NCBI GenBank assembly: GCA_023407175.1
Contig: JAEYMU010000055.1
Location: 29,338 to 93,337 of the forward strand
Length of the DNA stretch: 64,000 nucleotides
Direction of reading: 5' to 3'
DNA from: Bacillota bacterium
GTDB lineage: Bacteria; Bacillota_A; Clostridia; Lachnospirales; Lachnospiraceae
Every line of letters begins with the position of its first letter. The first letter of the stretch is position 1. Under the pieces are notes generated by a model. The model did not search any database and was not told where the DNA came from. It was given only the letters and a program-made list of their open reading frames with translations. A program made the position numbers and the translations under genes. Of the stretch, positions 1 through 64,000 are shown one piece after another.

Positions 1-1
1 T

Positions 2-850
2 ACCTCACTCACAGACCTTGAGCTTCCATCCAGCCTTGTAACAGTGGGCTACAGTACCTTCCGTACCTGCCGTTCTCTTACGGAAATCAAGGTGCCGGAG
101 GGTGTGACCTCCATCGGCTCCTATACCTTCTATGGCTGTGCCTCCCTGGAGAAAATCACTTTGCCGTCTTCCCTGCAAGCCGTCGGACGTTATGTATTTA
201 CAGGAACAGTATGGATCCGTGAAAATGAAAAGGACGGCATGGTTATCACAAACAATGGTATTTTGGTAAAGTATACAGGAGCTGCAAACGAATTAACCAT
301 CCCTGACAATGTCACAGCCCTGGCACAGTATCTTTTCAGCAACAACACGGATTTGGAACGTATTGTGCTGCCAGATAAGATTAAGGTAATTGCGGATGGA
401 GCCTTCTCCCAATGCAGTAATTTAAAGGAGGTTGTACTTCCAAAGAAGCTGGAGCAGATAGGTACCAATGCATTTTATTATTGTACCAGCCTGACCGGAA
501 TCACCTTCCCGAACACTCTGAAATCCATTGGTGACAATGCATTTTCCGGTAGCGGATTGATCACAGTCAAGCTTCCTGAGGGACTCACTACCCTTAATAG
601 CTATTCCTTCAGCAGCTGTAACAGTCTGGAGGAGGTATGGCTTCCTTCTACGTTAACAGCTATCACAGATTATACCTTTGGCTGGAACCAGGTGCTCACC
701 AAAATCCATATCCCGGATACAGTTACCTCCATCGGTGAATATGCCTTCTATTATTGGAATGCCGCTGTAAAGCCGACCATCTATTGCAGCTCGGGTTCCT
801 ATGCTGATAAATATGCACTGAAATATGGCTATAAGGTAAAATACGTATAA
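2..850 (+). CDS. BspA-like leucine-rich repeat protein, C-terminal part
   Basis: The frame is open from base 2, so the true start lies upstream of the window. The visible ~282 residues are made of ~23-residue BspA/TpLRR (LRR_5) units with the pattern L..I.+P..+..IG..AF..C.SL, for example 'VTSIGSYTFYGCASLEKI' and 'LKSIGDNAFSGSGLITV'. It ends in 'IYCSSGSYADKYALKYGY', the usual final cap of such proteins. Family members are usually secreted or cell-surface proteins that bind host, matrix or polysaccharide ligands; the secretion signal would be in the missing N-terminus. No anchor motif follows the repeats. Family is clear; ligand unknown. Confidence 0.9.
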   Translation, partial: TSLTDLELPSSLVTVGYSTFRTCRSLTEIKVPEGVTSIGSYTFYGCASLEKITLPSSLQAVGRYVFTGTVWIRENEKDGMVITNNGILVKYTGAANELTIPDNVTALAQYLFSNNTDLERIVLPDKIKVIADGAFSQCSNLKEVVLPKKLEQIGTNAFYYCTSLTGITFPNTLKSIGDNAFSGSGLITVKLPEGLTTLNSYSFSSCNSLEEVWLPSTLTAITDYTFGWNQVLTKIHIPDTVTSIGEYAFYYWNAAVKPTIYCSSGSYADKYALKYGYKVKYV

Positions 851-908
851 CCTGCTTCCATTAATTACTTAAATTTCCATCCCCTATTGCTGTAAAGGAG
901 CTGATATT

Positions 909-1802
909 ATGTTGAAAAAATATATTATTTTTACTATATTCATCCTTAGCCTTTGCTTATGCTCCGGCTGCAATAGGGGAACCTCTAAAAATGAAGAAGG
1001 ATTGGATTTACAGACTCTGGTATGTGAGCTGCCCGATACCGGTATTCAGGGTATTACCATATATACCTATGATTTTGAGAACCTCACAACAACGAGCAAT
1101 TGGGTGTACCAGGAAGAGGAGATGGCCGACTTTCTTACCTATATCAGAGGATTATCGGGTACAAAAAATAATTCCCCCGACTTAACTAAGCTGGAAGGTC
1201 CATTTTATGGCATTCAGATTACTGCCGATAAGGAGTACCATCTTCTGCTTGCAGGTGACTATATGATAACAGATACAGGCAATTATATCAGGATTCCCGC
1301 TTCAGAGGCTGTAGCCATGTGCCAGTCCATCACCGGGAATACCAGAAAACTTGACAATGTTAATTATATTATAAACCACAGATATCTTTCCCTAGTTGAC
1401 GATGCCTGGGATAGCCGCTATTTGGCAAAGAGCGGTTACACCGGCAAACCGCTGGAGCAGGTCGAAATGAGCCAAAGCCCTTCCACACCAGACCATAGCA
1501 CCAATACCCTTGAGCTTACCATAACCAATCATACCGATACTACGCTGATATATGGAACACCTCTATTATTTGAGGTAAAGCTTGACGGCAGCTGGTATCT
1601 TATCGATGATATGCTCAACCGCAATATAAACCTTGGCTGGAATTCAATCGCTTTTTTATTGGAACCGGATAAAACAAATTCAGAAACCTACTATAATCTG
1701 GCATACTATCAGCCGTTACCCTCCGGCCAATACCGGCTGGTGAAGGAAATAACCGCAGATAACACCACCGGCTACGCAGCATGTACCTTCAAGATAAAGT
1801 AA
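909..1802 (+). CDS. Predicted lipoprotein of unknown function
   Basis: 297 residues, with AAAGGAG 9 nt before the ATG. The N-terminus is a lipoprotein signal: short basic start, hydrophobic core and lipobox 'LCSGC' with the modified Cys at residue 21. After a short linker, residues ~35-170 are alpha/beta, and residues ~195-297 look like an immunoglobulin-type beta domain ('LELTITNHTDTTLIYGTP', 'LIDDMLNRNINLGWNSIAF'), similar in style to the bacterial Ig-like domain found in many Firmicute lipoproteins. It lies 58 nt behind the LRR gene and may be cotranscribed. Function not recognised. Confidence 0.75.
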   Translation: MLKKYIIFTIFILSLCLCSGCNRGTSKNEEGLDLQTLVCELPDTGIQGITIYTYDFENLTTTSNWVYQEEEMADFLTYIRGLSGTKNNSPDLTKLEGPFYGIQITADKEYHLLLAGDYMITDTGNYIRIPASEAVAMCQSITGNTRKLDNVNYIINHRYLSLVDDAWDSRYLAKSGYTGKPLEQVEMSQSPSTPDHSTNTLELTITNHTDTTLIYGTPLLFEVKLDGSWYLIDDMLNRNINLGWNSIAFLLEPDKTNSETYYNLAYYQPLPSGQYRLVKEITADNTTGYAACTFKIK

Positions 1803-1821
1803 CCGAAGAGCGGCCTTAGGG

Positions 1822-2439
1822 CTACGCATCCCTTTTGGTATATTCACCCGTAATATTACGGACATAGGAGCTTGGATCAACGGAAAGTATTCCGCTGCAA
1901 TCAATATTCTCGATCTGGCAGTTCGGACCTATCTTGATATCCCGGCCATTAACGACATCTGCCCTTACTCCGCTTAACTCAATTGTTGTTGCCTCAATCA
2001 TTCTTACCTTTGATTTGAAATAGTTAATAAAATGGAAGAATCTGTTTTTATGCCAGTGGGATAAAATTTTGATATTGTCTCCCACGATTTCATCCGCTTC
2101 GATACAGCCTTCGGCATTGATATAATCAGCCGAGATTTCACCGCCTGTTTTTATCACACCTTCACAGGTGATTTCCTCAGCCTCAATCTTAGCGCCTCTT
2201 TTTTCATTGACCACACCCTCTACATATATTTTCTTCGCTCTGATATTTCCCTTAAAATTTGCAACACCCTCACAGTAGAACTGCTCTGCTTCCACATCTC
2301 CCGAGCAGTTGAATACTCCCTCTATATGAAAATCCACGGCTTTGATACTGTTTGAGCAGTTTCCTACACCCTCCACATGTATTGTATTGAATTCCCCGCC
2401 ATTTATATTGCCTACGCCTTCCATTCTAAAATCCTGCAT
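1822..2439 (-). CDS. Bactofilin-like polymer-forming protein (YhbE/YhbF type)
   Basis: 205 residues built almost entirely of short beta-helix repeats with a recurrent 'EGVxN' motif ('VEGVGNCSNSIKA', 'IEGVFNCSGDVEA', 'CEGVANFKGNIRA', 'VEGVVNEKRG'), the right-handed beta-solenoid pattern of bactofilins. It has no signal peptide, as expected for a cytoplasmic filament-forming protein. It follows the YhbD-like gene by 26 nt on the same strand. In Bacillus subtilis, YhbD precedes the bactofilins YhbE and YhbF, so the pairing supports the call. A Lys/His/Phe-rich stretch near residues 128-142 interrupts the repeats. Role (cell shape, envelope or motility scaffold) is inferred. Confidence 0.8.
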   Translation of the reverse strand: MQDFRMEGVGNINGGEFNTIHVEGVGNCSNSIKAVDFHIEGVFNCSGDVEAEQFYCEGVANFKGNIRAKKIYVEGVVNEKRGAKIEAEEITCEGVIKTGGEISADYINAEGCIEADEIVGDNIKILSHWHKNRFFHFINYFKSKVRMIEATTIELSGVRADVVNGRDIKIGPNCQIENIDCSGILSVDPSSYVRNITGEYTKRDA

Positions 2440-2465
2440 CTTTATTCTCCCTCCATATTCTTTAT

Positions 2466-3089
2466 TCAGAAAAGATTCTTATACTTCATTTTCAGGTTAT
2501 CTACAATTTCACTTAGATGTATCTGATTCCTTATCAGAATTCCCGAATCGAATTCCAATTTGGCTGTGTTCTGGGTAAACAGGGCATGCACCTCATTGCC
2601 CACAGTAAATATCGTACAGATGATATTGATATTCCTATGAGCCAGCGCCGCCGCAACGCTTTTGCCAAACAGCTCTCCTGACTCCGCTTCCGACAGCCTT
2701 AGTTCGACTGCTGCCTTTGATATCGCCGTCATAAGTGCAACTTCCGTGAAATCATAATACTCCTTGGGATAAACCTGGGGAAGCTGTTCCAGCAGTGTTT
2801 TATCAATTTCTTCAATCTTCTTAAGATCTTCCCTGCTGATCTTTGAGGGAAATGCATCCGGTGAAAGCCGCTTAGCCAGCTCCTCCAGAGAATAGTCATC
2901 CTTTAAATCCAGAATGGATTTAATTCTGCTCAATATCTGCTCTCTTGGAAAGAAGGTTTCCTGCCCTGTATAGGAGGATTGCTTGATAAACCACTCCTCC
3001 GGGATCAGCCGCTCACGCTTCCAGCGGTAAAGCTGTCCATAGGAGATGCCGGTGATAGCAAGCAGGTCCTTTTTGGAAATTAAGTTCAT
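2466..3089 (-). CDS. yhbD: YhbD-family (DUF4004) MerR-like transcription regulator
   Basis: 207 residues. The N-terminus '[19 protein letters not shown]' followed by '[12 protein letters not shown]' is the MerR-like winged helix-turn-helix of the YhbD/DUF4004 family, including the downstream '[15 protein letters not shown]' segment. The C-terminal ~110 residues are an alpha/beta effector-like domain without recognisable ligand residues. It is first in a two-gene unit with the bactofilin-like gene. The upstream region carries two copies of TAACATTGTT that could be its operator. The link between this regulator and bactofilins is known from Bacillus gene order; its ligand is not. Confidence 0.8.
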
Positions 3090-3106
3090 TTTATCACCCC
3101 ATAACG

Positions 3107-3151
3107 TAACATTGTTTTATTGTGTTATTTATAATATAACATAACATTGTT
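3107..3151 (-). promoter_or_regulatory. Repeated TAACATTGTT sites upstream of yhbD-like gene
   Basis: TAACATTGTT occurs at 3107-3116 and again at 3142-3151. The second extends to the palindrome TAACA-T-TGTTA (3142-3152). The copies are 35 bp apart and lie within 65 bp of the yhbD ATG, in the promoter zone. They are a plausible autoregulatory operator for the MerR-like protein; binding is inference. Confidence 0.4.
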
Positions 3152-3250
3152 ACGCTGTCAATAATTGAGGATAAAATTATTTTATAGTTTTCTTTTCTAT
3201 CAAAATCCGTTATACTGAAAATATCAGTTCGCAGGAAAGGACAACCTCAA

Positions 3251-4033
3251 ATGAAAAATAATTTATTTACCATAGGACAATTTACTGTTCATGGTTACGG
3301 TCTTATGATTGCCATTGGCATCATAGCCGCTTACCTTACAGTTGAATACCGGGCAAAGAAAAAGGGCCTCAAATATGACCTTATTTTTAACCTTACCATA
3401 TGGTGTGCCCTGGGAGGCATCCTGGGTGCCAAGCTTCTATATATCATTACCCAGTTTCAGAGCATTCTGGCCAACCCCAAAAGCTTATTACAGGTATCGG
3501 AGGGTTTTGTTGTTTACGGAGGAATTATCGGAGGAATATTTGCAGGATTTCTCTTTTGCCGCAGACATAAATTAGAATTTTTTAAATACTTTGATCTGGT
3601 AATGCCCTCCATCGCTTTGGCACAGGGCTTTGGACGCATCGGCTGCCTGCTGGCAGGCTGCTGCTACGGAGTTGAGACAAACAGTTCCTTTTCCCTTGTA
3701 TTCCATAATTCCGAATTTGCTCCAAGGGATGTCCAGCTGATTCCCACCCAGCCTATTTCCAGTGCCCTTGACTTCCTTAATTTTTTCGCCCTTCTCCTTA
3801 TCTCAAGGCGGATTAAAGCAGATGGGCAGGTTGCAGGCTTTTATCTGGTATTTTACAGTGTGGGCAGGTTTATTCTGGAATTTTTCCGCGGAGACCTGGA
3901 GCGGGGCAGTATTGCCGGTATCTCCACCTCCCAGTTTATCTCCATATTCCTGTTCCTCATCGGTGTCGCTATTATTGTAATACGGGGCTTAAGTGTACGA
4001 AGAGCTCCCAAGGAAGATGATGCGAAGCATTAA
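3251..4033 (+). CDS. lgt: Prolipoprotein diacylglyceryl transferase
   Basis: 260 residues, multi-pass membrane protein of typical Lgt length. It transfers diacylglycerol from phosphatidylglycerol to the lipobox cysteine of prolipoproteins. Visible hallmarks are 'YGLMIAIGI' near the start, 'GFVVYGGIIGG' (~residues 84-94), and the signature 'GRIGCLLAGCCYG' (~128-140), the clostridial form of the GRxGN motif. 'TQPISSALDFLNFF' and 'GRFILEFFRGD' follow. GGAAAGG precedes the ATG. The window encodes at least nine predicted lipoproteins that would be substrates. It is monocistronic and followed by a strong terminator. Confidence 0.93.
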   Translation: MKNNLFTIGQFTVHGYGLMIAIGIIAAYLTVEYRAKKKGLKYDLIFNLTIWCALGGILGAKLLYIITQFQSILANPKSLLQVSEGFVVYGGIIGGIFAGFLFCRRHKLEFFKYFDLVMPSIALAQGFGRIGCLLAGCCYGVETNSSFSLVFHNSEFAPRDVQLIPTQPISSALDFLNFFALLLISRRIKADGQVAGFYLVFYSVGRFILEFFRGDLERGSIAGISTSQFISIFLFLIGVAIIVIRGLSVRRAPKEDDAKH

Positions 4034-4079
4034 AAAACAATTGAAATAAAACGTGCGCCCGCCTGGCGCACTGGACAAT

Positions 4080-4127
4080 AAAAATGCTGCACTGTTAATT
4101 CTTTTCGATTAACAGTGCAGCATTTTT
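4080..4127. terminator. Bidirectional intrinsic terminator between lgt and the Gly/Pro-rich gene
   Basis: Perfect ~20-bp stem: AAAATGCTGCACTGTTAAT (from 4081) pairs with ATTAACAGTGCAGCATTTT (to 4126), with an 8-nt loop. A runs on the left arm and T runs on the right make it usable from both strands, fitting the convergent genes. Confidence 0.9.
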
Positions 4128-4132
4128 CCATT

Positions 4133-4579
4133 CTAGAAGCAACGAAAATACAAAATCCTGTTTAGATTGATAAAATTGAATTCCCAGCGGTTTCTTCTCC
4201 AGCGGAAGCCCCGTACAAATTGATTGTCCATTCCGGTCGGGAAAAACCAGAAGCTGTTACCGTTACGCAGCCAGATGAAGGTAAAGTTGTTAATACATCT
4301 GCGAAGCTCTCTTCGGTTTGCCTGGGAATCAGGGAAGAACATAAACCCGTAGCCTGACGGGCCTCCCATCTGACCTCTTTCCATTCCGGGCGGCTCAGGT
4401 ACAAAATCAGGCGGTGCTGTTCTTGGCATTCCCTCCATTCCAGGTCCGGGAGGACCAAAGCTTGGAGGCGCCGGCATCGGCTGTCCTCCCATTCCAGGTC
4501 TTTGCTGGGGCATCTGGCCCGGCCTTCTGCCTCTCCTGTCTCTCTGCTCATTTGGGATATTTTGATTATCTCTATTCAA
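4133..4579 (-). CDS. Small Gly/Pro/Met-rich protein with conserved aromatic C-terminus
   Basis: 148 residues. The start is TTG at 4579, with AAAGGAA about 10 nt upstream. Residues ~15-75 are low-complexity Pro/Gly/Met/Gln with Arg ('RRGRRPGQMPQQRPGMGG', 'PGPGMEGMPRTAPP'). Residues ~90-148 are Trp/Phe/Arg/Asn-rich ('CINNFTFIWLRNGNSFWFF', 'GFRWRRNRWEFNFINLNRI', terminal 'FRCF'). From memory, this C-terminal pattern recurs in small Firmicute hypothetical proteins, some loosely named transporter. There is no signal peptide. The overlapping antisense-frame ORF is a shadow. Function unknown; a surface or spore role is possible but unsupported. Confidence 0.65.
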   Translation of the reverse strand: MNRDNQNIPNEQRDRRGRRPGQMPQQRPGMGGQPMPAPPSFGPPGPGMEGMPRTAPPDFVPEPPGMERGQMGGPSGYGFMFFPDSQANRRELRRCINNFTFIWLRNGNSFWFFPTGMDNQFVRGFRWRRNRWEFNFINLNRILYFRCF

Positions 4580-4671
4580 AATATGAATTCCTTTCTACTT
4601 ATAATTCTATAATATTTTATGAGAAAGGCAAAAAAAGGTGAGCTGGAATTGGCAGGTATCATAGTCTATCA

Positions 4672-5325
4672 TTAAAATTCTTTTTTTCGGTAAATTCTGA
4701 TTGAAATCACATAGGAGATTGCTAATACGACCAGTAATACGACGGTTATAAAGATATATGCATTCTTCCAAAAATACAAAGCCAGATCAATCACTTGCTC
4801 CGGCATCACAAGGGTTTTATCTTTTATTGCCTTGCCTATAAACACGACGGCTGCAAAAGGTATCGCATAAACAGCAATCAGGACAAATCTCGCCTTCTCC
4901 ACACCCGTTTTTGTAATAACCGGTATCGCTATACTATAGAATATAATTGCGGCGGCAGCTCCAAGGATACAGCCGCGTATGTTGTCAAGGGGTACACCAA
5001 TGCCCGATGTAAGATAGATAAGTACGCTGAATACTGTTCCCAAAACCACACCGGACAGGGTGAGCAGAAGCATCATGATATATTTTTCCTGTACCATGGC
5101 ATCCTTGGATACGGGCATGGTAAGTGCAAAGCTGTCCCATTTTGCTACCTCATCATAAGAGTACAGGTTTAAGGTTAAAATTGCGCATACAATAGTAAAA
5201 ACCGTGCTAAAGAGGCTTGAATCCTGCATGGCAAAGGACATAACACCATACACTGCGATAAAAATAAGGAGTATTTTTATATTATTTCTTAAATTAATAA
5301 AATCCTTAATAATCATTCCTGTCAT
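4672..5325 (-). CDS. ABC-2 type transporter permease (YtrC/D-like)
   Basis: 217 residues, about six transmembrane segments, starting 'MTGMIIKDFINLRNNIKILL'. The motif 'YDEVAKWDSFALTMPVSK' is typical of ABC-2 permeases encoded beside YtrA-type GntR regulators. It follows the ATPase gene with a 1-nt gap, so the two are translationally coupled and form one exporter. Substrate unknown; related systems respond to cell-wall-active compounds. Confidence 0.85.
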   Translation of the reverse strand: MTGMIIKDFINLRNNIKILLIFIAVYGVMSFAMQDSSLFSTVFTIVCAILTLNLYSYDEVAKWDSFALTMPVSKDAMVQEKYIMMLLLTLSGVVLGTVFSVLIYLTSGIGVPLDNIRGCILGAAAAIIFYSIAIPVITKTGVEKARFVLIAVYAIPFAAVVFIGKAIKDKTLVMPEQVIDLALYFWKNAYIFITVVLLVVLAISYVISIRIYRKKEF

Positions 5326-5326
5326 G

Positions 5327-6277
5327 TTAAAGTGTCTCCCTTCCCCGGCTGATAAACAGCATAATTTCTTCTATTGTGACACGCTCGGCATTAAACTGGC
5401 GATATCGCCTTTCAAAGGCTGCTTTCTCACGGATCAGCACATCCGCCCCAAAGCTGCTTTCCCGGATACCGGCAATAAATGCTTTGTCAATGCCGGCTAC
5501 ATCCTCCCTGCGGCAATGAACCATTCCGTGCCGATAGATCAAATCGTCCTTATTATCACTGAATATAATATTTCCCTTATGAATGAAGGTAACATAATCA
5601 GCCACCTTTTCAATATCACTTATAATGTGTGAGGATAAAAGAATGGAATTCTCTTCATCCTGTATAAATTCCAGGAAGATATCCAGTATCTCCTCCCGTA
5701 CCATCGGATCAAGACCGCTGGTGGCCTCATCCAGAATTAATAGTCTGGAATGATGGGATAATGCAATTGCAATGGAAAGCTTCATTTTCATGCCTCGGGA
5801 ATATTCCTTAATAACCTTTCGCTCCGGGAGTTGAAATTTCCTGACATAATCCTTGAATATTTTCTCATCCCAATTCCCATAAACATTTTTCATAATGATA
5901 TTAAGATGGTTTACACTCAGTGTATCATGAAGATTGCTACCATCAAACACAACCCCGATCTTTTGCTTTATTTCATTGGGAAGCTCTCCTGAAGCTGCAC
6001 CCATTACTGTAACATTTCCGCTGTCGATACGAATCAGCCCCAGAATCGCCTTTAGGGTCGTTGTCTTTCCGGCTCCATTTTCGCCTACAAAGCCCATAAT
6101 TGAACCCTTCGGAACCTGAAAGCTGATTTTGTTCAAGTCGAAATCCTTATAATTCTTACTTAGATTACTGACAGTAATCGCATTCTTTGCATTCTGACCA
6201 AGTGCCGCCTTATTCCCCATAAGCTCCTGTTCATTTTTTACTTTGCTGTCCTTAAATAATGTAGCTGTATCCGGCAT
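5327..6277 (-). CDS. ABC transporter ATP-binding protein (YtrB-like)
   Basis: 316 residues. Walker A 'GENGAGKTT' (~residues 66-74), signature 'YSRGMKMKLSIA', and Walker B 'LLILDEATSGLDP' are all intact. 'SYSRGM' and the C-terminal ~80-residue extension match ABC exporters of the YtrB/BcrA class. AAAAGGAG lies just before the ATG at 6277, which supports this start even though the first ~30 residues precede the conserved domain. It is the second gene of the GntR-ATPase-permease operon and pairs with the permease downstream. Confidence 0.9.
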   Translation of the reverse strand: MPDTATLFKDSKVKNEQELMGNKAALGQNAKNAITVSNLSKNYKDFDLNKISFQVPKGSIMGFVGENGAGKTTTLKAILGLIRIDSGNVTVMGAASGELPNEIKQKIGVVFDGSNLHDTLSVNHLNIIMKNVYGNWDEKIFKDYVRKFQLPERKVIKEYSRGMKMKLSIAIALSHHSRLLILDEATSGLDPMVREEILDIFLEFIQDEENSILLSSHIISDIEKVADYVTFIHKGNIIFSDNKDDLIYRHGMVHCRREDVAGIDKAFIAGIRESSFGADVLIREKAAFERRYRQFNAERVTIEEIMLFISRGRETL

Positions 6278-6282
6278 ATTAA

Positions 6283-6356
6283 GCTCCTTTTCATGATTTA
6301 TAAGTTTACAAAAAATTATATAAGGAGCTTTGGCTCCTTTTCATGATTTAAGTTTA
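6283..6356 (-). repeat. Short direct repeat containing the ATPase ribosome-binding site
   Basis: On the plus strand, 6283-6308 and 6333-6356 are the same sequence (CTCCTTTTCATGATTTA core) apart from a 2-nt difference. The second copy covers the stop of the GntR gene. The middle (6322-6341) can fold AAGGAGC/GCTCCTT, which would pair one Shine-Dalgarno copy. A local duplication; an effect on ATPase translation is only a suggestion. Confidence 0.5.
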
Positions 6357-6728
6357 CTCTTCGTTATATAGCATACGTAAGATTTCCAGCAGCTCTTCCA
6401 GGCCGATACCGCCCGCCCTTGCTTCGGAAACCGCCCTCGTAAGATTATCTTCCACAATACGCAGCTGCTCTTCCCTCACAAATTCCAGGTTCTTCTCTGC
6501 TACGATGCTTCCTTTGCCGACGACTGTATGGATAAAACCATCCCGCTCCAGGTCTTCATAGGCCCGCTTTGTCGTTATGACACTGATGCGAAGCTCCTTT
6601 GCCAGGGTCCGCATAGAGGGGAGCATTGCTCCTGCTTCCAATTCGCCGCTGATAATCATCTGCTTTAGCTGAGTGGTAATTTGCTCATAGATTGGTTTTT
6701 CGCTGGAGTTGCTGATTAAAATATTCAT
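6354..6728 (-). CDS. GntR-family transcription regulator, YtrA subfamily
   Basis: 124 residues, the short YtrA form without a large effector domain. The winged helix is residues ~8-75 with the family motif 'PIYEQITTQLKQMIISGEL' and 'LPSMRTLAKELRISVITTKRAYEDLER', followed by a ~45-residue helical dimerisation tail. GGAGGTGGACA precedes the ATG. It is first in an operon with an ABC exporter, the standard YtrA context. It probably represses its own operon through the large palindrome just upstream. Confidence 0.92.
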   Translation of the reverse strand: MNILISNSSEKPIYEQITTQLKQMIISGELEAGAMLPSMRTLAKELRISVITTKRAYEDLERDGFIHTVVGKGSIVAEKNLEFVREEQLRIVEDNLTRAVSEARAGGIGLEELLEILRMLYNEE

Positions 6729-6745
6729 TGTCCACCTCCGGAGGT

Positions 6746-6780
6746 GTTATATTGTATATATCCGATATATACAATATAAC
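6746..6780 (-). promoter_or_regulatory. Perfect 35-bp palindromic operator for the GntR regulator
   Basis: GTTATATTGTATATATC (6746-6762) is followed by one central base and its exact reverse complement (6764-6780), giving 17 paired positions. It lies 18 bp upstream of the GntR start codon. YtrA-type regulators bind such AT-rich palindromes in their own promoter. Immediately inside it, 6733-6746 (CACCTCCGGAGGTG) is a second perfect palindrome holding the ribosome-binding site. Confidence 0.8.
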
Positions 6781-6831
6781 ATCTCTTTTTTCTAAAGTCA
6801 ACAAAAAGATTTCTCTGATAAAGCAAAAATA

Positions 6832-6878
6832 GGAGTATTGCAAATCAGTTTTTCTGAAAACTTGATTTACAATACTCC
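6832..6878 (-). terminator. Intrinsic terminator of the cysK-like operon end
   Basis: GGAGTATTGCAAATCA (6832-6847) pairs with TGATTTACAATACTCC (6863-6878) with a single mismatch, and inner GTTTT/GAAAAC extends the stem. On the minus strand it is followed by CTATTTTTGC. It lies 30 nt past the cysteine synthase stop. Confidence 0.85.
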
Positions 6879-6908
6879 CATTTCTTTATCGAATGGATAA
6901 ACATAGGT

Positions 6909-7847
6909 CTAATATTCCTGACTATATATGGGCATGGATAAATAACGTTCCCCGGTATCCGGTGCAATTGCCACAACGATTTTACCTGTTCCCAGCTCCT
7001 TGGCTACTTTAATGGCTGCAAATGCTGCCGCACCGGAGGAATATCCCAGCAGCAGCCCTTCTTCCCTTGCCAGCCTCCGGGCAGCCTCCATCGCCTGTTT
7101 GTCTCCTACATCAATGACCTTATGATAAACCTCCGTATTTAATACCTTTGGAATTGTACCGGTTCCGATTCCCTGAATTGAATGAAAACCGCGTTTTCCT
7201 CCGTTAAGTACCGCCGAGGATTTTGGTTCTACACCGATGATTTTGATTTCCGGATTGACCGATTTCAAATACTCTCCGGCCCCGGTTATGGTACCTCCCG
7301 TACCAATTCCCGCAACAAATGCATCAGGCACCTCTCCGCCAAGGGCTTCCACAATTTCGGGTCCTGTTGTCATTCTATGGATTTCAGGATTATGTTCATT
7401 CTCAAACTGCCTTAAAGGAAAATAGCGAAATTTTTTGACTAGTTCCTCCATCTTTGCATAATCCGCTTCGATTCCCCGGGGTGAGGCCGGAACTAAAACC
7501 AATTCGGCACCGTAAGCCCGCAATATTTTCCTTCGCTCGATGCTTGCCTTTTCACTCATTACGATAATCAGCCGATATCCTTTTACTGCGGCCACCAAAG
7601 CAAGGCCAATCCCCGCATTGCCGCTGGTCACATCAATCAGAGTCGTCTTACCGGGTTTAATTAAGCCTTCCTCCTCTGCCTTTTCAATCATGTTTAAGGC
7701 CATCCTGTCCTTTACACTGCCTCCTATATTAAGGTTTTCTAATTTCAGATAAACCTGTGCCGCTCCCTCCGGAACCACTCTGTTCAATCTCACCAAGGGT
7801 GTTTGTCCGATTAACTCCAACGCATTTTTTGTTCTTATTGCAGACAT
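6909..7847 (-). CDS. cysK: Cysteine synthase (PLP-dependent), copy 1
   Basis: 312 residues from ATG 7847, chosen because AAAGGAGG sits 7 nt upstream; the longer frame to 7970 adds residues without homology. It would make cysteine from O-acetylserine and sulfide. Visible are PLP lysine K46 in 'GGSVKDR', phosphate-binding 'GIGTGGTITG', and 'GYSSGAA' near the C-terminus. The substrate-binding loop is 'TSGNAGI' (residues 74-80) rather than the usual 'TSGNTG', so the Thr is Ala78. The second copy at 9638-10576 keeps the Thr. It has its own promoter and leader, and is last in the sulfur locus. Altered substrate preference is possible. Confidence 0.9.
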   Translation of the reverse strand: MSAIRTKNALELIGQTPLVRLNRVVPEGAAQVYLKLENLNIGGSVKDRMALNMIEKAEEEGLIKPGKTTLIDVTSGNAGIGLALVAAVKGYRLIIVMSEKASIERRKILRAYGAELVLVPASPRGIEADYAKMEELVKKFRYFPLRQFENEHNPEIHRMTTGPEIVEALGGEVPDAFVAGIGTGGTITGAGEYLKSVNPEIKIIGVEPKSSAVLNGGKRGFHSIQGIGTGTIPKVLNTEVYHKVIDVGDKQAMEAARRLAREEGLLLGYSSGAAAFAAIKVAKELGTGKIVVAIAPDTGERYLSMPIYSQEY

Positions 7848-8035
7848 ATTTCCCTCCTTTTCTAAATAGAGCACTCTCGTGAACTCCCTTGTACGCATCC
7901 TTGCGGCTAAGTTTCTGAAAGTACTCAAATATCCGCAGCCTGGCTTTATGAATATCCGCAAGCCTGGCAAGCATACGGTTACAGATTTTACATTTTATGT
8001 ATTCATATATGAATACTATGTATTAATCCATCTTT
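7848..8035 (-). other. Long 5' leader of cysK copy 1, with tandem repeat and possible leader ORF
   Basis: About 190 nt between the predicted promoter and the cysK start. 7928-7944 and 7951-7968 are near-identical repeats (AATATCCGCAGCCTGGC / AATATCCGCAAGCCTGGC on the plus strand). A small frame starts at ATG 7974 ('MLARLADIHKARLRIFEYF', later 'YKGVHESALFRKGGK') and reads through the cysK start in another frame. It may be a regulatory leader peptide or the relic of an upstream gene. No T-box or known riboswitch consensus was recognised. Confidence 0.35.
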
Positions 8036-8064
8036 ATTGTACCCCCATTCGCATAGACTGTCAA
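7999..8064 (-). promoter_or_regulatory. Sigma-A promoter of cysK copy 1, with downstream palindromic operator
   Basis: Minus strand: -35 TTGACA (8059-8064), 17-nt spacer, -10 TACAAT (8036-8041). An 18-bp perfect palindrome GTATTCATATATGAATAC spans 7999-8016, about 19 nt after the -10, overlapping the start of the transcript. The same arrangement precedes the ferredoxin gene at 19.3 kb, implying a shared repressor. Confidence 0.75.
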
Positions 8065-8134
8065 ACATTTATTGGCTTCCTGACAATCTGCCGGCAATTC
8101 TTACTTTTTAGGATATGCTCCTATAAAGTTAATA

Positions 8135-8170
8135 AGCCGGTTACCATGGTCAAATCCATGATAACCGGCT
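8135..8170 (-). terminator. Hairpin downstream of the GNAT-GST fusion gene
   Basis: AGCCGGTTACCATGG (8135-8149) pairs with CCATGATAACCGGCT (8156-8170) with one mismatch and a 6-nt loop. On the minus strand it is followed by T-rich TATTAACTTTATAG. It probably ends the long operon before the cysK copy 1 promoter, though the T run is weak. Confidence 0.6.
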
Positions 8171-8240
8171 CTGTAGGCCGGAATGTTAAGCTGCGTCTGA
8201 AAGCTGCCAATGTTGTACTATTGCCGGACCAGACGTTTTA

Positions 8241-9557
8241 CTATAAAAATTTCTTCTGACGGTCATTTGGCTGTGTCCAGACAGAAGCATCCGGCCCATT
8301 GGCAACAATCTGATAAGGATTTTTTTCTTTTTCAGAGCTTAGCAGATAGCCGATTTTGATTGCCTCAAAATCCGTTGTCCCCCCAAACTGCGGAATACTG
8401 TACAAATCCTTTGCATAATTCCACAAATTCGGAAATTCTTTAATTGGATTGCGGTTTAAGCGAAAGGCGAAATAATAAGCCGCATCAAATCTTGCCAAAA
8501 TCACATAGAGCCGAACATCCGAATCGGTAACATGGTTCCCGAAGAGATACCTGCTCCTTGATAATCTCTCCTCCAGCCAATCCAGTCTTGTAAATACCAG
8601 CTCATAATTCTTTTCATATTCCTCCTGTGTTGTGGCAAGGCCCGCTTTATCAATCGCGTTATTAATTTCATGAAGCAGGATATGATTGAGTTCATCTATT
8701 TCTGTACGAAGCTCCTTCGGATACAAATCCGGCGCCCCTTCCTTATGAAAGGGCTTCCATACGGTCTCCCAAGCATTCGTTAATTTGAAATAGTCATTAT
8801 TCACCACCCGGCGTGTTTCCAAATCTACTACTGCAGGTACCGTTGCCCGTCCGGTATAATCCGGATCGGTTTCTTCATAAATTTCGGTAAGATACCGGAT
8901 TTTAAGCACCGGGTCTATACCCCCATCATCCAGAGAAAATTCCCAGCCCTTTTCCGTTCTTCGGGGATTTGCTGTCCCGATACTGATGACCTGATCAAGC
9001 CCTAACAGCTTCAGGACTATGATCTGGCTGTGTGCCCACGGACAAGCCGGTGTCCACAGCAGACGGTAACGGTTTGCCGCAACCGGCAACTCCCCCTTTT
9101 CGGCACCAAAGGGTATGGTAAGGCATGAGATGTTTTTCTCTGTCAGGACGGTTGTAAATATACCGCCCTTTTCCGTCTGGCTCCAATCCGCTTTATAACC
9201 AAGCTTCTCATAAAACCCTACCGCCTCATCCCTGCTCGTTATCAGGATTTTACGGATGCCAAGCTCCTCAAGCCAGCGTTCTGCTGCCTGTATCAGCTCC
9301 TTCCCGACCTTTTTGCCGCGGTATTGCTCCAACACACAGACTCTTTCAATCTTTGCGGTTGTCTCATCCAGAATATGCAATCTGCAGGTGGCAACCGGCA
9401 GTACATCATCCAGAGCCAAAACATATAAGGTATCCGGTGTATCATTCTGATCAAATTCCTTTTCAAGCGGTATGTGAAAGCCCTTTACCATTGCCTCTGT
9501 TCTTACATAATGGACCCCTGCCCGCTGCCATTCCTGCGTAACCCTTATTATATTCAA
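8241..9557 (-). CDS. GNAT acetyltransferase fused to a glutathionyl-hydroquinone reductase-like (Xi-class GST) domain
   Basis: 438 residues, start TTG at 9557 with a weak AGGCAGGGA site; the next Met (residue 23) would cut into the GNAT fold. Residues ~1-140 are a GNAT N-acetyltransferase with acetyl-CoA loop 'EQYRGKKVGKEL' and 'GFYEKLGY'. Residues ~155-430 match the GST-like glutathionyl-hydroquinone reductase family: catalytic Cys172 in 'TPACPWAHS', 'TVPAVVDLETRRVVNNDY', 'FGNHVTDSDVRLYVILARF', and the final 'PNLWNYAKDLY'. Such reductases remove glutathione from quinol thioethers. The fusion sits among cysteine synthases and a peptide importer. I infer that acetylation and thioether cleavage act on one S-conjugate. 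The thiol cofactor is unknown. Confidence 0.82.
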   Translation of the reverse strand: MNIIRVTQEWQRAGVHYVRTEAMVKGFHIPLEKEFDQNDTPDTLYVLALDDVLPVATCRLHILDETTAKIERVCVLEQYRGKKVGKELIQAAERWLEELGIRKILITSRDEAVGFYEKLGYKADWSQTEKGGIFTTVLTEKNISCLTIPFGAEKGELPVAANRYRLLWTPACPWAHSQIIVLKLLGLDQVISIGTANPRRTEKGWEFSLDDGGIDPVLKIRYLTEIYEETDPDYTGRATVPAVVDLETRRVVNNDYFKLTNAWETVWKPFHKEGAPDLYPKELRTEIDELNHILLHEINNAIDKAGLATTQEEYEKNYELVFTRLDWLEERLSRSRYLFGNHVTDSDVRLYVILARFDAAYYFAFRLNRNPIKEFPNLWNYAKDLYSIPQFGGTTDFEAIKIGYLLSSEKEKNPYQIVANGPDASVWTQPNDRQKKFL

Positions 9558-9637
9558 CGCAATCCCTGCCTTTCTGTTTGTGTTCTTGCTCCCATGCCTC
9601 TTTGTTTCTCTGCCTTCCTGTTATATCACTCCATGCC

Positions 9638-10576
9638 TTATTGCTCTTCGTTATAGAGCGGCATTGACAGATAACGCTCTCCGGTATCCGGTGCAATCAC
9701 CACAACCGTTTTACCCGCTCCCAGCTCCTGTGCTGTTTTAATAGCTGCATAGATGGAGGCCCCGGAGGAATAACCCAGCAAAAGTCCTTCCTTCTTCGCC
9801 AGTTCTCTTGCCGTATCAATTGCCTGCTGGTCGGTAACGTCAATTACCGTATCATAAATACTGGTGTTTAATACCTTGGGAATGGTTCCCGTACCGATTC
9901 CCTGAATAGAGTGGGGCCCCGGCTTCCCTCCGTTTAAGACTGCGGAGGATGCGGGCTCCACACCTACCACCTTGATCTTAGGATCTGCTGCTTTGAGGTA
10001 TTCTCCCGCTCCGGTTATGGTTCCGCCGGTTCCGATTGCCGATACAAAGGCCTCCGGTACCCTTCCGTCAAAGGCCTCCACAATCTCCGGTCCCGTGATA
10101 TTTCTATGAGCCTCCGGATTGTGTGCATTTTCAAATTGTCTTAAGGGATAATAACCCTTTGTCTGCACCAGCTCCTCCAGCTTGGCCAGATCAGCCTTGA
10201 TCCCCTCCGGTGACGGAGGTACCAGAACCAGCTCGGCACCATAGGCCTTCATTAATTTTCTGCGCTCCACACTGGCCTTTTCACCCATTACGATTACAAG
10301 ACGATAGCCCTTCACCGCTGCCACGAGGGCAAGACCGATGCCTGTATTACCGCTGGTTGCATCCACCAGAGTAGTTTTGCCCGGAGCTATCAGGCCCTCC
10401 CGCTCCGCCTTCTCAATCATATTCAGAGCAATTCTGTCCTTAATACTTCCTCCGATATTGAAATTCTCTAATTTAACATAAATATCGGCCCCACCCTCCG
10501 GAGCCATCCGGTTCAGCTTTACCAGCGGCGTGCGCCCGATTAATTCCAGCGTATTTGCAGCCTTTATCAGTGACAT
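9638..10576 (-). CDS. cysK: Cysteine synthase (PLP-dependent), copy 2
   Basis: 312 residues, closely similar along its whole length to copy 1 at 6909-7847. It has PLP Lys46 in 'GGSIKDR', an intact 'TSGNTGI' loop, 'AIGTGGTITGAGEYL' and 'GYSSGASIYAAI'. It would combine sulfide with O-acetylserine. The gene lies inside the operon, 80 nt before the GNAT-GST fusion and 107 nt after the other GST-like gene, with no obvious promoter in either gap. Its presence next to reductive cleavage enzymes suggests that released sulfide or thiol is re-fixed as cysteine. Confidence 0.92.
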   Translation of the reverse strand: MSLIKAANTLELIGRTPLVKLNRMAPEGGADIYVKLENFNIGGSIKDRIALNMIEKAEREGLIAPGKTTLVDATSGNTGIGLALVAAVKGYRLVIVMGEKASVERRKLMKAYGAELVLVPPSPEGIKADLAKLEELVQTKGYYPLRQFENAHNPEAHRNITGPEIVEAFDGRVPEAFVSAIGTGGTITGAGEYLKAADPKIKVVGVEPASSAVLNGGKPGPHSIQGIGTGTIPKVLNTSIYDTVIDVTDQQAIDTARELAKKEGLLLGYSSGASIYAAIKTAQELGAGKTVVVIAPDTGERYLSMPLYNEEQ

Positions 10577-10683
10577 AATCTCATCCCTTCCGGTTTATAA
10601 CGAAAACCTCTCTCATTTTCACTTCGGCCCCCCGCTTTTCTATCTGTTTTTCATATCGCGGGCACAGTATTCTATTTTAACTG

Positions 10684-11712
10684 CTATCCCTGTTTTACTG
10701 TCAGGAATTTTTCATCCCCGTGCTTTGACAGCTCCTCACGTCCGTGGGGCAGCTCCCAGCCGCTTATATCAGGACCCTTTGCGTAGATTCCATGAATATT
10801 TCCCCATAAGGGTCTTAGATGCGGAGATAATTGATAATGTTTTTTAATTAAATCAAAATATGTAGTCTCCCCGAAGCCCTCTGTCTGATATAAATCCCTG
10901 GCATAGGGCCATAGATTCTTAAATTCCTCCAGCCTGGTCCGGTTCGCCCTGAAAACCTGGTAATAGGTAACCTGAAAACGGGCCAGCGTAGGGTACAGAC
11001 GCACATCGGAATCCGTAATATAATCACCAAATAAAAACCTGCGGTTCTCCAGATGCTTATCCAGGAAGTCCATTGCTTCAAAAAACCGTTCATACCCCAG
11101 ATTGTAAGCCTCCTGGGAACGGGCAAAGCCGCATTTGTAGACTCCTTCATTAATTCTTTCATAGATAAATGTATTTAACTGGTCGATATCCTTTCTAAGC
11201 TTTACCGGGTATAAATCAGGGGCATTCTTTTTGTGATATTCCTTCCAATCGGTGTTCAGATAAATGGGAATCCAAAAATGATCATTATTAACCCCCTTCC
11301 CCGTCTCCGGGTCCGTTATAATCGGAACCGTGGATCGACCGGTAAAATCAGGCACCTCCCTGGTATAGATATCGTGCAGGTAATGAATCTTAAGTACAGG
11401 GTCCACTTCTCCCGGGTCTTCACTGAAAACCCAGCCGATTTTACTGCGGAGGATTCCGGTGGTCCCCAGGCTGATTACCTTATCCAGTCCCAGAAGCTTT
11501 CTGGTTATTACAACCTTATGAGCATGGGGACAGCCCGGCATCCATATCAGCCGGTACCGGTTCGGTACAACAGGCCATTCCTCCGGTCCGTTGCCAAACC
11601 TTTTTGTAAACATATTCGGTTGCCTTTTTATCTCACCGTCGCTTTGAATCTGATGCTTGAAGGTATTTTCAAACAGTTCGATACCTTCAAAGGCTGTAGT
11701 ATTTTCCGACAT
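10684..11712 (-). CDS. Glutathionyl-hydroquinone reductase-like (Xi-class GST) protein
   Basis: 342 residues from ATG 11712, preferred over 11724 because TGAGG stands 6-7 nt upstream. It aligns end to end with the C-terminal part of the GNAT fusion. The catalytic Cys61 lies in 'MPGCPHAHK', a variant of CPWAH. 'DFTGRSTVPIITDPETGKGV', 'FGDYITDSDVRLYPTLARF' and 'NLWPYARDLY' are the family's GST-C signatures. The reductases reduce glutathionyl-hydroquinones through a mixed disulfide on this Cys. It follows the importer ATPase gene by 61 nt in the same operon. Substrate and thiol donor are unknown. Confidence 0.82.
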   Translation of the reverse strand: MSENTTAFEGIELFENTFKHQIQSDGEIKRQPNMFTKRFGNGPEEWPVVPNRYRLIWMPGCPHAHKVVITRKLLGLDKVISLGTTGILRSKIGWVFSEDPGEVDPVLKIHYLHDIYTREVPDFTGRSTVPIITDPETGKGVNNDHFWIPIYLNTDWKEYHKKNAPDLYPVKLRKDIDQLNTFIYERINEGVYKCGFARSQEAYNLGYERFFEAMDFLDKHLENRRFLFGDYITDSDVRLYPTLARFQVTYYQVFRANRTRLEEFKNLWPYARDLYQTEGFGETTYFDLIKKHYQLSPHLRPLWGNIHGIYAKGPDISGWELPHGREELSKHGDEKFLTVKQG

Positions 11713-11773
11713 ATTCAACCTCATTTCTGCGCTGTCGAATGCTCCCCTGCGGAAGCCGTGCGCATTTTATTCC

Positions 11774-12796
11774 TTAAATCAAATATTCTGCTCCCGTATC
11801 CTTGCGCAGTCCCTTATCCTCCCTGCTCATTGGAAGCTCGCCTGCAAAATGGCAGGCTGCATAATGCTTCTCACCGATCTCCCTAAGTTCCGGAAGCTCC
11901 TGAAAGCATATCTGCTTTGCATAGGGACACCTTGCCTGATAAGGACACCCTACGGGCGGCTTTAAGTGAGACGGAGGCTCCGTAACAGACTGTTCATCCT
12001 TTTCATCCCACTGAAGCGATGTGATCAGGTTAGATTTTATCAGCATCTGTGTATAGGGATGAACGTAGTGATTTAATACCTCCGCTGCACTGGCATATTC
12101 CACGATATAGCCAAAATACATCACCGCAATGCTGTCACTTAAGAAGCTGACGCTTGCCATGTCATGGGAAATAAATAGATAGGTGGTCTTATAAGCCTGC
12201 TGCGACTGCTTCAAAAGATTGAGGATCTGTCCCCGGACGGAAACATCCAGGGCAGATACCGGTTCATCCAAAATTAAAAGCTTCGGTGACATAATCAGCG
12301 CTCTCGCAATAGCAATGCGCTGTCTCTGCCCTCCGCTGAATTCACGCGGATAACGCTGCAGATAATCCACGGCCAGGCCGACCTGGGTCATAACCCTGAT
12401 TAGCTTCTCATCGATTTCCTTCCTGGTATACCTTTTTGATATCACCAGCGGTTCCGCTATGATATCTCTGATTTTCATGCTTGGGTCCAAAGAGCTGTAG
12501 GGGTCCTGAAAGACCACCTGGACATTCTTATGGTAATTACTATCCTCCTTCTGATCAAAGGCGGAAATATCCTTGCCGTTAAAATAAATCGTCCCACTTG
12601 ATAGCTTCTCCTGCTTTAGGATCAGTCTTGTTGTAGTTGTCTTTCCCGATCCGGATTCTCCGACTAAGCCCAGAGTCGTTCCCTCTTCAATGGAAAGGGT
12701 CACATCCTTTAATATATGCACCTCGGTGGTTTTTCCAAAAATACTTTTATTCGTATAAATTTTATTAACTTTTTGCAGCTCCAGTGCTTTACTCAT
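11774..12796 (-). CDS. Oligopeptide/dipeptide-type ABC importer ATP-binding protein (OppF/DppF/GsiA-C like)
   Basis: 340 residues from ATG 12796, chosen because GGAGGGTATC precedes it and it overlaps the preceding gene by 8 nt. Walker A 'GESGSGKTTT', signature 'FSGGQRQRIAIARAL' and Walker B 'LLILDEPVSALD' are intact. The C-terminal oligo_HPY-type segment contains Cys-rich 'CPYQARCPYAKQIC', which in this subfamily can hold a metal cluster. With the paired ATPase, two permeases and binding protein upstream it completes one importer. Confidence 0.93.
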   Translation of the reverse strand: MSKALELQKVNKIYTNKSIFGKTTEVHILKDVTLSIEEGTTLGLVGESGSGKTTTTRLILKQEKLSSGTIYFNGKDISAFDQKEDSNYHKNVQVVFQDPYSSLDPSMKIRDIIAEPLVISKRYTRKEIDEKLIRVMTQVGLAVDYLQRYPREFSGGQRQRIAIARALIMSPKLLILDEPVSALDVSVRGQILNLLKQSQQAYKTTYLFISHDMASVSFLSDSIAVMYFGYIVEYASAAEVLNHYVHPYTQMLIKSNLITSLQWDEKDEQSVTEPPSHLKPPVGCPYQARCPYAKQICFQELPELREIGEKHYAACHFAGELPMSREDKGLRKDTGAEYLI

Positions 12797-13754
12797 CCGA
12801 TACCCTCCAGCAATATACCTCATGCCCTTCCTTCACCGTAAATCTCGGCGGTCTGCTCTCCATGCATCTTAGGTTACTGTAGGGACAACGGTCTGCAAAC
12901 ACACAGCCCTTCGGCTGTGTAACCAAATCCGGCGGCTGCCCGTCAATCGTCACATATTTATCCACCGCCGCTCCCTCCAGGTTGGCGGAAGCAAACAGCG
13001 CCCTGGTGTAAGGATGCAGGGTATTATGAAAAAGCTCCTCCCTCTCTGCGGTCTCCACAATAATTCCGGCATACATGACCGCAATCCGGTCGCACATCAT
13101 GGAGATCACTTTGATATCATGGGAGATGAAGATAATAGCTGTCTTATACTTTTTTTGAATGCTCTTTAACAGCTTCAGATATTGAAGCTGTATTGTCACA
13201 TCCAGTGCCGTCGTCGGTTCATCCGCAATAATCAAACGCGGGCGGCAGCTGATGGCTATGGCGCCTACAATCCGCTGCAGCATACCTCCGCTTAACTGAA
13301 AGGGATAGCAGGATAATTTCTCCCTGGAGATATTCAGCTGTCCGGCAATCTCCTGTACCTGTCTGGCACTTTCCTTCCGGCTGATTTTCTGATGGGTACG
13401 GATGGTTTCTATCATCTGGTTTTCCACCGTGTAAAGCGGGTCAAGCGCCGCCATCGGGTCCTGCAGGATAACTGCCACCTGCCTTCCATTATACCCTCGC
13501 AGCCTCCTTTTACTGAATTTCAGGACATCCTCCCCATCGAATAAAATCTCGCCGCCCACGGCCTTTAAGCCGATCCGTTCGCTGTAGCGCAATACAGAAA
13601 GGGCTGTCATGGTTTTCCCGCAGCCGGATTCTCCTATAATGCCAAAGCATTCCTCCTCATGAACAAAGAAGCTGATGTCGTTAATTATATGCAGGGTTCC
13701 CTTAAAGGAGGGCATCTCTGCTACAAAGTTCTTCACTTCCAATAGCTTTTTCAT
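12789..13754 (-). CDS. Oligopeptide/dipeptide-type ABC importer ATP-binding protein (OppD/DppD like)
   Basis: 321 residues. The start at ATG 13754 overlaps the permease stop (ATGA), so translation is coupled; the longer frame runs into permease coding sequence. Walker A 'GESGCGKTM', signature 'LSGGMLQRIVGA' and Walker B 'LIIADEPTTALD' are visible. The C-terminus carries 'CVFADRCPYSNLRC', the oligo_HPY motif with spaced cysteines. It forms the heterodimeric ATPase with the product of the next gene. Confidence 0.93.
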   Translation of the reverse strand: MKKLLEVKNFVAEMPSFKGTLHIINDISFFVHEEECFGIIGESGCGKTMTALSVLRYSERIGLKAVGGEILFDGEDVLKFSKRRLRGYNGRQVAVILQDPMAALDPLYTVENQMIETIRTHQKISRKESARQVQEIAGQLNISREKLSCYPFQLSGGMLQRIVGAIAISCRPRLIIADEPTTALDVTIQLQYLKLLKSIQKKYKTAIIFISHDIKVISMMCDRIAVMYAGIIVETAEREELFHNTLHPYTRALFASANLEGAAVDKYVTIDGQPPDLVTQPKGCVFADRCPYSNLRCMESRPPRFTVKEGHEVYCWRVSDE

Positions 13755-14605
13755 CTGACTGTGCCCCCCTTTCCCTTTAACCATTCTCCCAGACGCTGGA
13801 AGGAAAGTACCGTAAGAATTGTCACCAGTGCAGGAAATACGGAAATCCACCAGGCCTTCAGAAAATAATTGTTACCGTCCGCTATCATCTGCCCCCAGGA
13901 GGGAGTTGGCGGCGATACACTAAGCCCCAGAAAGCTTAAGGAAGCCTCCAGGATGATTGCCATACCGATTTCCAGGGTGACCATTACAATTACAACGCTT
14001 GTAATATTAGGTATAATATGTCTCGCAATGATTCTTAGATCGGAAGCCCCCATAATTTTTGCCTGTTCCACAAAATTTTTCTTCTTCAGGGTAATAACCT
14101 CCGTCTTAATCGTCCTTGTATATTTCGCCCACATGGAAAAGGAGATGGAAATAATGGCCGACTTCACTCCTGCTCCCATACTGATTGCAAGCAGCAATGC
14201 CAGTAAAATGCTTGGAAATGCCAGCGACGCATCGGTCAGACGCATAATGAGCGTATTATGGATACCGCCGTAATATCCGGCAATAATACCCAGTGCGGTG
14301 CCAAGAAGCCCTCCCACCACAATTGCCGCCAGCGCCACAATTAAAGATATTTTGCCTCCAAGCATAATTCTGCTAAGAATATCCCGGCCCAGCTCATCCG
14401 TTCCCAGCAGGTACCGGAAGGAGCCTCCCTCCATAAAAAACGGAGGTGTGAGCTTATTGGTCAAGCTCATGGCCAGGGGATCATGGGGCAGAAACAAAAA
14501 GCCTGCCACTCCGTTTACCAGGAATAATGCAATAATGAAAACCGCTATTACAGGGAGTTTCTTTGATGCCTTTACTGCTGTCGCCTTTTTGCTTTCTTTA
14601 CTCAT
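13751..14605 (-). CDS. Dipeptide/oligopeptide-type ABC importer permease (DppC/OppC like)
   Basis: 284 residues with an N-terminal OppC-type helix ('AVFIIALFLVNGVAGFLFL'), 'LGTDELGRDILSRIMLG' (the DppC signature), and the permease EAA loop 'VEQAKIMGASDLRIIARHI'. About six membrane segments. It lies 12 nt after the DppB-like gene and overlaps the DppD-like gene by 4 nt. Confidence 0.93.
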   Translation of the reverse strand: MSKESKKATAVKASKKLPVIAVFIIALFLVNGVAGFLFLPHDPLAMSLTNKLTPPFFMEGGSFRYLLGTDELGRDILSRIMLGGKISLIVALAAIVVGGLLGTALGIIAGYYGGIHNTLIMRLTDASLAFPSILLALLLAISMGAGVKSAIISISFSMWAKYTRTIKTEVITLKKKNFVEQAKIMGASDLRIIARHIIPNITSVVIVMVTLEIGMAIILEASLSFLGLSVSPPTPSWGQMIADGNNYFLKAWWISVFPALVTILTVLSFQRLGEWLKGKGGTVR

Positions 14606-14617
14606 TTTTTCTTCCCC

Positions 14618-15535
14618 CTATGTAAGATTTCGTACTCGGGGGTCCAAAACCGCCGCCAGATTATCCACCAGAAAGGAAAGTAGAATTGTAAATGCCGAAA
14701 GTATCAGCACAATACCCTGTACCAAGGGAAAATCCCTTGATAAAACGGCCGTATAAGACAGGGTTCCGACTCCAGGCCAGGCAAAAATGGATTCTACCGC
14801 TACACTTCCGCTGATGAGATTTGCAAAAATAAAGGAGCTTAGGGAAAGCACGGAAGCAAAGGAGTTGCGAAGGGCATGCTTAAGGATTACAAGATATTCC
14901 CTAAGACCCTTCAGTCTTGCAAATTTAATGAATTCTCCTTCCAGTGCCGCAATCATATTATTGCGAAGCAGCATGACCATGCCGGAGGATATTGCCATAC
15001 CAAGCAGGAGGCTTGGCAGAATGAAATGCCTCGGCGTACTTGCTCCGGATACCGGAAACCAGTGCAGCTTTACCCCCAGAATTTGAACAAAGATAATCGC
15101 GGAAAAGAAAATCGGACAGGATTGCCCCAGGGCGGCAAAGGCAATAATACCTTTATCTACCCAGGTATTTTTCTTGACAGCGGCTAAGGTACCGAAAACC
15201 AGGGTAAAAAGCATTGCCAAAAGAATGGCGGCAACGGCAAGAATCAGCGTATTGGGAAGCTTTTCTCCAATCACCTCAAGCACCGGACGCTTGCTGGCAT
15301 AGGATTTTCCCAGATCACCGTGCAGGACATCTTTAATGAAAATCCCATACTGTACGATCAAGGGCTGATCCAGTCCAAGCTCATGGGTCAGATACTGCCG
15401 CTGCTCCTCACTAGCCTTGTCATCCAGCAGGCTTTGCAGCGGGTCCCCGCTGGAGCGGGTTGCAACAAAGATAACGATGGAAATGATAAATAATGTGACC
15501 ACCGATTGTATCAGCTTATTTATTACATATTTCAT
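14618..15535 (-). CDS. Dipeptide/oligopeptide-type ABC importer permease (DppB/OppB like)
   Basis: 305 residues beginning with the family's 'INKLIQSVVTLFIISIVIF' helix. It continues with 'QYLTHELGLDQPLIVQYG', the loop 'FIKFARLKGLREYLVILKH' and 'AVESIFAWPGVGTL'. It pairs with the DppC-like permease 12 nt downstream. GsiC/D glutathione importer subunits belong to the same superfamily, so a peptide or thiol conjugate is as plausible a substrate as dipeptide or nickel. Confidence 0.92.
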   Translation of the reverse strand: MKYVINKLIQSVVTLFIISIVIFVATRSSGDPLQSLLDDKASEEQRQYLTHELGLDQPLIVQYGIFIKDVLHGDLGKSYASKRPVLEVIGEKLPNTLILAVAAILLAMLFTLVFGTLAAVKKNTWVDKGIIAFAALGQSCPIFFSAIIFVQILGVKLHWFPVSGASTPRHFILPSLLLGMAISSGMVMLLRNNMIAALEGEFIKFARLKGLREYLVILKHALRNSFASVLSLSSFIFANLISGSVAVESIFAWPGVGTLSYTAVLSRDFPLVQGIVLILSAFTILLSFLVDNLAAVLDPRVRNLT

Positions 15536-15560
15536 TCTCCCATCCTCCCTTCTTTGTCTG

Positions 15561-15604
15561 ACAGAGCTGTCGGAAAATTCATCCTGAATTTACAACAGCT
15601 CTGT
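15561..15604 (-). other. Stem-loop between binding-protein gene and permease genes
   Basis: ACAGAGCTGT (15561-15570) pairs with ACAGCTCTGT (15595-15604); inner AAATTC/GAATTT (15575-15580, 15586-15591) extends it. On the minus strand no U run follows, so it is more likely a partial attenuator or RNA-stability element that raises binding-protein levels above those of the permeases, as is common in such operons. Confidence 0.5.
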
Positions 15605-15620
15605 TTTTCCATTTTCTTAT

Positions 15621-17249
15621 TTATTTTAATTTGAAGCTGTAGAACCAGTTGCCCCAATGAGCCGCATAGGCAGAATCCCAGCTTTCTACCTTGGAGCCTA
15701 CTGCATAATCCTGACTCGGATATACCAGCGGAATTGAGACATTTGCTTCTGCCACAAGATCAAGTATTTTATTCACGGTATCGGAACGGTCACTGCCATC
15801 CAGGGCTGCAAGCTGTGTAATATCTCCATCCAGCTCCGTATTTCCCTGAATTAAACCAAAGGTGGAATTAGAGGGATAGAAGGCCTGGAACGCATCATGG
15901 GCACTGTATTTTTTCGGAGGGTCAAACAGGTATACGGAGCCTGAGAATTCACTGTCAAGAGGCTTCGCACTGTACAGGGCGCCTAAGGTGGCACGGTCTG
16001 TGGAAACAATTTCAACCTCCAGGCCTACTGCCTGCCAATAAGCCGCTACTGCCTGCACCACTTCCGAACTGTAAACCTTCGCAGCCGTATCATAGAACTT
16101 AATTACCGGGTTAGAGAATTGGTCAGGATATCCGGCCTCCTCCAACAGCTCCTTCGCCTTATCCGGGTCATACTGGGTAATCTCTCTTACCGTATCGTAT
16201 CCCGTTGTGAAGGGGAACACACCCCAGGCTCCCGATGCCGTCGCCTTGCCCTCGAACAGGCCGTCTGCCAGCTCCTGGCGGTTAATTGCATAATTCATTG
16301 CTTCTCTGACTAAGGAATTTTGTGTGGCTGCCCCCGTACTGTCATAGGCTCCGCTGATGAAGATTCCCAGGGAGGAGCTATAATCCACCGTATTAATTGT
16401 AACTGCTTCATCATTTTCAAATAAGGAGGCGCTGGTTGCTCCAATCGGTGCAAAATCGATATTTCCTGCCTGTAATTCTGATATTCTTGTGCTCTCCTCC
16501 GAAATTTGGCGGAAAATCAGCTTATTAATATCCGCAGCTCCTTGCCAGTAATCCTCGTTGGCAACAAAGTCAATTTCCTCTCCTGCTGAGAATTTCTCCA
16601 GCTTAAAGGGACCGGTACCAATGGGATTTGCGGAAAATCCGTCAGCTCCCACCTTCTCAAAATAGGCTTTGGGCAACACAATTCCGGTGCCCGTTCCTCC
16701 CTCAGATAACAAATACTCAAATTCGGTGCAAGGGGAATTGAAATTAATCACTACCGTCAGGTTATCCGGTGTATCGATGCTCTTAACATATTCGATCAAT
16801 AAATTCTTATCCGCCTGTTTTGAATCATCGGAAGCATAATACTCCAGAGTGAATTTTACATCTGCACTGGTAAGCTCGGAGCCGTCCTGGAACTTAACCC
16901 CCTCCCGAAGCTTCAGGGTAAAGGATAATTTATCCTCCGACAGGGTCCATTCGGTTGCCAGCCCGGGAATATAATTTCCGTCCTTATCTACAAAGATCAA
17001 GGTATCAAAAACCGGTTCAATCTGCTCTAAGCTGGATAATGCAATTGTTCCCGGATTAAAGGGCTGATCAGCTACGGAAATGACGCCTACGGTCAGTGTT
17101 TTGTCCGAGCTGTCTCCGGCAGCCGCCTCTGTGATGGTACCGCTGGGCTGTGATGTTGTTTCATCCTTTTCTGTTTTCTTTCCGCAGCCGATCAGGGAAG
17201 CAGCCATTGTTACTATAAGTATTAATGTAATCCATAATTTTTTGTTCAT
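15621..17249 (-). CDS. Extracellular solute-binding lipoprotein, family 5 (DppA/OppA/GsiB-like)
   Basis: 542 residues. Lipoprotein signal with lipobox 'SLIGC' (Cys ~22), then a Thr/Ser/Glu linker. Family 5 signatures are 'PVFDTLIFVDKDGNYIPGLA', 'LREGVKFQDGSELTSADVKF' and 'NPIGTGPFKLEKF'. It captures peptide-like ligands outside the membrane for the permeases downstream. Its gene lies between the flavoprotein and the permeases, so redox enzymes and importer are cotranscribed. The ligand cannot be read from sequence; the context suggests a sulfur-containing peptide or S-conjugate. Confidence 0.9.
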   Translation of the reverse strand: MNKKLWITLILIVTMAASLIGCGKKTEKDETTSQPSGTITEAAAGDSSDKTLTVGVISVADQPFNPGTIALSSLEQIEPVFDTLIFVDKDGNYIPGLATEWTLSEDKLSFTLKLREGVKFQDGSELTSADVKFTLEYYASDDSKQADKNLLIEYVKSIDTPDNLTVVINFNSPCTEFEYLLSEGGTGTGIVLPKAYFEKVGADGFSANPIGTGPFKLEKFSAGEEIDFVANEDYWQGAADINKLIFRQISEESTRISELQAGNIDFAPIGATSASLFENDEAVTINTVDYSSSLGIFISGAYDSTGAATQNSLVREAMNYAINRQELADGLFEGKATASGAWGVFPFTTGYDTVREITQYDPDKAKELLEEAGYPDQFSNPVIKFYDTAAKVYSSEVVQAVAAYWQAVGLEVEIVSTDRATLGALYSAKPLDSEFSGSVYLFDPPKKYSAHDAFQAFYPSNSTFGLIQGNTELDGDITQLAALDGSDRSDTVNKILDLVAEANVSIPLVYPSQDYAVGSKVESWDSAYAAHWGNWFYSFKLK

Positions 17250-17284
17250 CGTTTATTTTCCTTTCTTTGCTGTTGGTTGATAAT

Positions 17285-19072
17285 CTATACTGTTGCTTCT
17301 TCATTTATATGGGTGTTTACCTTAATGCTGCCGTCATCGTCCCTGTACAGACCATAAATTTCTGTCCGGGGAAGCACTCCGTCCTTAGGCGCTACCCGCT
17401 CACCATAAATCCGGCGGTCATCATCCGGGTATCGTTTGAAGGGGCCCAGATTTTCCTTGCGAAGCTTTGCCGCCGTGAAGATTGCCCGGGCAGTTTCAAT
17501 CAGGGAAAGCACCTCAAAGCTTCTTGTAAGCTCATGTGCATCTGCCGCCTTCAGCTTGCCTCTGCTGCTTAAAGCATCAATCAGAGCAAGTGCCGTATCG
17601 ATCTTATTATCAGAAAGGGGATAGACTCCAAATATCCCTATAATACTTTGCAGGGTACTTTGGACATTCCTCCATTCCTCTCCGGTCTGGGTGCTTCTTA
17701 TTTCCTCAGCCTTTTGAAGGATTTTTTCAATCTGTTCCTTTCGGGCCCCTGGAATCTCTGAAATCGTCTTGGCCTTTTCGGCCGCCTGAAGTCCTGCTTC
17801 ATACCCAAAGACTACCGCTCCCGGAGCGCACATCTGTCCGGCTCCTCCGATGGCATCACCGGCGGCATAGAGATTGTTTACTGTGGTTTCACATTTGACA
17901 TTGACATAGGCTCCGGTACTGCTGCCGTGAATCGCTACCCGCTTTTTCAGCTGAAAGGGTATTTTCACCTTATGTAAATCAATCTTATCCTCCTTAAGAT
18001 TTTGAAGATACAGCCAGCACTTTCCTTCATGGAACATGCTCCATTTGATGTATTCCACTTCCTCGGCGGTGGCCTCTGCCAGGTCCACATATAGCTGTTT
18101 TCCTTCCGCCATATATTTCCCCATGGATACCTTCTGTCTGGCATACTTATTCATCTGGTCCACATTCTTCTTAAGATAATCCGGCTCATTGATGTCATAA
18201 TCAATGACTCTTTCCACAATGACATTCCCTTCGTCATCTATGACACGCCCTGCCGGCCACCAGGTACCGCCGGGGGCTCCTGCGGTGAAATTAAAGCCCG
18301 GAAATGCCAAGCCGCCGTTTTTGATATAAAACTCCAGATTGACTACCTCCGCTCCGGCATTCATGGCAAGAGTAACACCATAACCGCAATTTGCCGCGCT
18401 TGGACCTTCAAAGAAATCATGGGTGGTATTAAAATTCTCCGATAACCTGGCGGCACCGCCGGAGGTGGCTATAATTGTTGTCTTTGCCTCTACCACCAAC
18501 AGCTTATCCTCTCTGGTGGACAACGCGATTGCACCGGCCGCATTGCCTTGTTCATCCTTTAAGACCTCTATGGCCTGGGCATGGTTTATAATCTGCACTC
18601 CGGCTTTTTGCATCGCCTCTGTCAGCTTCACCTTGACATCTCTTCCCTCAAAATGAAAGCTGGTGGGAACTGTATGAAACTGCGGCACCAGACGGAAGCC
18701 TTCCGCCAGATGGCTTTTCTCATAGCGGAAATTCAGGCCGTATTTTTCAAGGCTAAGAACTCTCTCATAGCTGGTTTCCACAAAATGATCCGTGAGCTCC
18801 TTATTTCCAAGCCCCAGGCCCATTAATTCCACTTCCACCATATCCTTTTTCATAAGCTCTTTGGTATAGCCCACCTTTTCATGCACCGGAGGTACATAGC
18901 TGTAGATATGGTCAAGCCCTGAGCCCGCATTTCCGCTGCGGTAGGTATTGGCCTTCTCAAGAACAATTACCTTTGCTTCATGCTCTCTTGCCTGTAAGGC
19001 AGCCATAGCGCCGGATAATCCGCCACCGATCACAAGAACATCGGTCTGGTATCGCTCAATTGTATAGGACAT
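17285..19072 (-). CDS. FAD-dependent oxidoreductase, AprA/FrdA/SdhA family
   Basis: 595 residues. The N-terminal FAD fold is clear: 'DVLVIGGGLSGAMAALQAR' (~residues 10-28), 'VIVLEKANTYRSGNAGSGLD', and the second FAD motif 'NNLYAAGDAIGGAGQMCAPG' (~residues 395-414). The C-terminal helical domain is of the succinate dehydrogenase type. Length and the ferredoxin partner directly upstream (stop and start adjacent) match AprAB-type pairs. In APS reductase this subunit reduces adenylylsulfate. No sulfate activation genes (CysD/N/C or Sat) lie nearby, so I think it acts on an organic acceptor linked to sulfur salvage. Substrate unproven. Confidence 0.85.
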   Translation of the reverse strand: MSYTIERYQTDVLVIGGGLSGAMAALQAREHEAKVIVLEKANTYRSGNAGSGLDHIYSYVPPVHEKVGYTKELMKKDMVEVELMGLGLGNKELTDHFVETSYERVLSLEKYGLNFRYEKSHLAEGFRLVPQFHTVPTSFHFEGRDVKVKLTEAMQKAGVQIINHAQAIEVLKDEQGNAAGAIALSTREDKLLVVEAKTTIIATSGGAARLSENFNTTHDFFEGPSAANCGYGVTLAMNAGAEVVNLEFYIKNGGLAFPGFNFTAGAPGGTWWPAGRVIDDEGNVIVERVIDYDINEPDYLKKNVDQMNKYARQKVSMGKYMAEGKQLYVDLAEATAEEVEYIKWSMFHEGKCWLYLQNLKEDKIDLHKVKIPFQLKKRVAIHGSSTGAYVNVKCETTVNNLYAAGDAIGGAGQMCAPGAVVFGYEAGLQAAEKAKTISEIPGARKEQIEKILQKAEEIRSTQTGEEWRNVQSTLQSIIGIFGVYPLSDNKIDTALALIDALSSRGKLKAADAHELTRSFEVLSLIETARAIFTAAKLRKENLGPFKRYPDDDRRIYGERVAPKDGVLPRTEIYGLYRDDDGSIKVNTHINEEATV

Positions 19073-19300
19073 TTACTTTCCTCCCTTCCCCAGGATAAAG
19101 ACTGGCTTATTATTCGCATTATAAGTTACCTTAAGCGCCCCAACCGGACAGTCCATCTGACATGCTCCGCAAAGCCAGCATTCCTCCGGATGTGCTACAT
19201 ATACCGTTCCATTCTTGTCTAGCCCATACAGTCCTTCCGGACATCGTTCATAACAGATTTTACAATTGATACATTTGTTGTAATCAATTATGGAAGCCAT
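19073..19300 (-). CDS. AprB-like ferredoxin with two [4Fe-4S] clusters
   Basis: 75 residues from ATG 19300, the start with AAGGAG at proper distance (8 nt); GTG 19309 and ATG 19306 are too close to that site. Two cluster motifs are 'CINCKICYERCP' and 'CWLCGACQMDCP'. The short C-terminal tail 'VTYNANNKPVFILGKGGK' resembles AprB-type subunits but is much shorter than true AprB. It is first in the operon, one base before the flavoprotein gene. It would pass electrons to the FAD subunit. Confidence 0.88.
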   Translation of the reverse strand: MASIIDYNKCINCKICYERCPEGLYGLDKNGTVYVAHPEECWLCGACQMDCPVGALKVTYNANNKPVFILGKGGK

Positions 19301-19325
19301 TTCCATCACTCCTTACTCTTTATAC

Positions 19326-19414
19326 AATACATATATGTATTATATGTTTTTATTGTAATTTTTATTTTATAGCACTGGTTTGCATATGTCAATACATTCT
19401 TTACATATATGAAT
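19326..19414 (-). promoter_or_regulatory. Sigma-A promoter of the sulfur operon with CATATATG palindromes
   Basis: Minus strand: -35 TTGACA (19387-19392), 17-nt spacer, -10 TAAAAT (19364-19369). A perfect 16-bp palindrome AATACATATATGTATT lies at 19326-19341, about 22 nt past the -10. A related imperfect site ACATATATGAAT lies upstream of the -35 at 19403-19414. The downstream palindrome matches the one at 7999-8016 in core and position. Confidence 0.75.
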
Positions 19415-19593
19415 AATATGGTATTGGCATCCTAATATTCTATGGTATATCTTTCCAACCCCGATATTTCAATAAACTTTCACAATTGAAACACAAACTA
19501 TCCACACACCTTCCATAATATTATAGCTAATAAATACCTTACTTACTAAATACCTGCAACACTACAAGATAAAGGAAAAGCGAGGACCCCAAC

Positions 19594-21834
19594 ATGAAAA
19601 ATGGAAAAGAGACAAAAGCTAAAAAAACCTTCTTCTCACTTAAGGCAAAAATCGCCTTGCTATGCACATGCTCCATACTAATTGCAGTTACTGTTAATTT
19701 TATCTTCATGTTCAATGCAAGCAAAAATGCAATCACGGACAGCACTGAGATCATGATGAAGGACCTGGCTTCTTCCTATAGCAGCAACATCTCCGAGGCT
19801 GTACAGCAGGCCAGCCAGTCGGCCAATTTTATCATGAGCTCCTCCTCCATCACCGATTATGTTAATTCGGGTGGTACCAAGGAAGCTGAAGCAGTTGAAG
19901 AATTGGTCAATCTATTTTTAAGCAGCAATTCCTCCAATGAAGATATTACCATTGTCGATGCGGACGGCAAGGTTCTTTACAGTACCGACAGCAGTCTGAC
20001 CGGTCAGGATATCTCAGAAGAAGATTATTTTACAAATATGGTATCAAGCGGTCTTAGCAGCCAGGGCGATGTATTTGTATCCGATAGCTCCGGAGAAGCC
20101 TGTGTCACCTTTGCTATCCCTCTTCGTACCGATTTGCAGGGAAATATTCCGACCAGCATCACAGGTACTGCTCCAACTGATACTGGAACAACGGGTACTA
20201 CTGCCTCTTCCACAGAGACCGGCACCCCCTCTCCCGCGGCTGATACCACGATGCAGACAGAAGCTCCTGCTACCGGCAGCGCTGGAATTGAATCCGGTCT
20301 TGGAGCACAGGCAACGGCCGTTACAGAATTTACAGGAGCTATCATCACCTCGGTGAAGGTCTCCGCCTTCAGCAGTATCCTTGAGGGTGCCAAGGCTGGA
20401 AGCTATGACAGCAGCTATGCTTTTCTTCTTGACTCCTCAGGTAATTTTATCTATCATCCGGATGAAAGCCTGATTGGAACCACCGTTGATATTACCAGCA
20501 TCAATGACCTGATTGCACAGGTTGCAAACGGAACAAATGCAGAATCCGGCACAATTACCTACACCTATAACGGTACGGAAGAATATGCCTCCTACACCGT
20601 GAATTCAGATAATCACTGGATATTATTTGTGGCTGCCGACCAATCCGAGGTGTTGGAATCACTGAATGTAGTAGCTACTAATACTATATTAATCAGTATC
20701 CTGCTGGTATTAATCTTAAGCCTGGCTGCCTACCTGCTTACCGGCACCTTAACAAAGTCCATCCGGCATATTACCAAATTAATCAATAAAACAGCAGAGC
20801 TTGATTTTACTGAGGATAATACCTTTTCCCATCTGTCCCTGCGAAAGGATGAAACCGGTGAGATGAGCCGCGCCATCGAAAAGATGCGCAATTCCTTAAA
20901 AACGATGATTACCCATATCAGCAATGTCTCCGGCAAGATATCAGAAGCCTCCAGCAGCCTGGATCAAATCGCACATGCGGTTAACGATCATGCTTCTGAT
21001 AATTCAGCCACGGCACAGGAGCTGTCAGCCGGTATGCAGGAGACTGCGGCCACCACCGAACAGATTTATGGAACAATTGAACAGATTGGTAATAACTCCA
21101 GAGATATTACCGAGCATGTATCCCACGGTACCAAGCTATCCACGGATTTAATGCACCAGGCTTCGGTTCTGAAGGGAAGTACCTCCGAGGCCACCGCTAA
21201 GACCAAACAAATTTATGAAGAGGTCAAACAAAAAACGGACTCTGCCATCGAACAATCAAAGGCAGTTGAAAAAATCAGCCTGCTCTCCCAGACCATTAAG
21301 GATATCGCCGGTCAGACAAGCCTGCTTGCCTTGAATGCTTCCATTGAGGCCGCCCGTGCCGGTGACAAGGGCAGCGGCTTCTCGGTTGTCGCCAGTGAAA
21401 TCGGTAATCTGGCAAACCAGTCAAGTAAAACCGTCGCCCACATCACTGAGGTAGTAGCAGAGGTATATCAGGCAGTGGACAATATGTCAAAGAGTCTGGA
21501 ACAAACTCTTCAATTTTTGGAAACCAATGTTATTCCGGATTATAATAACTTCTTAAACAGCAGTGAGGAATACTACAGCGGAGCCGGCACGATGAATGAA
21601 ACCATGGAAAATATCCAAAAGCAGATCGATATGCTGAACTCGAATGTACAGGGCATCTCCGAATCCATCGCTGAAATCAATACGATGGTCAGCGATTCCT
21701 CCAAGGGAGTAAATGACGTGGCAGAAAGCAATACCAATATCGTATCCCTGACCGGCAATACCCAGTCGATGGCTAAGGAAAGCACCCAGTATGCAGTGAG
21801 CCTGAAAGAAATCGTAGAGAAATTCAAGCTGTAA
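19594..21834 (+). CDS. Methyl-accepting chemotaxis protein with dCache sensor
   Basis: 746 residues: TM1 (~residues 18-40), an extracytoplasmic dCache-type sensor (~45-360), TM2 (~362-386), HAMP (~388-445) and a signalling domain ending near 745. The hairpin tip reads '[21 protein letters not shown]' in part, with '[16 protein letters not shown]'. It senses a small ligand outside and controls CheA. The sensor is interrupted at ~186-240 by a Thr/Ser/Ala/Pro-rich low-complexity insert ('[19 protein letters not shown]'). The gene is monocistronic and divergent from the sulfur operon; a functional link is possible but unproven. Confidence 0.93.
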
Positions 21835-21879
21835 CCCAGCAACACTGTCCCTATCCCTTCTATCTATAATAAAGGTAAA

Positions 21880-21925
21880 TAATTGCGAAACTCATAATGC
21901 ACAAAACATTATGGTTTCGCAATTT
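21880..21925 (+). terminator. Intrinsic terminator after the chemoreceptor gene
   Basis: AATTGCGAAACTCATAATG (21881-21899) pairs with CATTATGGTTTCGCAATT (21907-21924), one bulge or mismatch in the middle, followed by TCCTATTT. Confidence 0.85.
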
Positions 21926-21952
21926 CCTATTTAAAACGAGTTGAAAAGATAA

Positions 21953-21981
21953 TTGATTATTTTGAATACTTATAATATAAT
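21953..21981 (+). promoter_or_regulatory. Sigma-A promoter of the aspartokinase gene
   Basis: -35 TTGATT (21953-21958), 17-nt spacer, -10 TATAAT (21976-21981). The transcript leader of about 50 nt is too short for a lysine riboswitch. Confidence 0.7.
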
Positions 21982-22039
21982 GTAAAATAAATTCGTAATA
22001 ATACAGCGCGATCAGTTATGCGTAGAAAGAGGATAGGAT

Positions 22040-23356
22040 ATGAATGATACGAAAGTGGTTAAATTTGGCGGCAGTTCACTGGCTGATGCGAATCAGTTCA
22101 GGAAGGTAGCAGATATTATCCGTGCAGACAAAACAAGACGTTTTGTTGTTGCTTCTGCCCCCGGTAAACGTTTCTCCGAGGATATTAAAATTACCGACAT
22201 GCTTTATAGCTGCTATGACAAAGCCTCCAAGGGTGAGAATTTTGATCAGGATTTCCAGGCAATTGAAGAACGTTATAATTCGATTATAAAGGACCTAAGT
22301 CTTGATTTAACACTTGAAGAGGAATTCAAGTATATAAAGGCTTCCTTTGCACATAGTGCGGGACGCGATTATGCGGCAAGCCGCGGTGAATATTTAAACA
22401 GTATCGTGCTGGCAAAATACCTTGACTTTCCCTTCCTTGATACTGTAGGCCTGCTTTATTTTAATGAAAGCGGTGAGTTTGACCTGGAAAGAACCATTTC
22501 AAAGCTTGGTCCGAAGCTCGCTGAAATGGAAAATGCAGTAATTCCAGGCTTCTATGGCAGCATGCCCAACGACACCATCAAAACCTTCTCCCGCGGCGGT
22601 TCGGATGTAACCGGCTCCATTGTTGCCAGAGCTGTAAATGCACAGCTATATGAAAACTGGACCGATGTCAGCGGCTTCTTAATCTGTGATCCTAAGGTTG
22701 TAAAGAACCCGAAGCCAATTACCACGATTACCTATCGGGAGCTTAGAGAATTATCCTATATGGGTGCAACCGTACTGCATGAGGATGCCATATTTCCGGT
22801 TCGTACCATGGGCATTCCGATTAATATCAAGAACACCAACCATCCTGAGGATCCCGGCACTATGATCGTATCCCAGACGGTTGACAGCAGCAAATACATC
22901 ATCACCGGTATCGCAGGCAAGAAGGGCTTCTCAGTTATCAATATTGAGAAGGACATGATGAACAGTATGGTGGGCTTTGGCCGTAATGTACTGCGTGCTC
23001 TGGAAAAAAGCAATCTTTGCTTTGAACATATGCCCTCCGGAATTGATACCTTAAGCGTTATCGTCAATACCGAATCCATCAAGGGCAAGGAAAAAACCGT
23101 ATTGGATGAAATCGTCACCAGAACACATCCTGATCATATCGAGATTGAGGATAATCTCGCATTAATCGCTGTTGTAGGCAGGGGAATGAGAAAGGCCAGA
23201 GGTACAGCGGCAAGAATTTTCTCTGCTCTTGCACAGGCCAAGGTTAATATCAAAATGATCGACCAGGGCTCCTCCGAATTAAGCATCATCATCGGTGTAT
23301 CCGAGGAAGATTTTGAGGAAGCAACCAAGGCAATTTACAATATATTTGTACAATAA
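22040..23356 (+). CDS. Aspartate kinase
   Basis: 438 residues, GAAAGAGGAT before ATG. It phosphorylates L-aspartate at the head of the Lys/Thr/Met/DAP pathway. The N-terminus 'VVKFGGSSLAD' is the kinase signature, with 'FSRGGSDVTGSIVARAVNA' for the catalytic and substrate site and 'NWTDVSGFLICDPKVV'. Two ACT domains occupy ~310-438 ('VNIKMIDQGSSELSIIIGV'), indicating amino-acid feedback. The form resembles the clostridial monofunctional class. It is monocistronic with its own promoter and terminator. Confidence 0.93.
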   Translation: MNDTKVVKFGGSSLADANQFRKVADIIRADKTRRFVVASAPGKRFSEDIKITDMLYSCYDKASKGENFDQDFQAIEERYNSIIKDLSLDLTLEEEFKYIKASFAHSAGRDYAASRGEYLNSIVLAKYLDFPFLDTVGLLYFNESGEFDLERTISKLGPKLAEMENAVIPGFYGSMPNDTIKTFSRGGSDVTGSIVARAVNAQLYENWTDVSGFLICDPKVVKNPKPITTITYRELRELSYMGATVLHEDAIFPVRTMGIPINIKNTNHPEDPGTMIVSQTVDSSKYIITGIAGKKGFSVINIEKDMMNSMVGFGRNVLRALEKSNLCFEHMPSGIDTLSVIVNTESIKGKEKTVLDEIVTRTHPDHIEIEDNLALIAVVGRGMRKARGTAARIFSALAQAKVNIKMIDQGSSELSIIIGVSEEDFEEATKAIYNIFVQ

Positions 23357-23374
23357 TCGTTATTTCTATGTTAT

Positions 23375-23418
23375 AAAACCTCCCGGATCAGGCCGCTAAG
23401 CCTAATCCGGGAGGTTTT
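23375..23418. terminator. Bidirectional terminator between aspartokinase and the GAF protein
   Basis: AAAACCTCCCGGATCAGGC (from 23375) pairs with GCCTAATCCGGGAGGTTTT (to 23418), with one mismatch. It is flanked by A and T runs and sits between convergent genes. Confidence 0.9.
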
Positions 23419-23431
23419 GCTTTTCTCATTT

Positions 23432-23989
23432 TTAATTTGCTTGGGAAATTTGCTTTTGCAGAATACTGTTCTCAATAGCAACCCCGATATGATTGCTGAT
23501 GGAGGAAAGAAACCTCATATGGTATCCGGTAAAATAATTCATTTCCTTATGCTGTATTGCAATAAAACCCAGTAGTCTGTCCTCTACCTTAATCGGAACA
23601 CCCAGAACGGAATAGACACTCTCCTCCTCCGATTTATCAGCATAAACCGGAGTCTCACTGTGAATGATAAATTCCTCCTGATTATGCGCCAGGATCAGCT
23701 GTTTCTCTTCCTCTGTAAAGGAGTAGTTCATATTCCGGGCAGCCGCCCCCAGCCCTTCCTTCCCCGCAATATAAATCGTCGAATATTTCGCTCCGAATAC
23801 CCCCACGATCATATCATTGATAATTGAAAACAGGTTTGGGTCCTTAATATACTTATTTATGTACTTACTTACCTCCAGAAGATTCGTAATTACATTTAGC
23901 TTATTCTCCAACTCGATTACTTTCTGTGATAAATCATAAATTGTTTTTTCTGTAAAATGCTGATACTTGTCAAATTGTTCCTGATCCAT
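23432..23989 (-). CDS. GAF-domain protein
   Basis: 185 residues. Residues ~8-38 are a predicted coiled coil ('IYDLSQKVIELENKLNVIT'), followed by one GAF domain (~40-180) with 'VFGAKYSTIYI', 'SVLGVPIKVEDRLLGFIAIQH' and 'LSSISNHIGVAIENSILQKQI'. There is no attached output domain, so it probably senses a small molecule or redox state and acts through protein contacts. It is monocistronic. Ligand unknown. Confidence 0.85.
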   Translation of the reverse strand: MDQEQFDKYQHFTEKTIYDLSQKVIELENKLNVITNLLEVSKYINKYIKDPNLFSIINDMIVGVFGAKYSTIYIAGKEGLGAAARNMNYSFTEEEKQLILAHNQEEFIIHSETPVYADKSEEESVYSVLGVPIKVEDRLLGFIAIQHKEMNYFTGYHMRFLSSISNHIGVAIENSILQKQISQAN

Positions 23990-24247
23990 AGACCTTCTCC
24001 TCCTGCAATTTATACTCCCTTTTCGTTATGGCTTCTGTACAAGGACATTTTATCATATTCTGTATTTTTTTACTATCTTGAAATACACATCTAAGAAAAA
24101 ATCAATAAAATTTTTTAGAATAATTGAAGATTTCTGTGTTGTACTTTCGTTTATATTAATGTAACAAATGGAACAGAAAGGATGTATCAATAACATTCCA
24201 AAGAAACTGCATTCCATGCCGTAATCCTAGCAGACTGGAGGTATCAA

Positions 24248-24367
24248 ATGAAATTTTTTAAATTAATATCCGTAGTAACCCTATTTATATTATCCCTATC
24301 CGTCATTAAAAAACTGATCATGTGTATGAAAAAGAAGAAAAAAAACCGTATGGCCAAATTAGCATAA
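24248..24367 (+). CDS. Small single-pass membrane peptide (39 aa)
   Basis: ATG at 24248 with GGAGGT 7 nt upstream. It encodes 39 residues: one hydrophobic helix ('FKLISVVTLFILSLSVI', ~4-20), then a strongly basic tail ('KKKKKNRMAKLA'). The ribosome site and hydrophobic-then-basic layout argue for a real gene. It lies between the GAF gene and the sigma operon in an otherwise empty stretch. Function unknown. Confidence 0.5.
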   Translation: MKFFKLISVVTLFILSLSVIKKLIMCMKKKKKNRMAKLA

Positions 24368-24460
24368 CCGCATTATAATATTTCTTCAAAATTGAAGATA
24401 AATAGATTATACTATCGTTATAATGCCTGTACGGTGATGAATACATGAAGGGAGGCGGAA

Positions 24461-24979
24461 ATAATCAGCAATGAGCAATATTATGAATATTTGATCGACA
24501 CCTATCAAAACCTGATTTACTCGATTTGCTATAAGATTGTCAGAGACTATTTTGATGCTGAGGACCTTGTCCAGGAAACCTTCATTTCCGCCTATAAACA
24601 CCTGTCCACCTTTGACCGACAGCATGAGAAGGCCTGGCTATGCCGGATAGCCACCAATAAATGCCTTGACTATCTGAAACGTTCCGACCGGCATAGCATT
24701 CCAACAGGAGAAGAATACTTCGTTACACAGACTGACAACACACCCTCACCGGAGGAAAGCGTTCTGGAGCTGGAGATAAAAAAACAACTGGCCGAACGCT
24801 GTAACAAACTAAAACCTCCGTACCGGGAGATTGCACTGGACTATTTCTACAGTGAATTGTCCGCAGCCGAAATTGCCGCTAATACAGGCAAGAACCTTAA
24901 GACCGTCCAAACCCAGATCTACCGGGCCAGGGCATTACTTCAGAAAACATACCGAAAGGGGGCTTACAGCAGTGAATGA
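24461..24979 (+). CDS. ECF-type RNA polymerase sigma factor (apparent non-AUG start)
   Basis: Region 2 ('FDAEDLVQETFISAYKHL', 'AWLCRIATNKCLDYLKR') and region 4 ('PYREIALDYFYSELSAAEIA' then 'KTVQTQIYRARALLQK') are clear. The frame is closed by TGA at 24446. GGGAGG lies at 24450-24455, yet the only in-frame starts are ATA 24461 (5 nt away), ATC 24464 (8 nt) or TTG 24491 (no ribosome site). Residues encoded from 24464 ('SNEQYYEYLIDTYQ') look like the family's normal N-terminus, so I place the start at 24461 or 24464. The anti-sigma gene overlaps by 8 nt. Confidence 0.85.
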   Translation: MISNEQYYEYLIDTYQNLIYSICYKIVRDYFDAEDLVQETFISAYKHLSTFDRQHEKAWLCRIATNKCLDYLKRSDRHSIPTGEEYFVTQTDNTPSPEESVLELEIKKQLAERCNKLKPPYREIALDYFYSELSAAEIAANTGKNLKTVQTQIYRARALLQKTYRKGAYSSE

Positions 24980-25475
24980 AAAAGAACATATCTCCCAAGA
25001 AGCTTTTGAGGCTTTTCAGCAAGATCAGATGAATCCATCCGAACGGGAATTATTCCTTAGCCATATCTGCTCCTGTGACTTTTGTGCCGACAGGTTTACG
25101 GCATGTATGGAAGAAGAAATCATAGCCGCCCCCAGAGATATGAAGGAAAATCTATTAAGGGCCGTACGAAAGCCGGAGGTACAACTGGCCATCCGGGTGC
25201 GTGAGACCTCAAAACGCCTGCAGCTTTTCATCTACAGCCTTAAGGTATGCACCGTTACCGTCTGTGCCCTGCTGCTTATGCTATTTACCATGAATGCACC
25301 GGCAGTATCGGATATTCTGCAAACCACCGGCAGTATTAAGACAGAAGCAACCGATAAAATGGATCGTGGTTCCCTGTCTTCCTTTATACAAAACGGTATC
25401 AATAAAATCGGCAGCGGCATTGTAGATTTTTCCAATAATTTATTTGATAAGGAGGTAACTGACAATGATCAGTAA
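24972..25475 (+). CDS. Anti-sigma factor with ZAS-type zinc motif and one membrane helix
   Basis: 167 residues from GTG 24972, chosen because it overlaps the sigma stop by 8 nt and has AAAGGGGG upstream; the longer frame lies inside sigma coding sequence. An N-terminal cytoplasmic domain holds 'HICSCDFC' (H-x3-C-x2-C, the zinc anti-sigma motif). One transmembrane helix at ~88-108 ('TVTVCALLLMLFTMNAPAV') precedes an extracytoplasmic tail of ~60 residues. It would hold the preceding sigma factor inactive at the membrane until an envelope signal arrives. Confidence 0.85.
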   Translation: MNEKEHISQEAFEAFQQDQMNPSERELFLSHICSCDFCADRFTACMEEEIIAAPRDMKENLLRAVRKPEVQLAIRVRETSKRLQLFIYSLKVCTVTVCALLLMLFTMNAPAVSDILQTTGSIKTEATDKMDRGSLSSFIQNGINKIGSGIVDFSNNLFDKEVTDNDQ

Positions 25476-26028
25476 AAAGAACAGTTTTTTAACCTTTTGT
25501 TTTTCATTCTTACCTGGTGCAGGGCAAATGTATATGGGCTTCATGAAGCGTGGTGTCAGTCTGATGTCCGGCTTCTTCCTGATAATATTCTTCACCGTCT
25601 GGTTTGAGATGCCCCTATTTGTATTTGCTGCAATCGTACTATGGTTCTATGCCTTTTTTGACACCTTTAATCTGCGCGCCACTCCGGATGATGAATTCTA
25701 CGCCATAGAGGACAAATATATATTCTTCCCGGGCATTGCAAAGGAAGGCTCTGACATCCTTAAAGGGAAATACCGTCAGGTATTGGCACTTGGATTAATC
25801 CTCTTCGGTACTGTGCTTCTGTGGCATAATATCATTGATCTGTTCGGTTCAATCCTGCCGGACCAGGTACGGCAAATTATCCGGGACTTCGGATATTATT
25901 TCCCGCAGCTTCTGGTTGGCTTTGCAATTATTGCACTCGGTGTTTACCTGATTACCGGTAAGAAAAAGGAGCTGGATGCTATGGACCGCATCAACGAGCT
26001 CGAAGATAAGGGAGGTTACGACAAATGA
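25465..26028 (+). CDS. TM2-like multi-pass membrane protein in the sigma operon
   Basis: 187 residues, GGAGGTAACTGACA before ATG 25465, overlapping the anti-sigma gene by 11 nt. The N-terminal 'FCFSFLPGAGQMYMGFMKRG' is a TM2-type motif (PGxGxxYxG). About five hydrophobic helices follow. The central loop 'TPDDEFYAIEDKYIFF' is cytoplasmic or surface. It is probably under control of the ECF sigma factor. Function unknown. Confidence 0.75.
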   Translation: MISKKNSFLTFCFSFLPGAGQMYMGFMKRGVSLMSGFFLIIFFTVWFEMPLFVFAAIVLWFYAFFDTFNLRATPDDEFYAIEDKYIFFPGIAKEGSDILKGKYRQVLALGLILFGTVLLWHNIIDLFGSILPDQVRQIIRDFGYYFPQLLVGFAIIALGVYLITGKKKELDAMDRINELEDKGGYDK

Positions 26029-26333
26029 CAAGAACTCACCGTGTCGGTACCTTTACTCTGGGCAGTATACTGGTTGCTTTCGGTACCCTGTTCCTGCTGC
26101 ACCTGTTTATTCCGGCAATCGCTTACCATGTCATATTCAAGGTTTGGCCGATCATCTTTATCTTTCTGGGAATAGAAATACTCATTGCCAACTTTACGCA
26201 AAAGGGGGAGAAAATCCTCTATGATACGACCGCCTTTGCTTTAATCATCCTCCTCTCCTTCTTTGCTATGGGGATGGCCCTCGTCCAGGTTTGCTTTGAA
26301 TATGCCGGTGCAAATTTCACCTTATATTTTTAA
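26025..26333 (+). CDS. LiaI/LiaF-like (DUF5668) membrane protein
   Basis: 102 residues with three helices: 'FTLGSILVAFGTLFLLHLF', 'VIFKVWPIIFIFLGIEILI' and 'IILLSFFAMGMALV'. The 'KVWPIIFIFLGIEIL' pattern is the LiaF-type transmembrane module seen in envelope-stress proteins. Its ATG overlaps the previous stop (ATGA, 4 nt). It is the last gene of the sigma/anti-sigma operon, which therefore looks like an envelope-stress unit. Confidence 0.75.
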   Translation: MTRTHRVGTFTLGSILVAFGTLFLLHLFIPAIAYHVIFKVWPIIFIFLGIEILIANFTQKGEKILYDTTAFALIILLSFFAMGMALVQVCFEYAGANFTLYF

Positions 26334-26363
26334 GCAACTATTCTATTCCTGCAAGCATATTAG

Positions 26364-26405
26364 GAAATCGGGACTGCCGCTCATGCGTCAGTCTCGATTA
26401 TTTTT
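26364..26405 (+). terminator. Terminator of the sigma operon
   Basis: AATCGGGACTG pairs with CAGTCTCGATT around a loop containing CCGCTCATGCGT, followed by ATTTTTTG. Sequence and loop strongly resemble the terminator at 27249-27287. Confidence 0.8.
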
Positions 26406-26473
26406 TGTTCTACCTTTATGATGTATTTATGGAACTTTAAGCGTTACCTTGGTGTTTTGAAAATTATTATTTA

Positions 26474-26511
26474 CTATAGAAAAATTATGAAATTTGTTGT
26501 AATATTAATTT
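26474..26511 (+). repeat. Direct repeat copy 1 flanking the deaminase gene
   Basis: 38 nt (core AGAAAAATTATG, then AATTTGTTGTAATATTAATT) that recur at 27379-27416 with 2 differences. The similarity also includes the preceding terminators, so the unit is about 905 bp apart. Confidence 0.7.
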
Positions 26512-26708
26512 TAGAAAATAGTACATATTGTTATTGTTTGTGAACTAAATATTTTATTATGGTTATCTCACCATTAGGTGATTTAATAAATAAACCTGAA
26601 GGGATGTTGATTATGGAAGTCGTTAAATTAGAATCAATTATATGTTATGGAGAAAATAAGAAATTGTAGGAACATGAAATGATTCATGTTTCGAGAAAGG
26701 TATAAATA

Positions 26709-27221
26709 ATGAATTTTATTGAACATGAATTATATATGAAGAGATGTTATGAATTGGCAATTACAGCAGGAAAGAAGGGTTATGATAGCTTCGGGGCAAT
26801 TTTGGTAAGTGATGGTAAAATTCTTGAAGAGGCAGAGAATACTGCTAATTATGCGAAGGGACTTTTTGGGCATGCGGAATTTAATCTTATACACAAATGT
26901 GCCAATAAGTATGCCGATAACATTTTTGAAAATGCAACTCTATATACTAGTTGTGCACCATGTACTCGTTGCCTGATGGCTATTTCTTCTTTAGGAATTA
27001 AAAATATAGTATATGGTGTCTCTTACAAATCGTTTAATTTATTGTTACCATTTGAGCCTAAGATATTCGATTATGAAGCAATCATGCAAAAAATGGATGT
27101 ATCAGTAAAATTAATTGGTCCAGTATTAGAAGACGAGGGAATGAGGACTTTTGAATATTGGGGTGGAGATTACAGACCTTTAGAAGAACTACTTCAGGAA
27201 AGTGCAAATATGAGAAAGTAA
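26709..27221 (+). CDS. Nucleoside/cytidine deaminase-family protein
   Basis: 170 residues. The zinc site is complete: 'GHAEFNLI' (His ligand and catalytic Glu) and 'SCAPCTRCLM' (PCxxC). 'MKRCYELAITAGKKGYDSFGAILVSDGKIL' (shown here as the N-terminal core) matches the guanine-deaminase/tRNA-adenosine-deaminase-like CDA fold. The 'LGIKNIVYGVSYKSF' strand follows. Substrate (guanine, cytosine or nucleoside) cannot be fixed by sequence. The gene is AT-rich and bracketed by duplicated sequence, suggesting insertion by transfer or recombination. Confidence 0.85.
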   Translation: MNFIEHELYMKRCYELAITAGKKGYDSFGAILVSDGKILEEAENTANYAKGLFGHAEFNLIHKCANKYADNIFENATLYTSCAPCTRCLMAISSLGIKNIVYGVSYKSFNLLLPFEPKIFDYEAIMQKMDVSVKLIGPVLEDEGMRTFEYWGGDYRPLEELLQESANMRK

Positions 27222-27248
27222 GCGAAATAGAGTTTATGTCTCCAAATA

Positions 27249-27287
27249 AAAGAATCGGGATTGCCGCTGCGTCAGTCCCGATTCTTT
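27249..27287 (+). terminator. Terminator of the deaminase gene
   Basis: AAAGAATCGGGA pairs with TCCCGATTCTTT, followed by TTATTTTT. It is nearly the same hairpin as at 26364-26405, including the loop residues TGCCGCT and GCGTCAGTC. Confidence 0.85.
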
Positions 27288-27378
27288 TTATTTTTCCGCA
27301 CAGATGTAGTGTTCCTAGATACTTCATCCTGCGATCTTAAGTATCCGGCTTTCAGACTTTTCCAAAAGCGTATATTTT

Positions 27379-27416
27379 CTGTAGAAAAATTATGGAATTT
27401 GTTGTAATATTAATTT
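27379..27416 (+). repeat. Direct repeat copy 2 flanking the deaminase gene
   Basis: 36 of 38 positions identical to 26474-26511. It lies 34 nt upstream of the zinc-ribbon gene, in the place where a promoter would be expected. Confidence 0.7.
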
Positions 27417-27449
27417 GCAATTGTTATCTTACCATATGGAGGAAAAGCA

Positions 27450-28769
27450 ATGAAATATTGTATAAAATGTACAACACCCTTAAACAATAATGACAGATTC
27501 TGCCCTGTCTGCGGTACTGAGCAAATGACGCAAAAAACAGTATTAAAAAGATTTTGCACCAGTTGCGGAGCGCAAATAAATAACACCGTACAGGTATGTC
27601 CGTTTTGCGGTAATCCGGCAGTGAATACTCAATCAGAGGAGTTATTAAAAAAAGCCGCTCCCGCCCTGATCTCCACCCTGATAAACAGGTTAACTGCCAG
27701 CGCTGTACTATGGTTTTGCATTTCCGGCATTCAATTAATGATAGCCCTGGCAATTTTTTGTATAAATACATTAATTGACGATTGGAATACAGCCTCTGTC
27801 CGGACAATTTTTATTTCCGGTATCTTTGGAGGATTAAATATTTGGGGAGCGATACTAAATTTAAAAACAAAGAAATCAATTGTTACTGATTATGTCGGTA
27901 TTGTATCGAAAAATCGAATACAATTTTCATCAGTTATAATTTATTTATGGAATGGGTATGTCATATTTGGGCTTCTGGCTTCCAACAATTTTTTATCATT
28001 TTTATTTTTATTGCTTGTTATTGCGGCACTTATTGTAGACCTGTTCTTCATTAAGCTGTTTGTTATTCGAAATAAAGACAGCTTTTATGAGCTTGAACGC
28101 TCACAGCTACCGGATACTTCCTGCAACAATTGCGGAGCTGCTGTAAAGCTGGGTGCTGCCTACTGTTCGCATTGTAAAACGAAATTGAATAATAATAACA
28201 CCTACGGTAATAAGAAGCAAAGCTCAGAGTCAGTACATAAAAGCACGAAATTTCCAATAATTATAACCATTGCTTCCATTCTGACCATTTTTGCTATCAT
28301 CTTTACAATGGTAATTGGAACCATGAAACAAAACAGAACATCAGACTATGAAAGGCCGGTTTTAAGCATGCTAAACTCACTGGAGGCGGGTGACTCGGAG
28401 GAGCTGATTCATTGCTATCCATGGTATTATCAGGATGATATTACGGATAAGCTGGAACAGGATTATGGCAGTACAAAAAAGGCGATGAGTGAAATGTCGA
28501 ATATGATAGAAACGAAATATGGAGAACAATATAGACTTTCTTATGAGATTACAAATAGGGAGGAGTTAAGCAGCAACAATTTGAGAAAGATTATGGATGA
28601 TGCAAAGGCCAATTGCCAAAAAACCTTGCTGATAACAGAAGGATATTTGCTTCAAGTAAAACTGACCATTGAAACGAAGGAAGGCACAACCTCCGTAGAT
28701 GCGGATTACAATGTTATTAAAATCGGCTCCAGTTGGTATTTTTCTGACTGCAATATCGGATGGAATTAA
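27450..28769 (+). CDS. Zinc-ribbon membrane protein
   Basis: 439 residues. Three zinc ribbons: residues ~4-21 ('CIKCTTPLNNNDRFCPVCG'), ~36-53 ('CTSCGAQINNTVQVCPFCG') and ~226-243 ('CNNCGAAVKLGAAYCSHC'). About four transmembrane helices lie between the second and third ribbons. After the third ribbon come another membrane helix (~268-290) and a ~140-residue extracytoplasmic C-terminal domain resembling small NTF2-like or DUF4878-type folds ('LNSLEAGDSEELIHCYPWYY'). Strong GGAGG site before the ATG. A sensor or envelope role is likely but unproven. Confidence 0.75.
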   Translation: MKYCIKCTTPLNNNDRFCPVCGTEQMTQKTVLKRFCTSCGAQINNTVQVCPFCGNPAVNTQSEELLKKAAPALISTLINRLTASAVLWFCISGIQLMIALAIFCINTLIDDWNTASVRTIFISGIFGGLNIWGAILNLKTKKSIVTDYVGIVSKNRIQFSSVIIYLWNGYVIFGLLASNNFLSFLFLLLVIAALIVDLFFIKLFVIRNKDSFYELERSQLPDTSCNNCGAAVKLGAAYCSHCKTKLNNNNTYGNKKQSSESVHKSTKFPIIITIASILTIFAIIFTMVIGTMKQNRTSDYERPVLSMLNSLEAGDSEELIHCYPWYYQDDITDKLEQDYGSTKKAMSEMSNMIETKYGEQYRLSYEITNREELSSNNLRKIMDDAKANCQKTLLITEGYLLQVKLTIETKEGTTSVDADYNVIKIGSSWYFSDCNIGWN

Positions 28770-28917
28770 GGCAAATGAAGCACTTTTGGCTGTCCCAATC
28801 AAAGATTTGTTTTACGTGCTGTATAGAAAGAGGAGATAAATAAGCCTTAAGCAAGCTTGTATCTCAAGATTTTGGCAATAGATATATTCTGTGTAGATGA
28901 TACGAAAGGAGTTTACC

Positions 28918-29538
28918 ATGTTAATTTTATCAGGCGGAGGAGATCCAGATAAAGTAACACCTATTGATAGCTATTTTATAAGCATAATTGATAAGAATAA
29001 ACCCGTGATATACATACCAGTAGCAATGGAAGAATCTTGTTTTACATATGAGGAATGTTTAAACTGGTTTACTGACACCTATGAAAGATATGGTATAACT
29101 AAGATCGAAATGTGGACAGATTTATCAGGAAAAACCATATCAGATAATATTGCTGCTATATATATTGGTGGGGGCAATACTTATAAGCTCCTTAAAAAGA
29201 TAAAAGATAGTAGCTTTGATAAAAAATGTATCACGTATTTAAAAAACAATGGAATTATATATGGCGGCTCTGCAGGAGCTATTATTTTTGGAAAAACTAT
29301 CGACTCCGCAAAGCATGCAGACAAAAATATTGTAGATTTAGCGGATACACATGGACTCAATTTACTGAATGATAGGGATGTATGGTGTCATTATACAGAA
29401 GCAGATAATGAGCTGATAAATAATTACGATAACAATTTATATATCCTTTATGAGGAATCAGGTATTGTGTTTGATGGAGAAAGCATTATTTCATTGGGAA
29501 AAAAATACAAAACAAATGATATAATAAAGGCGAGATAG
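28918..29538 (+). CDS. Peptidase S51 (peptidase E-like) protein
   Basis: 206 residues from ATG 28918 (AAAGGAG 8 nt upstream), preferred over 28897. Family features are 'LILSGGGDPDKV', 'AAIYIGGGNTYKLLKKI' and the nucleophile-serine motif 'IYGGSAGAIIFG'. Peptidase E cleaves Asp-X dipeptides; the class I glutamine-amidotransferase-like fold is shared with cyanophycinase. The gene is strongly AT-rich, like its neighbours at 29.6 kb. It is monocistronic. Confidence 0.85.
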   Translation: MLILSGGGDPDKVTPIDSYFISIIDKNKPVIYIPVAMEESCFTYEECLNWFTDTYERYGITKIEMWTDLSGKTISDNIAAIYIGGGNTYKLLKKIKDSSFDKKCITYLKNNGIIYGGSAGAIIFGKTIDSAKHADKNIVDLADTHGLNLLNDRDVWCHYTEADNELINNYDNNLYILYEESGIVFDGESIISLGKKYKTNDIIKAR

Positions 29539-29641
29539 AATGATTATTTTTAAATTGTAACAAAATAGAAAATGTATCGTCCGTAAGTAGAAAAATCAAC
29601 AAGAGTATGCTATACTATTTCTGTAAGGAGGTGACTTAGTC

Positions 29642-29968
29642 ATGAATCATATCATTACGAATGAACTAGTTGAGGGATTGAAAAATATTTTTAATGACAA
29701 TTTAGTTAGCATAATTCTTTATGGCTCTGTTGCCAGAGGAACAGCTACCGAGGAATCTGATATTGACATTGCAATAATATTGAAAGATGCAAAAAAGCAG
29801 TCGGCACAGGACAAGCTGATTGAATTTACTGTGGATTTAGACTTGAAGTACGATAAGGTATTTTCCATCATAGACATTGATTACAATGAATTTTTAATAT
29901 GGGAAGAAATACTTCCATTTTATAAAAATGTAAATCGGGACGGTGTGGTGTTATGGAAGGCAGCGTAA
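29642..29968 (+). CDS. MNT-type nucleotidyltransferase domain protein (MntA-like), no HEPN partner seen
   Basis: 108 residues with an AGGAGGTGA site. The minimal nucleotidyltransferase signature is intact: 'LYGSVARGTATEESDIDIAI' (GSxxxGxxxxxSDxD) and a third acidic residue in the 'VFSIIDIDYNEF' strand. In MntA-HepT modules this protein AMPylates and neutralises a HEPN toxin encoded next door. Here the next gene is convergent lysE, and no HEPN frame follows. It may be an orphan antitoxin or a truncated module. Confidence 0.85.
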   Translation: MNHIITNELVEGLKNIFNDNLVSIILYGSVARGTATEESDIDIAIILKDAKKQSAQDKLIEFTVDLDLKYDKVFSIIDIDYNEFLIWEEILPFYKNVNRDGVVLWKAA

Positions 29969-29985
29969 AAACCAATGCCCGAATC

Positions 29986-30591
29986 TTATTTCTTAAAGAG
30001 TAATCGAACACCAAAATACAAAAGCACCAGCCCAACCGCTCCATTCAAAAGCTGGATTATGATACCCGAAAGAAAAATACCAAGCATATTCCCCAGCAAT
30101 GCGACGCCGGAAAGGAATATCAAAGTTGACAGGACGCAGCCCATTCCAAAGAAAAAGAGCTGTTGTCTTGTCAGCGCATGCGCGGCAACCTGTGCGGAGA
30201 ATACTCCGCTCCAAAATATGATCGTCAATGGATTGGAGGCCGTAAGTAACAAGCCTTTAAGAAAGATATTGCCGTTGGATACGGAGGGTGAGCTTATGCT
30301 TCCCGGAAAAATCGTCAGATCAAATATTCCTAATATGTTCTGAAGCCCAAACAGGATTAATACACTTCCGCCAAAGATTTTTATAGCCAGCTTGACCCTT
30401 TTTCTTCCGATGAAGGCCGCAACTCCCAGTCCCGACAGTACTATGTACAGGGCATCGATCAGCGCAATCGCTCCAACCAAAGACAGCCCTGATAATAAGC
30501 CCTGCTCTGTTGCAGTCGAAAATACCAGCAGACACATGGGTCCGACTGCAAGCTGCAGAAGCATTCCAAATTTTAAGCCCTTCCATACCAT
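29986..30591 (-). CDS. LysE/RhtB-family exporter
   Basis: 201 residues, six helices. The N-terminus 'GMLLQLAVGPMCLLVFSTA' is the LysE translocator motif (GPxxL), with 'NPLTIIFWSGVFSAQV' in the middle. Such exporters remove amino acids or small metabolites. It is monocistronic and ends 17 nt from the MNT gene's stop, in a tail-to-tail arrangement. Substrate unknown. Confidence 0.88.
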   Translation of the reverse strand: MVWKGLKFGMLLQLAVGPMCLLVFSTATEQGLLSGLSLVGAIALIDALYIVLSGLGVAAFIGRKRVKLAIKIFGGSVLILFGLQNILGIFDLTIFPGSISSPSVSNGNIFLKGLLLTASNPLTIIFWSGVFSAQVAAHALTRQQLFFFGMGCVLSTLIFLSGVALLGNMLGIFLSGIIIQLLNGAVGLVLLYFGVRLLFKK

Positions 30592-30679
30592 AGTTTACCC
30601 TCTTTCGCTCCGATACAGCATTGGTAAATAAGTTTTGTCCATTGTACTATGGTATTGTTCTTTTGTCTATGCTCCGGTT

Positions 30680-31363
30680 CTAATTTGTTACAGTATCCAT
30701 CCCCACCTGGTCCATTTTCTCTAAGGATAGAGCCTCGATATAGTAGAACTCTCCTGCCTCGCTGTCCTGTCCCTTCCTTAATATTCCTTTCACCTTAATC
30801 CAGTCCTTATCAGATACATACTTACTTAAATCCTCGTCGGTCAGGAATTCAAAGCATACATAGCCTCCCTGACAGTAAGGGCAGGAGGGGCCAAATCTGC
30901 CGACAAAGCTATAGGGTGAATAATCGATATAATAGCCCTCTATCTCTACTGTTTTTCCGTCGTAATCCTTGAAATTTTCATACCAGTCATTAATCTGGGT
31001 TGCATAGTACTTATCCCCTACAACAATATCAATGGAGGAAGGGTCAAAATCCTCTTTATCCTTGCTGATATCACAGTCATAGGTTCCGGTTCCCTTGACA
31101 ATCGCATTCTCATTAAGCTGCAAAGTGAAGCCCGCCGCCTCGGTTGGGACCGGTGTGACCGTCACAGCAGCATTTGTATCCACATCTGCTTCTAAGTCTG
31201 TATCTATATTGCTATCTGATGCGGCATCTGTTACGACAGGCGTTGCCGCCTTATTCATTTTGTTGTTATAGGTTGCACTTTGCTGCTTCTGGCAGGCACA
31301 GGCCAATGCCGTCATTGTGATTAACAGCCCGAACAGCAGAATTCTTTGTTTCCTTACTTTCAT
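30680..31363 (-). CDS. Lipoprotein with YcgQ-like (DUF1980) C-terminal domain
   Basis: 227 residues. Lipoprotein signal with lipobox 'LACAC' (Cys ~24 or 22), then an acidic Asp/Val/Thr linker. The C-terminal ~110 residues contain 'GKTVEIEGYYIDYSPYSF', 'FGPSCPYCQGGYVCFEFL' and 'DKDWIKVKGILRKGQ', matching the C-terminal domain of the YcgQ/TIGR03943 family, known in Bacillus from zinc-repressed loci. It follows znuB on the same strand by 147 nt, which supports a zinc link. The CPYC motif could bind metal. Confidence 0.75.
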   Translation of the reverse strand: MKVRKQRILLFGLLITMTALACACQKQQSATYNNKMNKAATPVVTDAASDSNIDTDLEADVDTNAAVTVTPVPTEAAGFTLQLNENAIVKGTGTYDCDISKDKEDFDPSSIDIVVGDKYYATQINDWYENFKDYDGKTVEIEGYYIDYSPYSFVGRFGPSCPYCQGGYVCFEFLTDEDLSKYVSDKDWIKVKGILRKGQDSEAGEFYYIEALSLEKMDQVGMDTVTN

Positions 31364-31401
31364 GTCTATTTTCCTCCTATTTGGCGAGGCTTATCGGAAA
31401 C

Positions 31402-31439
31402 CCCTGTATGCAGCCTTGTCTTGAAATGTACATACAGGG
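31402..31439 (-). other. Stem-loop between znuB and the YcgQ-like lipoprotein gene
   Basis: CCCTGTATG (31402-31410) pairs with CATACAGGG (31431-31439). No U run follows on the minus strand, so it may only attenuate or process the transcript. Confidence 0.4.
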
Positions 31440-31510
31440 AATTTTCCGCAGCCTCTGTTGTTATTCAGGAGCTCCACTCCCGTTACCTGAATTATAACCA
31501 GTAATATCCA

Positions 31511-32332
31511 CTACCTTCTTGCTCTGACTTTTTCAATACCGGCAAACAGAAAGAACACCAAAATATCTGCAATTACGATGCTGGCTCCGGTCGGTGTGGA
31601 TTTCAAGTAAGAAAAGTAAATACCTGCCACAAAGCAGAGCACGGACACCACCCCAGAGCACACAATTACCGTAAGAAAACGCTTGCAGATACGCATGGCG
31701 GTCAATGCGGGAAATACAATCAGACTCGATATGAGCAGGGTTCCCATCATACGCATTCCCAGTACTACCGTAACCGCCGTAAGTAAAGCAATCAGCATAT
31801 TGTAAAGGTCCGTGTTAGTGCCGGTCGCCCTGGCAAAGGTTTCATCAAAGGTCACAGCAAAAATCTTATGATAGAACAGGACATACAGCAATATCACAAC
31901 GATGGATAGAATTATCGACAGCCGGACATCCGCCGTACTCATTGCCAGGATGCTGCCAAACATATAATTACATACGTCCGTATTCATTCCGGTGGTCAGG
32001 GATATCGTCATTACACCGACCGCCAGAGCTCCGCTGCAAAGCAGCGCCGTAGCGGCATCTCCCCTGATTTTACTGTTTTCCGACAGACGCAGCAGGAAAA
32101 ATGCTGCTATGACACAAACCGGTATGGATACGGATAGGGGTGCCGCGTTCATGGCGTAGGCAATCGCAAGGGAAGCAAAGCCCACATGGGATAAGCCGTC
32201 TCCAATCATGGAGTAACGCTTAAGCACCAGACTTACTCCCAGGAGGGAGGCACAAAGGGATACCAGGATACCTACCACCAGAGCCCTTACCAGAAATGGA
32301 TAAGAGAGCATTTCTATAAATGTACTAATCAT
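31511..32332 (-). CDS. znuB: Zinc ABC transporter permease
   Basis: 273 residues from the Met at 32332, with a GGGAGG-type site upstream and an 8-nt overlap with the ATPase gene; the GTG 36 nt earlier has no site. ABC-3 family: 'YPFLVRALVVGILVSLCASL', 'RYSMIGDGLSHVGFASLAI' and 'LLSSLIVFPALTAM' type motifs, with about eight helices. It imports Zn2+ (or Mn2+) with the ATPase and binding protein encoded upstream. Confidence 0.9.
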   Translation of the reverse strand: MISTFIEMLSYPFLVRALVVGILVSLCASLLGVSLVLKRYSMIGDGLSHVGFASLAIAYAMNAAPLSVSIPVCVIAAFFLLRLSENSKIRGDAATALLCSGALAVGVMTISLTTGMNTDVCNYMFGSILAMSTADVRLSIILSIVVILLYVLFYHKIFAVTFDETFARATGTNTDLYNMLIALLTAVTVVLGMRMMGTLLISSLIVFPALTAMRICKRFLTVIVCSGVVSVLCFVAGIYFSYLKSTPTGASIVIADILVFFLFAGIEKVRARR

Positions 32333-33032
32333 CTGATTTCCCTCCCAAAAACTTAAGCCCCGGTTCACTCACAATATAATCCCTCGTATTTCCGTAAAAA
32401 AGCTGGCTCTTTCCCAGGTGAAGAATGTGGCTTGCATATCTGACGGCGCTGTGAACATCGTGAGAAACCATGATGATTGTTATATTCTGCTCCCGGTTGA
32501 TTTTGTAAAGCAGGGAATAGAAATCATTTGTCATAACCGGGTCAAGACCTGTGGCTGGTTCATCCAGAAGCAGTAATTTCTTTGTTGCACAGAGTGCTCT
32601 CGCCAGTAACGCCCTTTGCTGCTGTCCTCCCGACAGCTCGCGAAAGCAACGGTCCTTAAGCTGCTCTATCCCAAGCTGTTTTAGCTGCCGCAGGGCCTCC
32701 CTTTTATCCTCTCTGGCATAAAAGGGCAGGAGTCCTCGTCTATTCAGGCGTCCTGAAAGCACAACCTCATATACACTAGCCGGAAAATCCTTCTGCACCA
32801 GCGTCTGCTGGGGAAGATAACCGATTTCATCCTGCTTCAGCCCCTGAAACTCAATCTCTCCACCCGATACCTTCTTAAGGTGAAGCAGCCCCTTGACCAG
32901 CGTGCTTTTTCCTGCGCCGTTTTCACCGACAACACACAGATAATCTCCGCTGTTTACTTCAAAACTGATATCGGATAATACCGTATTCCCCTCATAGGAA
33001 AAGGCTACCTGCCTGCAGCTAATCAGCTTCAT
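32325..33032 (-). CDS. znuC: Zinc ABC transporter ATP-binding protein
   Basis: 235 residues. Walker A 'GENGAGKSTL', Q-loop 'IGYLPQQT', signature 'LSGGQQQRALLARAL' and Walker B 'LLLLDEPATGLDP' are intact. It begins 1 nt after the binding-protein stop and overlaps znuB, so the znuACB order is tightly coupled. Confidence 0.92.
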   Translation of the reverse strand: MKLISCRQVAFSYEGNTVLSDISFEVNSGDYLCVVGENGAGKSTLVKGLLHLKKVSGGEIEFQGLKQDEIGYLPQQTLVQKDFPASVYEVVLSGRLNRRGLLPFYAREDKREALRQLKQLGIEQLKDRCFRELSGGQQQRALLARALCATKKLLLLDEPATGLDPVMTNDFYSLLYKINREQNITIIMVSHDVHSAVRYASHILHLGKSQLFYGNTRDYIVSEPGLKFLGGKSDD

Positions 33033-33033
33033 A

Positions 33034-34008
33034 TTAATTAAGCGCCTCCTTTAGTACCTCAACATTATGCTCCATTAAGTCAATATAGGTAACTCCTGCA
33101 TCAAAATCCTTCTGACTGATATTATGAATCGCATTCAGCAGCTCCTTCTTTGCACCTGTGGCATCACAGATGCTGTCACACATCTGCTCATTGGATAATT
33201 CGATATGAAATACAACCGGTATCTTATCCTCCTTGACCTTATCAATCAGGAAGGCCACCGTTGACGCACTCGCCTCCGTCTCGGTGGAGCAGCCGGGAAA
33301 TGCCGCATAATAGCTTAAGCCATATGCATCAACAAAATAGCGGAAGGGAAATCTGTCACCAAGGACTATCTCCTTGCGTACGGAATTCTCTACCACATCC
33401 TTAAATTTCTGATCAAGCTGATTTAATTTCTCGATATAGCTTTCCGCATTGGCCTTATAGTCTTTTGCATTATCCGGGTCAACTTCACACAGGGCATCCC
33501 GAAGCTTTTCTACAATCAAAACTGCATTCTGCGGAGAGGTCCATACATGCTCATCCAGTTCAGGACCTTCCTCCTCTTCCCCGTCTTCCTCTTCCTCGGC
33601 CTCCATGCCCTCTATCGTCTCTTCCTCAACCGTAGTAACACAGTCCATCAGTGTAACGATATGCATCTTATCCTGATCCATAGAGGATAAAATTTCATCC
33701 ACCCAGTTGTCGGAATCACCTCCGACATAGACAAATAAATTTGAATTCTGCACATCTAAAATATCCTGGGGCGTAGGCTCATAGCTATGGCTTTCCGCAC
33801 CAGGGGAAAGAAGCATCTCAAGCTTTACGTTGTCACCGGCAATCTGCCTTATAAAATCATATTGCGGGAATATTGTAGTAACCACACTGATCTTATTATC
33901 CTGCTCTGAATCTGCCGAAGTACCGGCAGTATTTTTTGCACAAGCAGAAAGCGACACCGTAAGGATTAACAAGGTAACTAATATAAATAAACGATATTTC
34001 ATTTTCAT
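33034..34008 (-). CDS. znuA: Zinc-binding lipoprotein of the Znu transporter
   Basis: 324 residues from ATG 34008 (GGAGG 9 nt upstream). Lipobox 'SLSACA' near residue 22. Family motifs: 'TIFPQYDFIRQIAGD', 'SPGAESHSYEPTPQDI' (metal His), 'DEHVWTSPQNA' (metal His) and 'VFHIELSNEQMCDSI'. The flexible metal-chelating loop is acidic ('EEEEDGEEEEGPELDEH') rather than His-rich. ZnuA is expected, although a manganese binder cannot be excluded by sequence alone. Confidence 0.9.
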   Translation of the reverse strand: MKMKYRLFILVTLLILTVSLSACAKNTAGTSADSEQDNKISVVTTIFPQYDFIRQIAGDNVKLEMLLSPGAESHSYEPTPQDILDVQNSNLFVYVGGDSDNWVDEILSSMDQDKMHIVTLMDCVTTVEEETIEGMEAEEEEDGEEEEGPELDEHVWTSPQNAVLIVEKLRDALCEVDPDNAKDYKANAESYIEKLNQLDQKFKDVVENSVRKEIVLGDRFPFRYFVDAYGLSYYAAFPGCSTETEASASTVAFLIDKVKEDKIPVVFHIELSNEQMCDSICDATGAKKELLNAIHNISQKDFDAGVTYIDLMEHNVEVLKEALN

Positions 34009-34130
34009 AAAAAGCCTCCAAAAATAGGTACAACAAAACAAGGTACTGTCATACCGTCAACAGTATCTGCACGAGATTACTATGGAAAAAGCGCCCATAG
34101 TAATTGCACCTTCGGTGCATGACCGGGGCT

Positions 34131-34436
34131 TCAATTATTCAATCTTATTTTCTCTGTGATCAGAGAATGAACGGGAACAAAAACAGATGCAGCCGAGGCT
34201 TCTATTTTCAGAACAACGGCTACAAGGAAAACCAGAATGATGCTTAGGATACCGGAGGAAATCTGCTGAATTTGATTATCCGCCATTCGGATCTCATAGC
34301 AGACAGAACAGTGCCTACCGATACATTTGTGCTGGAGATGGTTCGCAAGATATACTTCCGATGCAGTATAGATCAGGAAGATGCATACGCATAGCAGGAG
34401 AGCCGCGATTTTGTGTGCGGTTTTTTGGTTTCGCAT
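34131..34436 (-). CDS. Small two-helix membrane protein with a Cys/His motif, upstream of znuA
   Basis: 101 residues: a helix at ~10-30, the motif 'HLQHKCIGRHCSVCYEI' between the helices, and a second helix at ~60-80. The Cys/His cluster lies outside or at the membrane surface and could bind zinc. It is the first gene before znuACB (122 nt gap) with AGGAGGAG before ATG. The gap contains hairpins TTACTATGG/CCATAGTAA and GCACC-TTC-GGTGC (34078-34117). Function not recognised. Confidence 0.7.
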   Translation of the reverse strand: MRNQKTAHKIAALLLCVCIFLIYTASEVYLANHLQHKCIGRHCSVCYEIRMADNQIQQISSGILSIILVFLVAVVLKIEASAASVFVPVHSLITEKIRLNN

Positions 34437-34575
34437 AGATACTCCTCCTTTGCATTCCAGTTAATTATGCCAGTCTCATTTTACGCCATCCCCTTTTTCC
34501 CGTCAAGAGGCCGGGGCAATCTTTATCCAGAATTCACAAATACAGAGTTTCCTTTGAATAAAGGTTAACAAAAAT

Positions 34576-34611
34576 CCGGCGTAAAAGTTTATGTTCCAAC
34601 TTTTACGCCGG
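34576..34611 (-). terminator. Terminator of purL
   Basis: CCGGCGTAAAAGTT (34576-34589) pairs perfectly with AACTTTTACGCCGG (34598-34611), loop 8 nt. On the minus strand it is followed by ATTTTTGTT. Confidence 0.9.
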
Positions 34612-34626
34612 GCTTTCTTCGCCGCT

Positions 34627-37600
34627 TTATTTAAAATATGCTATACCCGATTCAAAGATATATTGGTTTTGTTCACCGTAAATATTGACAGCTACCGCTG
34701 CTCCCCTTCGCTCGGAATGTGTCATCTTGCCAAGCACCCTTCCATCCGGGCTTGTAATGCCTTCGATTGCATAGTAGGAACCGTTTGGATTGTAATCCTC
34801 ATCCATCGTAGGATTACCGTTTAAATCCACATACTGTGTCGCAACCTGACCGCTGGCAAACAGCCTCCTAATCCATTCCTCGCTGGCTACAAAGCGTCCC
34901 TCACCATGGGAGGCCGGAATGGAATATACTCCGCCAAGCTCCGCTTTCATCAGCCAGGGGGATTTATTGGTAACTACCTTTGTATAGACGGATTTGGACA
35001 CATGGCGTCCGATATTATTCATTGCCAGAGTAGGAGAATCCTCCTTCTGGGGTGTAATCTCGCCGTAAGGCACCAGACCCAGCTTAATCAAAGCCTGAAA
35101 ACCGTTGCAGATGCCAAGTGCCAGACCGTCCCGCTTATTCAGGAGATCATTAACCGTTTCCTTGATCTTCTCATTACGAAATGCCGTAGCAATGAATTTA
35201 CCGGAGCCGTCCGGCTCGTCACCGGCGGAGAAGCCACCGGGGAACATAAGAATCTGCGCCCCCTCTATTCCCTCTGCAAAGGCTTCCACAGATTCCCTTA
35301 TGTTGTTCTCCGTCAAATTCTTGAAAACTATCGTCTCTATCTCGGCACCGGCATTCTGAAATGCCTTCAGTGAATCATACTCACAATTGGTTCCGGGAAA
35401 TACCGGGATAAATACCTTCGGCCTTGCAACCTTATTCTTAGCTACATATACTGTTTTTGCATCATACAATCCGGTAGCAAAGGCTTCCTTTACCTCTGAC
35501 TCTTCTACAGCCTTCGAATGGGTAGGATATACCTTCTCAAGGGTGCCTGTCCAGCTTTGCAATGCTTCCTCCAGGGGTATGCTGACACCGGCGTATGCGA
35601 ATTCAGGAGTCTCGGTTACTGTGCCGATCTCGCTGTATTCCTCCTTGGTAAAGCCATATTCTGCAAGGCCCCCTGCCGCTTCCTTTGTCATCTCGGCGAT
35701 AATCGAGCCATAGTCGGGAAGGAATAAGTCCTTCTCTTCTATACTGCTGCTTAAAGCTACACCCAGCTTATTGCCGAAGGCCATCTTGCTGACAGCCTCT
35801 GCGATACCTCCAAAGCCAACGGCAAAGGCGGATATTATCTCACCTTTTTTCTCAAGCGCCATGATTTTTTCGTAGATATCCGTCACCTGACTGTAAACCG
35901 GAAGGTCAAAGTCATCCCTCTTTATATTAAATTTCACCAGGACATTCCCCGGTTTCTTTAATTCTGTAGTTATAATGTCTCCGCTCTTTGCCACATCCAC
36001 GGCAAAGGAAACCAGTGTCGGAGGCACATCGATATCGTTAAAGCTTCCGGACATGCTGTCCTTACCGCCGATGGAGGGAAGTCCAAGCTTTATCTGAGCA
36101 TCATAGGCTCCCAGAAGTGCAACCAGGGGCTCGCCCCAGCGCTTCGGGTCACTACCGAGTCTGCGGAAGAATTCCTGGAAGGTAAAGCGTATCTTTGTAT
36201 GATCGCCGCCTGCTGCCACAATCTTGGCAACCGACGCAATTACCGCATAAACCGAACCATGGAAGGGTGACCAGCTCGAAAGATAAGGGTCAAAGCCATA
36301 GCTCATCATGGTTACGGTATCGCATACACCGGAAAGCACCGGAAGCTTTGCCGTCATGGTCTGAATCGGTGATAGCTGATATTTGCCGCCGTAAGGCATG
36401 GTAACGGTTGACGCTCCGATGGAGCTGTCGAACATCTCCACCAGGCCCTTCTTCGAGCAAACATTCAGTGCCGACAGATTCTTAAGCCATTTTTCCTTTA
36501 AATCGGCTCCTTCTACGTCACAGCCTGTATGCAGATAGTTCTGCTCTTTGGAAGGAATATTGACATAGGCTGTTGCCTCCTGATGAGCTCCGTTGGTATC
36601 CAGGAAGGCTCTTGAAATATTGACAATCTCAGTACCGCGCCACCTCATAACCAGTCTGGGGGAGGTCGTAACCTCAGCTACAACTACTGCCTCCAGATTC
36701 TCTTCCTCGGCGTAGGCAAGCATTTTGTCCACATCCTTCGGTTCAACCACAATTGCCATTCTCTCCTGGGATTCTGAGATTGCCAGCTCAGTTCCGTCAA
36801 GTCCAGCATATTTCTTCGGTACCTTATCCAGATCAATTTGCAGTCCGGCTGCCAGCTCACCGATTGCTACGGATACGCCGCCGGCACCAAAATCATTACA
36901 TTTCTTAATCAGACGGCTTACCTCTTCCCTGCGAAACAGTCTTTGCAGCTTGCGCTCGGTGGGTGCATTGCCCTTCTGAACCTCTGCACCGCAGGTATTG
37001 ATGGATTCGGTGGTATGACTCTTGGAGGAGCCGGTTGCACCGCCGCAGCCGTCGCGTCCGGTCCTTCCGCCCATCAGAATAATGATATCCCCAGGGTCGG
37101 AATTGCCGCGGATAACGTTTCTGCGGGGAGCCGCACCCATGACCGCACCGATTTCCATTCGCTTAGCCACATAGTTCGGATGATAGATTTCATCGACAAG
37201 ACCGGTTGCCAACCCGATCTGATTACCGTAGGAGCTGTAGCCTGCTGCCGCTCCGGTACAAATCTTTCTCTGTGCCAGCTTACCCTTTAGGGTATCCTTT
37301 ACAGGAACGGTAGGGTCTGCCGCTCCGGTCACTCTCATGGCCTGATATACATAGCCCCGGCCCGACAACGGGTCGCGGATTGCTCCGCCAAGACAGGTTG
37401 CCGCACCTCCGAAGGGCTCAATCTCCGTTGGATGGTTATGGGTTTCATTCTTAAAGAATACCAGCCATTCTTCTGTTACAGCATCAATTTCAACCGGCAC
37501 GATGATGGAGCAGGCATTGATTTCATCGGATACTTCCATATCCTCTAATTTGCCGTCTGCCTTCAGCTTCTTCATAGCAAGCAGGGCGATATCCATCAGG

Positions 37601-38421
37601 GAGATATATTTATCATCTCTTCCCTGGTACAGCTTCTCGCGCTCTGCGATGTAGCTGCTGTAAGCGGCCTTGATCGGCTCCGTATAATAACCCTCTTCAA
37701 ATTGAATATCCTTAAGCTCCGTTAAGAAGGTTGTATGACGGCAGTGATCGGACCAATAGGTATCCAGAACACGGATTTCCGTCATGGAAGGGTCACGCTT
37801 TTCCTCTGATTTATAATAATTTTGAATAAATTGAAAATCCTTAAAGGTCATAGCCAGATTCAGAGAAGCATACAGCTTCTTAAGGCTCTCCTCCTCCATA
37901 CCGGTAAAGTCCTGAAATATCATGACCTCCTCCGGCTCCGGGAATTCTGTCACCAGAGTTGCAGGCTTTTCTTCCTCCGCCTTTCTGGAGTCCACAGGAT
38001 TGATGCAATATGCCTTGATTTTCTCAAATTCCTCATCGGTAATGTCACCGGAAAGCACATAGGTAGCTGCCGAACGAATCACCGGCTCCTCCGATTCCTT
38101 AAGCAGCTTCACGCACTGCTGGGCTGAATCGGCTCTCTGGTCAAACTGTCCGGGTAAATATTCTACGGTAAAAATCCTGTCACTGCTTTCATAAGGAAAG
38201 CTTTCTTCAAACAGCATGTCAAGGGGCGGCTCGGAAAACACCGTTCCCAGAGATTTCTTATAGGTCTCCTCACTGACATCCTCTATATCATAACGGATCA
38301 AAACACGTACCGCGTCCAGACCCTTTATACCCAAATAACTGCGAAGCTCTTTCTTCAATTCCTTTGCCCTTACTGCATAGGGGACCTTCTTCTCCACATA
38401 GATACGCCTAACATTACTCAT
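34627..38421 (-). CDS. purL: Phosphoribosylformylglycinamidine synthase, single-chain
   Basis: 1264 residues, the large single-chain form of FGAM synthase common in clostridia. It converts FGAR and glutamine to FGAM in purine synthesis. Recognisable are 'TYWSDHCRHTTFLTEL', 'FKNETHNHPTEIEPFGGAAT', 'KCNDFGAGGVSVAIGEL' and 'GLPSIGGKDSMSG'. The C-terminal glutaminase domain has 'VFIPVFPGTNCEYDS', nucleophile Cys in 'ALGICNGFQALI' and 'PASHGEGRF'. It starts at ATG 38421 with AAAAGGAGC. It is monocistronic, divergent from the LysR regulator. Confidence 0.96.
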   Translation of the reverse strand: MSNVRRIYVEKKVPYAVRAKELKKELRSYLGIKGLDAVRVLIRYDIEDVSEETYKKSLGTVFSEPPLDMLFEESFPYESSDRIFTVEYLPGQFDQRADSAQQCVKLLKESEEPVIRSAATYVLSGDITDEEFEKIKAYCINPVDSRKAEEEKPATLVTEFPEPEEVMIFQDFTGMEEESLKKLYASLNLAMTFKDFQFIQNYYKSEEKRDPSMTEIRVLDTYWSDHCRHTTFLTELKDIQFEEGYYTEPIKAAYSSYIAEREKLYQGRDDKYISLMDIALLAMKKLKADGKLEDMEVSDEINACSIIVPVEIDAVTEEWLVFFKNETHNHPTEIEPFGGAATCLGGAIRDPLSGRGYVYQAMRVTGAADPTVPVKDTLKGKLAQRKICTGAAAGYSSYGNQIGLATGLVDEIYHPNYVAKRMEIGAVMGAAPRRNVIRGNSDPGDIIILMGGRTGRDGCGGATGSSKSHTTESINTCGAEVQKGNAPTERKLQRLFRREEVSRLIKKCNDFGAGGVSVAIGELAAGLQIDLDKVPKKYAGLDGTELAISESQERMAIVVEPKDVDKMLAYAEEENLEAVVVAEVTTSPRLVMRWRGTEIVNISRAFLDTNGAHQEATAYVNIPSKEQNYLHTGCDVEGADLKEKWLKNLSALNVCSKKGLVEMFDSSIGASTVTMPYGGKYQLSPIQTMTAKLPVLSGVCDTVTMMSYGFDPYLSSWSPFHGSVYAVIASVAKIVAAGGDHTKIRFTFQEFFRRLGSDPKRWGEPLVALLGAYDAQIKLGLPSIGGKDSMSGSFNDIDVPPTLVSFAVDVAKSGDIITTELKKPGNVLVKFNIKRDDFDLPVYSQVTDIYEKIMALEKKGEIISAFAVGFGGIAEAVSKMAFGNKLGVALSSSIEEKDLFLPDYGSIIAEMTKEAAGGLAEYGFTKEEYSEIGTVTETPEFAYAGVSIPLEEALQSWTGTLEKVYPTHSKAVEESEVKEAFATGLYDAKTVYVAKNKVARPKVFIPVFPGTNCEYDSLKAFQNAGAEIETIVFKNLTENNIRESVEAFAEGIEGAQILMFPGGFSAGDEPDGSGKFIATAFRNEKIKETVNDLLNKRDGLALGICNGFQALIKLGLVPYGEITPQKEDSPTLAMNNIGRHVSKSVYTKVVTNKSPWLMKAELGGVYSIPASHGEGRFVASEEWIRRLFASGQVATQYVDLNGNPTMDEDYNPNGSYYAIEGITSPDGRVLGKMTHSERRGAAVAVNIYGEQNQYIFESGIAYFK

Positions 38422-38474
38422 ATCAAAGCTCCTTTTCAGATATTATACACCGCAATAATTCATCATTTACTTGC

Positions 38475-38502
38475 ATTATAGCATAACATGTCTTATAATC
38501 AA
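38475..38502 (-). promoter_or_regulatory. Sigma-A promoter of purL
   Basis: Minus strand: -35 TTGATT (38497-38502), 16-nt spacer, -10 TATAAT (38475-38480). The leader is about 45 nt, too short for a purine riboswitch. Confidence 0.65.
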
Positions 38503-38542
38503 AATTAATATATGTTAATCTTTTTATTAGCTTATCTAATAG

Positions 38543-38564
38543 ATACAAATAATTCTATTTGTAT
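38543..38564 (+). promoter_or_regulatory. Inverted repeat, candidate LysR operator
   Basis: ATACAAAT (38543-38550), 6 nt, ATTTGTAT (38557-38564), perfect arms, located 37 bp upstream of the LysR start in the purL/lysR divergent region. The size and spacing fit LysR-family sites. Confidence 0.5.
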
Positions 38565-38601
38565 TTTTTTATCATTCTATTGCCATTGAAGGGAGTCTGT
38601 T

Positions 38602-39486
38602 ATGGATATTAATTATGAATTGTACAAAGTATTCTATCAGGTAGCCAAAAGTCTAAGCTTTTCTGATGCGGCCGATAACTTATTTATCAGTCAGTCGGCG
38701 GTGAGCCAGTCTATCAAAACCTTGGAAAAACGGCTTAATCAGCCCCTTTTTATCCGCAGTACAAAGCGAGTTGCTTTGACCAAGGAGGGCGAGCTTTTAC
38801 TAAAGCATATTGAACCTGCCATAAACCTGATCAGCCGCGGCGAAAACCAGTTATGTGCCGACCCGAAAAGCGGAGTCCAGCTAAGAATCGGAGCCAGTGA
38901 TACCATTTGCCGTTATTATCTTGTCCCGTTTCTGAATAATTTTCATAAAAAGTACCCTGGAATACACATTAAGGTAACCAACGGCACTTCACTCCAATGT
39001 GCTAAATTACTGGAGCGTAACGAGGTTGATATCATCGTAACCAATTCTCCTAACCCGGCACTTAACAATATAATGCAGATTATTCCGGTTAAGGAATTCA
39101 GGGATATTTTTATCGCCAATAAGGAGGCCTTTCCTGTTGCCGACCAGCCGATTACCTTAAAGGAGCTCCAGCAATACCCGATACTGATGCTGGATAAACG
39201 CTCTACCACAAGTGTCTTTCTGCATAATCTCTTTCTTGAGAATTCCCTCGATCTGGTTCCGGCAATTGAGCTTAGCAGTAATGATCTTCTAATTGATCTG
39301 GCTAAGATAGGTCTGGGTATTGCTTTTATCCCCGACTTTTGTGTAAAGGAATTGGACAATCTGTCAATTATCCATATCGACCAGCAGATACCATCCCGCC
39401 TTCTGGTTGCTGCTTATAACAACGATATTCCCATCTCAGACGGGGCCAAATATTTTATTGATAGCTTAACCGAGGGAAGGGAATAA
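38602..39486 (+). CDS. LysR-family transcription regulator
   Basis: 294 residues, GAAGGGAG before ATG. The N-terminal winged helix (~1-60) reads 'YQVAKSLSFSDAADNLFIS' and 'QSAVSQSIKTLEKRLNQPLF'. The C-terminal periplasmic-binding-type effector domain spans ~90-290 ('IGASDTICRYYLVPFLNNF', 'IGLGIAFIPDFCVKEL'). It is divergent from purL and has a candidate operator upstream. The regulated pathway is not evident; purL control is possible but not implied by family. Confidence 0.92.
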   Translation: MDINYELYKVFYQVAKSLSFSDAADNLFISQSAVSQSIKTLEKRLNQPLFIRSTKRVALTKEGELLLKHIEPAINLISRGENQLCADPKSGVQLRIGASDTICRYYLVPFLNNFHKKYPGIHIKVTNGTSLQCAKLLERNEVDIIVTNSPNPALNNIMQIIPVKEFRDIFIANKEAFPVADQPITLKELQQYPILMLDKRSTTSVFLHNLFLENSLDLVPAIELSSNDLLIDLAKIGLGIAFIPDFCVKELDNLSIIHIDQQIPSRLLVAAYNNDIPISDGAKYFIDSLTEGRE

Positions 39487-39510
39487 TATTTTTCAACTAA
39501 TTTACTTGAA

Positions 39511-39543
39511 GAAAAGCATTCAGTTTTGGTCTGAATGCTTTTC
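39511..39543 (+). terminator. Terminator of the LysR gene
   Basis: GAAAAGCATTCAG (39511-39523) pairs with CTGAATGCTTTTC (39531-39543), loop TTTTGGT, followed by TCATTTTC. Confidence 0.85.
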
Positions 39544-39611
39544 TCATTTTCTTATATTAAATTACGATATTCCCGTCTTCCATCTAGCTTGGGTAATCCG
39601 TCAATAGCTTT

Positions 39612-40568
39612 TTATGGCACATAACGACCATCCCAAAATGAATCAATATATTCTATTATTTCATCATCTTGAAGCGTTTGAGCAATGTAGTCATACCATT
39701 TGCTACCTACAGGAGGAAGGGATACATACTCGATCGTTCCATCGTCCCGAGATATGGGCTCATCATGCCCAAAGTTTTGCAGCTCATTCACATATGCGAA
39801 AAAACCCGACACACTGTTAATATACTTAAATTCTTCTCTTTGGCGAATTTCAATCTTCTCCATAACAGCTTCAATGGTTCGCCGCCTCATCTCGTCGTCC
39901 ATTCGGTCAAAAGTGCTGTTGCAAGCTAAAAATATCTCTTGTGAAAGGATTTCATTCTCCCTTGCATTCGCTTCAGCATCATATTCAAGCTGTCGCTTAC
40001 TGTCTTCAAAAGAACGCACCGGCATGAACTCACTTTTTATATAACTTTCCAGCAATACCTTTGGGAAATCCTCTCTTGTACGCATTTCGTCAACCGCATT
40101 AAACCATGATGATATGTTCTCTATATAATATGACGGAAAATTATACGCATTGGGAGGGTATTTGGGCATTTGCCCTACAAGTCGAACAAGATCTTCTGTT
40201 GCGGCTTGTTCTAACGCTTCCTGCGGGATATAAAATCTTACGCTCTCATAAGCCTTATTATAATCTTCCTGATCGCGATATGAGTAATCATTCAGGCTAA
40301 AAGGATAATCAAGATACCCCTTCGACAGCCACTCCTGCGCAGAATGTATAAGCTGGGGGTATTCTTCAACATTGGGATCATTAAAATACGTGGGAACCGG
40401 TTCCAAGGTCGGTTCTACGGTTTCATGTTCTGTTGGCGTATTATAGCTATTTTCCGATTGAGAAGCGTTGGTATCTTTTACTGACAGGGAATCAGCAGTG
40501 CCGGTACAAGCAGTCAGGCTTGCCATAATAACTATGATAGGGATTGTAAGGTATTTTTGTTTTTTCAT
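39612..40568 (-). CDS. Lipoprotein sharing a domain with the adjacent putative cysteine peptidase
   Basis: 318 residues from ATG 40568, overlapping the upstream gene's stop by a few bases. Lipobox 'SLTACT' near residue 22, then a Thr/Glu/Pro linker. Residues ~90-180 ('FYIPQEALEQAATEDLVRLV', 'SSWFNAVDEMRTREDFPKVL') follow the same pattern as residues ~80-165 of the upstream secreted protein. The C-terminal half has a helical 'REEFKYINSVSGFFAYVN' segment. It is probably membrane-anchored outside the cell and cotranslated with the peptidase-like gene. An inhibitor, immunity or chaperone role is inferred from this arrangement. Confidence 0.7.
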   Translation of the reverse strand: MKKQKYLTIPIIVIMASLTACTGTADSLSVKDTNASQSENSYNTPTEHETVEPTLEPVPTYFNDPNVEEYPQLIHSAQEWLSKGYLDYPFSLNDYSYRDQEDYNKAYESVRFYIPQEALEQAATEDLVRLVGQMPKYPPNAYNFPSYYIENISSWFNAVDEMRTREDFPKVLLESYIKSEFMPVRSFEDSKRQLEYDAEANARENEILSQEIFLACNSTFDRMDDEMRRRTIEAVMEKIEIRQREEFKYINSVSGFFAYVNELQNFGHDEPISRDDGTIEYVSLPPVGSKWYDYIAQTLQDDEIIEYIDSFWDGRYVP

Positions 40569-40573
40569 GGCGC

Positions 40574-41917
40574 TCACCAAGTATAATATTCAACTGTATT
40601 ACCGCTATTATAATATGGGCAATCGCGCATATAGTGACTGACCATAGGACCGGACGCCCATTTTGAAATCATCAAATGTTCCGGACCGCTAGCACTATAC
40701 CAAATATTGGGTGTCATTATAATGCCGGAATGCGCACTCCATGCTGCTATACAGCCTGCTGTGGGATTGCTTATTTCTGTGTAATAGCTGTCAGTTGCAA
40801 AAGGGGTAAAGCTATTGAGCCACATGTTTTGATAATTCATATCTGTAGTGCTTGCGGCACCGGGAAACTGCCTGCTTAACCATGCATATGAATGACAATT
40901 AAATGTTTTGGATGCTAATGATACAAGGGAAGCGGAGGGATAACCTGCAATTAAAGATGCCCATTCGCTGTATGAGCACATTTGAATATTAGGGTCAAGT
41001 ATTACATATGCCGTTTTGCCTCCCGGAGTTGTTATTGGGTAATTACTATTATATACCGCAGGAATGGACTGCGCAGAAAGGGATATAGAAGAAGTATCTT
41101 GTGACCCCGCTTCAATAGACGTAATCGATAACTTCTCCATGATGCAGTCTTTTAAAGCATTATCATCTTCCGCTTCAATCATATAGACGAGTAGCATTGC
41201 GGGGTTAACGTCATCAAAATACGCGGAGTCAATCTTTTCTCCTAATTTATTAATATAGGATTCCGTAAATCTATCCATATTACTTGCGCTTTTATTTGTT
41301 CCAACCAAATCATAAATAAGCATTTCCAAGATGTCGATTGAGGTATAGACAGCGCCATCTGCTAATACTAAGGGTATGTAATCTTTATCTCTGATGATTC
41401 TATTAAATTCATCAACAAAATTATCTTGGCTCAAACTATCCCAATCCATAATCTTTTCACTTGGAATCGCATAGTTATCATACACTTCGATTAGTTTTGA
41501 GAACGCATCTTCTCTTGAAAGCAGTTCTGAAAATCCGTTAAAGTTCGGTTTGATAGCTTGATAACCCTCCTCTACTGTTTGATATGCGTGAAGATGGGGT
41601 AACAGTGGATACTCCAATATCAGACTTATTAATTCCTCGGTTGAAATCGTTTTCAAGATATTATCGGGTATTTGAGTTGCCGCTTGAATCTGATCTTGAG
41701 TCCCTATTAAGTACCCCTTCTCATGTCTGAGTGATTCCGGAAATCCATAACTACCATCTGATTTAACCCAATCATTGCTACGGCTTATACGTGTTTCGTC
41801 CTCTGTTGCCATCGCAGCTGCAATACCGCCTGCTGTAAAGTTGATACACATTGCAAAGAGAAGTGCAATTGTCAAAAATAAACCTGTGAACCTGTTGAAT
41901 CGTTTACGTTTCTTCAT
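40574..41917 (-). CDS. Secreted protein with putative cysteine-peptidase (NCHSYAW) C-terminal domain
   Basis: 447 residues. Basic signal peptide with a hydrophobic core and cleavage near 'AAAMA' (~residue 37). Residues ~80-165 form the domain 'IPDNILKTISTEELISLIL', 'YPLLPHLHAYQTVEEGYQAI', 'FSELLSREDAFSKLIEVY'. The C-terminal ~110 residues have 'FNCHSYAW' (C341), 'AWSAHSGIIM' (H396) and 'ISKWASGPMVSHYMRDCPYY', a Cys/His layout like papain-fold or NlpC/CHAP hydrolases. Catalysis is inferred. The gene is AT-rich and pairs with the lipoprotein downstream. Confidence 0.7.
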   Translation of the reverse strand: MKKRKRFNRFTGLFLTIALLFAMCINFTAGGIAAAMATEDETRISRSNDWVKSDGSYGFPESLRHEKGYLIGTQDQIQAATQIPDNILKTISTEELISLILEYPLLPHLHAYQTVEEGYQAIKPNFNGFSELLSREDAFSKLIEVYDNYAIPSEKIMDWDSLSQDNFVDEFNRIIRDKDYIPLVLADGAVYTSIDILEMLIYDLVGTNKSASNMDRFTESYINKLGEKIDSAYFDDVNPAMLLVYMIEAEDDNALKDCIMEKLSITSIEAGSQDTSSISLSAQSIPAVYNSNYPITTPGGKTAYVILDPNIQMCSYSEWASLIAGYPSASLVSLASKTFNCHSYAWLSRQFPGAASTTDMNYQNMWLNSFTPFATDSYYTEISNPTAGCIAAWSAHSGIIMTPNIWYSASGPEHLMISKWASGPMVSHYMRDCPYYNSGNTVEYYTW

Positions 41918-42138
41918 GAATACATCCTCCTTAATTCTTTATTCGTACAATAAAGTAAAATACTCAACTTCCCCCTCTTGAAAAAGTTGGCTAATGCCTG
42001 ATTATGGATATTAAACCCAATATCTAATGAAATTATATAATTTATAGAAATAATTGTCAATTGAAGAGTTAACAGTTTAACTTATATCATTCATATAACA
42101 TAAGCTGAATATATAATAGTAAAAAAGAGGTATTTGAA

Positions 42139-42573
42139 TTGGATTGCAGCGATCCCGTTAAGCTCCTCTTATCTGTTCCCTACGATTATACGGTTGAGAT
42201 GGCATATCAGAATAATGATATTCTGAATACGCCAACAGCAAAGTCGATCAATATCGGCAGGCTCAATTTGTTTATGCAAAATGTAGCTGACAAAAACCCT
42301 GACTGCGTGTTTATTACTACCTTTGGCGTGGATGGACCGGCCGCTACCAGCATCTTAAAATACGATGGTACTATTATAACCTACACCTATGATAACTCAC
42401 GCTTCAGCCGAATTTATGGTGATATCTATTCCCACGAAATCGTGAAATTATTTACTGAAACAACCCGCAATGATAATCTTATCGTTACTGCCTATCATGC
42501 AATTACCCCGGATGATATTGATTTTGTAATATATAGAGATATTATATTTATCGATGTAAAAAGGTTATATTGA
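42139..42573 (+). CDS. DUF4362-like protein
   Basis: 144 residues, start TTG 42139 with AGAGG 9 nt upstream. 'PYDYTVEMAYQNNDILNTPT', then 'NLFMQNVADKNPDCVFITTF' and 'SILKYDGTIITYTYDNSRF' match the DUF4362 pattern (YTVEQAI..., F..NV..., DG..I.YTYDNSRD). No signal peptide is visible with this start; upstream in-frame sequence may be missing. The lipoprotein at 52939-53493 has a similar layout. Function unknown. Confidence 0.65.
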   Translation: MDCSDPVKLLLSVPYDYTVEMAYQNNDILNTPTAKSINIGRLNLFMQNVADKNPDCVFITTFGVDGPAATSILKYDGTIITYTYDNSRFSRIYGDIYSHEIVKLFTETTRNDNLIVTAYHAITPDDIDFVIYRDIIFIDVKRLY

Positions 42574-42600
42574 TTTATAACAGGTCCATCGCGCATTATT

Positions 42601-43248
42601 TTATCCGCGTTTTACTTTCAATATCCCCGCGTCCATTTCACAAACGGTATCACAAAGCTCCTGAATGTCTTCGGAATTATGACTCGCTAAAATTATGGTT
42701 TTCCCCGCGTCCCTTAAGCCTTTTAATATGTGGCGAATTTCCTTCACACCGGCGTGGTCCAAGCCATTCATAGGTTCGTCAAAAATCAGAATCTCCGGAT
42801 CTTCCATGATGGCTTGTGCGATCCCCAGCCGCTGACGCATTCCCATGGAATATTTTCTGACGTGCTTTTTACTGTCAGGCTCAAGCCCTACCTTTATTAT
42901 GGCGGCGCGTATTGCAGCCTTTTTAATTTTATGGTTAATTGAGGCAAGCAGACGTAGATTTCCGTACCCGCTGTAATTGGGAAGAAAGCTTGGTTCCTCA
43001 ATAATAATTCCAACATTGTCCGGAATATCCGTAGCTTTTCCAATTCTTTTGCCGCCTACAACTATTTCTCCGGCAGATGGAGGAAGGAATCCGCAAATAC
43101 ATTTGAAAAGCACCGTTTTGCCTGAACCGTTGCGGCCAATGATACCGTGGATTTTCCCCTTCTCAAACGCAATTGTCACATCCTTTAGCGCGGTTCCCTC
43201 TTTAAAGTGCTTACTCACATTGGTTACAGTGATTATATTTTCTGACAT
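42601..43248 (-). CDS. ABC exporter ATP-binding protein (LanF/BcrA-like)
   Basis: 215 residues from ATG 43248 (AGGAGG 9 nt upstream). Walker A 'GRNGSGKTVLF', signature 'YSMGMRQRLGIAQAI' and Walker B 'ILIFDEPMNGLD' are intact; the length fits LanF/BcrA ATPases of peptide-antibiotic resistance exporters. It is the last gene of the operon, 14 nt after the second permease. With the two permeases it would form a LanFEG-type pump. Confidence 0.9.
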   Translation of the reverse strand: MSENIITVTNVSKHFKEGTALKDVTIAFEKGKIHGIIGRNGSGKTVLFKCICGFLPPSAGEIVVGGKRIGKATDIPDNVGIIIEEPSFLPNYSGYGNLRLLASINHKIKKAAIRAAIIKVGLEPDSKKHVRKYSMGMRQRLGIAQAIMEDPEILIFDEPMNGLDHAGVKEIRHILKGLRDAGKTIILASHNSEDIQELCDTVCEMDAGILKVKRG

Positions 43249-43262
43249 AAACACATACCTCC

Positions 43263-44114
43263 TTACAACTCTGATGTAATCTCTATTGATATTTTCTTAA
43301 TGCTCACAACTAATAAAGCAGATAAAACAACAATACTTACACTAAAAAAAATGAATGGGTAGGTCAAATTGGGAAACAGTGAAACCCCCATCGGATCTAA
43401 AACGCTTAGCCTTGAAAGCGACACAGGTGAGAAATGATAAAATGTAGGAGGAAGCATGTTTGTTACGAGTAAATCAAAAAATAGAAGCACACCCCCGGCA
43501 ACCAATCCAAGCATTCGATTAAAATTCAGATTAATTGCAAATAGGAGCAAGCCAAAAAAGCACGCTACACCCCAATTCAAGAGAAAGCTAAGACCAAACG
43601 CTTCCAATGGGGAGTAAAAGGTCGTTATTTCCTTCGTAATACCAAATTGCAAGTTTATCTGTGCACCTACGTCAGTTTGTGCCAGGGTATGGATAATCTT
43701 CCCCCACCCGTTTGTTGCGAAGGTCGCGTGTGGCAACAAAACCAATAGTGAGACCAGCATTAAGAACAAGAAATAGATAGCGCTGGCCATGATGATATAC
43801 AGTATTTGACCCAGCACCCAAGGTATGCGTTTACTTCTAATGATGATATAGGGCTGGTTCTTATTAATAAAGGGTGCATCGGAAAACAGAAATACAATGC
43901 CGGCAAGTAATATCAGCTGCTTGACCGGGTCGTTGGAGAAAAAGGGGAAAATAAGGGGGTTAGTTTTTATCCCCGTACTACCTGTAAGGTCGCAGATTAC
44001 CCCAAAATCATTCCATACAAACATACTCATCAAAGCAAAGAGGCAGATAATGCGCGGATTTGTTGTCCACTGCCGAATGGAATATATGGCGATGCAGAAT
44101 ATTCTTTTAACCAT
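43263..44114 (-). CDS. ABC-2 type permease (second)
   Basis: 283 residues from ATG 44114, which overlaps the first permease gene by 8 nt; the longer frame runs back into that gene. About six helices, including 'LILLAGIVFLFSDAPFINK' and 'LGQILYIIMASAIYFLFLML'. 'SDAPFIN' and 'YIIIRSKR' are typical of large multidrug/bacteriocin-type permeases. It pairs with the first permease and the ATPase. Confidence 0.85.
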   Translation of the reverse strand: MVKRIFCIAIYSIRQWTTNPRIICLFALMSMFVWNDFGVICDLTGSTGIKTNPLIFPFFSNDPVKQLILLAGIVFLFSDAPFINKNQPYIIIRSKRIPWVLGQILYIIMASAIYFLFLMLVSLLVLLPHATFATNGWGKIIHTLAQTDVGAQINLQFGITKEITTFYSPLEAFGLSFLLNWGVACFFGLLLFAINLNFNRMLGLVAGGVLLFFDLLVTNMLPPTFYHFSPVSLSRLSVLDPMGVSLFPNLTYPFIFFSVSIVVLSALLVVSIKKISIEITSEL

Positions 44115-44895
44115 TGGCAAGCCTCCTCTTCGCCGTGCGGATGAATAAGATGTCGCAGATGATGGTAAGCGAAAGAAAGGTCGCTGTCGCCATCCAAAGT
44201 ATTGTAGGCGCTGTGGTGCCAAATACCCTTGCCGTGGCAAGTTTAACGGGGTCTAACCATATGGGCAGATCAAAAACATTGGCAATTTGGTTTAGCATAA
44301 AGCTCAGGGCGAAAGGAGAAATATACGCAACATACTTATTGGGCAGATAAGCGGATATCATAAGCCCCAACGAGGAGAAGAAGGCCGCCTGCAAAAATAT
44401 AATATAAAGATAGGACAGGAAAAATAAAGCCGCCTTCCCCTTTACAAGCAAATCGCCAAAGGCTTCATTGGAGAATTCCATTTCTATGGCAATTGCTTCA
44501 GGCAATATACCTGGCTGCGTCACGCATACATAGCCGATAAATATAGCCGCGCCGATGGCAACAGCCAACCCGCCCGCAACAGCGGCAGTGATGCATTTGG
44601 ATAGGACGTAGGCTGTCTTTTTGCTTCTTATCATGATGGAAAAAGCAAACCTTGTCTGCCAGTCTATGCAAAAGCTTGCGGCATACGGAAAGGTTGCGCT
44701 TAAAATAAGCAGCTTTGAAATATTATTGTACTTAAACGTGTTATTAAAAGCGGCAACAGCGGAGACGTTATGAGCTATCATTCCGACTGAGCCAAAATAG
44801 AAGATGGCAGCTGCGGAACAAATACCAATCACAAAGCCAACAGAAAGAAATCCACGGTAAAAATCCATTTTCAGTATGGAAATAAAATTTTTGAT
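44107..44895 (-). CDS. ABC-2 type permease (first), apparent non-AUG start
   Basis: The core is a six-helix ABC-2 permease ('FCIDWQTRFAFSIMIRSKK', 'LIILSATFPYAASF'-type helices, 'VAYISPFALSFMLNQIA'). The first ATG (44868) has no ribosome site. AAGGGGG lies ~35 nt further up, and the intervening in-frame codons read 'IKNFISILK' before 'MDFYRGFLSV', a natural permease N-terminus. The codon 8 nt from the ribosome site is ATC (44895). I therefore extend the gene to 44895. If ATG 44868 is used, the protein is 253 residues. Confidence 0.8.
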   Translation of the reverse strand: MKNFISILKMDFYRGFLSVGFVIGICSAAAIFYFGSVGMIAHNVSAVAAFNNTFKYNNISKLLILSATFPYAASFCIDWQTRFAFSIMIRSKKTAYVLSKCITAAVAGGLAVAIGAAIFIGYVCVTQPGILPEAIAIEMEFSNEAFGDLLVKGKAALFFLSYLYIIFLQAAFFSSLGLMISAYLPNKYVAYISPFALSFMLNQIANVFDLPIWLDPVKLATARVFGTTAPTILWMATATFLSLTIICDILFIRTAKRRLANG

Positions 44896-44910
44896 AGCAA
44901 TATCCCCCTT

Positions 44911-46152
44911 CTACTTGATTTCTTCTCCGGTGACAGCGTTGATAAACATCATTCCATGACCTACACTGGATTGCGAATTTTGTTTTCCATCCTTTGAAGG
45001 CTTATTTGAAGTCTCGTCTTTTTCATAAGCCAATGTCAGGGACCATGAGGGAGTAAGCTTCACTTCATCATAGTTACTATTATAAGGAACGGGGACATAT
45101 TCAAAATCAACTGCCGTAACAGTTACTTTATCTGTAGATATTATAGCGTTATATTTTTCAAAGGCTTTTTGGAGTGCTTCTTCCACAGAGATGAGCGTAC
45201 TTGGCGATTCCGCAACACCTTGTTGCTGATAGATTCCGTTAAAATATAATTGAATAATGCCGTTTTGTGAGAAAGATACTCTGGCGGTCGATCCATTAAG
45301 GGCTCGATCGCTTGCCTGAATCGTATATGATTTTTGTGTAACTGGTATCTTGTTTTGCGCCACTTTAAAAAAAAGAATATAAAAATCATCCTCCTGTGTA
45401 AATTCTTCTTTCGTTTGATACCCGTCCGTTGGGTCCTGTGTGGGAGAAATACCTGCCTGTTTTTGCTTATCAAGCTCTTTTTGGATTCTTTCCTCCTGCT
45501 GCGTTTGCATTGTGGAAGAATCAATGGCGTAAATTTCGGCATCGTCCATGATATCAATGGATAATTCCGTTAAAACATCGGAAACGGTCAAGGCTGCCTC
45601 TGATCTGGTCATAAACCCTAAGTTCTCCTGTATATACACCTCGCTAAACCGTCTGCCGGCAGAAAAAATATCGCTTGCTGCGGCAAAGGAATCCGTAGGG
45701 AATTGGACATATTCAAAATTCTGTGTACTATATCCGAGAAAGCCGTCATTAATACTAAGATGTGAGCTGTCATCGTCGTACAATACGGTATCATCATAGC
45801 TGGTTAAGCTCCTCTGCGGCGTTTTTCCTTTATATAAAATAGATAATAGCTGTTGTTCATCAAAGGGCATACATTTAGCAAATAAAATATCTGCTTTTTT
45901 GACCTTGGGAACATGTACGTCCGCTTCCACAGCAAAATCTTCGCCAAAGACTTGGCTGATATGGGCGGGCGTATCCAGCAACAGGGCTTCTATGGAGCCT
46001 CTATCAACTGCATTGTGTTCTGTATCCGCAGAGATAAGCCCCGGTGTAGTTTTAATAGCCTCCGCGTTAGGGTCTTCCGGACCGCATGCCGTCAAGCTAA
46101 ATATCATCAGAAGACTGGCCAAAAAATATATATTTCTTTTGAAATTCATCAT
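44911..46152 (-). CDS. Predicted lipoprotein in the ABC/two-component operon
   Basis: 413 residues from ATG 46152 with AAAGGAG 8 nt upstream. Lipobox 'SLTACG' near residue 23. The body has alternating strands and helices: 'DTPAHISQVFGEDFAVEADV' and 'FSQNGIIQLYFNGIYQQQGV', and ends with 'INAVTGEEI', a PepSY-like or DUF6034-like finish. It shares layout with the lipoprotein encoded just upstream (signal, acidic linker, final 'IDGSIID'-type strand), so they may be distant paralogs. A candidate internal promoter with a response-regulator site lies upstream. Function unknown. Confidence 0.7.
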   Translation of the reverse strand: MMNFKRNIYFLASLLMIFSLTACGPEDPNAEAIKTTPGLISADTEHNAVDRGSIEALLLDTPAHISQVFGEDFAVEADVHVPKVKKADILFAKCMPFDEQQLLSILYKGKTPQRSLTSYDDTVLYDDDSSHLSINDGFLGYSTQNFEYVQFPTDSFAAASDIFSAGRRFSEVYIQENLGFMTRSEAALTVSDVLTELSIDIMDDAEIYAIDSSTMQTQQEERIQKELDKQKQAGISPTQDPTDGYQTKEEFTQEDDFYILFFKVAQNKIPVTQKSYTIQASDRALNGSTARVSFSQNGIIQLYFNGIYQQQGVAESPSTLISVEEALQKAFEKYNAIISTDKVTVTAVDFEYVPVPYNSNYDEVKLTPSWSLTLAYEKDETSNKPSKDGKQNSQSSVGHGMMFINAVTGEEIK

Positions 46153-46223
46153 ATCGTGTCTCCTTTTACCAGAATTCATTTATTGAATCATTTTACCTTG
46201 TATACTGCTGCAAAGTATTCAAC

Positions 46224-46245
46224 AAAACCTCAACAAAAGGTTAAC
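46224..46245 (-). promoter_or_regulatory. Candidate response-regulator site before the second lipoprotein gene
   Basis: 22 nt (AAAACCTCAACAAAAGGTTAAC) reported here by position: 46224-46245 matches 49921-49942 at 21 of 22 bases. On the minus strand it reads TTAAC-N6-TTGAG, a tandem half-site typical of OmpR-family regulators. Confidence 0.55.
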
Positions 46246-46322
46246 GCGTGTAAAATTCGAAAAAAAAAACAAGGTATGGGCTGCTTGAGCTATACCTGCT
46301 TTCTTTTTTGTTATCCGTTTCC

Positions 46323-47747
46323 TTAGTATCCTCGTCTCCTGTCGATTATGCTGCCGTCGATGGCGTTGATCGTTAGATGACTGATATGCTCTGTAAGCAA
46401 ATCCTGTCCACCCAAGGTCATCGTGCCGAAGAAATCCCACACAGGCACGATCAGTCCGGTTTCCGGACTGTTTTTATCCTGAATCCGCATCATTCCCAAT
46501 CGTACCTGGTCAATATGAAAGTTAAGCTCTACATCTACACCATATTGACCATACTGTGCATTCGTAATCAAAATCATTGTGGAAAAGATGGCCTCAATAT
46601 CCTCAAATGGCAGGAGCTTGGTATTTTCCATCACCTGCTCCGTCACTTCATAAGGAGACTCCCATAAAAACTCAACAATACCGGTATCATCAATGATGAA
46701 CATAACCCTCTCATACGGCCAACTGGCGGCAAGCCTCTCGCCTGTCCTTTCATCTATTTGTACGGCACTCCTATTGATGTTGTTTTCAGCATAGGTTAAA
46801 AGAGTGCCTCCAAGGCTGCGGACAAATTCCAACCGGTAAGCATGGCGTTCCTGCTGTTCACTAATACCGCCATGCAGGAAAGCACCGCCCCAGACCTCTT
46901 CGCAGGAGTAAAGCTCCATATCAGAGATATTCAGAGCCTGAAGTGCTTCCTCAGCCTTGTTTTTGGCATCCTCCGGTGAGATGGCAAGCGGCATTTGTTC
47001 CGCCGCGCCAAGTCCGAGCTTTTCTAAATCACCTTTACCTGCCTCCGGGTAATAGCTTGCCTCATGCCCGATATCCGCGTAGCCTTTTTGCTCGCATGTA
47101 TAGAGCAGCATGTTTTTGTTTTCAGCAAGATGGTTTGTTATGCTCAGATACTTATGGTTCTCCCCATCTCTTGAATAGCCTGTGATTTGTGTGGCCCCCT
47201 GTGCCGCCTGTTCAAATACTTTGGAGGCGGGAAGAATCTCATGGGGCTTGTCAGGCACTGCAATGCCTGCCGATTTGAATTTGTCAATGTCTTGCCGGAT
47301 CGCTTCCTGTTTGTCCGGATCGGTTTCCTTTGACAGTTCTTCCATCCATTGCATCAGCTTCTCTTCCTCGGCGCTATACCCTTCTTCATAGCGGTCATTA
47401 AAAGCTGCGTCCCCTATAAAATATGCAAGGATGCGATCCGCTTCCTCCTGTGTAAAATCGCGGCCACTCACCTGCACTACCGGAATACTGTCCGTATCAG
47501 GGAGGAAGATATCGGCGTTCACATTGGCAAAAGCACCCCCTTTCGCATCTGTTACAGACAGTATCATGCGCTCAGGCACCTTCAGCATCTCCGCAATGCT
47601 CTTCTTTTCTTCCTTATTGCCGAAAGCGACTTCAAGCAGCCGGTCGTTATTCCTCCCCACCACAATCTGGCTTCCCGGCTGCTTTTGGCAGGCGGTTAAG
47701 CCAAATGTTATGATCGAAGCCAAAAGGAATATAAATATTCGTTTCAT
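46323..47747 (-). CDS. Predicted lipoprotein (DUF6034-like)
   Basis: 474 residues from ATG 47747 (GAGGTG 6 nt upstream). Lipobox 'GLTACQ' (Cys ~20). Segments such as 'MLKVPERMILSVTDAKGGAF', 'VNADIFLPDTDSIPVVQV', 'RDFTQEEADRILAYFIGD' and the end 'LTINAIDGSIIDRR' fit the DUF6034 family found in clostridial two-component/ABC loci. It lies 61 nt after the histidine kinase gene. It could sense or bind the peptide ligand outside the membrane. Function is inferred from context. Confidence 0.7.
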   Translation of the reverse strand: MKRIFIFLLASIITFGLTACQKQPGSQIVVGRNNDRLLEVAFGNKEEKKSIAEMLKVPERMILSVTDAKGGAFANVNADIFLPDTDSIPVVQVSGRDFTQEEADRILAYFIGDAAFNDRYEEGYSAEEEKLMQWMEELSKETDPDKQEAIRQDIDKFKSAGIAVPDKPHEILPASKVFEQAAQGATQITGYSRDGENHKYLSITNHLAENKNMLLYTCEQKGYADIGHEASYYPEAGKGDLEKLGLGAAEQMPLAISPEDAKNKAEEALQALNISDMELYSCEEVWGGAFLHGGISEQQERHAYRLEFVRSLGGTLLTYAENNINRSAVQIDERTGERLAASWPYERVMFIIDDTGIVEFLWESPYEVTEQVMENTKLLPFEDIEAIFSTMILITNAQYGQYGVDVELNFHIDQVRLGMMRIQDKNSPETGLIVPVWDFFGTMTLGGQDLLTEHISHLTINAIDGSIIDRRRGY

Positions 47748-47808
47748 TATACACCTCATTCCATCCCACGACTCCAGGCAAAATCTTTAACAAGCCCCAG
47801 GCAAAGTG

Positions 47809-49191
47809 TTAATATGGCGGATTATCAGAAAAGATTACTTTCATGGTCGTCCCGGCATTCATCTGACTATCAATAACCAGCCTGGCATCGTGGGCATCGG
47901 CTATCCGTTTTGCCAATGCCAACCCCAATCCGCTGCCGCCAGTTTTTTTGCTTCGAGAGCGGTCTACCATGTAAAACGGATCGGTTATCCTCTCAATTTC
48001 ACCTTGCGGTATCCCTTTGCCATTATCCCGCACCTCCAATACATTGTCATAGGCCAACAAAGTTATGGGTTGTCCCGGCTCAGATGCTTTGGATGCATTA
48101 TCAATAAGATTTATTAATAGAGATTTCATCAGGTCATAGTCCATTTTTAGGGATTCCATGTTACATTCACTTTTTAGCGGAGTATCTCGCTCACGCATCG
48201 TCTCGGCTGTGCTTTCCATAATATCGTCGAACAATGTTTTTACGTTCTCAGACTTTACTTTAATGTCTTCTTCCAATGTAATGAGTTGAAACAACTTTTG
48301 GGTTAGCCGTTCCAGCCACCGGCATTGCGCATGAATATGGATAAGAGAGTTTTGTGCTTCCTCTTTATTTAAATCAGCGGATAACAGCGTATCGCTATGA
48401 ATTATCATGGAAGTTAAGGGTGTTTTGAATTCGTGAGTAAGGCCGCCTATAAAAAGCTGCTGACGTTTTGCTGTATCTTCCAAATCAGAAATATGAGATT
48501 GCACCGCATCGGCCATAGCATTGAAATCCGTCGCCAGTTCGCCTACTTCATCCTTAGACTGTACCTTTGCCCGTTTGTCATATTCGCCGACTGCAATGTG
48601 CCTGGTTGTGTCTTTTAGCCGTATCAAAGGCTTATTTGCATGGCGAACAAGCCATATAATGAACAAGGTTCCTACAATAATCCCCACTCCGCAGATTAAG
48701 ACAAAACGCCAGGTCATGGCGATAATGTTATCAAAAACCTCCGTTACGTCTTTAATGGTGTATACAGAATAGAGGTCATCAAGCAGAATCAGTCCACTGC
48801 CCACAATGAGAATATTCCTGCCGTCGATTTTCGTAAGCAATACCTTTTGTTCATTGTCATTATCTATTGGCAATATCATCTCTGGCTTAACACTCACCGC
48901 CGAATAGATTGTGCCTTCCTTACCAATCAGCACGGATGAATCGCCGGCAAAGTGTTTGAAGCAATAGCTAATGCCTGATTGCATAACAACGGGATTGCTT
49001 TCATCATTCAGATAATATTGCACCATTTCAGAAAATGAGGTTGATAAATTCCTTTGCTCCGTTTGCGCCTGCTCTGTCGTAAGCTGAACAATACTGTCCT
49101 TCGCCTGTAGCAGCAACAATGTGCTGCATGCGGTCACGACCACAAGTAAGACAGCTATGCTGGTAATGGATACTTTTTGCCATAATTTCAT
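47809..49191 (-). CDS. Sensor histidine kinase
   Basis: 460 residues. TM1 (~8-30), extracytoplasmic sensor (~31-165), TM2 (~166-188), HAMP (~190-240), phospho-acceptor His in 'GLTHEFKTPLTSMI' (~residue 253), and an ATPase with 'LINLIDNASKAS', 'VRDNGKGIP' and 'GGSGLGLALAKRIADAH'. It starts 1 nt after the response-regulator stop. It controls the regulator that probably drives this operon. Confidence 0.93.
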   Translation of the reverse strand: MKLWQKVSITSIAVLLVVVTACSTLLLLQAKDSIVQLTTEQAQTEQRNLSTSFSEMVQYYLNDESNPVVMQSGISYCFKHFAGDSSVLIGKEGTIYSAVSVKPEMILPIDNDNEQKVLLTKIDGRNILIVGSGLILLDDLYSVYTIKDVTEVFDNIIAMTWRFVLICGVGIIVGTLFIIWLVRHANKPLIRLKDTTRHIAVGEYDKRAKVQSKDEVGELATDFNAMADAVQSHISDLEDTAKRQQLFIGGLTHEFKTPLTSMIIHSDTLLSADLNKEEAQNSLIHIHAQCRWLERLTQKLFQLITLEEDIKVKSENVKTLFDDIMESTAETMRERDTPLKSECNMESLKMDYDLMKSLLINLIDNASKASEPGQPITLLAYDNVLEVRDNGKGIPQGEIERITDPFYMVDRSRSKKTGGSGLGLALAKRIADAHDARLVIDSQMNAGTTMKVIFSDNPPY

Positions 49192-49192
49192 A

Positions 49193-49858
49193 TCATTTGT
49201 CCTCCAGCCTATAACCGTACTTCGGGACAGTTTTTATCATGCTGGCAGCGTCCAGCTTTTTGCGCAGGTTGGCAATATGCACATCTACCGTGTGGGTATC
49301 TCCGAAAAAATCCGCTCCCCAAATCTCATTGAGCAGCTTTTCACGTAGTATGGTACGGTTCTTATACTTGGCAAGCATAGTAAAAACCTCAAATTCAAGA
49401 GGCTTTAAGATAACTTCCTCACCGCCTTTTGTAACGGTATGATTCTCTAAATCCAGTGTAATATCGCCAATACGCAATACTTGATTTAGCTTACCGGTGC
49501 GCTCCAACACCTTTTCAATGCGTACCAGCAGGGTCAGCACATCAAAAGGCTTGATGATATAATCCTCTGCACCATCGCGAAGCCCTTTAATCTCGGAAAA
49601 TGCATCACTTTTTGCGGTAAGGTAGATCACGGGTATATTGTATTGCTGCATATAGGAAAGCAGCTCAAAACCATCGATACCGGGCAGCATGATGTCCAGC
49701 AGGGCGAGGTCATAGGAATGGTCGGCCTCTAATGAATCAGCCACCTCCTGCCCGTCGGCAAATACCATATATTCATATCCTGAGTATTGCAGATTGACCG
49801 CAATACCATCTGAAATTGCCTTGTCATCCTCCACAATCAAAATCCTATTCTTAATCAC
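49193..49858 (-). CDS. OmpR-family response regulator
   Basis: 221 residues, GTG start with GAGGTGAAGGC. Receiver: 'ILIVEDDKAISDGI', phospho-Asp in 'ALLDIMLPGIDGFEL', 'VIYLTAKSD' and Lys in 'YIIKPFDVL'. C-terminal winged helix: 'PLEFEVFTMLAKYKNRTILR', 'DVHIANLRKKLD' and 'VPKYGYRLE'. First gene of the seven-gene operon. A candidate autoregulatory site overlaps its -35 region. Confidence 0.93.
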   Translation of the reverse strand: MIKNRILIVEDDKAISDGIAVNLQYSGYEYMVFADGQEVADSLEADHSYDLALLDIMLPGIDGFELLSYMQQYNIPVIYLTAKSDAFSEIKGLRDGAEDYIIKPFDVLTLLVRIEKVLERTGKLNQVLRIGDITLDLENHTVTKGGEEVILKPLEFEVFTMLAKYKNRTILREKLLNEIWGADFFGDTHTVDVHIANLRKKLDAASMIKTVPKYGYRLEDK

Positions 49859-49898
49859 GCCTTCACCTCATTTAAATGGTAATGATATACTCTTCATC

Positions 49899-49942
49899 AT
49901 TATAACACCAGCGAAAAACAAAAACCTCAACAAAATGTTAAC
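49899..49942 (-). promoter_or_regulatory. Promoter of the two-component/ABC operon with putative autoregulatory site
   Basis: Minus strand: -10 TATAAT (49899-49904). At the -35 position there is no TTGACA; instead TTAAC-N6-TTGAG lies in 49921-49942, the site repeated at 46224-46245. A poor -35 with a tandem regulator site suggests activation by the response regulator. Confidence 0.6.
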
Positions 49943-50163
49943 ATTTCATAGCGTAACAGAATAGTTGTAAATTGACCAATAACTTCGATTTGCTTTTGAT
50001 TGGATTATAGATAGGAAGTAAGTATAAGCAAGCTATAATAAAAGGCTGTCCAGAAACCCTTGCAGGCTTCAGATCAATCATCTGTTCCTGTAAGCGGCTT
50101 CATAGACAGCCTTGCTATAATCTAAAATTTATATGGAATATGTCGTTATTTTCTTATCTACAA
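49943..50163. other. Intergenic stretch with a large imperfect hairpin
   Basis: The gene-free interval runs 49859-50163. Apart from the promoter above, AAGGCTGTC (50042-50050) pairs with GACAGCCTT (50105-50113), enclosing TGCAGG/CCTGTAA. The ~72-nt hairpin ends about 50 nt past the secreted protein's stop and may serve as its terminator on the minus strand. Nothing else is apparent. Confidence 0.4.
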
Positions 50164-50796
50164 TTATACCTGCGAGAAAGTAAAGCTGGGACTTCCGCCC
50201 TGATTGATGGATACTCCACATCCCAAATAGGTATAATACCCTGTACTGCTATCATACAGCCGTACCGCTCCCGTTGCGTAGCTGTAGCTTCCGTCCGTAT
50301 TTGTTATGGAATAGCCGTAGGCATAGCCGGTTATATAGGTAACAAGAGTGGCTACTGACAGGGATCCTGAATTAATATGTACCAGACCGCTGTCATTCGT
50401 GGTAATGCTGACTGTATGGGTAATCGTGGCAACATGCGTATTCGTTCCCAGATGCATAACATTAACGTAGCAGGTAGCCACATATGTAGTTGTACTGCTC
50501 ATCAACTGAATTCCCGAAGCTGTAGGGCTTTCAATCTTTATGGTAATCTGAGCCTCGTAATCCTCGTTGATCTGATAGGTCTCACCGTTCTTTAAATCCT
50601 TTCCCTCCAGAACCTCCATAACGGTGTTTATATCCAGAGCTTCTGCACCTGCTGCCTTAGCTACCGTAGTATTATCATCCGCATAAGCGGTAACCGTATT
50701 TGCCTTCGCACTGTCCTGATAACCAAGCGAAATAAACACAACTGCTATCAATCCCAATAGACCTTTTAAAATAAAAGAAATTCCTTTTTCCTTCAT
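50164..50796 (-). CDS. Secreted protein of unknown function
   Basis: 210 residues with a signal peptide ('ISFILKGLLGLIAVVFISLG', cleavage after 'SAKANT' or 'AYA'). The mature part is Thr/Ser/Tyr-rich beta structure ('TTTYVATCYVNVMHLGTNTH', 'TITHTVSITTNDSGLVHINS', 'YITGYAYGYSITNTDGSY'), ending 'INQGGSPSFTFSQV'. No anchor motif. It lies 67 nt after the M56 peptidase gene on the same strand and could be a target or reporter of that pair. Function not recognised. Confidence 0.6.
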   Translation of the reverse strand: MKEKGISFILKGLLGLIAVVFISLGYQDSAKANTVTAYADDNTTVAKAAGAEALDINTVMEVLEGKDLKNGETYQINEDYEAQITIKIESPTASGIQLMSSTTTYVATCYVNVMHLGTNTHVATITHTVSITTNDSGLVHINSGSLSVATLVTYITGYAYGYSITNTDGSYSYATGAVRLYDSSTGYYTYLGCGVSINQGGSPSFTFSQV

Positions 50797-50863
50797 AATA
50801 TTTCTCCTCCGTATTTATCTTATAGTAGTTTTAAAAATTCATCCGTATGCTTTACTAAATCCA

Positions 50864-51955
50864 TTAATACATCTGATTAACCTTTTCCAATATTTCTGCA
50901 TCCGATGGAGATAATTCAGGGTTATCATAGGAAACATCTGCCGTCATCGGCTCTAATACCACCAGCTCTTTCATTTTCTTAAGCTCCAGATATCCGACCT
51001 CACCCGCCAGCGCGGTAACGATACCGCCAAAAACAAAAATGACGGTTAGTATACCAGCAAAAGCAACTGCCTTTTTACTCATTTTCTTTACGTTCAGCAT
51101 GAACACCAGCCTCTCCTTCAAATTCTGCTTGGGAAGCAGAAAGGGAGTTCCGAAGTTCGAACCGTAAATCGGCATGATTGCGGCTGAATCAAGAATTGCC
51201 ATGCCATACTTTTTCTTATTGTCCAGGGTTAGATTTATGGCATTCCTTTCATCACACGCATATTCACACCATTTATCCAAATTAGCGATCATCAGATAGG
51301 CCAGCGGATTAAACCAGTGCATGGTGCGGATGATAAGCGTTATGATTTTAAATATCATATCCTTTTGCTTATAGTGGGTCAGCTCATGCGATATTATGTA
51401 TTCTGAATTGGTTAAGTCCAAATCATCCGAGGGCAATAAAATAATCGGGGAAAAGAAGCCTATCAGCATTGGTGTAGTTATATTCTCATTGACATATAAA
51501 TGAACCTTCTTTTTGATCCCCATCTTTGCCGCACAGCTTTTCGCAACCCATTGGTGCATTGCATTCGCAGGTACTCTGTTGCAGTATACGATATATCGGA
51601 ATTTTATGAAGCAGACGAGCTGGCTTAATAATATCCCGGCTATACCAACAAGCCAGATGCCCAAAGCAATGGAGACTTCCATGCCATGAGCCGACGTAAG
51701 CTTATTTACTTTACCTGCATAATCTGAAATAATTCCTATTCCCTGACTGGCTTCTATTTCGGAAAACCTGTTATTTATCGGTATCGTAATGATTTTACCA
51801 AAGGGAAGCAGAAAGAACAGTGAAATACATTTTAAAACATTATAATGCCAGGTAGCACTGAAATGATGCTTTGTAACTTGTTCAACTACTTTGAAAAGTG
51901 CAAAAACCAAACCTCCCGTAATTGACATTAATAAAACGTAATACAGCAGGTTCAT
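50864..51955 (-). CDS. BlaR1/MecR1-family M56 metallopeptidase sensor
   Basis: 363 residues. Four membrane helices in the N-terminal ~290 residues and the zinc-peptidase motif 'SHELTHYKQKDMIFKI' (HExxH), with 'NPLAYLMIANLDKWCEYACD' downstream. It lacks the C-terminal penicillin-binding domain of true BlaR1; the end is a short tail ('DNPELSPSDAEILEKVNQMY'). It lies 8 nt after the BlaI-type repressor gene. In this family, ligand sensing activates the peptidase, which leads to cleavage of the repressor. Confidence 0.88.
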   Translation of the reverse strand: MNLLYYVLLMSITGGLVFALFKVVEQVTKHHFSATWHYNVLKCISLFFLLPFGKIITIPINNRFSEIEASQGIGIISDYAGKVNKLTSAHGMEVSIALGIWLVGIAGILLSQLVCFIKFRYIVYCNRVPANAMHQWVAKSCAAKMGIKKKVHLYVNENITTPMLIGFFSPIILLPSDDLDLTNSEYIISHELTHYKQKDMIFKIITLIIRTMHWFNPLAYLMIANLDKWCEYACDERNAINLTLDNKKKYGMAILDSAAIMPIYGSNFGTPFLLPKQNLKERLVFMLNVKKMSKKAVAFAGILTVIFVFGGIVTALAGEVGYLELKKMKELVVLEPMTADVSYDNPELSPSDAEILEKVNQMY

Positions 51956-51963
51956 CCCCTCAC

Positions 51964-52353
51964 CTACCTTTCAGAAAGCCATTTTTTCAATTCGGCAATC
52001 TCTTCCTGTGATAATCTCTTATCCCCATATAATGCTGCAAAGAAATTCTTGATAGAGCCCTCGTACAAAACCTCCAGTATATTCTTTGCTTTATACCGGT
52101 TGTACTCCTCAAAGGTGATCGCAGGCTGATGTACCGTCCCCCTACCCTTTACTTCAGATTTCAGAAGCCCCTTTTCCGTCAATCTTGATAAAAAGGTTGC
52201 CAACGTCTGCAATTTCCACTCTTTTTGGCGTTCCTGGTTGAAATACGTCAGTAAATCAACCGTAGAAATCGGCTCCTCCTGCTTCCACAGATATTCCATA
52301 ATCTCCAGTTCGGTTTCCGAGATATCCTTGATACCCTTGATACGCTTCGTAAT
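51964..52353 (-). CDS. BlaI/MecI/CopY-family repressor (apparent ATT start)
   Basis: Winged-helix repressor: 'DISETELEIMEYLWKQEEP' and 'WKLQTLATFLSRLTEKGLL', with a C-terminal dimerisation and cleavage region. The frame's first conventional start, GTG 52357-52359, overlaps the AAGGAGG ribosome site itself and so cannot be used. The codon at normal distance (5 nt) is ATT 52353. The next ATG (residue ~21) would delete part of the helix-turn-helix. I place the start at ATT. It is coupled to the peptidase gene. Confidence 0.85.
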   Translation of the reverse strand: MTKRIKGIKDISETELEIMEYLWKQEEPISTVDLLTYFNQERQKEWKLQTLATFLSRLTEKGLLKSEVKGRGTVHQPAITFEEYNRYKAKNILEVLYEGSIKNFFAALYGDKRLSQEEIAELKKWLSER

Positions 52354-52401
52354 CCACACCTCCTTATTTTACTGCGTTCGTTATACATTTTTCTACATTT
52401 T

Positions 52402-52430
52402 ATACTACATATATGTAGAGTGATTGTCAA
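52402..52430 (-). promoter_or_regulatory. blaI-type promoter with overlapping palindromic operator
   Basis: Minus strand: -35 TTGACA (52425-52430), 17-nt spacer, -10 TAGTAT (52402-52407). The spacer contains CTACATATATGTAG (52405-52418), a perfect palindrome of the TACA/TGTA type that BlaI/MecI repressors bind. A further TACAT half site follows downstream (52384-52398). Confidence 0.75.
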
Positions 52431-52489
52431 TAGGCAGCTACCAGAAAAATGCCAAAAAAGATAGTATTTTTTTCTCATATTTCAGGTTT

Positions 52490-52870
52490 AATTTTATCAC
52501 CGTTTTTGGCGAATAAAAGCAAAGACAGAGAGATCATGATAACGTTCCAAGTCATCTCTTATTCGTCGGTGTCCCTTATCAGGGCTTTCCTGATGAATGA
52601 ATTCTATTTCTTCAGCAATACGCCTGTTTTCAACTTCACTATCATTCTATTCATTGAAAAACATCGGTTCCCATGGACTCATTATTAAAGATCCATTGTT
52701 GGACAGATATCAAGCTTACATTAAATTCACGGGCAATTTGATCTTGACTAGTATTTCTATCAAGATACCGTAAAACAGCAGTCAATTTCTCGTTGCCAGA
52801 TATCTTTCCTTTTGACATAAAATATGCTCCCTTCTAAGTGACAAGTTTTTATTATTTCACTTGTCTACCC
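52490..52870 (-). mobile_element. Degenerate IS3-family insertion sequence remnant
   Basis: Minus strand. An intact-looking OrfA-type frame of 55 codons runs 52818-52651 ('MSKGKISGNEKLTAVLRYLD', 'NTSQDQIAREFNVSLISVQQ', a transposase helix-turn-helix) and then stops. In another frame at ~52625-52540, 'IEFIHQESPDKGHRRIRDDL' is the HTH_21 region of an IS3-type OrfB. The DDE catalytic domain is gone. GACAAG/CTTGTC near 52841-52865 may be the remains of a terminal repeat. Confidence 0.7.
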
Positions 52871-52938
52871 AAAAGGAAGCATATCAACAGCCCTTAAAAG
52901 CAGAATTATTAAGCAACCTTTAGATGCTCTCTTAGACA

Positions 52939-53493
52939 TTAATCAACTGATTTCATTCCCCAAAAAACTATTTTGTATGACTCATCTGTAACAATCTTTT
53001 TACTTGAAATAAAATCATTTGTTATATTGGCAAAGGTTAAGGTATCAATGTTTGATAGAACTACAGTATATGCGATCCTATTATTAGCAGTTTTACTATC
53101 CTCTAATACAAGTAAATACTGATATCCTTTTACAGACAAATCATCTGTTTCTGACTTAAATACATAATAAAGTTTGTCTTGGTAAAACAGGTCAATATAT
53201 TCATTGGTATCATCTGACGGTATTACTATACGAAGTTGTGTATCTTCTCCACTTAATGCCGCATCAAGAAACTCCTTCCAATTCTCTGTTCCTTTGAAAT
53301 CATCGCCATCCTTAATGTAGCAGCCATCAGCAATGGCCTCCTTAACACTGGTATAATTCCTAACCTTATCAAATCCTATATAGTTTCCTTCATTATCCAT
53401 ATTAAAACTAATTTTGCTTTCACTCTTATTGTCACAGCCCACAATAACAAAGCAAGAAATTATTATATAAAACATAATTAATCTTTTTTTCAT
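52939..53493 (-). CDS. Lipoprotein with DUF4362-like layout
   Basis: 184 residues. Lipobox 'FVIVGC' (Cys ~20), GGAGGGATG upstream. The mature part 'NYTSVKEAIADGCYIKDG', 'NWKEFLDAALSGEDTQLRIV' and 'YIDLFYQDKLYYVF' follows the order of the DUF4362 pattern seen at 42139-42573 but diverges at its C-terminus. It sits between two insertion-sequence remnants and is AT-rich, so it may be a recently acquired or relocated gene. Function unknown. Confidence 0.6.
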   Translation of the reverse strand: MKKRLIMFYIIISCFVIVGCDNKSESKISFNMDNEGNYIGFDKVRNYTSVKEAIADGCYIKDGDDFKGTENWKEFLDAALSGEDTQLRIVIPSDDTNEYIDLFYQDKLYYVFKSETDDLSVKGYQYLLVLEDSKTANNRIAYTVVLSNIDTLTFANITNDFISSKKIVTDESYKIVFWGMKSVD

Positions 53494-53520
53494 TTCATCC
53501 CTCCATATTAATTAAATCAA

Positions 53521-53695
53521 GCCTTCTTTAAAATAACGAATTTGTAACAAAACAACCTCATCATTACTAAAGGCCATTGGTTTCTTTGAATACTCATAAT
53601 TATGCCCGTTAAATGCTCTTGCATAGCGGCTTCACTTCCGACATCAATACCAATAATTAAAGTTTTCTGTAGTAGATGGCATCTTTGTGTTCTGT
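53521..53695 (-). pseudogene. IS110-family transposase N-terminal fragment, frameshifted
   Basis: Minus strand. One frame encodes 'KTLIIGIDVGSEAA' (53666 downward), the start of a DEDD-type IS110 transposase. A second frame continues it at 53619 with 'RAFNGHNYEYSKKPMAFSND', the next conserved block. The change of frame and the loss of everything after ~53521 show a broken, truncated copy. The rest of this gap (to 53910) is AT-rich with no other recognisable content. Confidence 0.7.
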
Positions 53696-53910
53696 GTATT
53701 ACATTTTATTTTAGATACCTCTCTGCTCAATAAGATTATGATTAACCGGTCAAGTCAGTAATCTTACTTTACACTGTGGTATTTTTTCTTAACCTTCTTG
53801 GAATTTCCTATTTTGAATTATACAGATAATTCCTTAAAGTGTAATTTTCCAGTATATTTATATATTATTATAAAACAACTTAACAATAAAGAATATTTTT
53901 ACTATATAGT

Positions 53911-54093
53911 GGGCGATTGTTGCTGTTCACAGGTGACAAACGCAACGTGTATTTTGTGAGTGTAGCGAAGCGAAAGTCACAGAAAACCAGAGAATTGCAG
54001 CGCCCAAACGCTGTTTTTCATTTTGTGTGCATCGCGAAGTGTGTTATTGTTACAACGCTGCTGTTTTTAGCAGGGGTGTGAACAATAACGCGT
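53911..54093. ncRNA. Structured non-coding element, possible IS110 end or bridge-RNA-like region
   Basis: About 183 nt, GC-richer than its surroundings, without a reading frame. GGGCG (53911-53915) can close with CGCCC (54001-54005); GTGAC (53933-53937) with GTCAC (53976-53980); GTTATTGTT (54043-54051) with AACAATAAC (54081-54089), with CTGCT/AGCAG inside. Two similar modules occur: ATTTTGTG-AGTG-TAGCGAAG (from 53951) and ATTTTGTG-TGCATCGCGAAG (from 54019). It lies upstream of the IS110 transposase fragment on that gene's strand. The identity is inferred. Confidence 0.45.
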
Positions 54094-54299
54094 GATTAAT
54101 ATTGGCCTACAAGTACTTTCTATATATTTTTGAAGAATATGGGAAGTATGTCTATTAGGCTATATTTATCCGCCAACTATATATTAAATTGTTTTACATT
54201 TTTAAACATTTATATTTGCATTTTTTAGTCCTTGTAGTACAATACATTTAATTCACTGTATTCATATGGTGTCATTAATTATAGAACAGAGGCTCTTTT

Positions 54300-54443
54300 A
54301 TGAAAGAATTTCTAAGTTTATTTATTGGTATTCTTCTCCTTATAGGCTATGGTATATTATATGGAAAGCTCATGAATTTTTTTGGTATACGCATTCATAA
54401 ATTCGTGCAAACCATAAAAAATATTTTCAGGCAAAAAAAATAG
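54300..54443 (+). CDS. Small single-pass membrane peptide (47 aa)
   Basis: ATG 54300 to TAG 54443. A hydrophobic helix ('FLSLFIGILLLIGYGILYG', ~4-22) is followed by a basic amphipathic tail ('IHKFVQTIKNIFRQKK'). The layout resembles the 39-residue peptide at 24248. The ribosome site is weak (AGAGG). It stands alone in the gap after the insertion-sequence remnants. Function unknown. Confidence 0.4.
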   Translation: MKEFLSLFIGILLLIGYGILYGKLMNFFGIRIHKFVQTIKNIFRQKK

Positions 54444-54472
54444 AATAAAAGGCGTTGCAGCATTCTCGAAAT

Positions 54473-54500
54473 AAGCCCTGCGGTTTATTCCGCAGGGCTT
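54473..54500 (-). terminator. Terminator of the GMC oxidoreductase operon
   Basis: AAGCCCTGCGG (54473-54483) pairs perfectly with CCGCAGGGCTT (54490-54500), loop TTTATT, followed on the minus strand by ATTTCG. Confidence 0.75.
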
Positions 54501-54527
54501 ACGCGATTACTTTCCATTTAAAAAGCT

Positions 54528-56234
54528 TCATAAAAAATAGAGCTGATATATTTTTTCTGCCGTTCTTGTTGCCAGGGCCTGATTGGTAAGTGTCGGATTC
54601 GGCCCGCCTATTCCGTTAAACAGTATGCTGTTGTCAGCGATAAAAAGTCTTTTCACCTGATAGGCTTCACAATTGGTATCAGTAACGTAGCCTATTCGCA
54701 TCGTACTTGTAATATGTATAAAAATACCGGGCGGCCAGTTGGACCGTATTACGGTTTTTGCGCCGGCTTTCCTGAAAATGTCGGAAGCGATCTGGGCCAA
54801 CCGGTTTCTCTTTTCCTCATCCGCCCGGCTCGGCTGATATCTGACAACCGGTACAAATCCGTTTTCATCTCTTTGCACAGGGTCCAGCGTAACACTGTTT
54901 TGCTGTGCTACGTCATCATCGGTAAATATAAGTGCACTCAGGGTCCTCGGATAATCCCTCATGAATTCCTTCAGCTGTTCACCGACTACCATTCCTTCCA
55001 CATCCCAGGGTTTATCGGCAGTAGATGTATTCATAAAGTTAAATCCCCTATTACTGATTCCATATAATAAGGAAGAATATAAACCAGGACTCATGCCGAA
55101 GGTTTCAACTACGCCCAGCCCCGGATAATCAAATCGTGCCGCAGCATTCTGTCCCACAAAAGGATTTACCTGTGGTACTCCCAGTATATTCATCAGGACA
55201 TCCTCCTCAAATATACCGGCAACACAGTCAAACCAGTGATTTACAAGCCCCCTTCCAACCCATTCATTTTCCGGCAGACCGGAATTTAACCACAAGCGGG
55301 GAGTTTCAATTCCACCGCCTGACATCACAACTGCTTTTGCCCTTATTTCCGTTATTTCACCCGTCCAGGTATCCCGGTATAATACGCCGACGGCATGCAA
55401 TCCGGATTCACTGTCGGATTCCGCTAAGATTTTTATTACAAAGGCATTTGGCCGGACCTCAACATTGCCGGTCCGCAGTGCAGCCGGAATATAGCTTACA
55501 AAGGTGGATCTTTTTGCAATGCTTTCAATATTCGGCCCTATACGGCAGCCATTTACGCAATGTCCCCGCAGGGTACAGCCGACCGGCCGGACATTCTGCC
55601 CGTCTGCAGAGGGTTCATTTGCTAAGAAAGCAGGCCTTAAGATTGCATTCGGCTGTGGGCGGTATCCCGGAGTGATAACATCCGGTGAATCCAGAAGCCT
55701 CCAGCCGGCCTTTAAGGCTCCGTAATAAAATAAATCTTCCTTTGGTGTAGAGGGTGCCGGTGCTATGGGTAAGGTACGCTCCACCATTTCATAATACGGA
55801 ATAAGCTCTTCATAGCTGATTGGCCAGACACCGTTTACTGACTGCGGGAAGGCACGCGGGGAATTGCCGAAATAATGAAGGGTACTTCCGCCAACGCCTG
55901 AATTCTGCCAGGTATAACCCATTTGCGCCAGGTTTCTCGGCCATGGAGCAGAAGCTGTGTTGGCAGGCCCCCATCGAAGCTTACCATAAACAGGGTTATT
56001 CATATCATCTTCTAAATCGGTAAAGCTGTTCCTTAGCACTTCAATACTTAAATCCTCATAGCTTGAACTTCCTATTGCACCCTGTTCCGAATTTGGATTG
56101 GGCCATTTTTGATTTCCATACCAGGGGCCGGCTTCAAGTACTAATACCTTTACTCCCTTTTGGCCTAATTCTTTGGCGGCTACGGCTCCCCCGGCACCTG
56201 CTCCAATTACAATAACATCTATATCATTCATCAT
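54528..56234 (-). CDS. GMC-family FAD oxidoreductase
   Basis: 568 residues. The FAD fold is 'DVIVIGAGAGGAVAAKELGQ', then 'GVKVLVLEAGPWYG'. 'WQNSGVGGSTLHYFGNSPRA' is the GMC signature region, and 'SGGGIETPRLWLNSGL' and 'NGIGGPNPTLTNQALATRTA' complete it. It lacks a visible Tat or Sec signal. The gluconate-2-dehydrogenase-type small subunit is encoded 8 nt upstream. Such pairs oxidise sugars or alcohols, usually passing electrons to a cytochrome that is absent here, so the acceptor is unclear. Confidence 0.9.
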   Translation of the reverse strand: MMNDIDVIVIGAGAGGAVAAKELGQKGVKVLVLEAGPWYGNQKWPNPNSEQGAIGSSSYEDLSIEVLRNSFTDLEDDMNNPVYGKLRWGPANTASAPWPRNLAQMGYTWQNSGVGGSTLHYFGNSPRAFPQSVNGVWPISYEELIPYYEMVERTLPIAPAPSTPKEDLFYYGALKAGWRLLDSPDVITPGYRPQPNAILRPAFLANEPSADGQNVRPVGCTLRGHCVNGCRIGPNIESIAKRSTFVSYIPAALRTGNVEVRPNAFVIKILAESDSESGLHAVGVLYRDTWTGEITEIRAKAVVMSGGGIETPRLWLNSGLPENEWVGRGLVNHWFDCVAGIFEEDVLMNILGVPQVNPFVGQNAAARFDYPGLGVVETFGMSPGLYSSLLYGISNRGFNFMNTSTADKPWDVEGMVVGEQLKEFMRDYPRTLSALIFTDDDVAQQNSVTLDPVQRDENGFVPVVRYQPSRADEEKRNRLAQIASDIFRKAGAKTVIRSNWPPGIFIHITSTMRIGYVTDTNCEAYQVKRLFIADNSILFNGIGGPNPTLTNQALATRTAEKIYQLYFL

Positions 56235-56242
56235 ACAGACAC

Positions 56243-56866
56243 CTATCTCCCCAAATAATTATTGATTTCTGCGCCGCGTCTTAACTGGTAATATTGCTGT
56301 ACCTCCGCGATATAGCTGAAGGACGGGCCCGGATAGCCGACCTGTTCCCAGCTGATCGGATGGTATTGCAGTGTGCGTTGATTTGGAGCTTCCAGCCTGG
56401 TAGAACCGTAACCGAACCATTCCGAATAATATCCCAGCATCGTGTACCGGATTAAGGAGCTGATGGCAGAAACCAAACCGGGATATTCCTGAAGGAAGGC
56501 CTCGCCGATAAGACCGGTTTCTGTCCGTTCCAACAAGGTAAGGATACGGAACCGATCCTCCGGAGTAAGTAATACAAACAGAGGATTTTCCTGAGTATCT
56601 GCGGCTTCCCTTTGATTCCTTCCCTGGGGAGGAATGAATTCCTCTGCTGCCAGCTCCAGCATCTGAGCCACGGGAACAGCAAGGGGTACCGGAAAGTAAT
56701 TTAAAATCATAATCAGATATTCGTCGGTATATTGATCCAGAGCTCCGTAGTACATTACGTTACCATAGATTTCAGCCAGGCTGACGGTACGGGGTATGAC
56801 AGCATCTGCCAGTGACATAAATATGCCGTAAGTAAATAGATGCAGGTTATTTGAATTATTGTCCAA
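56243..56866 (-). CDS. Gluconate 2-dehydrogenase subunit 3-like protein
   Basis: 207 residues, TTG start at 56866 with only a weak GGTGA site; ATG at residue 17 is an alternative. 'FMSLADAVIPRT' near the start, 'LLTPEDRFRILTLLER' and the C-terminal 'PISWEQVGYPGPSFSYI' are typical of the small partner of GMC dehydrogenases. No Tat signal is visible, in contrast to proteobacterial gamma subunits. It precedes the GMC gene by 8 nt; together they would form a cytoplasmic heterodimer. Confidence 0.8.
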   Translation of the reverse strand: MDNNSNNLHLFTYGIFMSLADAVIPRTVSLAEIYGNVMYYGALDQYTDEYLIMILNYFPVPLAVPVAQMLELAAEEFIPPQGRNQREAADTQENPLFVLLTPEDRFRILTLLERTETGLIGEAFLQEYPGLVSAISSLIRYTMLGYYSEWFGYGSTRLEAPNQRTLQYHPISWEQVGYPGPSFSYIAEVQQYYQLRRGAEINNYLGR

Positions 56867-56975
56867 GCATTTTCACCATATGATTTTATATATTAATATA
56901 AGCTATGTTACTTCAAATTACTTTATAACGGCAAATTACAAAAAGCGGGAATAACGGCTGTTACATCATAAAAAG

Positions 56976-57017
56976 AATGCGCCGCATTCTAACTTCAAAA
57001 GTTATTTACGGCGCATC
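56976..57017. terminator. Bidirectional terminator after the amylase gene
   Basis: ATGCGCCG (56977-56984) pairs with CGGCGCAT (57009-57016); inner TAACTT/AAGTTA-type pairs extend it. It is flanked by AAAAAG and CTTTTTAT, and lies 15 nt past the amylase stop. Confidence 0.8.
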
Positions 57018-57031
57018 TTTTTATATATTGC

Positions 57032-60000
57032 CTAGTTTACAGAATAAGTATGTCCTTCTATGGCATCCAAATCCGCTGTCTGGCGTGAACCATCAGTAAA
57101 GATGATCTTCAAGCCAGTATGGCCCTTGGGATACAGAATTGCATAGGTTCCATTTGATTGGAGAGTTGTAACGACTCCCGGCCAGTTGGCATTCTTATAG
57201 GTACCATCGCTTGTCCAGATATATGCATAGATCGTACTGCCCCAGGAGGACGGTTTTGTAAAATACATATAGGTGTTCGCTGGCACAGTTACTGTAACTG
57301 TTACCGTTGCAGTTAAGCCATTGGCTGTAGTTGCTGTAATTACTGCTGTTCCTTCTGCTACACCGGTTATAACACCATTCGATACAGTAGCCACTGCACT
57401 GTTACTGGTGGACCAGGTTATGAAGGTAGCGGCGGTACTCGGCGATACTGTTGCAGTCAAAGTCAGCGTAGCTCCCACCTCAATAGCTGCCGTAGATTGG
57501 CTCAGTGCAACACTGGTTGCATTGATTTGCTCCGCAGTTACCGTATAGCTATATCCACTGCTTGTATAGTAGCCATTTTTCACTGCATCCAGATCTGCTG
57601 TCTGATGGGAACCGTCATCAAATATGACGTTAAGATCCGTACCGGTGTAATCCTCCGGCCATTGAATTGCATACACTCCGTCAGAGAGCAAGGTCATTGC
57701 GGTTCCGGGCCATTTTGTCTTGATATAGGTTATACTGTCATTCCATATATATGCATATATGGTTGTTCCCCAGGATGAAGGCTTTTTAAAATACATATAG
57801 GTTTTTGCTGCCTCAGTTACCGTAATTGTTGCTGTTGCAGTCAATCCATTGGCCGTAGTTGCCGTAATTACCGCTGTTCCTTTGGTCACACCGGTTACAA
57901 CACCATTCGATACGGTAGCCACTGTGCTGTTGCTGGTAGTCCAGGTTACAGTACGATTCGTTGCATCGCTTGGAAGTACGGTAGCTGTTAAGGTTGCCGT
58001 AGCTCCCTGAACTATCGTTACACTTGATTTATCCAGAGTGATGCTGGTTACCTCGATATCCTCTTCAACCGCCTCTACCGTAACGGTTGCAGTTGCTTTT
58101 AACCCGTTGGAGGCTGTTGCCGTAATTACCGCTGTTCCTTCTGCTACACCGGTTACAACTCCCTCCGCTACCGATGCGACGGAGCTGTTACTGGTGGTCC
58201 AGGTTACAGTCTGATCCGTTGCATTGCTTGGAAGTACGGTAGCTGTTAAGGTTGCCGTAGCTCCTTGAGCTATCGTTACACTTGATTTATTAAGAGTAAT
58301 ACTGGTTACCTCCACATCCTCCGGGTCCTCGCCACCGCTGTTATCTAAATCATAGGTAGACGGCTCTGATACATTATTACCCAGAGTACAAACAATTGTA
58401 ACCGTATCCGTCGAAGCAAGGGCATTAACTATAACATAGAATTCACCTGTGATATCATTTGCTACAGTGGTATATACATAACTTCCGACTGTAACAGTCA
58501 CTTTACTTGCATAAGCTGCCGTGCCATAGATCAGAGTGCTTCCCGTCTCGACACCGGATACTGTCGGAGTGGCTACTACAAGGTTGGCCTGTGCCGCCTG
58601 AATCGCCAGAACCATAGCCTGCACTGCGGCTTCGTCTGCGTTCTCCTTTCCTAAGGCAATCAGCGCATCCGCAGGCTCCACATAAGCATACAGGGCTGCA
58701 TAGGAACTCGCCGTATAATTTTCCGCAGTCAGATTCTTAACTTTCCTTGTTTCTTTTTTCAGGGTATCGTAATAGGATTCCGCTACTGTCGTCTTAACTA
58801 TGTCATAGGTCTTGCAGTCGGCGGAAGTAATCGTAATCCATGCCTCATTGGTAATACCGGTTATATTATCGGACTGATTCGTATTACTTCCATAGCTGAC
58901 AATACAATTAACCGAAGAGGAATAGGAATCGACAGTTATGGTATACCAGCCGTCCGAGGTGGTCTGGGTTAACGCTTTTCCAGGGAAGGAACCGTTATAG
59001 TTATTACCCGCAGCATCCCAGATATATAGATACGGAGCGGCACCGGTATAGCTGTGGACATAGAAGGTAATGGGAGTCGTCTCCATCTCTACTTCCCTTG
59101 CCACTATATTATAGGCATAGCTGGAGGAGGTAATGTCAACCCACACACTTCCTTCCAGACCTGTGATATTACCGCTTTGTTTGCCGCTTCCGTTATTAAG
59201 CACGACATTATAGGTGTCCGTGGTGCCAAGATCCATTACATAATAGCCCTCCGAATTCAGCACGGTCATCTTGGTTCCCGGCCAAGCTCCGCAAAGCGCC
59301 GTACTCGTACCCTTCCATGCATATACATAGGGAGCTGTTCCATCATAGGATTTTACATAAAGAATTCCTGCATGCTCCTCGTCGTTCTCCTCGGTAAGGC
59401 TCTCATCGGCATATGCCTTGTAGAAGGTATAGGTAGAGGTTCTTGTACCCTCCGCATTGGTGGCCTCTACCGTGACGCTGACTGTATCGCCCTCATAAGC
59501 AGTTCCGCCAATGGTAAAGGTATCTCCATCGTATGCAAGGAATTTCTTTGCTCCATCTACGGATACTTTGGCATAATCAGCACCGGTAACTCCAAGGGTT
59601 ACCTCCTGAGTACCGTGGAAACGGGCATTGCCTGTTACTGTGATCAACGGCTTTCCATCCGGCTCCTCAATTAATATGGTTCCGTTCTTCCCACTGTTAA
59701 AGGTTACACTACCGCCGGTAACGGTGGCAGTTGTATAATCATAGGCATTGGTCAGTATCTGCCCATCCTCCCACAGGGATGATACATCAATAGTTACATT
59801 CGTATTGCTGGAGCAGCCGATACAAGCAGCAATCTTATCATAGATGCCATTGCTGTCATAAATTCTTGAAAATGCCACACCATCATTGGTAGTAAGGGAA
59901 GCATTGGCTCCCGCACCAACTGCAATGTGATTGTTACGGAAGGTACCTACCTTCTGCCAATGGGCCAGGGTGTCCGTATTCATATCATCCCAGTTCATAT

Positions 60001-61504
60001 CACCACGAACTTCATGATCTCCGTTGGTGGAAGCCGAGCTGTCTATCGGACGATCCGTCTCATCCCCATAAAAGATCTGGATAGCCCCAGGAAGCAGCTG
60101 GAAAGCAGAGCCCATATAGATGGAATTGCCCCTTGTCAATACACTGTCATGAGATGAGATATAGGACAGTACATTAAAATCAGGATCTGTATTCAGAGAA
60201 TTTGCAAAGGACTGATAGGTCGCTGCCACAGTGCTCTTAGCCAGGATACCGCCTCCCTGGGTACTGAAATTAATGATGGAATCAAAGCCACCCGTGGTAT
60301 AGTATTCATCCTTATACACGCCGTGATCCCATACCTCTCCGGTCATCCAGAAATCCAGATTATCCAGCGCTTTGCTCGGATTTTTAGCCTTCCAATCCTG
60401 CAATGCCTCCACACAGGCCGTCTTTAAGGTAGCCCAGGAAGCAAGATCCACATGCTTTGCCGTATCGCAGCGGAAGCCGTCAACACCATATTTTCTGACC
60501 CATGACTGGAGCCAGTATGTAAGAACATTCGTTGGTGTCATAGCCATACTATGCGAACTTAAATAAGAAGATAAGGCTGCCGTCTCGGTAGCATAGCGTC
60601 CTTCCATATTCCATTTTGTCTGAAGAAGCTTTGGAATACCTACGGTACTGGTAGACTCTGTCTTAAAATCCGGAAGACCGGCCAGGGACATAGTCAAATT
60701 AGTGGAACCGCCGACGTCATAACCGGCAACACCGCACCGAACCCAACCGGCACCCCACCAGTTAGCCCAGTCTGTTGCTGACGACGTATAATCGATAAGG
60801 CTGTGATAGGAGGTATTATTAATACCGGAGCTCTTATAATAGGTAGACTCCCAGCCGCTGGCAAGCGTACCGAAATTATACTCAGCCATATCATAGATGG
60901 TATTGTAGCCGGTATGATTCATTACAACATCAAGCAAAACCCTTATACCATGCTCGTGGGCCGTATCTACCAGCTCCTGGAACTCTTCCTCCGTACCGAA
61001 ATTGGCATCCGTCTGGGTATAGTCCAATACATAATATCCATGATAAGCATAATGTGCGAAGCTGTCTGAGCTGTCGCTGCCTACCACGTATCCATGTATC
61101 TGCTCATAAGGAGCACTAATCCATAACGCACTAATACCGAGGTCATCAAAATAACCTTCTTCAATCTTATCCGTAATACCGGCGAAATCACCGCCGTGAA
61201 AGGTGGCACTGGTATCGGTATAATTGATCACATTGCCATTTTGGTCAAGTCCTCTGTTATAAGAATGATCATTTGTCGTATCCCCGTTATTAAAACGGTC
61301 CGTCAGTAAAAAATATACACTCGCATTGTCCCAGGAAAATGTGTCAGCTCCAGTTGTTACTGCTGCTGCCTGTACCTTGGGTGTGGATAGATTAAGTAGA
61401 GATTTGATGTCGGCAAATGATGCAATTATGCAGGTCAAGCTTAAAAGCATTGTGCAGATGAGCACTTGAAAGAATCTTCTGTTCTTTCCTTGTTTGAATT
61501 TCAT
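57032..61504 (-). CDS. Secreted multi-modular alpha-amylase (GH13)
   Basis: About 1490 residues, GGAGGGG before ATG. Signal peptide to ~46. GH13 catalytic domain ~55-615: 'LLDVVMNHTGY' (region I), nucleophile D347 in 'VDGFRCDTAKHVD', acid/base E390 in 'FWMTGEVWDHG' and D453 in 'YISSHDSVL'. Then: Ig-like (~618-695), two starch-binding modules (~714-800, ~812-903), FIVAR-like helices (~907-975), Ig-like (~978-1050), Big2 (~1064-1143 and ~1149-1230), CBM26-like (~1235-1322), Big2 (~1327-1405), CBM26-like (~1409-1488). It would degrade starch outside the cell. No sortase or SLH anchor is seen. Confidence 0.95.
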   Translation of the reverse strand: MKFKQGKNRRFFQVLICTMLLSLTCIIASFADIKSLLNLSTPKVQAAAVTTGADTFSWDNASVYFLLTDRFNNGDTTNDHSYNRGLDQNGNVINYTDTSATFHGGDFAGITDKIEEGYFDDLGISALWISAPYEQIHGYVVGSDSSDSFAHYAYHGYYVLDYTQTDANFGTEEEFQELVDTAHEHGIRVLLDVVMNHTGYNTIYDMAEYNFGTLASGWESTYYKSSGINNTSYHSLIDYTSSATDWANWWGAGWVRCGVAGYDVGGSTNLTMSLAGLPDFKTESTSTVGIPKLLQTKWNMEGRYATETAALSSYLSSHSMAMTPTNVLTYWLQSWVRKYGVDGFRCDTAKHVDLASWATLKTACVEALQDWKAKNPSKALDNLDFWMTGEVWDHGVYKDEYYTTGGFDSIINFSTQGGGILAKSTVAATYQSFANSLNTDPDFNVLSYISSHDSVLTRGNSIYMGSAFQLLPGAIQIFYGDETDRPIDSSASTNGDHEVRGDMNWDDMNTDTLAHWQKVGTFRNNHIAVGAGANASLTTNDGVAFSRIYDSNGIYDKIAACIGCSSNTNVTIDVSSLWEDGQILTNAYDYTTATVTGGSVTFNSGKNGTILIEEPDGKPLITVTGNARFHGTQEVTLGVTGADYAKVSVDGAKKFLAYDGDTFTIGGTAYEGDTVSVTVEATNAEGTRTSTYTFYKAYADESLTEENDEEHAGILYVKSYDGTAPYVYAWKGTSTALCGAWPGTKMTVLNSEGYYVMDLGTTDTYNVVLNNGSGKQSGNITGLEGSVWVDITSSSYAYNIVAREVEMETTPITFYVHSYTGAAPYLYIWDAAGNNYNGSFPGKALTQTTSDGWYTITVDSYSSSVNCIVSYGSNTNQSDNITGITNEAWITITSADCKTYDIVKTTVAESYYDTLKKETRKVKNLTAENYTASSYAALYAYVEPADALIALGKENADEAAVQAMVLAIQAAQANLVVATPTVSGVETGSTLIYGTAAYASKVTVTVGSYVYTTVANDITGEFYVIVNALASTDTVTIVCTLGNNVSEPSTYDLDNSGGEDPEDVEVTSITLNKSSVTIAQGATATLTATVLPSNATDQTVTWTTSNSSVASVAEGVVTGVAEGTAVITATASNGLKATATVTVEAVEEDIEVTSITLDKSSVTIVQGATATLTATVLPSDATNRTVTWTTSNSTVATVSNGVVTGVTKGTAVITATTANGLTATATITVTEAAKTYMYFKKPSSWGTTIYAYIWNDSITYIKTKWPGTAMTLLSDGVYAIQWPEDYTGTDLNVIFDDGSHQTADLDAVKNGYYTSSGYSYTVTAEQINATSVALSQSTAAIEVGATLTLTATVSPSTAATFITWSTSNSAVATVSNGVITGVAEGTAVITATTANGLTATVTVTVTVPANTYMYFTKPSSWGSTIYAYIWTSDGTYKNANWPGVVTTLQSNGTYAILYPKGHTGLKIIFTDGSRQTADLDAIEGHTYSVN

Positions 61505-61539
61505 GTGTAAACCCCTCCCAATAGATAATTAGTTGCAAA

Positions 61540-61557
61540 AATGTATTTTTATACATT
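61540..61557. promoter_or_regulatory. Inverted repeat in the amylase / glycosyltransferase divergent region
   Basis: AATGTAT, 4 nt, ATACATT: perfect 7-bp arms, 36 bp upstream of the amylase ATG. The divergent interval (61505-61786) has no clear cre consensus. Possible operator; low certainty. Confidence 0.35.
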
Positions 61558-61786
61558 CTTACAGTTTATATGTTATCATTTCCATATTATGCTGTATATG
61601 TTAAAATTTTATAAATTCTTTCGAATATTTTCGGTATTTTTCCCAAAATTAAGCTCTATTGGAATCGTATTCTATTTAATTCAATCACTTAATATTTACA
61701 AATGCTATATTCTGTAATAAAATGATTTCATTCTCCAATTCAGGTCTAATTTGGAAATTCCATTACCAATCATAGGAGGGGAAGTC

Positions 61787-62038
61787 ATGCGAATACCAAA
61801 GGAATTTATCTTAAATGAAAAAAAAATCCTCTTAAGGGAAGAATTATGTCACATTCACGGCAATAAAATTTTTGTTGTCATGGACTTTGACAGAAATTTT
61901 GATGCTCCGGATTTTGATGCATTGCCCGGAGCCATCTGTGTTGCAAATTCTTTACCTGAGGAATACCTCATTCAGAAATACAATATCATACTTGGAGAGG
62001 TCGCATATGTTCATGATGAAAACGAAGGAACACTATAA
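61787..62038 (+). CDS. Small protein upstream of the glycosyltransferase
   Basis: 83 residues from ATG 61787 (AGGAGGGG 8 nt upstream). 'MRIPKEFILNEKKILLREEL' opens it, and 'NKIFVVMDFDRNFDAPDFDA' and 'AYVHDENEG' follow. No known domain was recognised. Its end overlaps the glycosyltransferase start by 32 nt, implying translational coupling and perhaps a partner role. Confidence 0.6.
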   Translation: MRIPKEFILNEKKILLREELCHIHGNKIFVVMDFDRNFDAPDFDALPGAICVANSLPEEYLIQKYNIILGEVAYVHDENEGTL

Positions 62039-63104
62039 AGTAGCTCATATTACGAATGAGATCGGCAGTTATATGATCGGCGGTATCGCGACCGTCATCA
62101 ATGAGCTTTATTCCAAACGGGAGGAAAACACCTGTTTTATTCACCTGTACGATGACAGCTATAACAATAGGATCGCAACGGCAAACTATCCGGGTGACAG
62201 CGATATCTATACGGTTTCCATGGACCGGCTGGAGGAAATCTCACAGATCAATTTTGATATTGCCGTTCTGCACTACTATGGGCTTGAGGATGCGGTATCG
62301 GAAGAAATACTCGGCAACCGGGAATTGGTCTATGTCGTTCATTCCGTCAATACCCCGGAGCCCTATGAAAGAAACAACCCCTTCGGCATACATACCGGAA
62401 TTGAAGCCTCCTTCCGAAGATTATGCAGCAGAGCCATTAAGATCATCTGTGTATCCCAGGCGGAAAAGGAAAAGCTCCTCTCCATCTTTGGGGACCTCGA
62501 AGGAAAGGTAGAGGTAATTTACAATGGTATCACCTTCGATCAGGAGGAGTTTGTAAGGGATATTCCGGATCAAAGAACAAAGTTCGGCTATATCGGAAGA
62601 CTTGATTATCGGAAAGGAATCCTGGAGACAGTCAAAGCACTGGACTCAAAGAAAAAAGCCCAGTATTACTTGGCCTGCGGGAAGGGAGATTACAATTATT
62701 TACGGGAAATCATGCTCTATGCACAAGGGGCAAGGATGGAAAACCGCATGCATTTTCTCGGTTACTGCATGGGGGAACGGAAGGTGAAGTTCTTTCAATT
62801 CATCGACTGCTTAATCATCTCCTCCCTTTATGAACCCTTCGGCATGATCTTACTGGAGGCATTCCAGTATGATGTCCCTGTCATTTGCAGCAACAATGGC
62901 GGGCTGGCGGAGCTGTTAGGGGATTACAAATATCAGTATAATCCCTATCTGGAAGGGGATTTAGAACAGGTCCTAACCCAGTTTGAACAGGCTTCCCCGG
63001 CAGAAATCCATGCGGAATGCTGTAAGCTGAAGGCGCACCTGAAAGCATTTACAAAGGAAGAAATGACCAACCGTTATAATCAACTATTTGCAGACATTTT
63101 GTAA
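62007..63104 (+). CDS. Glycosyltransferase, GT4/GT1-type (GT-B fold)
   Basis: 365 residues from ATG 62007 (GGAGAGG 6-7 nt upstream); the longer frame overlaps the small protein. 'ITNEIGSYMIGGIATVINEL' is the N-terminal Rossmann start, with 'IKIICVSQAEKEKLLSIFGD' and 'FGYIGRLDYRKGILETVKAL'. The nucleotide-sugar motif is 'SLYEPFGMILLEAFQYDVPV', with its E-x7-E. It resembles bacterial glycogen synthase-like or wall-glycan GT4 enzymes. It is followed by a CBM48-like protein and lies opposite an amylase, which fits alpha-glucan metabolism. Acceptor unknown. Confidence 0.88.
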   Translation: MFMMKTKEHYKVAHITNEIGSYMIGGIATVINELYSKREENTCFIHLYDDSYNNRIATANYPGDSDIYTVSMDRLEEISQINFDIAVLHYYGLEDAVSEEILGNRELVYVVHSVNTPEPYERNNPFGIHTGIEASFRRLCSRAIKIICVSQAEKEKLLSIFGDLEGKVEVIYNGITFDQEEFVRDIPDQRTKFGYIGRLDYRKGILETVKALDSKKKAQYYLACGKGDYNYLREIMLYAQGARMENRMHFLGYCMGERKVKFFQFIDCLIISSLYEPFGMILLEAFQYDVPVICSNNGGLAELLGDYKYQYNPYLEGDLEQVLTQFEQASPAEIHAECCKLKAHLKAFTKEEMTNRYNQLFADIL

Positions 63105-63124
63105 ATCAAGTAAGAGGTAATCCC

Positions 63125-63817
63125 ATGGTAATCGGTTATCATCCACCCAAAGGTCTTCCCGTACAATCCGTGAAACTCCTTTGGAAGCATAAAAGTACTT
63201 ATGAAAAATTAATAAAGGACGAGCACTCCTTCTGGTCCATCGAATTGGATTTGCCAAAGGGGGAGTATTTTTATCGTTTTTTAATCAATGATACGGTCTA
63301 TCTCAGTGACCCCTGTGCGAACTATTACAGTTACGACGGCGACACTCGATGGTCTGCGCTTTTGCTGATGGGGAATGGAACGATTTCAAACCATAGACTT
63401 CCGCTTTCCGTAGAAATTGAGAACTATGTGATCGGCAATCATGTTACCTGTTACGGGGACCCCACAATCCGAAAAAACATCTTCAATACGCTGATGGATT
63501 CTATGATTTCTATCCGGTATGATTTCACCCATATCATCGGGGCCCATACGGTTACCCTGCTTTGGGTCAATCCCCCGGGAGAAATATTTTGCGTATCGGA
63601 GAACAGGCTCGAAGAAAAAGATACTGAAAACGGTGCCAAAATCTCCTTATGGTTTCATCTGGACCTGAAAAACAGTAATTTCAATTATCCCCTGGGGCTT
63701 TGGAAGGTTCTTTTATTGATCAACGGGGGCTTTGTTATGGAGGATTATTTTCAACTGACTCAGTTTTCCCTCTACACACCGAACGGAACCATGCTGATTA
63801 ACAACCGGTATCTCTGA
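63125..63817 (+). CDS. Protein with N-terminal CBM48/E-set-like domain
   Basis: 230 residues. Residues ~5-85 look like an isoamylase-N/AMPK glycogen-binding fold ('VKLLWKHKSTYEKLIKDEHS', 'LPKGEYFYRFLINDTVYLSD', 'YDGDTRWSALLL'). Residues ~95-225 form a second beta domain ('HVTCYGDPTIRKNIFNTLMD', 'GAHTVTLLWVNPPG'). No signal peptide. It lies 20 nt after the glycosyltransferase and probably guides it to glucan. Catalytic residues are not apparent. Confidence 0.65.
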   Translation: MVIGYHPPKGLPVQSVKLLWKHKSTYEKLIKDEHSFWSIELDLPKGEYFYRFLINDTVYLSDPCANYYSYDGDTRWSALLLMGNGTISNHRLPLSVEIENYVIGNHVTCYGDPTIRKNIFNTLMDSMISIRYDFTHIIGAHTVTLLWVNPPGEIFCVSENRLEEKDTENGAKISLWFHLDLKNSNFNYPLGLWKVLLLINGGFVMEDYFQLTQFSLYTPNGTMLINNRYL

Positions 63818-63963
63818 TTTTATTTGCTATAAAAAGTGTTTCCCCATCTGCTTTGCCCCAATCGATCAGTCCCGTTGCAGGTACGATGGGTTGCATGCCG
63901 ATATAAAATGAATTTATTTTATATAATTTTACAGGAGAAAAAGGATCAAGGAGGATATTTAAC

Positions 63964-64000
63964 ATGGCAGTAACTGCTACCGGAGTAACTCCCTCAATCA
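63964..64000 (+). CDS. Start of a gene cut by the window end
   Basis: ATG 63964 with AAGGAGG 8 nt upstream; the visible residues are 'MAVTATGVTPSI'. Too short to identify. The strong ribosome site supports a real start. Confidence 0.5.
   Translation, partial: MAVTATGVTPSI

Follow-up and report, generated by a model that had tools for sequence, protein, structure and literature searches.

A gene cluster with Xi-type GSTs that looks built for oxygen-independent salvage of organic sulfur

Gene content and organization of the locus

The window analyzed, i.e., the whole 64-kb stretch of DNA, carries on its minus strand (19300-6909) a set of eleven genes, all of them with clear family matches (Table 1). 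In minus-strand order, the genes of a ferredoxin and a FAD flavoprotein are followed by the five genes of a family-5 ABC importer, a Xi-type GST (GST1), a cysteine synthase (cysK1), a GNAT acetyltransferase fused to a second Xi-type GST (GST2), and a second cysteine synthase (cysK2). The gene list of the initial annotation, made from the sequence alone, was thus recovered in full and on the expected strand. Since parts of this set recur in other genomes, the combination is more than a chance neighborhood. The products of cysK1 and cysK2 are 75% identical, and the start of cysK2 is most likely at 7847 (312 aa) rather than at 7970.

Table 1. Positions of the genes and putative regulatory features in the window
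Feature	Position	Strand	Remarks
Palindrome, second copy	19402..19413	.	Upstream of main-unit -35
Promoter-like site, main unit	19364..19392	-	TTGACA-17-TAAAAT; 11/12 consensus matches, consensus scan only
Palindrome, candidate operator	19328..19339	.	TACATATATGTA inside 16-bp AATACATATATGTATT; downstream of main-unit -10
2[4Fe-4S] ferredoxin	19073..19300	-	75 aa; eight Cys as two CxxCxxCxxxC groups
FAD flavoprotein (FAD_binding_2)	17285..19072	-	595 aa; AprA/PAPS-reductase/fumarate-reductase fold
Family-5 solute-binding lipoprotein	15621..17249	-	Pfam SBP_bac_5; best solved relative 1uqw YliB, E 1.9e-40
Importer permease 1	14618..15535	-	BPD_transp_1
Importer permease 2	13751..14605	-	BPD_transp_1
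Importer ATPase 1	12789..13850	-	ABC ATPase, oligo_HPY; true start probably inside
Importer ATPase 2	11774..12823	-	ABC ATPase, oligo_HPY
GST1, Xi-type GST	10684..11724	-	CPHA motif
cysK1, cysteine synthase (PALP)	9638..10576	-	TIGR01139 399 bits, cut-off 351
GNAT acetyltransferase (N-terminal) fused to Xi-type GST (GST2)	8241..9557	-	CPWA motif
Terminator-like hairpin	8134..8171	-	16 pairs, weak T tail; downstream of GNAT-GST
Promoter-like site	8036..8064	-	TTGACA-17-TACAAT; 11/12 consensus matches; upstream of cysK2
Palindrome, third copy	8002..8013	.	TTCATATATGAA; candidate operator
cysK2, cysteine synthase (PALP)	6909..7847	-	TIGR01139 388 bits, cut-off 351
Palindrome, fourth copy	52406..52417	.	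Between -35-like and -10-like hexamers before BlaI-type repressor gene
BlaI-type repressor (Penicillinase_R)	51964..52359	-	
M56 BlaR1-type membrane peptidase	50864..51955	-	Beside BlaI-type repressor

Because a terminator-like hairpin and a promoter match precede cysK2, this gene may form a transcription unit of its own. The promoter consensus scan returned 30 sites vs. 21.3 ± 5.3 in shuffles, i.e., such sites are about equally frequent in both. At the gathering score, Rfam gave no match in the 64-kb window, so that neither a known riboswitch nor a T-box was detected in it. The palindrome found on both sides of the main-unit promoter and ahead of cysK2 has a fourth copy before the BlaI-type repressor gene, and this repressor is a possible regulator of the locus. 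An operator common to relatives was not borne out, TWCATATATGWA being missing from 119/121 loci, and no BlaI motif containing TACA was found in the accessible part of PMC8457756.

Importer, GSTs and GNAT domain

YliB, the best solved relative of the binding protein, is presumably GsiB, and the importer is of the same ABC class as the glutathione importer GsiABCD. It differs from the latter by its two separate ATPases and by scores far under the curated cut-offs (162 vs. 594 bits for GsiB, 233 vs. 463 for GsiC and 210 vs. 484 for GsiD). Nickel uptake through a NikABCDE-type system was rejected on the same kind of scores (TIGR02294, 145 vs. 393 bits; TIGR02789, 234 vs. 447; TIGR02790, 244 vs. 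358).

The two GST domains are 50% identical to each other, and their kinship to solved Xi enzymes extends over the whole protein, as illustrated by the A2 profile matching 4pts, 3m1g, 6gzf and YqjG (3r3e) with E values from 5e-99 to 4e-68. The Cys at the catalytic position is kept in 148 of 153 aligned GSTs; the other five sequences are fragments of about 200 aa that are gapped at this position. The motifs at this site were CPWA (86), CPHS (25), CPHA (14), CHWS (13), CNWS (9) and CPYA (1). Fold and catalytic Cys are those of the Xi-class glutathionyl- and mycothiolyl-hydroquinone reductases, whereas the CPHA of GST1 (CPWA in the Xi class), the GNAT fused to GST2, the clustering in multiples and hosts mostly without a glutathione-synthesis match are not. 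Among 14 genomes with related GSTs, the glutathione-synthesis search gave no match in nine and matches below cut-off in five, a result of limited force as the control genomes also all stayed below cut-off. Chemistry of the glutathione-hydroquinone type, as proposed initially, may apply given the conserved Cys, and most of these 14 genomes show no match for glutathione synthesis. Xi-class enzymes cut activated thioethers (quinol, acetophenone), and therefore plain S-alkylcysteine may be out of their reach.

The fused GNAT domain shares 40–68% identity with 17 listed stand-alone GNATs, which form one cluster and come from GST loci, ten of them being at least 57% identical. Three more GNAT-GST fusions were present among the 120 best of 4899 matches. 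The domain is an acetyltransferase typical of the cysteine salvage pathway to which the initial annotation had related it; specificity for 2-succinocysteine cannot be read from its sequence.

Flavoprotein and ferredoxin pair

The flavoprotein and its partner combine two features of APS/PAPS reductases of the AprAB type, namely the fold and the ferredoxin, with Foldseek and VIA rows taken as evidence of fold only. The description of the pair as AprAB-like holds for this fold and for nothing beyond it. The flavoprotein scored 79.5 bits with the aprA model TIGR02061, below the cut-off of 641.75. The FAD-type PAPS reductase of Methanothermococcus thermolithotrophicus and dissimilatory AprAB have the same flavoprotein fold and an eight-Cys partner ferredoxin (PMC10322725, in the part available), but identity is about 24% and the putative catalytic His is unaligned. 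This His, which P0213, P0216 and P0220 have in common with 8a8o (GH in SGHSA / GGHGQ), was unaligned in the 18 rows printed at 37% identity or above, four carrying a His two places off; the alignment is poor in this region.

A related ferredoxin adjoins the flavoprotein gene in eight of the ten relative loci mapped. The flavoprotein itself is present in only 4/14 GST genomes and also occurs in loci without a GST match (L091, L092, L093, L094, L095 and L097). A contig scan with the single flavoprotein sequence as query found no relatives.

Gene neighborhoods in relatives

In a contig scan with the GST alignment, the best 80 of 317 matches correspond to 78 loci, 42 outside the Bacilli and 36 within them; counts out of 42 and 36 refer to this set. 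The 42 non-Bacilli loci frequently contained genes for GNAT (24), CysK (22), a family-3 binding protein (29), peptidase-T-like M20 (18) and PatB C-S lyase (14), representatives of the last two being above curated cut-offs. One or more of a total of seven partner kinds occurred in 38/42 of these loci vs. 1/20 control regions, and at least three in 22/42 vs. 0/20, with partner families defined on the same 78 loci, many of them close kin, and controls drawn from five genomes. The main partner kinds were absent from 4/42 loci. In held-out regions, at least one partner kind was present in 10/15 and none in 5/15. Two or more GSTs occurred in 32/42 loci, and a single locus can hold as many as five paralogous Xi-type GSTs. 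The GST is directly adjoined by a GNAT gene in 35/36 Bacilli loci and in 16/42 others; CysK and family-3 binding proteins were found in 1/36 and 3/36 Bacilli loci, respectively. Sets closely resembling that of the locus described here, with family-5 importer and flavoprotein, were found in three loci (L003, L006 and L008).

Genes for GNAT, CysK, amino-acid importers, peptidase-T-like M20 and PatB are thus much commoner beside the related GST genes than in control regions. Together with YliB as the best solved relative of the binding protein, this argues for a role in the recovery of sulfur from S-conjugates, as was initially suggested. Company with sulfate-activation or nickel genes, which would have spoken against this suggestion, was not seen in the annotated relatives.

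Proposed salvage pathway

The gene set of this anaerobe-type bacterium seems suited to the uptake of cysteine or peptide conjugates that carry sulfur, and to the release of this sulfur without oxygen. We give about even chances to the locus being a two-unit, oxygen-independent organosulfur salvage cluster with cleavage by GSTs. The family-5 importer would take up a sulfur-bearing peptide or amino-acid conjugate, and the GNAT domain, judging from its kin and company, would acetylate the S-conjugated cysteine. The conserved Cys of GST1 and of the GST2 domain could then form a mixed disulfide with the sulfur side of the thioether, the organic part leaving reduced, and a thiol would liberate N-acetylcysteine or cysteine, as expected from Xi-class chemistry. 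Such cleavage would not require oxygen. In the least certain step, the FAD-ferredoxin pair may use low-potential electrons for a further reduction of organosulfur to sulfide or thiol, which the two CysK enzymes may fix into cysteine. A weak point is the removal of the acetyl group: any M20 gene was present in 19 of the 42 non-Bacilli loci and the amidohydrolase class in four, and no M20-type deacetylase is found among the eleven genes.

The salvage of cysteine conjugates as known so far relies on oxygen-dependent monooxygenases of the luciferase-type family or on a succino-lyase. No FMN monooxygenase of the luciferase family is found among the genes of the locus, and Bac_luciferase was absent from all 14 GST genomes, the Bacillus subtilis control being positive. 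In the literature searched, no prior description of a GST-based cluster for cysteine-conjugate salvage was found. The proposal would be an oxygen-independent variant of the acetylate, cleave and deacetylate strategy of the scm (yxe), yha and ytn clusters of B. subtilis and its kin, with thiol-dependent GSTs as cleaving enzymes. These clusters likewise bring together a GNAT acetyltransferase, an ABC importer and a cleaving enzyme (PMC12757645, in excerpt). In contrast to them, cleavage would fall to a GST in place of the lyase 2SL or an FMN monooxygenase, and the locus has a family-5 importer, two CysK and a flavoprotein-ferredoxin pair, without a deacetylase. According to a survey, 11/102 yxe loci lack both known cleaving enzymes (PMC9706529, in the part available). 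A broader and more doubtful possibility is that Xi-type GSTs of sulfur-salvage islands in anaerobes reductively cleave acetylated cysteine S-conjugates without oxygen, filling the gap in loci without YxeK/2SL, and that the version in the window, perhaps switched by the BlaI-type repressor, also includes a new FAD-ferredoxin reductase able to withdraw sulfur from an organic compound without a sulfite intermediate. Cleavage by GSTs in anaerobes, if real, would account for the several GSTs of bacteria that show little evidence of making glutathione, and it would offer anaerobes of gut, rumen and soil a possible way to obtain sulfur from mercapturate-like, phenolic or drug conjugates. As for the flavoprotein-ferredoxin pair, it would represent a new branch of the APS-reductase fold, one that serves another purpose.

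Alternative explanations

The cluster could instead serve mainly detoxification, the GSTs reversing thiol adducts of quinones or other electrophiles and sulfur recovery being a by-product. Indeed, reduction of glutathionyl or mycothiolyl hydroquinones is a known activity of Xi-class GSTs (PMC6345682 and PMC6815410, each in part), and the GST and GNAT genes of the 36 Bacilli loci mostly come without importer or CysK. However, in the window these genes form a single run that also includes an importer and two cysteine synthases, and in relatives C-S lyases and LysR regulators are found in addition, so that we regard this explanation as unlikely. Still less should be expected of a biosynthetic cluster, in which CysK would join a thiol to O-acetylserine, GNAT would acetylate and the other enzymes would tailor an S-substituted cysteine product. 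CysK, present twice, and GNAT are enzymes of biosynthetic type as well, but the importer genes are recurrent and of uptake type, PatB C-S lyases (14/42) and peptidase-T-like M20 (18/42) recur in the non-Bacilli loci, and the window stretch showed neither a carrier-protein gene nor a ligase gene, which makes this reading very improbable.

A sulfate or sulfonate route, in which the GSTs would only assist and the FAD-ferredoxin pair would make sulfite as an APS/PAPS reductase or in the manner of AsfAB, an arylsulfonate-type desulfonating pair, appears quite improbable. The fold and partner of the pair are those of APS/PAPS reductases, but the 8a8o His is unaligned, and sulfate activation was hardly found in the nine flavoprotein genomes, whose completeness is not given: ATP sulfurylase matched in 0/9 and CysD in 1/9. 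Because 8/9 show neither, a role as APS reductase is unlikely. A sulfite-reductase domain was found in 3/9 flavoprotein genomes and in none of the four that pair the flavoprotein with GSTs; its absence from the other six, including these four, weakened AsfAB-like release of sulfite from sulfonates. The AsfAB-like sulfonate reading of the pair still fits L091, one of the loci without a GST match.

Gene content of the probable sulfur-salvage locus

All eleven genes that the initial annotation had placed at 6909..19414 were present on the minus strand, from the ferredoxin to the second cysteine synthase gene, cysK2. The genes preceding cysK2 are tightly packed, and a hairpin and a promoter-like site lie upstream of cysK2. 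Zero Rfam families were found at gathering score in the 64-kb window.

Positions of the features in the window and in related regions (L handles)
Feature	Position	Strand	Content
Sulfur locus	19300 to 6909	minus	2[4Fe-4S] ferredoxin, FAD flavoprotein; all five genes of a family-5 ABC importer (binding protein, permease pair, ATPase pair); GST, cysK, GNAT-GST fusion, second cysK
Palindrome, source copies	19328, 8002		
Palindrome, independent copies	19402, 52406		
BlaI region	50864-52417		BlaI-type repressor, BlaR1-type M56 peptidase
GMC pair	54528-56866		GMC oxidoreductase, small partner protein
L098	4251-14266		Nitrogenase-like (Oxidored_nitro) gene pair beside FAD-ferredoxin pair, GNAT-GST-type, GST, NMT1-type importers
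L094	4430-12665		FAD-ferredoxin pair adjoining aminotransferase-V, ThiF-rhodanese, ThiS, JAB and CysM-type genes
L091	2240-11304		FAD-ferredoxin pair beside sulfite-reductase-type protein, siroheme genes, O-acetylhomoserine sulfhydrylase-type gene

The closest solved relative of the family-5 binding protein was YliB (1uqw, E 1.9e-40), also known as the glutathione-binding GsiB, followed by HbpA (3m8u, E 3.5e-33). Because the protein scores far under the GsiB cut-off, the importer was assigned to its class only.

Similar clusters in other genomes

Part of the gene order of the sulfur locus, for which the initial annotation had proposed a search, was found in L003 (Family XIII MAG; its contig is also G003:C60), where a flavoprotein fragment at the edge precedes a binding protein, a permease region, a pair of ATPases, a GST and a CysK. 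A similar set forms a longer run in L008 (Lachnospiraceae MAG). First come a cystathionine-type enzyme, PatB and a peptidase-T-like M20, then permeases and ATPases of the family-5 type, two GST genes of which one is short, and a pair of flavoprotein genes, and finally a ferredoxin, a family-5 binding protein, GNAT, CysK and another GST; L006 carries part of this run. The gene set is real and recurrent. The proposed sulfur-salvage role is likely.

The FAD-ferredoxin pair has other neighbours elsewhere. L005, the same place as L098, holds a flavoprotein, a ferredoxin, GNAT-GST-type and GST genes, flanked by NMT1-type importers and two nitrogenase-like genes, which may have a methylthio-alkane-reductase-like role. 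The L094 neighbours suggest a protein-thiocarboxylate-like cysteine route. Among nine genomes with the flavoprotein, CysD was present in that of L091 only.

GST family and neighbouring genes

The GST profile matched the Xi-class structures 4pts, 3m1g, 6gzf and YqjG 3r3e. The best 80 of 317 relatives from a species-genome scan gave 78 loci (L001-L078). Sorted by record title, 36 of these belong to Bacilli; the other 42 are largely from Clostridia, with one from Treponema and some that could not be placed. Of these 42, 32 have at least two GST genes, with a maximum of five. The catalytic-position cysteine is present in 148/153 aligned GSTs, including both window GSTs (86 CPWA, 25 CPHS, 14 CPHA, 13 CHWS, 9 CNWS, 1 CPYA); the remaining five are pieces of ~200 residues with an alignment gap there. 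Since only 12/200 Lachnospiraceae-family genomes searched have the family, its distribution is patchy. Among the GSTs of L012, L016-L020, L022-L031 and others are proteins of ~480-500 aa that carry a further, incomplete GST C-terminal domain.

Genes flanking the GSTs were grouped into clusters, whose representatives were then named.

Neighbour classes in non-Bacilli GST loci, compared with 20 control regions, each 20 kb long, drawn from five GST-locus genomes
Class	GST loci	Controls	Cut-off passed by representative
GNAT acetyltransferase	24/42	0/20	
CysK	22/42	0/20	
Family-3 (polar amino acid type) binding protein	29/42	1/20	
Family-3 permease	26/42	1/20	
Peptidase-T-like M20	18/42	0/20	TIGR01883
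M20 amidohydrolase	4/42	0/20	TIGR01891
PatB-family C-S lyase	14/42	0/20	TIGR04350
Cystathionine-synthase-type enzyme	14/42	1/20	
LysR regulator	11/42	0/20	

Of seven partner kinds, one or more occurred in 38/42 non-Bacilli loci vs 1/20 controls, and three or more in 22/42 vs 0/20, the main partners being missing from L016, L019, L021 and L072; the partner families were defined on the very loci counted. A held-out set was therefore taken, comprising 16 GST regions from 12 Lachnospiraceae genomes (n=15 after dropping one duplicate of a used locus), in which a partner gene was present in 10/15 and absent in five (L143, L146, L147, L149, L156). Bacilli loci mostly lack an importer or CysK (CysK 1/36, family-3 binding protein 3/36), and in 35/36 (within L032-L078) a same-strand GNAT gene lies at most 300 bases from the Xi-type GST.

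The window GNAT domain shares 40-68% identity with the 17 listed stand-alone GNATs of one cluster (at least 57% for ten), all members of which come from GST loci. Three further GNAT-GST fusions (P0258, P0260, P0261; 57-59% identity, covering 99% of the query) were among the best 120 of 4899 matches. Fusion in the window, and adjacency or shared loci elsewhere, point to GNAT and GST belonging to one pathway.

Proposed cleaving step

In the published scm (yxe), yha and ytn salvage clusters, an acetyltransferase gene is accompanied by those for a monooxygenase and for a deacetylase (PMC12757645; PMC10863075), and a survey of 102 yxe loci counted a monooxygenase in 67, the lyase 2SL in 27 and neither in 11 (PMC9706529). 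The 14 genomes with GST loci that were searched gave no Bac_luciferase match, with 10/14 control genomes positive, including B. subtilis. Because of this absence, it is plausible that the GSTs are the cleaving enzymes, which would take this step in place of the monooxygenase and may need no oxygen. Against this reading, the deacetylase class is rare in GST loci and was not found in the sulfur locus of the window; the commoner M20, peptidase-T-like, fits peptide-conjugate import better than acetyl-group release. Xi-class enzymes cleave thioethers that are activated, hydroquinone conjugates for example (PMC6345682; PMC6815410). If the GSTs do cleave, their substrates may therefore be conjugates of the phenolic or quinone type, and not plain S-alkylcysteines. 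The thiol used may not be glutathione itself: with a GshF-type model, 0/14 GST genomes scored above cut-off and 9/14 had no match, the control genomes also giving 0 above cut-off.

Candidate regulation

The palindrome TWCATATATGWA occurs in four copies per 64 kb window vs 0.07 in shuffles, only two of them independent because the motif was derived from the others. The two promoter-like sites of the sulfur locus account for three copies, and the fourth lies between -35-like and -10-like hexamers upstream of the BlaI-type repressor gene, which adjoins the BlaR1-type peptidase gene. The rare palindrome in the promoter-like region of this repressor-peptidase pair, TACATATATGTA, is the one shared with both sulfur-locus promoter-like sites. 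BlaI-family operators have TACA/TGTA halves, but with a spacing other than that of the window palindrome, and TWCATATATGWA is not shared by the relatives' loci. The repressor and the palindrome are a lead for candidate regulation of the sulfur locus. Elsewhere in the window, a small protein without a Pfam match accompanies a GMC oxidoreductase.
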